DNA of 34,135 bases from contig JBBPSI010000250.1 of NCBI GenBank assembly GCA_038093515.1, positions 1 to 34,135 of the forward strand. Direction: 5' to 3'. This stretch comes from Butyriboletus loyo (lineage: Eukaryota; Basidiomycota; Agaricomycetes; Boletales; Boletaceae). How positions within the stretch are numbered: position 1 is the first letter of the stretch; each line of letters opens with the position of its first letter. Made by a program: the position numbers and the translations under genes. The notes beneath the pieces were generated by a model that saw only the letters and a program-made list of their open reading frames with translations, had not been told where the DNA came from and ran no database searches. This document shows positions 1 through 34,135 of this stretch, in pieces.

Positions 1-1060
1 GCGATGGAGAGGCTGAGGATTAATGGAATGCTCTGAGTCACTGGAGCTAGAATCAGAAGAATTGGGATTGGGATCAGGAGATGGACTTGGATGGGGAGAT
101 GGAATGGGAGATTTTGGAGCAGGACCTGGTGTAGGACTTCTGGCTACAGATAACCTAGGGGAAGGGAAAGGGGAAGGGGAAGGGGAAGAAGGAGGAGAGC
201 CAGAATTGAGACCATGCTGTAGTCTTTGTTGATCTTGCTCATATTATTCTACTGAGTGTTGGCTATGTTCACCAAGGGCTTCTGAAAGTAAAGCTTGAGA
301 GAGCTGTTGTATTTGCTGTATTGCATTTTGCTCCTGAATCTCATGCTCCTCCTGCTGCTGATGCAAAGCTTGTTGTTGTTCTTCAAAATATCTGTGATAA
401 TCTATCTGCTGCTGCTGCAAAGCCTACCTTTGCATTTCTAGAAGCCTTTGATGTTCCACTACTTGTCTCTGCAGATATTCTTGTTGTAACTGCTCCAAAT
501 GTAATTGTTCCTGTTCCTGTTGTTGAAATCTCATAAACTGAACATGTGCCTGTTGTTGCTGGGCTTGCTGGGCTTGCAAAAATTGTTGGTCCCTCTCCTG
601 ATTGAAATTGGTATTATGCTGATGTGGGGGGGTTATGCAGGACCAGCTTGAGCTGTAGCAGAAGGCTGGATAGAAGAATGTACATGTCTTTGATTACACC
701 TTCTTTCATGAGTACTATTGAAACCCTCCAGAAAGCAAGCATTGTAGTCCACTCTACCCATGTGAAGGACATTCTGAGGTGGAGGGGGCTGAAGAAGATG
801 CTGAGGACCTTGCTGAAAGTGAAAAGGCTGAGGAGGAGGAATGTCAGGATATTGATTCATAATTGGTGCAGGAGGAGGATGATTCTAGAATTTCATTTCA
901 TATATATATACAATAACATAGATGATGTGAAATAACTTACAATCAATGCACCAGGATTTGGCTGGCAATGAGATGGTGAAGAACCCAAAATGCGCTGATC
1001 ATGCTTAGCTTGGTGAGAAGCATTTTGAGCATGCTGGGGTGAGGTTGGGAGAGTTGACAT
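1..1060 (-). pseudogene. Gln/Pro-rich low-complexity protein gene, broken, runs off the left edge
   Basis: The start codon is at 1060-1058 and the first exon begins MSTLPTSPQHAQ. A 56-nt intron at 885-940 (GTAAGT...TTCTAG) joins it to an exon beginning NHPPPAPIMNQYPDIPPP. Further on the protein is strongly Gln-rich and probably coiled-coil (runs such as QQEQEQLHLEQLQQEY), then Pro/Ser-rich (PSPSPSPFPSP, then SSDSSSSDSE near the window edge). Reading continues only across a frame change near 640 and two in-frame stops (TAG after LLEMQR, TAA after HSVE), each one C-to-T change from a Gln codon. The product is unknown. The composition resembles disordered regulatory proteins or transposon-associated ORFs, but there is no domain to name. 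The reading frame is well supported; the function is not. Confidence 0.5.
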
Positions 1061-1301
1061 GATTGTAGGGATATGTAACTAACTATCTATGTAGATATCT
1101 GGTCAATAGCCAACCCAGACTATCCTAGTATACAGTTACTACTGAGAAATTGATTTATGTATGTCTCAGCCCCCCTGATGGAGTTGACACTACACAAACA
1201 GGGCACGACCCCTGCGTGGAAATCACCTCAAGCAGGGACTTTGAAAATTCATCTGAGTAGAAATAAAGCTTGAGCAATATGGTTACCCACAGGCTCACAC
1301 C

Positions 1302-2126
1302 CTAAAGGCACTGGGTGTAATAAAAAGAAAAACCACAGGAAGTGGCAGTGCACCCACTTAAGCCTGTGGATTGGCTATGGCAAGCAGTATAGAGAGGAAG
1401 GGATAGATGGATGGATGGATGGATGGATGGATGAGACAGCAGCAGCAGCAGGGGAGGAGGAGGGAGAAAGAGCCAGAGGGCGATGGGGCTGCCTGACTGC
1501 ATGCAATATGCTTCGGTACACAAGATCGACAAAAAAGGAAAATTGTTTTCCATGCTCGCAGCCCCAGTGTGCAAGGAAACCTTTATCACACTAATGTTGC
1601 TGTTCAGCCAAGCCACATGGTTTTGTTCATCCCAAAAAGGCAAGCATATGGCAAAGCCGAGATAGTCAAAATAGTCAAAATATGCGAAATATGCATTGGA
1701 AAACCCAGAGTCACATGATTTGAACTCAACCATTGCCCACTCATTCTTAAGATGGACTGCTGTCACAGTTATCTGGTTTCCAGGAACCAAGTCTTGATAG
1801 CTGTCAACCTGTGTCAAGTCTGGTAGGTGATGTCTGTCTGATATGTCTGTTGCTAGATGAACAGGAATTTCAAATGAGCTGTCAGTGGACCAGATCACAT
1901 CAGAATTGGTAGCAATGATAGGTGTCAGGAATCAGGAATCCTCAGAGATATTGCGATTTGAGAAATGCACAAGCAGGTTTTCTAGCTCAACACACTGTGG
2001 ATTGGACCAAAGAGTCCTTCTCATCAATGCTTCTACTTCCCTCACAGTGAGCTCCAGTTGAATGATGCTAGACAGGACTGAGTGAAGAACCCTGCTACAG
2101 AAAGAACTCAATCCAATCAAAAGCAA
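1302..2126 (-). pseudogene. Unknown minus-strand ORF relic
   Basis: One minus-strand frame runs from 2126 to about 1302 with a single internal stop (TGA at 1934-1932). The more protein-like stretch is about 2060-1600, with segments such as VREVEALMRRTLWSNPQCVE, VIWSTDSSFEIPVHLATDIS and VDSYQDLVPGNQITVTAVHL. The 3' part runs into a microsatellite and loses protein character. Its 5' part lies in the left arm of an inverted repeat shared with 3343-3556. I do not recognise the family. It is probably a decayed transposon-borne or duplicated gene. Confidence 0.35.
1401..1452. repeat. Microsatellites (GGAT)n and (CAG)n
   Basis: About eight GATG/GGAT tetranucleotide units are followed directly by about five CAG/AGC trinucleotides and then a GGA-rich tract. 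Both are simple repeats. The minus-strand Ser/His/Pro and Leu/Pro runs here are repeat translations and probably not protein. Confidence 0.9.
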
Positions 2127-2346
2127 AGCAATAGAGAAAAGGGTGCAATATGATCAACCCCCAAAGAGAAGTAGAGAGGAAACAAAGAGAGAAACACCAG
2201 GGAAGGTCATTTCCACTGATGTCTTTACAGAAAATCTGATATTCCAGACTTTCTTCACTGTGGAACAAACTGGAGAGGATACAGAAATGTGAGAGGTTGG
2301 ATGGAATCTGTTGGCTATTGCTTGAAGATTGAGGAACAGGGACAGT
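2055..2346 (-). repeat. Left arm of an inverted repeat (partner 2761-2839 plus 3343-3556)
   Basis: The reverse complement of this stretch matches the plus strand at 2761-2839 and then at 3343-3556, with scattered differences. Shared words include AATGACCTTCCCTGGTGT and TTGATCATATTGCACCC. The partner is split by the 498-bp solo LTR at 2840-3337, so the repeat predates that insertion. The loop between the arms is about 414 bp. Confidence 0.75.
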
Positions 2347-2760
2347 GGGTGACTAGACGATCTCACAGAGAGGCAGGAGAGTTGAAATGTAATATTTTAG
2401 GTCATAGTTACAACCTTTTTATAGTCTGGGCATTTCTCAAGACTTGAAACACTAGGGATAAGTGAAAACTAAGTAGAAATGTCAAGGAAATTGTTGACAG
2501 AATGTATTTAATCATAGCAGTTGTCATAGAAGTTGAACAGATATAATAAGTACAAGATCAAATAGAAAGGAACCTACCTGCAAACACTTTCCAGACATAT
2601 GAAACCTTGATGACCATGGAAATATCGGAATAGCATGGAACCTGATGAGGAACAGGAATGGAAGTGAAGAGAGTTGCGAAGTGATTGTTTGTGATGCATG
2701 TGAGTGCTGAATTGCCAGGTGGAGGCGCAATTGTGACCTAGAGAATATGTGTTCTCTACA

Positions 2761-2839
2761 CCGCTGTCCTTGTTCCTCGATTTTCAAGCCATAGCCAACA
2801 GATTCTGTTCATCCCCTCATATTTCCATATTCTCTCCAG
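2761..2839 (+). repeat. Right arm of the inverted repeat, first part
   Basis: This matches the reverse complement of about 2265-2346 (for example ATAGCCAACAGATTC in both). It ends in TCCAG, the target duplication of the LTR that follows. Confidence 0.7.
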
Positions 2840-3337
2840 TGTTATAATCATATCTCTTATAACAAACTTTGCATTTGGACTTCATCATATTTCTCTTTCA
2901 AAGGTCACATGACTTAGTGCACATGATCGTGGGATAATACATGTGACCATAGGCTGACTAAGCATATGACATCATGGTCCAGACTGGCCCAGACTCTATG
3001 ACGTCACACCTCATATATTTAATCTCTGTTTACTTCTCTTCTTTTTTGATCGCCGTCGACTTCTATTTAATCTCTGTCGACCCTGACTTCTTCTCGTATA
3101 TACATGTATAGTAATTAGTCTCACGCACTGCTTAGTCTGTGTGCATTCCCTTGTAATATATAAAGGCTGGTGGTTTGGGCTAGGATTCCCTAGCTTTAAC
3201 CACTTGTCTATTTGCTGGCAACAGTTGAGAGATTAAGGTCTTGAGCTATACTCATTCATACCTTGCCAGCTCTTTGTGTAGAGCTACAACAGTAGTGGAA
3301 CCCTGTGTGCACGTGATAACTCCATTGTCTCGTAACA
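2840..3337 (+). mobile_element. Solo LTR, family 1
   Basis: It begins TGTTATAATC and ends CTCGTAACA, giving TG...CA ends, and is flanked by the 5-bp direct repeat TCCAG (2835-2839 and 3338-3342). It interrupts the inverted-repeat arm exactly there. Inside is a promoter-like segment: an imperfect stem-loop (about 3124-3144, GCACTGCTTAGTCTGTGTGC) and then a TATA motif (TAATATATAAAGG, about 3155). No internal retrotransposon region is attached, so it is a solo LTR. A lone LTR-like non-autonomous element with the same ends is the alternative. Confidence 0.8.
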
Positions 3338-3342
3338 TCCAG

Positions 3343-3556
3343 TCCATTCCACAGCAGAGGAAGTCCAGAATTTCAGGTTTTTGTAAAGACATTAGTGAAA
3401 ATGACCTTCCCTGGTGTTCCTCTCTTTGTTTCCTCTTTACTTCTCTTTGGGGTTGATCATATTGCACCCTTTTCTTATTTCTTTGCTTTTGATTGGATTG
3501 AGTTCTTCCTGTAGCAGAGTTCTTCACTCTCAGTCCTGTCTTGCATCTTTCAATGA
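3343..3556 (+). repeat. Right arm of the inverted repeat, second part
   Basis: This matches the reverse complement of about 2055-2260, including GATTGGATTGAGTTCTT and the tract around 3405-3480. The copies diverge after GTCTTGCATC. Confidence 0.7.
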
Positions 3557-3725
3557 GTTTCTGCCCTCAATCTGCCAATTCCTTGTCTTCTTGCTCATCA
3601 GTGTAAACACTGATGAGTTTCTTCTCTCATTCTGTCAATCCCTTGTCCTCTCACTCATCAGCATTTACACTGACAAGTTTCTGCCCTCATTCGGTCAATC
3701 CCTTGTTGTCTTCTCCACTGCCTCT
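3551..3725 (+). repeat. Three degenerate 60-62 bp tandem units
   Basis: Units starting near 3551, 3612 and 3673 share GAGTTTCTNCCCTCATTC, then TGTCAATCCCTTG and CTCATCAG. Read in the plus frame they give a 20-residue repeat (NEFLPSICQ / DEFLLSFCQ / DKFLPSFGQ). I see no evidence that it is translated. Confidence 0.6.
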
Positions 3726-3802
3726 GTCACTCTACAGTAAGCTTGACTCCTTCCCTTGATTCTTCAATCTGAATGCTGATACATTTTTCTTAGACCCCTA
3801 CA

Positions 3803-5725
3803 ATGCATACCTTCATCCTGAATGGCCACATTATTGTTTCCCCCAATATGTCAGTACCACCTCCCTCTGTCTGTCTGCCTCTCCTCAAGACAGAGGATAC
3901 AGATGAGGCATTATTCTCTGGTCACAAATTCTGTGTCATGTCTTCAGACTACCCACAGCTCCTATTTTTCCTCCATAATCTTCTTCATCATGGTCCGCTC
4001 TTCTCTTGCCTTACCTACAATAAATCAACACTGCCAATCATTCAAATAAATACCCTGTACCAGTTGAGACCCAATATCCTGGATCAGTGGATTGCCCTTG
4101 ACAATTTTCTTACCAATATTTTCCATGTACTCAGTGTGATGGCTGCTATGAATGTTGTGCTATATTTGGTTCCAGGAGAGATGAACTATGGGAAACCTTG
4201 GGTGATAGAAAAAGCTGCCCATGGTGCTACATCTCATGTGCTCCATCACTTCCAGCACCTTATTACTCTGATGTTGTGGGCCATGAGCAGATACCCAACA
4301 GGCATTGACCAACCTGATTCACACTGGGTGAAAGTTCTGTTGGATAAAGGATATCCACCTGTGATGGTTGAGATGCTCAGAGATTCTCCAGCCAGAATGT
4401 TCTCTCTGATAACTCCAAGGGTCAGTACTGCTGTGAACCTATTCAATGAGGAATATGTCATCCATGTGCAGTGAATGGTTCAGATCCAAATCACCATCTA
4501 CATCATCTGAGGCCAATGTGACAAGCAAGGGAGGCAGGACTTCAAGAACATTCCAGTCCACCATCTTGATGGCAAGTGCATCTGGGAGAACTGCCACTCA
4601 AGTGATGAGGACCTTGCACATGCTATTGCAGTGGCTGTCACTGCTGTACAGGCCCAGTCTATTCAGCAACCTGTTCCTCAGCACCCCCTACCTATTCCTC
4701 CCCACAGATCCCATCAGAAAAAGGGGAAGAACTGGATAGAGTTCTTTGCCTGTCAGGAAATTCCCAACAAGAAAAAGGAGGCACATGAACTCCTGAAGGA
4801 GAAAGTGGCACATGAGCAGTATGCTCAGAATGCCTACCATGGTCAGGTACCTGGGAGAAAAGGGGCAACAGTCTTTTAATGGGTAATGGTCAACAACTTC
4901 TGACTTCACACCAACATAGGTCACTCAATGGTGTCTCAAATCTGGATGTCATACCTGGGCAGTCAGAAATACTATGATCCTTTCACTGATGAATGAGATA
5001 TATGTACTGAATTTGACCCTGCTGCTCCCTTGGAATTTGATGTTCTTGAGGTTGACTTCAATGTTGAGGAAGGTGGTCAACCCACACCCATGCAATCCTA
5101 CAACACACTGAGGCCTGATCTATCAGCCCACAATACAGCAACCTTTGTTGACAGTGATGTTCCTCAGTCAGGGTTTTCGGAGTTTCCTACTTTGAATGAA
5201 GTTCTACAAGGACACTATGGGTTCATGTACTCTCCTTCTATATGCCTTGTTTTTCCCTCTAACACCATTATTGAGCTTGCAATGAAGGTTTGTGAGGGTC
5301 AAGTACCCTTGCTGATGTCAAGAACCCTCCATGATGCAGCCATAACATTTCTGGCATCACTCATCAGTAGCCAACCCCTTAATCCTGATGTCTTTGACAT
5401 ACTGGATGGCAGCCTGGTGGACCAATACAAATCCAGCCATATAGTCATTGAGTAGTGGCAAGGAGCTTGGATTGCACTGAATGGGAATCACTCCTTGAGT
5501 ACCTTTTACCTTATTCACATTTGTCAGGCAGCAACAACTTGTCATTTTATTGTCTCTCTTGATGATCCTGTTATGGTCTTGCAGATTATCCAAGCTCAGT
5601 TTGGTCCTGAACCTCCAGAAGTTTCGATCCATCTGGTACCAAGATCACTCCAATTCCTGATACTGGCCATCTCTGTTGTCATTCAACTGTACAGTCGACT
5701 GCCCCATTTTATCATATACACATAA
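3803..5725 (+). pseudogene. Single-frame 641-codon ORF of unknown family, killed by six in-frame stops
   Basis: From ATG 3803 to the final TAA near 5723 the same frame stays open with no frameshift or intron, broken only by stops at 4472, 4508, 4877, 4901, 4994 and 5453 (four TGA, one TAA, one TAG). The protein-like character is even on both sides of each stop. Recognisable stretches include LDQWIALDNFLTNIFHVLSV, DSPARMFSLITPRVSTAVNL, HHLDGKCIWENCHSSDEDLA, NWIEFFACQEIPNKKKEAHE and GQVPLLMSRTLHDAAITFLA. An intronless frame with stops but no indels fits C-to-T silencing of a once intact, probably repeat-borne gene. I do not recognise a catalytic motif or family. It sits between a solo LTR and an LTR fragment, so it may be cargo or an internal ORF of a retroelement. 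Confidence 0.6.
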
Positions 5726-5888
5726 TAAATTGTTTGAATCACTCTTTGGTTCTGTTACCCACTTACCCAGTTGTTTCACACTCTTCTCCTTTTTTACAAG
5801 AACCAGTTTACCAGACAGTACTTAGGTCCCATCTACATATATAACCTTTCAGGTAAGAGTTGCACAGCACACTCTTGAAATTGCACAG

Positions 5889-6230
5889 CTGTTACGCTGG
5901 TGCACTAACAACTAGTCATACAGATTGTATCTTAATAGATCTTTCTGTCTTCTTTCTCCTTTCAGCAGATTGTATCTTGATAGATTGATCTTGCTTCTTT
6001 TCATCTCCACTGTGTGGGAACTCTCTCACGACAGCTTCTCTTCTTTTTAATATCCGCTCCTTGAGAACTCTCTCATGGGATGCACTCTGTACTTATATAT
6101 TATAGTAGATAGATAAGGATGATGCACAGCTTGATCTGTGCGCATTCTCTGTAATCTATAAATACAAGGCCAGTGAAGCCTGGGATCCCCCAGTCTTTAT
6201 CACTTGTATACTTTGCTACCCTTTGGTGGT
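5889..6230 (+). mobile_element. LTR fragment, promoter-containing part
   Basis: From about 6080 to 6220 the sequence parallels the solo LTR at 2840-3337: a stem-loop (6123-6142, stem GCACAG/CTGTGC), a TATA motif (TCTATAAATA, about 6155), then a shared tract near 6180-6215 (compare CTAGGATTCCCTAG with CTGGGATCCCCCAG). A possible 5' end is TGTTACGCTGG at 5889, but I found no convincing 3' end or target duplication, so the boundaries are uncertain. Two diverged copies of CAGATTGTATCTT lie at about 5930 and 5965. Confidence 0.45.
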
Positions 6231-6253
6231 GAGGTGGTATTTGTGGTTCTGGC

Positions 6254-7273
6254 TCACTGGTTAGAATTGCCAGGAGTAGTGTCCTGCGAGTACACATCAG
6301 AACTGGGTTTGGGCCCTGCAAGTGTTTTGGGTTGTCTCTTAGGAGATGGCTTGATGCCTGCGCCATTGAAAGATGGTGCACAACAGGCATGAGATTCAGC
6401 CACAGAACGCACAGGAGGGGCAGCATCAGAAGGAACTGGAGATGCGGCAACAGAGGGACCTGGAGTGGGGGTGATTGGCAGTGCTCCCTGTTTCCCAGAA
6501 GGGTCTGCTACCGCTGTAAATATGTTGGGTTATGTCGATTTACTTGTAGTGGGTTGTTCACTCATGAGCATTGTTCTTCCTTTTACCTTCCTTCTGTGCT
6601 TTCCCTTTACTTTGCTTTTCACCTAGGTTATGCATTTCAATCGGAATATAGTGGTGATTCAAAGATGAAAGACATACCCTGTGGCACAATTCCAAATTGA
6701 GCTTCAACTCTGGCTGCCAATGTCTTCCAGTCTTTCATGCTAATGTCCTCTATTCTGAATCCATATTTGGATCCAGACCAGAGTGGATCCTTCTGGGTCC
6801 TTTCCACATAGTGTGCATCCCAGTCTGTTTTGGACTTGGTCAGTTTATGTATGGCTGAAATGCTGCAACTCACCCAATTCACCAATGTCCTGGCATTCCA
6901 GGACTAGATCTGGGTTCTGCTCTCTCCATTCTGCAATGACATCATACTCATGGCGGCTGATGTAGTACTCGACAGCAAGGTAGTTGTTGAACAGTCTTGA
7001 CCTATATTTGGTGTCGCTGACATTCTTCTTCACTGTTGTAAGTAGACCCTCCACAATACCATCCATGTAATATATATACTTCTGCATGAGTGTGCAGATG
7101 TTTGGCTGCACCTTTACTCCTTCTGGGGTGGCCTGCAGATACATAAAGATGTGGTGTTGCCAAATGAAATGGCAAATGTGGGAATGGTAGAATAATGGGA
7201 TGGTGATAGGCTTCTTCACAACAGAGTTCATCTCCCATCTGAATACGATGACTTTGAAGAATTGGCCATTCAT
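6254..7273 (-). CDS. Spliced gene of unknown function with basic and Pro/Ser-rich C-terminus
   Basis: Proposed minus-strand coding runs from about 7273 to a TGA at 6256-6254. The best-conserved block is 7140-6850, with YIYYMDGIVEGLLTTVKKN and NNYLAVEYYISRHEYDVIAE. A frame change or small intron near 6870 leads to DWDAHYVERTQKDPLWSGSK and DISMKDWKTLAARVEAQFG. A clear intron lies at 6623-6676 (GTATGT...CCTAG). Next comes a Lys-rich exon (GEKQSKGKAQKEGKRKN), an intron with its acceptor at about 6514, and a final exon rich in Pro, Ser and Thr (ITPTPGPSVAASPVPSDAAP). At least one in-frame TGA follows the Lys-rich stretch, so the gene may be dead. The upstream exon (MLNNVLLTQWLCRM, 7497-7306) could be part of it. 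No family recognised. Confidence 0.4.
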
Positions 7274-8118
7274 GGTCGCAGTGGGGAGATAACAGGTGGC
7301 GAGGATCAGGCAGAGTTTGAGTGAGTCTGGGACAAAGTTAGGGAAGAATATGGCAAATGTTTGGTCAGGGGTGGTTGAAAATGAATATAATGGTTGATGT
7401 GAAATCCGGATGCATCACTAGTATAAGTATCCTTCATTTTGATCACCAATTCATTCATTCTGCACAGCCATTGTGTCAATAGAACATTATTCAGCATGTT
7501 TGCTGAAGCAGGGTATAAATAAAAGAATTATGTATACCATATATGGAACTCAATGGCAATGTGTGACATAAATAAAATATTGGTGCACCTGGTGGGTGCT
7601 CCGGCGCTATTAGTGTTTGAATGTGTTCACAAGTGTTCGCAGGTTTTCTACAGTGTGATAAACATGTTCTATCCTTTGGGAAAAGCATTAATGAAGTTCT
7701 TAAATGACTGTTCACAAGTGTTTGTGAGTGTTTGTGAGTGTTCATAAGTGTTCGAATGTTCCTTAGGCCTATTCCTGCATAGGGTAATCAGTTAATGAAA
7801 GGTGTTCAGAAGTGTTCTATAATAGGTTATATGTGTACAGGCCTGACAGTAAATAATTAGTGGAGTGTCTACACATCAGAATGTGTGATGATGTTCATAT
7901 ATTTTCCAGGCATTCCAAGGAAGATCTGCCACCCATTCCATATTTCTACAAGCCAAATATGAAAGAACTCTATAATTGAAGTCAGGATTTTCATTTCCAT
8001 TCAATGAGGTCAGTAGCATCCACTGCACATTAATATCATATACCCATTGGCAACTATCCTTATTTGTAATGCTACACATGGCATGCAGACAATGGGAAAT
8101 GTTACCAATTATTACATA
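7274..8118. other. Non-coding spacer with GTGTTC-rich tract
   Basis: No convincing gene is seen between the unknown minus-strand gene and the Tc1 element. About 7615-7830 is enriched in GTGTTC/GTGTTT words (for example GTTTGTGAGTGTTTGTGAGT near 7720), a short degenerate tandem tract. Confidence 0.5.
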
Positions 8119-8335
8119 CAGTGAGTGAGAAAACCCTTGCAATGTTTTACTATTTTGCACTAGATGCCATGTAGCACCTGATGGCGTGGGAATCCCACTT
8201 AGCGTTGGTGAGGTGGGTGATTGCACTGCCTCCTGGCTACAAATGGGTCTCTGGGTCATGTGATGTGGCCATGTGGCTGTGGAGATATGTCTATTCTAAA
8301 ACAGGTATACCATTGCAAGGGTTTATTCACTTTTA
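8119..8335 (+). repeat. Left terminal inverted repeat of Tc1/mariner element 1
   Basis: It pairs with the reverse complement of 9504-9720 almost throughout. Both contain ATGGCGTGGGAATCCCACTT and end near TTTATTNACTTTT. Confidence 0.9.
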
Positions 8336-8417
8336 GCCTCAACAGTGGAATCTCAGTCAAATGAAAGGATAATTGTGTTTGTTTGGTCCTACAAACAAAG
8401 ATACACATATAAACATT

Positions 8418-9478
8418 ATGTCTGAGTTGGAAAAAGTTCACATGCTTCTTTCTTCCCAACTTCTACCAGCATGAGATCTCTCTAAGAATACCATCTTGAC
8501 CATGCTTGATTCTGGTCATTCTGCTTGCTCCATTGCCTCCACCACTGGCCTTCATATTTCCACCATCTCTAGGCTTTGTTTAAAGGAGTGTTCTAATGTG
8601 CAAAAGTCCAATAGAGGTCGTCCATCCAAGCTTTCTCTAGCTAGTATCTGCCATGCCATCCATCTCATCTCTACTCACAAGGCAGAAAATGCTGTCCAAG
8701 TGACCAAAGCTCTTACAAATATTATCAACCAACCCCTCAATCCCAATACAGTATGCCAGCACTTGAAAAATCTGGTATGAAAGCTGTAGTCAAGCGAAAA
8801 CAACCTATTCTCTCTGCCAGGCATTGCAAGGCAAGACTAGACTTTGCCTATGCTCACAAAGATTGGACTCTGGAGGACTGGAAGAGGGTAGTATGGTCTG
8901 ATGAGACTGAAATCAATTTCCTAGGGTCAGATGGACACAAATGGGTGTAGAAAAAGCCAGGGGAAAGGCTTAGTGATAGACTGGTTAATGGGACACTCAA
9001 GTTTGGAGGAGGTTCTGTGATGATGTGGGGCTGTATAAGTCGGGAGAGGATTGGGTATGCCACCAAGATTGATGGTAGGATGGATAGGGACCTATACCTT
9101 CAAATTTTGAAGGATGAACTTCAATATTCCCTTCAGTATTATGGTCTCAATCCTCCTGACACCATTTTCCAACAAGACAATGACCCCAAGCACACCTGCA
9201 AGAAGGTCAAGGAGTGGCTAGATGAACAGGCCTGAGTTTAGTACTATGGTATGGCCAGCACAGTCTCCTGATCTTAACCCAATAGAACATGCCTGAGGCT
9301 ATCTCAAGAGGCGACTTGCAGAGTATGAATTCCCCTTAAGGGAACACTGGAGTTGTGAAAGAGAATTTAGGTGAAGTGGAACAAGATATCAGTTGTAGAA
9401 TGTCAGAAGTTGATTGAAAGCATGTCTAGAAGGGTCCAGGCAGTGCTCAAGGCCAAGGGAGAGTATACCAAGCACTGA
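8418..9478 (+). pseudogene. Tc1/mariner transposase, degenerate
   Basis: The ancestral protein would be about 350 residues, normal for the family. It catalyses cut-and-paste transposition in the nucleus. The start ATG at 8418 is in frame with the helix-turn-helix region (LSKNTILTMLDSGHSACSIA, then GLHISTISRL and NRGRPSKLS) after one TGA near 8472. A frameshift near 8770 leads to KSGMKAVVKRKQPILSA and the first catalytic Asp (VVWSDETEINF). A TAG follows at 8948 (after HKWV), then GGGSVMMWGCIS and the second Asp (FQQDNDPKHT). A second frameshift near 9235 precedes the last catalytic Glu block (WPAQSPDLNPIEHA), followed by a TGA. The three DDE residues remain, but four or more lesions make the product non-functional. 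Confidence 0.9.
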
Positions 9479-9503
9479 TATCTTCCAAATACCCTTCTTC
9501 CAC

Positions 9504-9720
9504 CAAAAGTTAATAAACTCTTGCAATGGTATACCTGTTTTAGAATAGACATATCTCCACAGCCACATGGCCACATCACATGACCCAGGGACCCATTTGT
9601 AGCCAGGAGGCAGTGCAATCACCCACCTCACCAACACTAAGTGGGATTCCCACGCCATTAGGTGCTACATGGCATCTGGTGCAAAATAGTGAAACATTGC
9701 AAGGGTTTTTTCACTCACTG
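9504..9720 (-). repeat. Right terminal inverted repeat of Tc1/mariner element 1
   Basis: Reverse complement of 8119-8335, starting CAGTGAGTGAAAAAACCC on the minus strand, with TA at 9721-9722 outside it. Confidence 0.9.
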
Positions 9721-9840
9721 TACACATGGTGCACCACTCGACATTATAATGACTAAGAGACATGTGGAACGGGGTATATAATACAGAGGTTATGTGGAAC
9801 CAAATAGAACCATTAACACTACCCACTGCCCACACTCAAT

Positions 9841-11323
9841 ATGTCCCTCCACTACTTCAACATTAAGACTGTCACATTTGCAAGTAATGTGTCCACAGAG
9901 GAGGACTGGGACATGGAGGGAAAGCACTGCGGTTCTCGTACAGGAATGGTACCAAAGGGCAGATGGTGTATCTCTGGAAACCATGCTTGATATGTGCAGA
10001 TTGTTCAATCATCCAGTGTAATGGCAGGGTATGGCACTCTATTTATATATATATTTCCTTTTTTTTCTAATCACAATGACAGACACTGCAGCACGTGCAG
10101 TGGTATTCTGTAAGGATCCCTGTAAAAGGGACTATGACTGAATTCTGTCCACAGGCACCCTCAGGCAATTCCTGGTAAACATTAATGATGGATCTGGAAT
10201 GTTGTTGAACTGCCTCAACCTGCCCACGATGTTGTGTGAAGTCCTGTCCTTCATGAGGTAAGTCTTATATCCATCTGCTTGTGCGTATAGTCACATGACT
10301 CTGTCTGCATTGAAGCCCGATAATGGAAGACATTGGCACGTTCATGGCCACCACTTGGGAGTCATACCAGGCAACATTGTCCAGGAAAAGGAAGAATGTA
10401 ACCTGTCGTGAAATGGGACCATAACTGATTCATTACAACAACCTGTGCACAAGTGGATTGGATGTAATCACTCACACTGGCTTCTTAACATACCTACACC
10501 ATGATGCCACAGGACAACTGACATACTCCTACATGAAGGAATATGGAAAGATCTGGGGTTACATTGACCTCAAGAATGCAACTGGTGCTGGCCAAGAAAC
10601 AGTACTCTGATGCTGGGAAGAATATCATGATACCCCCATGGCGTCAGAGATGTATGACAAGGGGGTCATGGTGGGTACAGTGCTTTTGGAGTTTGGAAGT
10701 GTCCTGTGAGTGCTTCACCACTTCCCCAAGTATGTGGCCATTGACATAGAATGGTAACATGTCAGGATACAACCACACAGGATTAACCATATGGTCTACA
10801 CACCACTGAACGTGTACATGACTGGTGGCCACATGTACATGTATGACATGATGCATCTAATGGAGTTCACCCTCATATTTGACCTCGGCATAGATAATGG
10901 GGGTGAAAAGTGGCTGCAGGCAACAAATGAGATCCACCCCAGAATGCTATGCAAGATATACTGCATGGCATTAGCAATTCTGTATCTGGTAAAGGAGCGT
11001 AGTAAGTCCTCTTTTGCTTTGTCCACCAATTGAACATGATATTAAAATTCTGCATAGGATTCTGCTCACGCGCGATGATCAGAATGTGTTCCATCATTGA
11101 CTGGGTCAGACAGAAACTATTTAAAAAAGATGAGGACATCATTTCCATTAGGTCTACAGATGTGATAGCCATCAAAATTGAGGGAGACTGTCTATGCGCA
11201 ATCCAGATACTGGATGTCATCATGAAGGGGCTCCATGTCACAGACACGTACATAGAGATGAGAAAGGGGGATTGGAGGAATCCAGGGGATGTATTGTACT
11301 TGAGCACTGCTGTTTTCCCCTAA
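9841..11323 (+). pseudogene. Decayed multi-exon gene of unknown function
   Basis: A possible start is ATG 9841 (MSLHYFNIKTVTFASNVS). Protein-like blocks follow: FLVNINDGSGMLLNCLNLPT before a GTAAGT donor near 10258, then DNGRHWHVHGHHLGVIPGNI, then MKEYGKIWGYIDLKNATGAG, and MASEMYDKGVMVGTVLLEFG with TGA stops around it. The last part is cleaner. A CACACAG acceptor near 10780 opens NVYMTGGHMYMYDMMHLMEF. A donor GTAAGTCC near 11002 and acceptor CTGCATAG near 11050 join in frame to FCSRAMIRMCSIIDWVRQKL, IISIRSTDVIAIKIEGDCLC and a stop at 11321-11323. No family recognised. It converges on the minus-strand gene at 11416-12048. Confidence 0.4.
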
Positions 11324-11415
11324 CACCACTTACCATATGTATGTATCAAGTAGTATGATGACAACGACTACCATCACTGCTACAAGTACAATTGCCATTT
11401 TCTGATCATTAGTCA

Positions 11416-12048
11416 GTTGATATAGAACATCACATTCTCAAACACACTCAATAATATACATATAATGGAATACATGGTATGGATAAGGATTGGTGCCTCC
11501 AGCATATACTCAACTCTTGTCCACATCACCCTCCATTGTTTCCATGATTGCATATGGGAGTTTGTACCACTCTGTGAATATGTACATTGTGCTGGTTGCC
11601 AGCACATGTGAGGAAGCACACGTGATGTCCCAGTGGCATGCCTCACTGTCCCAGGCCTGCCTGAAGCACGTCCTGTTATATGTGTGATCTGGGTGGTCAT
11701 AGGTAAGGCATTAATCTATCTGGATGTGGTCTACTCACCGAGCATGAAGATGTCCATAGTGTGGAGGTTCCACACAGGGTGGTCCCTCTGTCACAAGGAG
11801 ACTACAGCCAGATCATGACATCTGACGTAGTTGTCCTCATGCATGTAGAAATCAAAGAAACTGATGTTAACATTTCCAGGCTGTTTGGAGGCCTCTTGGA
11901 ATCCAGGGTGACAGAATTCAAGGATACAGAAGTGATATATTAAGTTGTGCTGTATTGCAGTCTTTGCATGCTCATTAAGCATGGTTATGCCCTCTTCACA
12001 GGCCAGTACCCTCTCCAAGGTCAAGGCCCTATATATAAAGCAGCACAT
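11416..12048 (-). pseudogene. Minus-strand gene fragment of unknown function
   Basis: The minus strand reads ALTLERVLACEEGITMLNEH, NLIYHFCILEFCHPGFQEAS and NISFFDFYMHEDNYVRCHDL, followed by a stop near 11791. Past that stop the same frame continues (QRDHPVWNLHTMDIFML) to a GTGAGT donor near 11737. An intron ending CCACCCAG leads to YNRTCFRQAWDSEACHWDIT and MYIFTEWYKLPYAIMETMEG with a stop soon after. The splice signals and sustained protein-like composition support a real but broken gene. I do not recognise it. It may start upstream of 12048 or be truncated there. Confidence 0.4.
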
Positions 12049-13489
12049 GAGAGTCTCATAATGTGGGGAAATTGGTGTTACGATGCCCCTGGTGGGATTG
12101 AACCCCTTTGTGGTCCATTAGGGTTATGAGCCTGCTTTGGTGGCCAATCCTAGGTAATTTGAACCCTAGATCTACACCCAAAATGACCCAATCAGGAAAT
12201 AGAGTTCGCTATATGGAAACACCACTCTGAATATGAATATTATCACTGCTATATACTGTAGATCTATGAAGATTTGATCAAGTTATGAGAAAAATAGAAA
12301 TAATGTAAATATATATGTATCAATGTATTTTGAGATTGTGGCTGTAGTAGCATGTACACAGCGCACCTTTGCTTATGTAAGTATCCCAAATAGTCTACTT
12401 GCACAAAAATCCAACAAAACTACTACACTATTGGCTGGCACTGCCTGCCAATGGTGCATTGGCATGATAATTTTGGATTGCACTTTTGTAATGGTTCCCA
12501 TGGTCTGATTGTCACAATTTATTTTTTAATCAGTTAGGTAATACTATAAATATTGTATATCTGGACATGATAATTACCATATTTGGAAATTGGCCAGGAA
12601 TTAAATAAGAGATAACTTCTTAGATAACCAAAGGAAGTCAAATCGCAGACAAACGCAGAGCCCCTGAGCCTGCACGTGACCACCACAGTCCAGGGACCAT
12701 ATTAGATGACATTTCCTTCTCTTACACCATGTTGTTATTTTCAATCCCACCTTAGATATAAGCCATTCTTAAAAGTAACTTGATTTAAATATTGCGGACC
12801 AATTTATTATGTAAAATGTTTCTCTTGGATGCTCTGCTGATTGGGGTATGGTCTATATATACGAGTCCAACTGCATCCAAGGTCAGAAATATATGTAGAA
12901 AATGCTAGGAATATTATTTGACCTTTTGGGTAAATACAAAGAAAGTAAAATAGCGGATTAGTGCGGCATCGGATGGACTAGGAGTGAGGGAGAGTGTTTT
13001 TCCAAATCATACTTCCCACACAATGTTCTCTCTTATACCCCCCTGACATTCCTGCTTCTTTGTAATGTTTTGAATTTACTTTGAGTTCTCTGTCTATTTT
13101 TGATTTACTGATTTGGCATGCTTAGTCATTACTTCCATGGTGCGAATTAAATGTGTACACTAGTGATAAAAGTGTAGATCAAATAAGAAAATTAGAAAGC
13201 CAAGTATAGGAAAAGGGTAGAAGGTAAGGATAAAGATTTGAAGCTAGAAATAGTAATAAATTGTAGGAAATGGAACACATATGTTAGGTTGGTTTTGGCA
13301 GTTAGAAGTTAGTGTTCTAGATTATATATTCTTGGAAGGGGGGTTTGGGGATTTCCCCCATCAGTTAGATGTTGGGGTTGTTTTCCAATCAGACTACCTT
13401 TCACTATGCTCACTGCAAATATCCTACATAAGCAACTCTTTGACTACACTTTGCTTGGAAATCTCAGCTATGAAAACAGAGCATATCTC
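12049..13489. other. About 1.4 kb without a recognisable gene
   Basis: AT-rich, with stops in every frame. A GGTTCAATCCC motif on the minus strand near 12100 is reminiscent of a tRNA T-arm, but no full cloverleaf can be drawn. Nothing else is supported. Confidence 0.5.
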
Positions 13490-14290
13490 AGTGCTTCTGG
13501 TCATGAATTCTATGGTGCAATCTATGGTGCGATTCTATAGATAAAAATACCATGAATAAGAGCATATCTAAGTGATCTTTTCAAGCTTCTGGTCAAGGAT
13601 TCTATGGTGCAATTCTCTAGATAAAAATCAAACAAAAATACCATCAAAAAGTGAATATCTGAGCACTTCTGGTCAAGGGTTCTACAGTGCATTTATGTAG
13701 ATAAAAATCAAACAAAAATAGCATAAAATACAGCATATCTTAGTGCTTCTGGTCAAGGGTTCTATGGTGCATTTCTATAAACAAAAATCAAACAATGCAA
13801 TGACAGTATGGGGGTGTAGCTATGAAAAACAAGCATATCTGAGTGACTTCTGGTCCAGAATTCAATAGTGCGATTCTCTTCATAAAAATACCATGACACA
13901 GTATATCTGGGTAATTATTTCAAGCTTCTGGTCAAGGATTCTACAATGCAACTCCCTAGATAAAAAAGACAATATGTCAGTACCCCTGGCCAAGGATTCT
14001 ACAGTGCAATCTATAGTGCAATTCTGTACAAAAAGAGTATATCTGGATGACTTCTAATCAAGGATTCTATGCTGCAATTCTGTAGAAAAAACTCAAAACA
14101 ATGTCCTATTGCCAAAACAAAAAGAGCATCACAGGTCAAGAATTCTATAGTGCAATTCTGTAGATAAAAACCAAACAATGTTCTATTGCCCAAATACACA
14201 AAACTACTGTGAAAAAAGAGCATATCTGGGTGACTTTGATCAAGGATTCTACAGTGCAATTCTCTAGAAAAAAATCAACCAATGCAATCT
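13490..14290 (+). repeat. Degenerate tandem repeat, about ten units of 58-104 bp
   Basis: The phrase CTTCTGGTCAAGGATTCTA, then TGGTGCAATTCT and GTAGATAAAAATCAAAC, recurs with changes at about 13497, 13588, 13667, 13748, 13849, 13927, 13985, 14053, 14132 and 14236. Most units also carry AGCATATCTGAGTG upstream. Units differ in length mainly in the A-rich part. The short minus-strand frame over 14011-14259 is a translation of the repeat. Confidence 0.85.
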
Positions 14291-14339
14291 TGCTTTGCAG
14301 GGTATAGGGTAAGCCTTATCCTACCTAATAATATTACCT

Positions 14340-15237
14340 GAGCACAATGGTCCATTGTGCAGTGACCTCAAAAGCCCTCCCTTTTTGCCCCTCCTCATGT
14401 TCTTAGCACACATGTGCATCAAAAATCAGCTACACACCTTAGAAAGCCTTGAATTCATGTTTCCCATATGAGGGCATGGTGCCATCAATATCAAAAGGGG
14501 CCCATTTTCAAGATCACCATGCCATCACTTCAAAGGTCCCTCTCTTCTTCCACTCCATCACATTCCTATCACATGTGCACACTAAACATCTTCCTTATAC
14601 TCCAAACATGACATTTCTGATACCAGGACATGGTGCATCATGAACAAATGGGGTCACACCATTATCCCATGATGCTATCACAATCAAAAAAAGGGACCAA
14701 TTTCATTCATGCATTTAGTACACATGTGCACTAAAGATCACATCAGCTGCATGCCTTGAAAATCCTTGAATTCATGCTTCTCACAATGGAGCATGGTGCA
14801 TGAATGCCAAAAGAGGGCCATATTCACAGTCTGGTACATGTTGATTTTACAGGAAACAGCAATGCAAAGCATCACAGGAGGAATCTGACCTTTATAATCA
14901 AAGAGTCATGGTGTAGGCATGCAAAAAGAGGTCCATACTACATGCTTGCCCTTGACTCACTGAGATACTCTGATTCCAAGGACAGAAGAACTCAGGGGAG
15001 TGTTTAACACACATGTGCACTAATCACACTTGGTGTTTCAAGAAACAAAACATGTGTTATGGAAGGGCATGGTGCAAGCATGGAAATTCCCATGTGTGGT
15101 AGCATGTAATGGATTCTAGACTGGCATGCTGTACTTAGCACACATGTGTATTAAAAATGGACAAACATATTCATTCCATAGGCATTTAGCCAGTCATACA
15201 TCATACAATATACATGTACATACACAAAACAACATGA
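14340..15237. repeat. Non-coding flank with five degenerate ACACATGTG palindromes and longer repeat units
   Basis: Palindrome-like cores occur at about 14405 (TTAGCACACATGTGCATC), 14570, 14715-14735 (TTAGTACACATGTGCACTAA), 15005 and 15133 (TTAGCACACATGTGTATTAA). Around them a longer unit recurs, for example CTTGAATTCATG followed by a block ending in AAAAGNGGGCC (14450 and 14766). No gene is seen. This is the 3' flank of the minus-strand gene that ends at 15238. Confidence 0.6.
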
Positions 15238-15664
15238 CTAGGGACTAGAGTCCATTGGCTCATCTTCATCATCCAAACCATCAGTCTTATCCATCTTATA
15301 CAACATGCTATCAACCCACTCTTTTACCAACTCCTTGATCATTACACTTGTGTCCAGGTGTTTCCCCCATGTCTTGTATAGCCAATTGGACAATGAAGCA
15401 TCTGTTGGATATTGGATTTGATTCTTGATCCAGAGTTGGAATGTTTCAGAGCTGGCTGTGTTGGGTGATAAAGTATCATGAATGGAAAACAATCCACAAA
15501 CAAGAATTGGCCAGGTAGTTTCTGGCAAAGAGGCAGGAATACTGAGGTAATTGAGGATAATGTCCCACTCTTCCTGACCATGCTCTGTATTGCTGCTAAC
15601 CTTGCTGCTTTTCAAGTGTGCCAACTTTGTCATAAGGTCATCCACATCAGCATCATCCTCAATA
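15238..15664 (-). pseudogene. C-terminal coding block of the large minus-strand gene
   Basis: The block reads HIEDDADVDDLMTKLAHLKS, NYLSIPASLPETTWPILVCG and NWLYKTWGKHLDTSVMIKEL, and ends in an acidic tail (GLDDEDEPMDSSP) at a TAG. It is free of lesions. Joining it to 16490-16550 by removing the LTR gives AKTPHIEDDADV with no frame change, showing that the LTR cut a coding exon. Confidence 0.75.
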
Positions 15665-15669
15665 TGTGG

Positions 15670-16489
15670 TGTTACACTGGTAGCGCACAATAGCTAGCAA
15701 GCGAGCACTTATAGGGGCTCGAGCCTAATGAGGAAACTAGCCGACTCGCGTAGACGACGCTATCGGGTGTCTTGCAAAGCAAGTGTCGGCGAGATCTTGT
15801 GTGGTGGCGACCAGACGAGATCGAGCAGGCTCTTATCGGCTTTATCGGCAAGAAGGGTATATTGCTAGATTACTATGCACTTGGTAGATGCGTAGAATTA
15901 GCTAAAGAGTCGGTACTTCTCTAAGTACTCGTATATATACTAGTGGGTATCGTGCACAGACCGAGCTGTGCGTGGCAGCGAAGGGCGGAGGGTTATGAGT
16001 CTGCTCGAGTCATAACGGCGAATGAGGGAGCGGCAAAGTGCCGGTAACGAGGGAGCCAAGCTCCGAGCAAGAAGGCGACATCGTCAACGAATGAGAAGGT
16101 CAGAAGGTGAAGTGACGATGTCCATGAGGTGAGCCCCACAGGGCGAAGGGTGCGCGAACGGCGGAGCCCTTGGATACGGGTCTCGACGCGAAGGTACTGA
16201 CGCGTCGTAATCTAGTCACGTGCTAGTCACGTGATGAACCAAATGTCATTGGATAAGAAAAGAGGGACGCGACAGCTCAGCTGTGGGTCCGGCCCGACGG
16301 GGCGACGAGACAGGGGCTATCTCAGTGTAGCGTCACTGAGACTCGCAGGAACGAGCGGGGAAGTGGATATCGTCCACTAGGCGACTGGGGAGCGGGCGAT
16401 GGGCGGCATCGCGAGACGGCGGGGGCGGCGGGGATGCGTGAGCGTGGGAAAACGAGTGGCGGGGTACGCTTAGGGGTAAAACTGTAACA
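15670..16489 (-). mobile_element. Solo LTR A, family 2 (820 bp), CpG-rich
   Basis: The ends are TGTTACACTGG...AACTGTAACA on the plus strand, with the 5-bp duplication TGTGG at 15665-15669 and 16490-16494. It is the reverse complement of LTRs B and C along its whole length. It keeps dozens of CpG sites (for example CGACTCGCGTAGACGACGC near 15740) that are TG or CA in the other copies. This marks it as the youngest or least methylated copy. On the minus strand a stem-loop (15953-15972) lies just before a TATATA motif (about 15930-15938). Confidence 0.92.
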
Positions 16490-16550
16490 TGTGGAGTCTT
16501 GGCACGGCCTGCCTCATCATTGAATCCAGATGCAGGAGTGCGACGCTTCT

Positions 16551-16611
16551 CTAAATGACAAATGTTTAGTACACATGTTTACTAAAAATAAGAATAAAAA
16601 GAAATGCATAC
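16551..16611 (-). repeat. Intron (61 nt) carrying the shared palindrome
   Basis: Minus-strand donor GTATGC and acceptor ATTTAG. The palindrome (core TAGTAAACATGTGTACTA on the minus strand) is centred at 16575, about 25 nt from the acceptor, and supplies TACTAAAC as a branch-point candidate. Confidence 0.75.
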
Positions 16612-17033
16612 CAGAAGAAGAACCTGCAGCCAAGTTGACTTGGGAGTCAGCTGCATTCATGCTGATAGATGGCATGTCAGTGGAGAGACAGATCCTTTGC
16701 CTGGTTGGTTTGGAGGTTTATTTCCCACATATTCAACTTCTGTATCAAGTGTTCTCCCTCTTTAATCTGATCAACTTCTTCCTGCAGTGTAAACTTGAGT
16801 GTTGATGTGTTTTGCAGTGAGGTGGACCCAGTGTTGTCCAACTCCTCTTCCTTGCGGCCCCTCCAATACTCTTGACTTTCATTAGCAGTGGCAAAAGTGA
16901 GCAATTCAAGATCCTTGCCAAGACCAAGAGCTGACATTGCTGCTGACATCTCACTGGATCTCAGAGGTTCGGTTAGGTTCCAAGTGGGGGCCTGGATATG
17001 CAAGGCTTACTTGTGCATCACAGATGCCAGTTC

Positions 17034-17097
17034 CTAATGGATGCAATTTTTAGTAAACATGTATACTAAAAATTCAATTAAAAAGAAAAAACCTTAC
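17034..17097 (-). repeat. Intron (64 nt) carrying the shared palindrome
   Basis: Minus-strand donor GTAAGG and acceptor CATTAG. The palindrome is centred at 17060 (ACATGT 17057-17062), 26 nt from the acceptor, with TACTAAAA in branch-point position. Confidence 0.75.
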
Positions 17098-17301
17098 CAT
17101 CAAAAATTGATGTGTGGCATACCGAATGCTGTTATCCAGCCATGGGCCCACAGGAGTCATGACACTTCTGATCTCATATTGTGAGACCAACTTGAGAATG
17201 GTTTCCACAGCATGTGCACCTCTGCTGGCCACTTGTAGAGCCAGCAAAGCACGCTCTGTGGCTGCTCCACTGGTTTCCCCTTTCTAGTCCTTTGGCATAT
17301 A

Positions 17302-17516
17302 CAGTGGCTCAAAAAACTGTCCACATGTTTGCATGTTTTACATTACATACCACTCAATGCAATAACCCCTGATCCTAACCCTAGGTGGTGGGTGTATGAA
17401 ATAAGGTACCCACTCCTGGCCTTCTATCGGCCCAGGAATCAGGTAATATAGATAAGGTTTGATGGAATGTCAGCTATTTTAAAATGATAGGTCATGTGGA
17501 CAGTTGTTTGACTTTA
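17302..17516 (+). repeat. Left terminal inverted repeat of Tc1/mariner element 2
   Basis: It pairs with 18676-18890. Both contain CCTAACCCTAGGTGGTGGGT and GGTTTGATGGAATG. Confidence 0.9.
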
Positions 17517-17662
17517 AGTTTTGATCACATATATTAGACCCTAGATGCTGTAATATCATTACATACATCCATAAAGGGTCCTATTATGTCACCTTTATAT
17601 GACTGAGTGTCAGCTAACATATATAAACCCCATCCTCCTATGTTTATTCTCTCACCATCATC

Positions 17663-18660
17663 ATGAAATCCATTTCAACCTTGCTAAGACGAAATATAAT
17701 CTCTCTCTCCTCTCTTGGCCTTTTAACTAGGCAGATTGCCTCCCAGACTGGCCTATAGAAGTCTACTGTGGCTAGGGTACTCCAAGAGATCCAACCTGAC
17801 AAGGAGAAGCTTCATGCTGGCCATCCTTCTAAGCTTACTCCTACCAACAAATGTGCTATTGTCCAGCAAATCATTACTGGCAAGGCCAAAAATGCAGTCC
17901 AGGCTACAAATTTCATCAATTCCATCATTGAACCTCCCATACCCTCACATACAGTGAGAAAAGACCTCAAGGAGGGTGCATTTAAAGGCTGTGATGAAGA
18001 AGAAGAAATGTCTTCTTCCAATCAGCCCTAGAAAAAGATGATTTGCCTTTGCTCTCAAGTATCAATAAGGACTGGAAGAGGATTATTTGGTCAGATGAGA
18101 CCAAAATAAATAGAATTGGGTCAGGTGGACAGGAGTGTATGTGTGGAAAAAGAAGAGAAAGGGCCTAACTGCCAGAGAGGTTAAGGTACAGTCAAGTTTG
18201 GAGCAAATTTCCTGATGGTATAGGGTTCAATTGAGTGGGGGCTTTAAGTGAGGTTGAGGGGAGGATGGATGGTGAACAGTATGTGTAAATTCTAGAGGAA
18301 GAATTGCTATAACACATGGAGAAATCTGGAATTTCTCAACATGATATCATTTTTCAGCAGAATAATAATCCCAAACATACCTCCAAAAGAGCCCAGAATT
18401 GGTTTGAGGAGCAAGGAATCAAGCTTCTGGATTGGCCTGCACAATCTCCAGACCTCAACCCCATTGAACACACTTGGAATCACCTCAAAAGATGTCTCTC
18501 AGCTTATAATAGTGCTTCTACAGGAGTTCATCAATTATGGAAAAGGGTGGTGGTAGAGTGGGGGAATATTTCTGTGGAACAGTGTCACAAATGGATAGAA
18601 AGCATGCCTAGAAGAGTTGAAGCAGTTATCAAGGGCAAGGGAGCTCATACCAAATACTAG
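17663..18660 (+). pseudogene. Tc1/mariner transposase, degenerate, second catalytic Asp replaced
   Basis: The start ATG at 17663 is in frame with the helix-turn-helix region (LGLLTRQIASQTGL, stop TAG 17756, KSTVARVLQEIQPDKEKLHA), then GHPSKLTPTNKCAIVQQI. A frameshift near 17985 and further lesions precede the first catalytic Asp (IIWSDETKINRIGS). The last open block (from 18316) carries FQQNNNPKHTSKRA, where the family normally has an Asp, so the second catalytic residue is changed to Asn. WPAQSPDLNPIEHTWNHL holds the last acidic residue, and the protein ends GKGAHTKY at 18660. Length would be about 330 residues. It cannot be active. Confidence 0.9.
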
Positions 18661-18675
18661 ATAGTTGGATTTTTG

Positions 18676-18890
18676 TAAAGTCAAACAACTGTCCTCATGA
18701 CCTGTCATTTTAAAATAGCTGGCATTCCATCAAACCTTATCTATATTACCTGATTCCTGAGCCAATAGAAGGCCAGTAGTGTGTACCTCATTTCATACAC
18801 CCACCACCTAGGGTTAGGATCAGGGGTTATTGCATTGAGTGATATTTAATGTAAAACATGCAAACATGCAGACAGTTTTTTGAGCCACTG
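18676..18890 (-). repeat. Right terminal inverted repeat of Tc1/mariner element 2
   Basis: Reverse complement of 17302-17516 with about fifteen differences, ending GAGCCACTG against TA. Confidence 0.9.
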
Positions 18891-19671
18891 TATTTGAGCA
18901 AATTGGTATTGGTCAACCTTGGCTGCTTTGGGTATTTTTTCTCATCCCAACCTGACCATGTGTCATGAAAGGGGGTATCCACAAGATGTAGTTGAACACA
19001 TTCCAGAAGTTCCTTGCACAAGTTCCAGATTAGTGGCAGGGATAGGATGTCAGAATATGTTTCCAAGTGTTGTGCATCAATGAGTGCATGAGTTATAAAG
19101 GTGTTATGTGCACCAGTGTTTGGCAAGACTTCCCATTCCACAACACTAGCATGAACAACCTAATAAAGCAATTTGAACATGTCCTTTTGACCCTCTGTCA
19201 CACAACCTGTGAAAGCCTTGTTATAAATGCTGTTGCTGGCTTTGGGTCAAATGATGTTATGGGGCTTGTCATGTAGTTCCTTGTAGTAGTCAAGCAGAAA
19301 TGTCTGCAACACATTAATCCATTTGACATTGCCAACTGGCTCCATTAGCTGGCTGTTGAGTTGCCTAGCACTTTGGTGCCATCCTTTAGGGAAAATCTCG
19401 CTGAATACACCATGTAATGTGGTAATTGTGATGTGGTGATGAGACTAAAAGAATGAAATGATCTAATTAACTATTTGTTAGCTGCAAAACTGAGTTTTTA
19501 CAATCAGCAACTTATATTGGTGATAATGTCTTGACACTTTTTAGAATCCTTGATAGCTGCATGTTGATCCAGAAAGGCATCAATTGCAGTCCAGATACAA
19601 GTCCAATTCCTGCCCTCTTTACACTTTCCTTCCCAACCAAAGCAGCACATTGGAAAGATCCAATCAACACA

Positions 19672-19729
19672 CTAAACATAATGTTTTTAGCAAACATGTT
19701 TACTAAAAATCATAAGTAAATTAAATTAC
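19672..19729 (-). repeat. Intron (58 nt) carrying the shared palindrome
   Basis: Minus-strand donor GTAATT after CTAGCTGAG and acceptor TGTTTAG. The palindrome (TTAGTAAACATGTTTGCTAA on the minus strand) is centred at 19697, 25 nt from the acceptor. Confidence 0.75.
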
Positions 19730-19753
19730 CTCAGCTAGGGAAGGTCCATTATT

Positions 19754-20574
19754 TGTTACAATTTTACCCCTAAGCGTACCCCGCCACTCGTTTTCCCATG
19801 CTCACATGCCCCCGCTGCCCCCGCTGTCTTACAACACCACCCATTGCCCGCTCCCTAGTTGCCTAGTGGATGTCATCCACTTCCCCAGTCCTTCTGTGAG
19901 TCTCTGTGCTGCTACACTCAGATAGCCCCTATGTTATTGCCCCGTTGGGCTGGACCTACAGCTGAGCTGTTGTGTCTCCCTTTTCTTTATCCAATGACAT
20001 TTGGTTCATCACATGACTAGCATGTGACTAGATTACGACATGTCTTGACTAGCGTGCCGAGACCCGTATCCAAGGTCTCCGCTATTCACGTCCCCTTTGC
20101 CCTGTGGGCCCCACCTTGTGGACATTGTCACTTCGCATTCAGCACTTCTCATTTGTTGATGATGTCGCCACCTTACTCAGAGCTTCGCTCCCTTGTTACC
20201 GGCACTTTGCTGCTTCTCCTTTCGCTGTTATGACTTGACGCAACTCATAACCCCTTGCCCTTGCTGCCACACACAGCTCGGTCTGTGCACAACTATCTAT
20301 TAGTATATATACCAGTGTACTTAGCATAGTACAGCTTCCCTAGCTAATTCTATGCATCTACCAAGTGCCTAGCAATCTAGCTTATACCCATCCTCTGCCA
20401 ATAGAGCCAATAAGAGCCTGCTCAATCTCGTCTGGTTGCCACCACACGACATCTTGCCGACACTTGCTCTGCAGAAGCCTGATAGCGTCGTCTACGCGAG
20501 TCAGCATCTTCCCGATTAGGCTCGAGCCCCTATTCAAGCGCTCGCTGCTAGTTGTTTCGCACTCCAGCATAACA
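19754..20574 (+). mobile_element. Solo LTR B, family 2 (821 bp)
   Basis: It begins TGTTACAATTTTACCCC and ends CAGCATAACA, with the duplication TTATT at 19749-19753 and 20575-20579. It is inserted in an exon of the minus-strand gene in the orientation opposite to that gene. CpG content is intermediate between A and C. The stem-loop is at about 20272-20289 and TATATA at about 20303. Confidence 0.92.
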
Positions 20575-20826
20575 TTATTGATGGAGCTGTTTACTTGAGA
20601 GGTAGCAAGGACTGTGATTTGGTTTGTATTCCACAAGCTCATCAAGACTTGCATGCACAGTGTATTAAACAAAGGAAAAGGTGTTGCCAGTATAATACAG
20701 CTTTCACTAGTGGGGAAAAAGTCAAGTTGCAGCCATTTTAGTTTCGTCAGCATGTTTCAGATAACAGAAGCAGTGATGTCATGAACGTTGGACATGATGG
20801 AGTCTGCATGTTCCTCTGCCTCTTTG

Positions 20827-21703
20827 TGTTACAGTTTTACCCCTAAGCGTACCCTGCCACTCGTTTTTCCATGCTCACATGTCCCCACCGCCCCCACCGT
20901 CCTGCAATGCCACCCATTGCCTGCTCCCTAGTTGCTCATACATTCCCACTGCCCCAGTTATCTTGTGATGCCACCTATCGCCTGTTTCCTAGTCACCAGT
21001 GGATGCCATCCACTCCCCCAGTCCTTCTACAATGTCTCAGTACAGCAATACTGAGATAGCCCCTATGCTGTCACTCTGTCGGGCCGGACCTTCAGTTGAG
21101 CTGTTGCATTCCTCATTTCTTGACCAATGACATTTGTTACATCATGTGACTAGCATGTGATTAGATTACGATGTGTCTTCACCTACATGCTGAGACCTAT
21201 ATCCAAGGGCTCTGCTGTTCGCATCCCCTTTGCCCTGTGGACCCCACCTCGTGGACATCATCACTTTGTATTCCGCTCTTCTCATTCATTGATGATGTTG
21301 CCATCTTACTTGGAGCTTTGCTCCCTCGTTACTGGCACTTTGCTGCTTCTCACTTTGCTGTTATGACTCGAGTCAACTCATAACCCCCTGCCCCCACTGC
21401 CATGCACAGCTCGGTCTGTGCACAATATCTATTAGTATATATACATGTACTTAGAGTAGTATGAGTTCCCTAGCTAATTCTACACATCTACCAAGTGCCT
21501 AGCAATCTAGCAGTATACCCTTCCTGCCGATAGAGCCGATAAGAGCCTGCTTGATCTTGTCTGGTTGCCACCACACGACATCTCACTGACACTTGCTCTG
21601 CAGAAGCCCAATAGCATTGTCTACATGAGTCAGCATCCTTCCGATTAGGCCTGAGCCCCTATTTGACTGCTCACTGCTAGTTGTTTCGCATACCAGCGTA
21701 ACA
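20827..21703 (+). mobile_element. Solo LTR C, family 2 (877 bp), CpG-poor
   Basis: It begins TGTTACAGTTTTACCCC and ends CCAGCGTAACA, with the duplication CTTTG at 20822-20826 and 21704-21708. It has an extra partial repeat of the CCCACTGCCCC-type segment near 20940-20990, which explains its greater length. Most CpG sites seen in A are TG or CA here. Stem-loop 21403-21422 precedes TATATA at about 21433. Confidence 0.92.
21403..21422 (+). promoter_or_regulatory. LTR promoter stem-loop upstream of TATA
   Basis: TGCACAG, a six-base loop (CTCGGT) and CTGTGCA form a perfect 7-bp stem about 10-25 bp before TATATATA. The same arrangement is seen in the LTRs at 15953-15972 (minus), 20272-20289, 6123-6142 and, less perfectly, 3124-3144. 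It probably belongs to the LTR core promoter or its transcript leader. The function is inferred. Confidence 0.5.
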
Positions 21704-22084
21704 CTTTGATAATGTGATTGAAATACATGTCAAAGGCTGCTGAGTAGAACTCTATCTCACATGGCTCACTGGATCCAAATAGGTGCATAAAGGGTGACAA
21801 GAGTTCTGAAAAAGTATTTTCCCACTTGTCCAGGTAGCTTTCAGGGCCCCCTGACTCCAACACAGATAGCATTGGTTGGGAAATGGATCCAGCAAGAGTA
21901 TCCAGATTGTTCCTATATGCTTCCTCAATCTGTGAAACAACCTTTGCACACTCCTCAGCTGAGGTGCCAAGATTGGTGACAAGTCCCAAAATACATTGTG
22001 ATGCAGCTGCAGGGTCTTCCATTTGGTATGAAGATGTGAGATATTCAAAACAGACCACATTGGTTTGAATACGCAAAGAAACAG

Positions 22085-22150
22085 CTATGAAAAAATATTT
22101 TTAGTAAACATGTGTACTAAAAATCCAATTATTCATGTTGTCACATATAC
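22085..22150 (-). repeat. Intron (66 nt) carrying the shared palindrome
   Basis: Minus-strand donor GTATAT and acceptor TTCATAG. The palindrome is centred at 22111, 26 nt from the acceptor, with TACTAAAAAT toward the acceptor. Confidence 0.75.
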
Positions 22151-22501
22151 CAGTGAGATAGGGATTTAAATTCAATGCAGGAAGGGAAACATTGAGGAGA
22201 TTGCTGGATTCAAAGCTAACAATTTCAAAGACATGGGCAAACCAAAGTGTGAGGTCTTGATTCTGCAGGATAATGTTTGGACAAGATGTCTTGTTTGTAC
22301 ATGTCTCTCTCCAATCACTAACAAGACACTGGTAAGCATTCATGGCAAGAGGTTCTGTTGACCTGTTCCGATTCTGGCTGCATAAACAGTGTAGGAGATT
22401 CTTGAAGAGCTGGGTGTCGGAGTCCTCATGATGGGGCCAAAGTCAATTTGATGATAGCTTGAAGAAAATAAGACCAGCCTCATCTTGCTTTTTGATTTGG
22501 T

Positions 22502-22558
22502 CTGAGATATATATTTTTAGTAAACATGTTTACTAAAAATCAATTAAACTTTGTTTAC
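22502..22558 (-). repeat. Intron (57 nt) carrying the perfect palindrome
   Basis: Minus-strand donor GTAAAC and acceptor ATCTCAG. The core TAGTAAACATGTTTACTA is perfectly symmetric here and extends to five T and five A on the two sides. The centre is 22527, 25 nt from the acceptor. Confidence 0.75.
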
Positions 22559-23107
22559 CAAGATCAAAAACCACTGCGAGCCACACACCCTCTGTGTGCA
22601 GCAATGTCTCAAGTCTTTGGATTTTCTTCTCCAAGTCAGCACGAGCTCATGGGGTAGTGGCATCTTTTAACTCCTGATGGACCTCATTTCATTGCCAGAC
22701 TTCCTTTGCAAACTTGTCCTGCATCAAAGTGACATGGTGGTTTCCATTAATAAGTTCAATTGCTGAACCAGGGGATTGTGCAAGATCCGTCCATTTGATG
22801 TGATTGGTGTAAATCACAGCCTTACACTCTGGAACAAGCCCACCAGCAATATAGGATCGCTGGACACCAATTTGGATTGCCTGGTCAGCAACACAGTTGG
22901 CCAGCCCATCACTTTCTGCATCCCCCTTCATCAAATGTAGCAGTGTGGGGTCGATGGGATGAGGATTGTAGTTTTGGTGACTAAGGTGTGGTCCAATGCC
23001 AAGATTGTCATTATTGCCAACAAAGATGAGGCCAAATCCAAGGTGAACTTCAGAAAGGTTGTCAAGCATATCACTAAGCTTGCAATTTGCATCTTCCTGG
23101 CGATTCT
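22559..23107 (-). pseudogene. N-terminal exon of the large minus-strand gene, with INGNHH motif
   Basis: An intron acceptor (TTTATTTCAG) precedes NRQEDANCKLSDMLDNLSE. The exon continues through VHLGFGLIFVGNNDNLGIG, QRSYIAGGLVPECKAVIYTN, KWTDLAQSPGSAIELINGNH and VTLMQDKFAKEVWQ to a TGA at 22691-22689. It then goes on in the same frame (NEVHQELKDATTP, second TGA, ARADLEKKIQRLETLLHTEG) to a donor at 22558. The INGNHH box would be INGNHR if its last codon lost a CpG, as other Arg codons in this window appear to have done. ParB-like relationship is inference. Confidence 0.55.
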
Positions 23108-23160
23108 GAAATAAACTCATTAGTTGGTATATTAACCCAAATTAAGAAAGGAATCCGAAG

Positions 23161-23246
23161 TTTTTAGTAAATATGTTTACTAGAAATACACACAAAGCTT
23201 TCACAAAAGAATCCAGAGTTTTTAGTAAATATGTTTACTAAAAATA
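23161..23246. repeat. Two palindrome copies exactly 60 bp apart
   Basis: TTTTTAGTAAATATGTTTAC starts at 23161 and again at 23221, each preceded by GAATCC and AG. It looks like a local tandem duplication within the 5' intron or leader of the minus-strand gene. The central ACATGT is AATATGTT here, a one-base departure. Confidence 0.8.
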
Positions 23247-23432
23247 CAAATAACAATCAAATTTAGAATGAAAATACAAATCAATCACAATGCAATACAA
23301 AATAAAACCATGCAAATAAAGTGAATAATGCATACTTTGCCTTTGTTTGTCAACAAACAATGCAAAACCTGTAAGTTTTGCATATAGAATGTACAAACAG
23401 ATATATACTAATTTGGTTGTATTTGCAGGCAT

Positions 23433-23782
23433 TTGTATGGGACAAATAGCTGGAAATTAGAGAATAAAAGTTGATAGTGATGGTTGAGAGTCAAGGGGTA
23501 AAAATTGTTTCAATCCAGACATCAGGTTTATATACTGTGGGGAACACCTATTGGTATATACTTACCAACATTTGTGACTTGAGTTTAAACAGCACTCATC
23601 ACATAATCAAGTGTTTACTAATGTGATTATATAATCAGAATTAAGTTTAATGTTAGAGTTTACTTTACAATTGAAACTGAGCTTAAAATTACAAGTCTTC
23701 TTTGTGCTAATATAATCATTCATCTTGTTCTTCCATTCACTCCTTCCTATTTGGGTCATTCCATTATAAGAAATCCTTTCCC
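23433..23782. promoter_or_regulatory. Shared intergenic region between two divergent genes
   Basis: About 350 bp separates the proposed first exon of the minus-strand gene (ATG 23432) from the plus-strand start at 23783. It is AT-rich with no open frame and would hold both promoters. No specific box is claimed. Confidence 0.45.
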
Positions 23783-24087
23783 ATGATGTCTAAAGCTTCA
23801 GCCAAACAGCTTTTATTTGCTTTGTCAGCACAGCTTAGTAAAGATTTGGCAGGTGATCAAGCTTCTATCAGAGTAAGTTTGTAAAGCATTGGTTTATTCA
23901 ACATCAAGCTTATGTAATTCAGGTTGATAATCAAGCATGTGATATTGTGAGTCTTTAACATGCTTGCTTACTAAAAACATTCTTAGGTAATACCCCACAG
24001 CCACAGGATCAGGTCAGCTTTAGTATACATACATTTGTGAAAAATATTTTAATATCACTCAAGTCTGTTATGCAGCAGCACAATAAG

Positions 24088-24144
24088 GTAAGCTTTTTAG
24101 TACACATGTGTACTAAACATCCAACTTACAATCATACATCATAG
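24088..24144 (+). repeat. Plus-strand intron (57 nt) carrying the palindrome
   Basis: Donor GTAAGC, palindrome TTAGTACACATGTGTACTAA centred at 24107 (about 19 nt from the donor), acceptor CATCATAG. A separate CTTAC near 24125 could serve as the branch point. Confidence 0.7.
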
Positions 24145-24168
24145 ATTGCCATGAATACACATGATGAG

Positions 24169-24231
24169 GTAAGCTCTTTAGTACACATGTGTACTAAAAA
24201 TCATATTGCACAAGCAGAACAATAAGCCTCA
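24169..24231 (+). repeat. Plus-strand intron carrying the palindrome
   Basis: Donor GTAAGC at 24169 and palindrome TTAGTACACATGTGTACTAA centred at 24188, again 19 nt from the donor. The acceptor is ambiguous: AATAAG 24225, CCTCAG 24231 or TTGCAG 24247. Confidence 0.6.
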
Positions 24232-24334
24232 GACTTCTGGCTTGCAGGTCAAATACTTTATTATCTTTCAATACTTATGTTACTAAACTAAGCTGCTTGT
24301 GTAATTATAGACTGCCATCGAAGAACTCATTGAG

Positions 24335-24402
24335 GTATGATTCTTAATGATTCTTAGTATACATGTATACTAACAACTAACATGAAAATCATTTTAACAA
24401 GC
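24335..24402 (+). repeat. Plus-strand intron carrying a diverged palindrome
   Basis: Donor GTATGA, palindrome TTAGTATACATGTATACTAA centred at 24364, and acceptor probably AACAAG near 24402. Confidence 0.55.
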
Positions 24403-24600
24403 CTATGAGTTCTCTCTTCAAGGTAAAATATCTCTTCATGGCTAACCATATGTGCTATCAGTCTAATCAGAAGATTTAGCTAAATCAAATATTAGAAACA
24501 AATCAAGTACAGGACCCTGAGAAACTCAACATAGCTGTATGTTATTCTCTTTTTGTATTATTTGTGATTCTATGTTGATGGCATAACAAATGACTATAGG

Positions 24601-25036
24601 TATACAATCCAGATGATGGTCTACTCCATCAGCCTTATTTGGATTCTATCAATGTAGTGATAGATCCAGAGTTGCTTGCTTTCTGCTGCAACCTGTGTCA
24701 AATTGCTATGCCACCTTCCTGGATCCCAAATCATATCAACAACCATCACAAGAGCTTCAAAGTTAATATACATGCTCTTCAAGCAATCACTGATGCCAAT
24801 GACATTTGTGAAGACCTTCCACTTGAGGCAGTGACAAATAATGGTATTATACCATTTAAAGGACTGAAAATCTTACAGGGATTAGCTTGCCCCCAATGTC
24901 CACAAGTAGGCAGCACTATCAAATATCTGAAAAAACACCACATAGAAGCTCATCCCAATATGCTGTCTTCTTCAATCTGGCATGTATGCAAAATGCAACA
25001 ATTCAACAGTAGTGGTTGATATTGCAAATTATGGTG
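24601..25036 (+). pseudogene. OrsD-type zinc-binding domain block
   Basis: The frame starts VYNPDDGLLHQPYLDS after an acceptor at 24600. It shows a first Cys/His set (AFCCNLCQIAMPPSW, HINNHHKSF) and a second (GLACPQCPQVGSTIKYLKKH, IEAHP). This doubled C-x2-C...H...H arrangement is typical of the OrsD family (PF12013). The fold is presumed to bind zinc and nucleic acid. A TGA at 25017-25019 interrupts the frame, which then continues (YCKLWCVLEEPT). The natural residue at the stop is likely Arg (CGA). Confidence 0.7.
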
Positions 25037-25378
25037 TGTCCTTGAAGAACCAACTTCCACTGAGTCCAATCTGAACATAACTGATAACATTATTCAGAAT
25101 CTGTGCAATAGTGTTACAGAAACTCACAATAATTCCATGCCTCCAACTGATCAGCGACTTGTTAGCCCTTGGCTGTTAACCACCCAATGTCATGAACATA
25201 TTGCATGCTATGATGTTTCAAAATTGCATGCCCTTATTGCAATCAAGAAAAATGAAAATGGTTACATGTCAAGAGTATCAGCTGCTGTTTTGGATTATTT
25301 CAATGAGGCCATTGCTTTACTGCCAGCTACAGATGAGCTCATTCTAAAAAGACTCAACTCCAAAGATCCACAAAAGCA

Positions 25379-25431
25379 GTGAGTGGTTTCTACACACATG
25401 TATTAAAAATTAACCTTTAATAAACATATAG
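25379..25431 (+). repeat. Plus-strand intron (53 nt) with a degenerate palindrome
   Basis: Donor GTGAGT and acceptor ACATATAG. Splicing joins DPQKH to GINNTPLHCHQDHNTMKKYA in frame. The palindrome relic ACACACATGTATTAAAAAT is centred near 25399, about 20 nt from the donor, as in the other plus-strand introns. Confidence 0.65.
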
Positions 25432-26319
25432 TGGAATCAATAATACACCATTGCATTGTCATCAAGATCACAATACAATGAAGAAATATGCTGAACCTGT
25501 GACCTTCTTGCTTATATTTTTAATCCATGTTCAGAACAGTACAGATTATATGATTCCATTGGCAGGGGATATCACACACAAGATCAAAGCCTTACAAAGT
25601 GCTCTTCAATCCATGCTGTTCTGTCTGGAATATGGCTTACTAAATGGAAGAAGATACTCACCAATCCATTCCCATGTCCAACAGAACATCTGCTCATTAT
25701 TCTTACACTACAAAGTGATGGAAGTCACAAACCACCCAGTGAAGTTACTGGATATTTTGCCAAACTAGAATATTGTATTCGCTTGACATGTCTCAAGGAG
25801 ATCAAGCAGATTACATCTGAAAGGCTTAATGATAATGATGAAGATGCTTGCAATCAGCTCTCCCCTTGGTTCACTGAACATACAAATTCTCCATTTTCTC
25901 AACTCCAGTCTCTGCAGCATCATGCATCCTCCATTGCATATCAAACCATGAGTTTTCCACAGATCTGGTGGATTGATACAGAGCACTGGTCAGAACTTCT
26001 CTACAAGGGAGAGTGATTGTGTCTGGACCAATTACAAAGCATGTTTTCCTCAAATGCACAGGCTATTGTGGATCTCTGGAGGGTTAAAGTTCTTCAAGGA
26101 GTTAGTGCATGCATGCACTATGAATTTCTTGCAGATGATCTATCCAACAAGACTGTTGGCTACTCTTTTCTTACAGATCACCACAATTCCTATTTTAAAG
26201 AAGATCGGGACATCTTGGAAAAGCCCTTCTTTCCAATTCAGCAATTGCTTCCACATTTGGGAGTCACACAAGTTGAAAATGGATTTGGGATATCAGTGCA
26301 CTAAAGGGATGGCGATATG

Positions 26320-26950
26320 ATTATGCTAATTTTCAAAGCCATTTGCTCTTATGTTGTGAAACTCTTAGCAGCACTCCTGGACATGGCACAGAACTTACTA
26401 GTCTATCATTTTGCAACATGAAATATTGACATCAGAACCTTGTCATGTTGGGCTCACACCTTGCTCTATTGTGATTCTATCAAAAAACAAGTGCACTTTC
26501 TGGCCAAGACAAATTAATTCCACATGGTCTTGATGCCCTTACATCTGAACTTATTATTCAATCACTAGCTATTGCCCAACCTTTTGCAGAGCTAGCAATT
26601 CATCTCTGCTTTCCCAGTCAATCAGGGGTCACTGCCCTCTATCACACCCAACTATTTATCAATGTGTCAAAGCTTTTCACCACAGATAATATCAGCAGCT
26701 CTCTCTCATGCCTTAGCCTGCAATATACCAATCTGAAGCTTACTGTTAACTCCTGGCAGCATATTAGCATTGCTTTCAAGCACAAACATGGTCAATTTGC
26801 AGAAGACTTAATAGATCTTGATGAAAACAATACAATTGATGCCTTGCAAGCTGGACACTCACATGCAACAGAAAATCAAATTTATGGTTTAAGCCCTGAT
26901 GCTCTGGCAGATGCCAGTGAAGATATTCTTCCCCTTTTCCTTGATGCTAG
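26320..26950 (+). pseudogene. Tyrosine-recombinase-like domain, catalytic residues decayed
   Basis: Motifs appear in the order of a tyrosine recombinase. A box-I-like GHGTELTSLSF at about 26376-26408 has His where the catalytic Arg is expected. QKTSALSGQDKLIPHGL is at the lysine-hairpin position. Box II (WQHISIAFK, 26753-26779) has Gln for the expected Arg. GHSHATENQIYGLS (26853-26894) has His to Tyr nine residues apart, the spacing of the GHS...Y nucleophile motif. The missing Arg codons are explained by CG to CA changes. TGA stops at 26408 and 26459 interrupt the domain. In the cell such an enzyme would cut and rejoin DNA at specific sites. The assignment rests on motif order alone. Confidence 0.5.
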
Positions 26951-27570
26951 CAAGCAATTGCAACTCATTTTGCATATCATACCAAGTGGTCACATTATTC
27001 CCTATTCTGAAATCCACACAAAACAATTCAAGGATTTCACAAACCTAGGAAAGTTGGGTGTCAAGTCAATCCAAACAATCAACAAACCATCCATACCACA
27101 TGCAGCTCCTCTCTCAGAAGACAAAATAGTGGACTCTATTGTTGCAAAACTTGGAAATGAGATATTTCCACATATAGAGTCACAGATCACAGCCAAGATT
27201 ATTGCTGCCCTTACACCCACAATCCAAGCTGTGATAACAAATGCACTCAAAAACATGCAAATACCAAAATCAGGAGTCAATACATCATGGAAAGAATCTA
27301 ATCTCATTCCAACACACAATAAAAAAATGACCACCAATGAAGAAGATCTTGATGAACTATATGATGATTTTCCTTCCAATGAAGAAAATCTCTATGGTCT
27401 ATACAATAATGTACCTGTTCAGGAAAATAGGCCTTATGAAGATAGCACAGCAAAAATAAATCCAGTGATCAATGCAGGTAAGAATTCTTGGTTATTTATA
27501 TTGGTTACATATTGATTTGGAATTCCAAAAGTTCCTACAATGCAAAACACAAGACATTCCATCACTTCTG

Positions 27571-27615
27571 GTAAATCCCTATCATGATTATTACATATGT
27601 GTACTAACAATATTA
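27571..27615 (+). repeat. Short plus-strand intron with a palindrome half-site
   Basis: Donor GTAAAT and acceptor ATATTAG. It contains ACATATGTGTACTAAC, keeping only the right arm, with a perfect TACTAAC branch point. Confidence 0.5.
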
Positions 27616-27835
27616 GAAAAATCCCCAAGAACATCCCCACCTCCCAATCACCATACTCCCAAGTCAGGTAATAAATATTATCTTATCATCAGATAAGAAA
27701 CCTACTCAATTAAAATTCTTCCAGCTTATAATCTATCAGTTACTGGTATCACACCACCACCAAATCAATTGGCCAAGAATCAAAGTATATACATACTACT
27801 CTCTGTGTTTGGCACATCCAGTATGGCTAACCATA

Positions 27836-28050
27836 TCTGTGATTCTCATTTCAGTGATGATTGATTGGGAAACAAAATCACTTCAAGTTCTGCAACAGGT
27901 TTTACACAATCCTATGGCAACATGGAAGTCTACACATCAGAATGATGCCATAGTTGCCATTGCAAAACATCAAACAGATGTCATTGCCTTGCTCAAAACT
28001 GGTGGTGGAAAATCAATGCTGGCAATTGTTCCCACCATACTATTTCAGTG
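27836..28050 (+). pseudogene. RecQ-like helicase, N-terminal part with Walker A
   Basis: The exon opens after CATTTCAG with DWETKSLQVLQQVLHN. A Q-motif-like WKSTHQNDAIVAIAKHQTDV is followed by motif I ALLKTGGGKSMLAIVPTILF (27985-28047). This order (Q motif, then TGGGKS) is that of RecQ-like superfamily 2 helicases. The frame is cut just after ILFQ by the non-LTR element. Confidence 0.75.
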
Positions 28051-28059
28051 CACATGACC

Positions 28060-29229
28060 TTAAGCCCAGATTGAGAAGAAGAAAGTGTCCCTGCCAAGCA
28101 GGACATGTTCTGGTTGAAATCGCTCAAGGTGATGAAAGGTGCATCTTTGTCAGAGTCTCTAATACTCTTAGATAGGTGTAGCAGGGCAGCCATGCCCTCT
28201 TTCCATGCCACATGAACGCTACCTCCAGAGGGGAGGTAGACACACACAAAGTGTGCAGGTCATCCAACTGCAGCAAATTTTGAGACTTTAACATAAAGAA
28301 GGTAATATACCCTGAAAGCATACCAACTTTATGGGGAACCATGTAGGAAGGTAGGTGGTCATCTACATAAAGTGCCATACCATGGAAACCCTCTTGCCAA
28401 GGCTTAACAAAAGAGCAGTACCTGGCAATATGCACAGGGTACTGACCTGTAGACACTAACATTTCCTGTAGTGCAGCTACAGCGACTCGGTTATATGATA
28501 GGTAGTCTGCTACCAACAACTTTCTGCTACCAACAACTTCTTTGAAGGAAGACCATTCACATTCAAAGTAAGGATAGAACCACCCTCAGACCTAGACCTT
28601 TTAACCAATTTTTCAACAGAGGTCGGTGTATCAATTCTATGATCTTTCCAGAACTGCCAAATCACAAAATGCCACCTATACATGACCCTAGGGTGCCAAT
28701 CTGGCTGGCACCACCCCAATTGCTGCAAGCAGCACACCATTGATGGAGTATGCTCTTGAGTCAAGTCCCTCAGTACTTGCACAACATGAGCACCCTCTTC
28801 CTTTCAAACCCATATATCAATCCTAGGATAAGCATTCTCAAACATAATCCTTTTAAGCTGACCCACAGTGTCCCTTGCCTCCTTTGTCATCATAAAGGCA
28901 AGTTCCTGCTATGCTTCATTGACTGTTGTATCTCCTGTGTTGAAGATAATCAATTGTACATAGTCTTTCAGCTTCAATTTAGTGTTGTAAGTATGCATCA
29001 CTGTGCGTTTTGCATTCAATGGTTCGGGCCCACCACAGCCAACACTCTGCAGCAGGCTCAGGTCACTGGGAGAACCTGAAGAGACTGAACTGAGGGAGGA
29101 AGATATCCTCAGGGTGCTTGCTGTTTGAAATGTAGTAGCCATAGAATGAAGTAAAATGTTTACACCCCCTTCAACAACCTTTGGGATATCCAGAGCCAGG
29201 CCACTGAGCAGCAACCCAGCCCCATCCAA
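28060..29229 (-). pseudogene. Start of ORF2: endonuclease domain of the non-LTR element
   Basis: After a leader (MDGAGLLLSGLALDIPK; KEARDTVGQLKRIMFENAYP) comes SEGGSILTLNVNGLPSKKL, the N-V-N-G start of the endonuclease/exonuclease/phosphatase fold. YNRVAVAALQEMLVS follows at the position of the catalytic Glu, then FHGMALYVDDHLPS, and FITLSDFNQN, equivalent to the conserved G-D-F-N. Frame changes near 28510 and 28240 break it. In active elements this enzyme nicks the target DNA for target-primed reverse transcription. Confidence 0.6.
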
Positions 29230-29606
29230 CTGCCGGTCATTTCCAGAGGTGAAACCTGACTTGGGTTAGCCAAAAGAAGACAGTGCTCCCTCACATACGC
29301 CATGGAGAGCTTGTCAAAGCAGAGGCCCATGATCCATCCATTTGTCTCAATTAACCAAAAAGGAGTTGGTAAACTTGGAGGTGTACCGTTTCCTGAAACT
29401 TACCATGCCATACGCTTAGGCAACTTACAAAAACTCACAAGTTTCATTAACTTGTTTTTTAGCAGGACATGCAGAAGGTTCAAGGAGAGGGGATTTCATA
29501 CAAATGCGCAATGAAATACAAGTACATACATGGCATACAAAAACAAGCATTCAGAATATGCTATTCAGTTGTCAGATGGAAGAGGGGGTGTGGTGGTGAT
29601 ATCTGT

Positions 29607-31099
29607 TCACTTCTGGGCTTGCTTGCCCTTTCCTTTTCCACCACCAGCCTTTTGCTGGGACTGCTCCGAGCTGCTTGCCTGGAGCTGTCCACCACCCTGC
29701 TGTGGCCCTCCCTGCGTCTGTCCACCCTTCCCTTTACCTCTGTGCTTTCTCTTCTTCAATACGGTGGTGGCCATAGGTGCTTCCTTGGCTTTGTGCTTAC
29801 CTCCTTGAGGGGGCACTCCTCCAGGGGCCTTCAGCTTCTCTATGTCCGCCCTCAAAAGGGCCACTGCTTCCTTCAAACTTCTAACCTCTTTCTGCACATC
29901 CAACAGCACTGGGGTGTCCTTGTGTGACAGTCTACCATTTACAAAAGTGAGGGGGGACAATTGGGCATGGACCCTGACCTTGTTGATCGTGGTGACCAAC
30001 CTGCATTGAGTGTGCTCATGAAAGCCAGTCAGGCAAAGGGAGTTAGCAAGGTCCATACATAGTGACCACCTTGATCCCTCCAATTTCTTCCTCAAAGTTG
30101 CAGCGCTCCACCTTAGGGACAAGGAGGGCGCGAAGGTAGAAGTGCCTCAGAGGGAGATCCTGAGAGTTGACTACAGTCTCTTTAGCTGTCTAGTCCAACA
30201 GAACTAAAAAGAGATGCACATACCAGCCCTAAAAAAAGTGGTTCCTTGGTAATGGGCCGCCGCCCAGTCCACCAGATCCACACAATTGGGTTCAGAGACA
30301 AAACCCACCTCCCAGCAAACCGACAAGCCCTCCAAATAGCAATCTGAAAAAGTGCAGAGAGCCAACAGGGGCAGCCAAAACGCAGCCATTGAGCCAAAGA
30401 TGGTGTAATCAACACTAGTGTTACGAATCAAGGCTGCAGCCTCTGAGACCAGGTCTCCCTTTTTTTGTTTCAAGAAGGTAATGATGCCAAAGAGGTCCAG
30501 ATTGTCTGTGGCATCCTCCGACAGGTCTTTGGTGGAGAAGCTGCCTTCCCCTACTAGAGCATGGTATACATGGCACATGTTCACCAGCGCTGAGACGTTA
30601 CCCTTTGGGCCAAAGCACAAGTGTTGGAAAACCAATACTGCCTTAAGCTTCTCATTGGTAATGCCTGGGCCCAACATGTAAGTCCACAGGGCTTGGCTCC
30701 CAAAATCCACCACATTCTTTGCCTGTTTCTCCCACTTCTTGCCTGCATACTGTCTGGGTGCCGGAGTGCCACCTTCACCTTCTTCGGCCATCTCTTCATC
30801 CTCAGAGTCTGACCAATCATAGACGAGACTAACCCCAGTTAACCTAAGGGACCTGCATCCAATCCTATGACAAATACTCACAAAGTAGCATACCACCATT
30901 TGGTTGTGCCCACGCCCCATTCAATCACCTCGCTTGTGTTTTCGGCTTCCACCAGGTTAGTGTCACGAATGGGGGGTACTGGCACTGTGAAGTCACAGGC
31001 ACACTTTTTCCCTCTGCCTGCAGCACCACCTCTCGTGGAGGGCCCAGTGCTACCACTGCGACCATGACCATGCATGGGATTGAATCCTGTGGAAGACAT
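29607..31099 (-). pseudogene. ORF1/gag-like protein of the non-LTR element
   Basis: It begins at 31099 (MSSTGFNPMHGHGRSG, Gly/Arg-rich). A frame change or small intron near 30880-30830 leads to YDWSDSEDEEMAEEGEGG (acidic). A helical block follows (NVVDFGSQALWTYMLGPGIT, VLVFQHLCFGPKGNVSALVN, NLDLFGIITFLKQKKGDLVS). After a stop near 30204, further frames carry LRHFYLRALLVPKVERCNFE and a coiled-coil (DVQKEVRSLKEAVALLRADI). A Lys/Gly/Gln-rich basic tail (KGKGGQTQGGPQQGGG) ends at 29607. Acidic, helical, coiled-coil and basic segments suit a nucleic-acid-packaging ORF1, but no zinc knuckle is visible. Confidence 0.5.
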
Positions 31100-31499
31100 A
31101 TTTCAAGTAGAAAGTCTGAAATCCAAGGGTATCAGAAATGTCGCTAACAAGGGTTTTTAAGACAAGGAGAGACTTTCCCAGCCGAAGCTGAGAGGGGGGT
31201 CCAAAAATTATTTGTTGATGTATGCTAATGTGTATTCCCTGCTGAATAGTCCGAAATGGAGTGCCCACCTCCCACCACTGCCCCTCAGGAGCTCGCTCCA
31301 TACAAGGCCCCCCAACGTCTCTGTCGAACAGTTATCTCGAACAGATAAGAGACAATTCCAAGGTGAACCAAGATAGTCCCACTAATAACTAACCATCATA
31401 ACCAAAAGTCCAAAGTGTACCAGGGCAAAGTATCCAGTACAAGCCCCCAGACCAAAGTTCCCCAGTTGAACATTCCAACCCAACATGGGAGGCGGATTT

Positions 31500-32006
31500 A
31501 GCCTACTCTCCTCTGTGGTTATTCTACCACTTTGATCACTAATCCTGGATTGGCATTGCAAGCTTACAGAAATGAAAATCTCTCATCAGATCTTTGAGCC
31601 AAGTCAAAATCAAGGTTGATTAAATACTGCCATTAATCTGATTCTGATTTCTGCAGATAAAGCAAAACTTGAATCATGGCATGTAGCTCTTGCAGAGTTC
31701 CACCAAATCATCCCTATCACTTGAATGGTTTTTGATGAAGCACATATTGTTCTATTGGCATGCAACTGTCGGGATTCTCTACAACATGTCATTGAGCTTC
31801 ACCAATATGCTATTCAAGTCATTCTTCTTACAGGTACAATTCCACCTACAAGTGAGGCAGCTCTTAAAGATGCATTTGGAGTAATTCCAAACACAAGAAC
31901 AATCAGACAGTCTTGTAATCGACCTGAATTGGAATATGTTCAAGAATATTCTCTCATCTCATCTGCAATTTCAAACAAAGTTATGAGACCTTCTAGGTAT
32001 AGCTAG
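31500..32006 (+). pseudogene. RecQ-like helicase, middle part with DEAH box
   Basis: Coding resumes with SSVVILPL, a stop, then SLILDWHCKLTEMKISHQIF (the motif Ia region). ILISADKAKLESWHVAL and MVFDEAHIVLL (motif II, 31728-31760) come next, then VILLTGTIPPTSEAALKDAF (motif III, with TGT in place of SAT) and NRPELEYVQEYSLISSAISN. Stops are present in the motif Ia stretch, after NQNQG and before MVFDEAH. After NKV the sequence turns into the downstream repeat array, so motifs IV-VI are missing from the window. Confidence 0.75.
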
Positions 32007-32079
32007 GTTGCATATAAACCCTAGCATGGGGTTTGGTCTAACCCTAGAAATAAGGGTATACCTCCTGCTGTATCATATA

Positions 32080-32640
32080 CCATGTTGCTGTCCTGGACAG
32101 TGAGCTGTGCATGGGTCCTAAGTATACCAAAAGTGTAGTAAAAGTATAGTGAAGTATACCATATGCCATCTTGCCATCCAGGATGGCAGGCCATGCATGG
32201 GTCATGAGTGTACCAAAAGTATACCAAAAGTGTAATAAAAGTGTAGTGAAGTGTACCATATTCCATCTCACCATCCAGGATGGTGAGCCATGCATGGGTC
32301 ATGAAGGTACCAAAAGTGTATTTAAAAAGTATAGTAAAATTGTAGTGTAGTATACCATATTCCATCTCACCATCCAGGATGGCAAGCCATGCATGGGTCA
32401 TGAGTGTATCAAAAGTGTACCAAAAGTGTAGTTAAAAAGTGTAGTAAAAGTGTAGTGTAGTGTATCATATTCCATCTTGCCATCCAGGATGGCAAGCCAT
32501 GCATGGGTCATGAGTGTACCAAAAGTGTAGTAAAAAGTATAGTAAAAGTGTAGTGTAGTGTATCATATTCCATCTCGTCGTCCTGGATGGCGAGCCATGC
32601 ATGGGTCACAAGTGTACTAGAAATGTAGTAAAAAGTGTAC
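32080..32640 (+). repeat. Tandem array of about 100-bp units with a GTCCAGGAC-type core
   Basis: Six units start near 32081, 32171, 32272, 32371, 32480 and 32578. Each has CCATCCAGGATGGCGAGCC, ATGCATGGGTCATGAGTG and a run of TACCAAAAGTGTAGTAAAAG motifs, and most end GTATACCATATTCCATCTC. The minus-strand frames here repeat the unit as protein and are not genes. Confidence 0.9.
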
Positions 32641-33500
32641 CAAAAGTCTCTGAAAAGTCTACCAAAAAAGATAGGAAAGTGTACAAAAAAGCGTAGTAAA
32701 AGTGTACTAAGAGTGTACTCTAAGTCTACTCAATGTATACAAAAAGTGTATAAAAGTGTACAAAAAAGCGCAGTAAAAAGGTAGCTACAGTGGACCAAAA
32801 GTGTAGAAAAAAGTGTGGTTTTCAATAACCAGGACGACAGCCCGCTGTCCAGGATGGCGAGCCTGCATTGGCGCTGTCGCTTACGTAATGATACCCCACC
32901 ATGCGCGGCTCGCCGTCCTGGACGGCGGGCACTGCACAGACCCATCCAACTACATAATTTTCTACACTTATGGTGCGCTTTTTTCGACATATTTTTTGCT
33001 AGACTTAAGCTACACTCTTGGTACACTTTATTGTTAGAGATTATGATCTGGTCGGATGAAGAAACAGTGATAAACAAAGTTGTAAGCATAATGATCATGT
33101 GACAAATTTCCAAACTGGGTGATACATAAGCAAAATACTCGAAAAAAGCTGGCGAGTGTGGGAATATTGAGCGCATTTTTGGCCACTAGACATGATTGTA
33201 GATTTGATTAGGATAATGTGTTTCAATGTCTACCCTCAGTGTAGCAAAAAGTGTAGTAAAGTGTAGTAAAAATTGTATTGACATGCATCCCGCCGTCCAG
33301 GACGGCGAGACAGACCCGGGGCACGAAAATCACGTGACATAAAAATGTCGCACTCAAAGTGTACACTTTGGCCAGACAATATGGTAGATTTGATTAGGAT
33401 AAATGTTTCAATGTCTAATGTAGCAAAAAGCATAGTAAAGTGTAGTAAAAGTGTAGCAAAAATTGTAGTGACATGCATCCCACCATCCAGGATGGCGAGA
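32640..33500 (+). repeat. Diverged continuation of the array, with two 190-bp repeats
   Basis: GTGTAGTAAAAGTGTAC-type words fill 32640-32815. Core copies recur at about 32848, 32920, 33290 and 33482. GTAGATTTGATTAGGATAA and TTTCAATGTCTA recur at about 33190 and 33380, giving a period of about 190 bp. Near 32917 CTCGCCGTCCTGGACGGCG is close to a perfect hairpin. No gene is seen. Confidence 0.8.
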
Positions 33501-33503
33501 CAG

Positions 33504-33739
33504 TGTTAGAACTTTGTTTTTCTTCTTTACATTTCTCTATGTTTCTATCACATTCTCGATCCTTTCATGTTGTTCTACATTTGCCCTAAAGTCATATCTT
33601 TCATATATATATACCTACAAGTTTCATTTCTTGTTCTCTACTTTCTGATTATTGATTTCTCTTAGGTATATATGTCTTGTCGTATTCTCTATCTCGTCTA
33701 ATATTGATTTCTCTTAGTCTTTGCTTTGAAGTTCCAACA
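33504..33739 (+). mobile_element. 5' LTR of a retrotransposon continuing past the window
   Basis: TGTTAGAAC at the left and GTTCCAACA at the right form an 8-of-9 inverted terminal match with TG...CA ends, 236 bp apart. TTATCAGAAAG follows directly, resembling the initiator-Met tRNA primer site (TATCAGA). A TATATATA motif lies near 33605. It inserted at the end of the repeat array. A target duplication cannot be checked because the far end is outside. Confidence 0.65.
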
Positions 33740-33848
33740 TTATCAGAAAGTCACCCCAAGTCTCCTTGTCAACGTTGAGCCTCTGCTCCGAAGACGACTA
33801 GGCTACTCCCTCCCCTATCCTTCCGTTCGTCAAGCCGCTGCTCTGAAC

Positions 33849-34135
33849 ATGTCTTACAATCTCTTTCATCCCACAACACCCCAGCCCTGGGGGGATCTTG
33901 AAGCAACCTCCTCAGTGAACCCCACTTCAGTTTCTGTTACTCCCGATCTCGTTGCACTCCTCCAGCGGTTTAAAGATCAGAATCAAATCCTGTTTTGACA
34001 AAACCAAGAACTCCTCAAGTGTAACAATATGTTGGCTCAACAAGTAGGCGACCTCAATGTTTGCATGTCCACAATGGCTGCTCCTCCCCCATCTGATTGA
34101 CGTTTCACAATCCCCTCCCCTAATTGACCTTCAAC
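33849..34135 (+). pseudogene. gag-like N-terminus of the LTR retrotransposon, with stops
   Basis: ATG 33849 opens MSYNLFHPTTPQPWGDLEAT. After SVTPDLVALLQRFKDQNQIL F there is a TGA (33996-33998), and the same frame continues QNQELLKCNNMLAQQVGDLN, a short coiled-coil, then APPPSD and another TGA. Position just downstream of the LTR and primer-site-like sequence, with a Pro/Ser-rich start and coiled-coil, fits the beginning of Gag. The rest is outside the window. Confidence 0.5.

What the first reader, a model, noticed from the sequence alone, without database searches (positions are those of the whole stretch)
16551..25431. One palindrome family sits in introns of two divergent genes and offers a branch point on both strands
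Seen: a symmetric motif (core TAGTAAACATGTTTACTA, flanked by T and A runs) lies in introns at 16551, 17034, 19672, 22085 and 22502 (minus gene) and at 24088, 24169, 24335 and, degenerate, 25379 (plus gene). Its centre is 24-26 nt from the acceptor in all five minus-strand introns and about 19-20 nt from the donor in three of four plus-strand introns. Each arm contains TACTAA, the branch-point consensus, so the motif works in either orientation. Such fixed spacing is unexpected for chance repeats. Possible explanations are introner-like elements, a binding site of a protein encoded by the unit, or a splicing device.
Basis: partly seen in the sequence, partly recalled or inferred. Interest (0 to 1): 0.82.

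Follow-up and report, generated by a model that had tools for sequence, protein, structure and literature searches.

The report
Family-specific palindromes in fungal transposon introns
A kind of fungal mobile element carries its own 28-letter mirror-symmetric DNA sign, repeated in its introns and near one end, and related element families carry differently spelled signs, which looks like an address label read by the element's own protein.

Summary
The 18-bp core occurs 11 times in the window at up to 3 mismatches (0.04 expected). Genome-wide (30.3 Mb), 51 of 54 sites of the shared pattern lie on copies or fragments of one element type; 3 lie elsewhere, as many as in the control. The element is a divergent gene pair: an OrsD zinc-finger/DEAD-helicase gene and a gene of unknown family. 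In the C191 copy the 17 palindromes sit in introns and the 3' flank, 0 of 17 in coding sequence. C191 belongs to a second family with palindromes in the same six introns but another spelling: 12 of 12 homologous half-sites differ at position 5 and 12 of 12 at position 11. A third, distant family has a different 28-bp palindrome without a branch-point sequence. This fits a binding site that co-evolves with an element-encoded dimeric protein better than introners or a branch-point device; the branch-point overlap in families A and B looks secondary. The nearest known analogue is VANC/VANDAL anti-silencing in Arabidopsis. The binder and its purpose are inferred, not shown.

The parts
15238..23386 (-). 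minus gene, no known family; exons interrupted by other TE insertions (15669-16500, 17296-18896, 19754-20577, 20827-21705)
   Evidence: exon-by-exon homology to C191:25945-30533; no Pfam or NCBIfam family above cut-off, no PDB match better than E 0.1; one relative found, P0001 of Pisolithus microcarpus. The start near 23386 is uncertain.
23783..31987 (+). plus gene: OrsD zinc-finger domain (24600-25019) and DEAD-type helicase pieces (27617-28057, 31514-31987), split by a ~3.5-kb insert 28047-31513 and truncated
   Evidence: OrsD above its cut-off; the window's helicase pieces alone are below the DEAD cut-off, the homologous C191 piece is above it; insert and end
14399..14426 (.). palindrome copy, 3' flank of minus gene (3 mismatches)
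14711..14738 (.). palindrome copy, 3' flank of minus gene
15000..15027 (.). palindrome copy, 3' flank of minus gene (2 mismatches)
15131..15158 (.). palindrome copy, 3' flank of minus gene (2 mismatches)
16562..16589 (.). palindrome in minus-gene intron i8 (61 nt)
17046..17073 (.). palindrome in minus-gene intron i6 (64 nt)
19683..19710 (.). palindrome in minus-gene intron i4 (58 nt)
22097..22124 (.). palindrome in minus-gene intron i3 (66 nt)
22513..22540 (.). palindrome in minus-gene intron i2 (57 nt); perfect core
24093..24120 (.). palindrome in plus-gene intron, centre 19 nt from donor
24174..24201 (.). palindrome in plus-gene intron, centre 19 nt from donor
24350..24377 (.). palindrome in plus-gene intron (88 nt), centre 29 nt from donor
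25383..25410 (.). degenerate palindrome (5 mismatches) in a plus-gene intron; the homologous C191 intron carries the site centred at 24374

Best explanation
The palindromes are recognition sites for a DNA-binding protein that the mobile element itself encodes and that binds as a symmetric dimer, one subunit per half-site (family A: TGTKTACTAAAAA, family B: TGTKAACTAATCA, read outward from the centre). Sites are spread over the element where protein coding does not forbid them, that is in introns and in the array at one end. Site and protein diverge together, so each element family labels its own DNA. In short introns of families A and B the site overlaps the branch point (ACTAA) and has been fitted round the splice signals. 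SHOWN: the sites, their confinement to these elements, their non-coding location in C191, and the parallel change at homologous sites. INFERRED: that a protein binds them, that the element encodes it (the minus-gene product is my first candidate, the OrsD zinc-finger/helicase protein my second), that it is a dimer, and what binding is for. I think self-recognition along the whole element most likely, either keeping it from being silenced (VANC-like) or assembling the transposition complex.
For: 1) Confinement. The 22-bp family-A word at <=3 mismatches: 15 sites, 15 of 15 in C250/C89 (backward control 1). The 26-bp family-B word at <=3: 33 of 33 in C191, C86, C128, C304, C175 (control 0). The 28-bp family-C word at <=3: 12 sites on C226, C191, C68, C83, C135 (control 0; 6 of the 12, on C226 and C191, went into making the word). 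The shared A/B pattern at <=2: 54 sites, 3 outside the element loci, equal to the control of 3 (50 are listed there, and the other 4 are accounted for by sites seen). 2) Location. 0 of 17 C191 sites in coding sequence, which is about 72% of that element; P about 3e-10 if placed at random; for the gene body alone 0 of 9, P about 1e-7 (coding limits partly by hand). 3) Parallel change. At six homologous introns 12 of 12 half-sites are T in the window and A in C191 at position 5, and 12 of 12 are A and T at position 11 (for i1, which has two window sites, the one at 23231 was used). Different introns of one element are 0.92 identical over 28 bp, homologous introns of the two families 0.71-0.79, flanks 0.37-0.42 (introns i2, i3, i4, i6, i8). 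So sites within an element resemble each other more than their own orthologues, without the flanks being homogenised. 4) Half-site logic. In C191 the two halves vary independently (position 4 the same in 7 of 17, expected 8.1). 5) A third family at 24-27% protein identity has a different dyad 28-mer; one copy lies directly behind the donor of the interval that follows the exon matching exon 2, i.e. the place of intron i2. 6) Coding divergence between A and B is highest at third codon positions: 38/23/77 in 135 codons and 36/19/61 in 99 codons, so the genes were under selection.
Against: No binding or expression data. The binder is not identified: the minus protein has no recognised DNA-binding domain, and both structure predictions were of very low confidence (mean pLDDT 35.2 and 39.5). 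Between the two family-A copies the palindromes are not more conserved than their flanks (17 of 308 against 9 of 220 differences in 11 site pairs), as expected if these copies are dead but no support for present selection. In family A position 4 is symmetric more often than expected (21 of 26, expected 10.7), which pairing of strands would also give; C250 and C89 sites are not independent. A broken minus-gene fragment on C253, whose protein is close to that of C191 by eye, has no site at <=4 mismatches in the 10.5 kb held, its i2-like interval included. Not every intron has a site. No site at <=3 mismatches lies between the first-intron site of the minus gene and the first plus-gene site in window or C191, where a simple promoter regulator would be expected.
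Confidence: 0.7

Rival explanations
1. Splicing device: the palindrome exists to give a branch point on either strand, or folds into a hairpin in the pre-mRNA that regulates splicing.
For: In families A and B the arms typically end in ACTAA; in ten short minus-gene introns (five each in window and C191) the branch A would lie 12-23 nt before the AG (in 9 of 10 the arm reads ACTAA, in window i4 GCTAA). Six introns folded singly show the palindrome as a 9-12-bp stem (z-scores -0.15 to -3.77).
Against: The same palindromes form arrays beyond the stop codon and at the element end. In 8 of 8 plus-gene introns examined the centre lies 18-29 nt from the donor, and in 7 of 8 the place of ACTAA is 24-49 nt from the AG (8 nt in the eighth). 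The family-C palindrome has no ACTAA. Mismatches between halves are not compensated in C191. A stem would bury the branch point. Two of eight C191 minus-gene introns, i5 and i7, have no palindrome.
Confidence: 0.08
2. Introner-like elements: small mobile introns that carried the palindrome into these genes.
For: Many similar introns in one gene pair; two neighbouring plus-gene introns look like a local duplication (copies at 24083 and 24164, 92% over 39 nt).
Against: Identity stops at the palindrome (0.37-0.40 in flanks); no excess of sites elsewhere in the genome; six introns sit at the same positions in two families.
Confidence: 0.03
3. Site of a host factor (transcription or chromatin protein) that the element exploits.
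For: Dispersed palindromic sites are typical of host regulators (general knowledge).
Against: No excess of sites elsewhere in 30.3 Mb; spelling differs between element families living in the same genome, even on the same contig (C191).
Confidence: 0.1
4. DNA-structure role: the palindrome extrudes a cruciform or hairpin used in transposition or replication, with sequence homogenised by palindrome-based conversion rather than by a protein.
For: Excess symmetry at position 4 in family A (21 of 26, 10.7 expected); the two intron-1 copies in the window share a centre change absent from both C89 copies.
Against: A structure role would allow each copy its own sequence, but copies in a family share one spelling; copies in C191 are often asymmetric (10 of 17 differ between halves at position 4).
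Confidence: 0.09

Closest known systems
VANC/VANDAL anti-silencing system of Arabidopsis (PMC5735166, PMC10398659; passages seen)
   Same: Short motifs of one TE family, in introns, intergenic and terminal non-coding regions; a related family has motifs at least two nucleotides different; motif and element-encoded protein evolve together.
   Different: VANC motifs are 8-9 bp, not called palindromic (the term 'palindrom' occurs 0 times in PMC5735166), and multiply as tandem repeats; here a 28-bp palindrome sits mostly once per intron at conserved positions. VANC and the minus protein were not compared. Demethylation is not shown here.
Subterminal transposase-binding motifs of plant DNA transposons such as En/Spm and Ac (recalled)
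   Same: Repeated short sites near an element end, read by an element-encoded protein.
   Different: Here sites also run through internal introns of both genes, and the array has been found at one end only.
AcademH and KolobokH helicase-encoding transposons (PMC10799480, passages seen; the AcademH paper itself is not held)
   Same: A helicase-encoding, low-copy element in fungi.
   Different: No transposase domain above cut-off was found in what was scanned; the superfamily of this element is undetermined.
Introner elements and sequence-similar stwintrons (PMC8469720, search listing and abstract start only)
   Same: Repeated similar sequence within introns of fungal genes.
   Different: Only the palindrome is shared, not the intron; no excess elsewhere in the genome.
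Bacterial ParB-parS (recalled)
   Same: Palindromic site, homodimer; the minus protein has a conserved INGNH[RH]V[AT]L stretch that reminds of ParB-like proteins.
   Different: No profile, PDB or structure result supports homology.

Membership tests
VANC-type anti-silencing system | motif confined to non-coding parts of one TE family | tested here: met
   confinement; non-coding location tested for C191 only (0 of 17 coding)
VANC-type anti-silencing system | motif diverges with element family | tested here: met
VANC-type anti-silencing system | encoded protein belongs to the VANC family | not tested
   no VANC sequence was compared; the minus protein matched no Pfam or NCBIfam model above cut-off
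VANC-type anti-silencing system | protein binds the motif and removes silencing marks | not testable with these tools
   needs ChIP-seq, EMSA and methylation data
Introner elements | near-identical whole introns in many genes of the genome | tested here: not met
   flank identity 0.37-0.40; no excess of sites outside the elements
Introner elements | insertion into intronless sites with target duplication | tested here: inconclusive
   six palindrome introns share positions between two families, so they are not recent; target duplications were not examined
DNA transposon | defined shared terminus at several loci with differing flanks | tested here: met
   five loci match the whole 187-bp family-B end; sequences part after GGATAG; the flanks of C128 and C175 are alike, so four different flanks in all
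DNA transposon | both termini and target-site duplication | tested here: inconclusive
   only the array end was located; helicase-side end not found
Academ/AcademH or Helitron | superfamily transposase or Rep/Pif1 domains | tested here: inconclusive
   in what was scanned only OrsD, DEAD and ResIII passed their cut-offs; sub-threshold hits included DDE_Tnp_1_7 in a minus-gene exon, E 0.057; not every exon was scanned
ParB/sulfiredoxin fold | profile or fold match | tested here: inconclusive
   no ParB family listed by Pfam at E<=10 and none among PDB hits; fold models unusable

The most novel reading that the evidence does not exclude
Fungal helicase elements have independently evolved a VANC-like self-labelling and anti-silencing system: an unknown element-encoded dimeric protein coats the element through 28-bp palindromes in its own introns and end, and the spelling changes site by site in concert with the protein, with the site merged into the splicing branch point so that one stretch of DNA serves both protein recognition and RNA splicing.
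Probability: 0.33. Interest if true: 0.86.

Novelty: new variant of a known kind. Interest (0 to 1): 0.76.

Why it matters
Few examples are known to me in which a mobile element marks its own body with dispersed sites that co-evolve with its own protein. Here three families in one genome give a natural specificity experiment: the same intron positions, different spellings. That makes the question of how a protein and more than a dozen dispersed sites change specificity together directly testable, and it may reveal a new DNA-binding protein family and a fungal counterpart of plant anti-silencing.

Tried and rejected
Introner and branch-point readings were tested and set aside. RNA hairpin: folds of 6 introns contain the stem, but any palindrome does, and uncompensated mismatches in C191 and arrays beyond the stop codon argue against it. 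ParB/parS: suggested by eye from a GNH[RH]V motif; no support in Pfam, PDB search or structure prediction. Homologues: the first protein search used too short a piece and found nothing; the two later ones found only P0001 (6195 and 7875 candidates scored, so distant relatives may be missed). IMG/VR scan with P0001 found no relative. Structure prediction was run twice, both unusable, so no fold search was run. Literature: in the listings seen from 9 searches (several found more papers than were listed) I saw no description of this element or of family-specific palindromes in introns; the library lacks most subscription papers, and the AcademH paper is not held. Conservation between C250 and C89 gave no support for present-day selection on the palindromes. 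My first palindrome scans missed the family-C motif as a group in C226; it was seen only when reading the sequence and. One search also grouped two other repeated palindromes (C250 32292-32599, C191 9112-34499), not followed.

Dropped rows: 4-mismatch places were treated as chance or as broken sites, except C191:31665, which lies in the array; C89:84779, 85209 and 86418 and window 25397, disrupted or degenerate, were left out of the half-site counts; of 13 possible C250/C89 pairs 11 were compared; one weak exonic place (C89:87577, 3 mismatches; its window counterpart at 26111 has a different centre) was not counted as a family member.
Full report
OBSERVATION. With the pattern TTAGTNNACATGTNNACTAA the window has 14 sites at <=2 mismatches against 0.0 in Markov controls, and the paralogous contig C89 has 10.

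THE CARRIER. The window is contig C250 of a 30.3-Mb genome. A collinear copy lies on C89, its matching segments 89-96% identical, and a more distant copy on C191 (49 and 55% protein identity for the two exons searched; 34-65% over the main segments). Each is a divergent gene pair. The plus gene has an OrsD zinc-finger domain and a DEAD helicase domain (above cut-off in C191; the broken window pieces are below it). The minus gene matches no Pfam or NCBIfam family above cut-off and no PDB chain better than E 0.1. The only hit in a database of 5.77 billion proteins is hypothetical protein PISMIDRAFT_9404 of Pisolithus microcarpus, so the host is probably an agaricomycete (inference). Copies are broken by other TE insertions and stop codons. 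Five loci match the whole 187-bp family-B end (C191, C175, C304, C128, C86) and part after GGATAG; two of the five flanks, C128 and C175, are alike. That marks a mobile element; the other end and a target duplication were not found.

WHERE THE SITES ARE. In C191 the minus-gene exons were traced by homology and, in part, by eye. Six of its eight introns carry a palindrome (i1, i2, i3, i4, i6, i8); i5 and i7 do not. The same six carry one in the window, and the i5 interval lacks one there too. Three C191 sites lie in plus-gene introns and eight beyond the minus-gene stop codon, in an array that runs towards the element's end. None of the 17 C191 sites is in coding sequence, although coding makes up about 72% of the element (limits approximate; for the gene body alone 0 of 9 with 83% coding). 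No site at <=3 mismatches lies between the first-intron site of the minus gene and the first plus-gene site in window or C191. Exceptions to note: a broken minus-gene fragment on C253 has no site at <=4 mismatches in the 10.5 kb held, and one weak exonic place lies at C89:87577 (3 mismatches).

CONCERTED SPELLING. Read outward from the centre, family A half-sites are TGT[G/T]TACTAAAAA[T/C], family B TGT[G/T]AACTAAT[C/A]A[T/C]. Position 5 is T in 47 of 52 family-A half-sites (26 sites of C250 and C89; the other 5 are C), and A in 34 of 34 of C191 and 26 of 26 of C86 and C128; position 11 is A in 37 of 52 and T in 34 of 34 and 26 of 26. At six homologous introns all 12 half-sites differ in just this way at both positions (of the two window sites in i1 the one at 23231 was used). 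Per site, 12 of 15 window sites have T on both sides at position 5 and none has an A, while 17 of 17 C191 sites have A on both. Different introns of one element (i2, i3, i4, i6, i8) are 0.92 identical over 28 bp but 0.37-0.40 in their flanks; homologous introns of the two families are 0.71-0.79 identical, flanks 0.42. Copying of larger units would have carried flanks along, so the simplest cause is selection on each site by a shared reader.

THIRD FAMILY. C226 holds a distant minus-gene relative (27%, 24%). It contains another dyad motif, TGCATGGYRACRTYRAYGTYRCCATGCA, at four places (617, 1677, 5199, 5612). The first two lie within GT..AG intervals by eye, the second directly behind the donor of the interval that follows the exon-2 match, the place of intron i2. 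Genome-wide at <=3 mismatches there are 12 sites and 0 in the control: C226 (4), C191 (2, near a second OrsD gene at 3762-4157), C68 (2), C83 (2) and C135 (2). The pattern was made from C226 and C191 sites, so the other 6 are the independent ones. C68 and C135 align with each other and with parts of C191:4088-7684. This palindrome has no ACTAA, so branch-point supply cannot be the common role.

CONFINEMENT. Of 54 sites of the shared A/B pattern genome-wide, 51 lie on the element copies or fragments and 3 elsewhere, equal to the control of 3 (one search lists 50; the other 4 are accounted for). Family-B 26-mers: 33 of 33 on C191, C86, C128, C304, C175, control 0. Family-A 22-mers: 15 of 15 on C250 and C89, control 1.

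HOW IT WORKS (INFERRED). A dimeric protein encoded by the element recognises its own family's palindrome. In C191 the halves vary independently at position 4 (7 of 17 the same, 8.1 expected), as expected for half-site recognition and not for base pairing; in family A there is an excess of symmetry (21 of 26, 10.7 expected) that I cannot fully explain, although copies there are not independent. In ten short minus-gene introns of families A and B the 3' arm would supply the branch point 12-23 nt before the AG; in eight of eight plus-gene introns the centre lies 18-29 nt from the donor, and in seven of eight the place of ACTAA is 24-49 nt from the AG. So splicing seems fitted to the site rather than the reverse. 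What binding achieves is open. [quoted passage not shown] PMC10398659, passages).

LIMITS. Gene models are by homology and splice-site reading, without RNA. The binder is not identified; the fold predictions failed. Family-A copies show no present excess conservation of the sites (17 of 308 against 9 of 220 in 11 pairs). All element data come from one genome.

Noticed in passing
C86 ~4165-5281, C128 72553-~73280, C304 19432-~19890, C175 52191-52766: Fragments of the family-B element that share one end and stop at different points on the other side (C175 runs to the contig end). The flanks of C128 and C175 are alike, these and the C86 flank recur further along on C304, and TTAGGG-type words lie near the C128 and C304 fragments, suggesting a subtelomeric setting.
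   Followed up: partly
window 17296-18896 and 8117-9722: Two elements with ~220-bp inverted ends (94 and 96% complementary); the first is inserted in the minus gene. The Tc1/mariner label is from recall of the protein motifs.
   Followed up: no
window 13440-14312: Minisatellite of ~80-bp units beside the 3' flank palindromes; related units lie at C86:3801-3971 and C191:18588-18635.
   Followed up: no
window 32069-32644 and 32810-33503: Tandem repeats with a CATCCAGGATGGCGAG-like core and AAAGTGTAGTAAA units.
   Followed up: no
C284:11653-11799 and 16748-16894: Two inverted copies of minus-gene exon 5 whose upstream edge falls, by eye, at about the dyad centre of the intron-i4 palindrome, as if broken there.
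   Followed up: partly
C191 ~18160-18560 and ~32050-32480: By eye, the same ~400-bp unit lies in the same orientation on both sides of the family-B element.
   Followed up: no
minus protein, window 22692-23105: Stretch INGNH[RH]V[AT]L is conserved with the Pisolithus protein and recalls ParB-like proteins; the family-B centre TTCACATGTGAA also recalls parS. No tool supports either.
   Followed up: partly
window 24087-24250 and C191:25380-25480: Tiny exons (12-24 nt, by eye) between two similar palindrome-bearing introns at the start of the plus gene, like a local exon-intron duplication in both families.
   Followed up: partly
window 15669-16500, 19754-20577, 20827-21705: Three related LTR-like repeats inserted in or beside the minus gene; more copies on C89 and C191. 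The LTR label is my reading, not a tool's.
   Followed up: no
window 28047-31513: About 3.5 kb inserted in the helicase domain of the plus gene, absent from C89.
   Followed up: no
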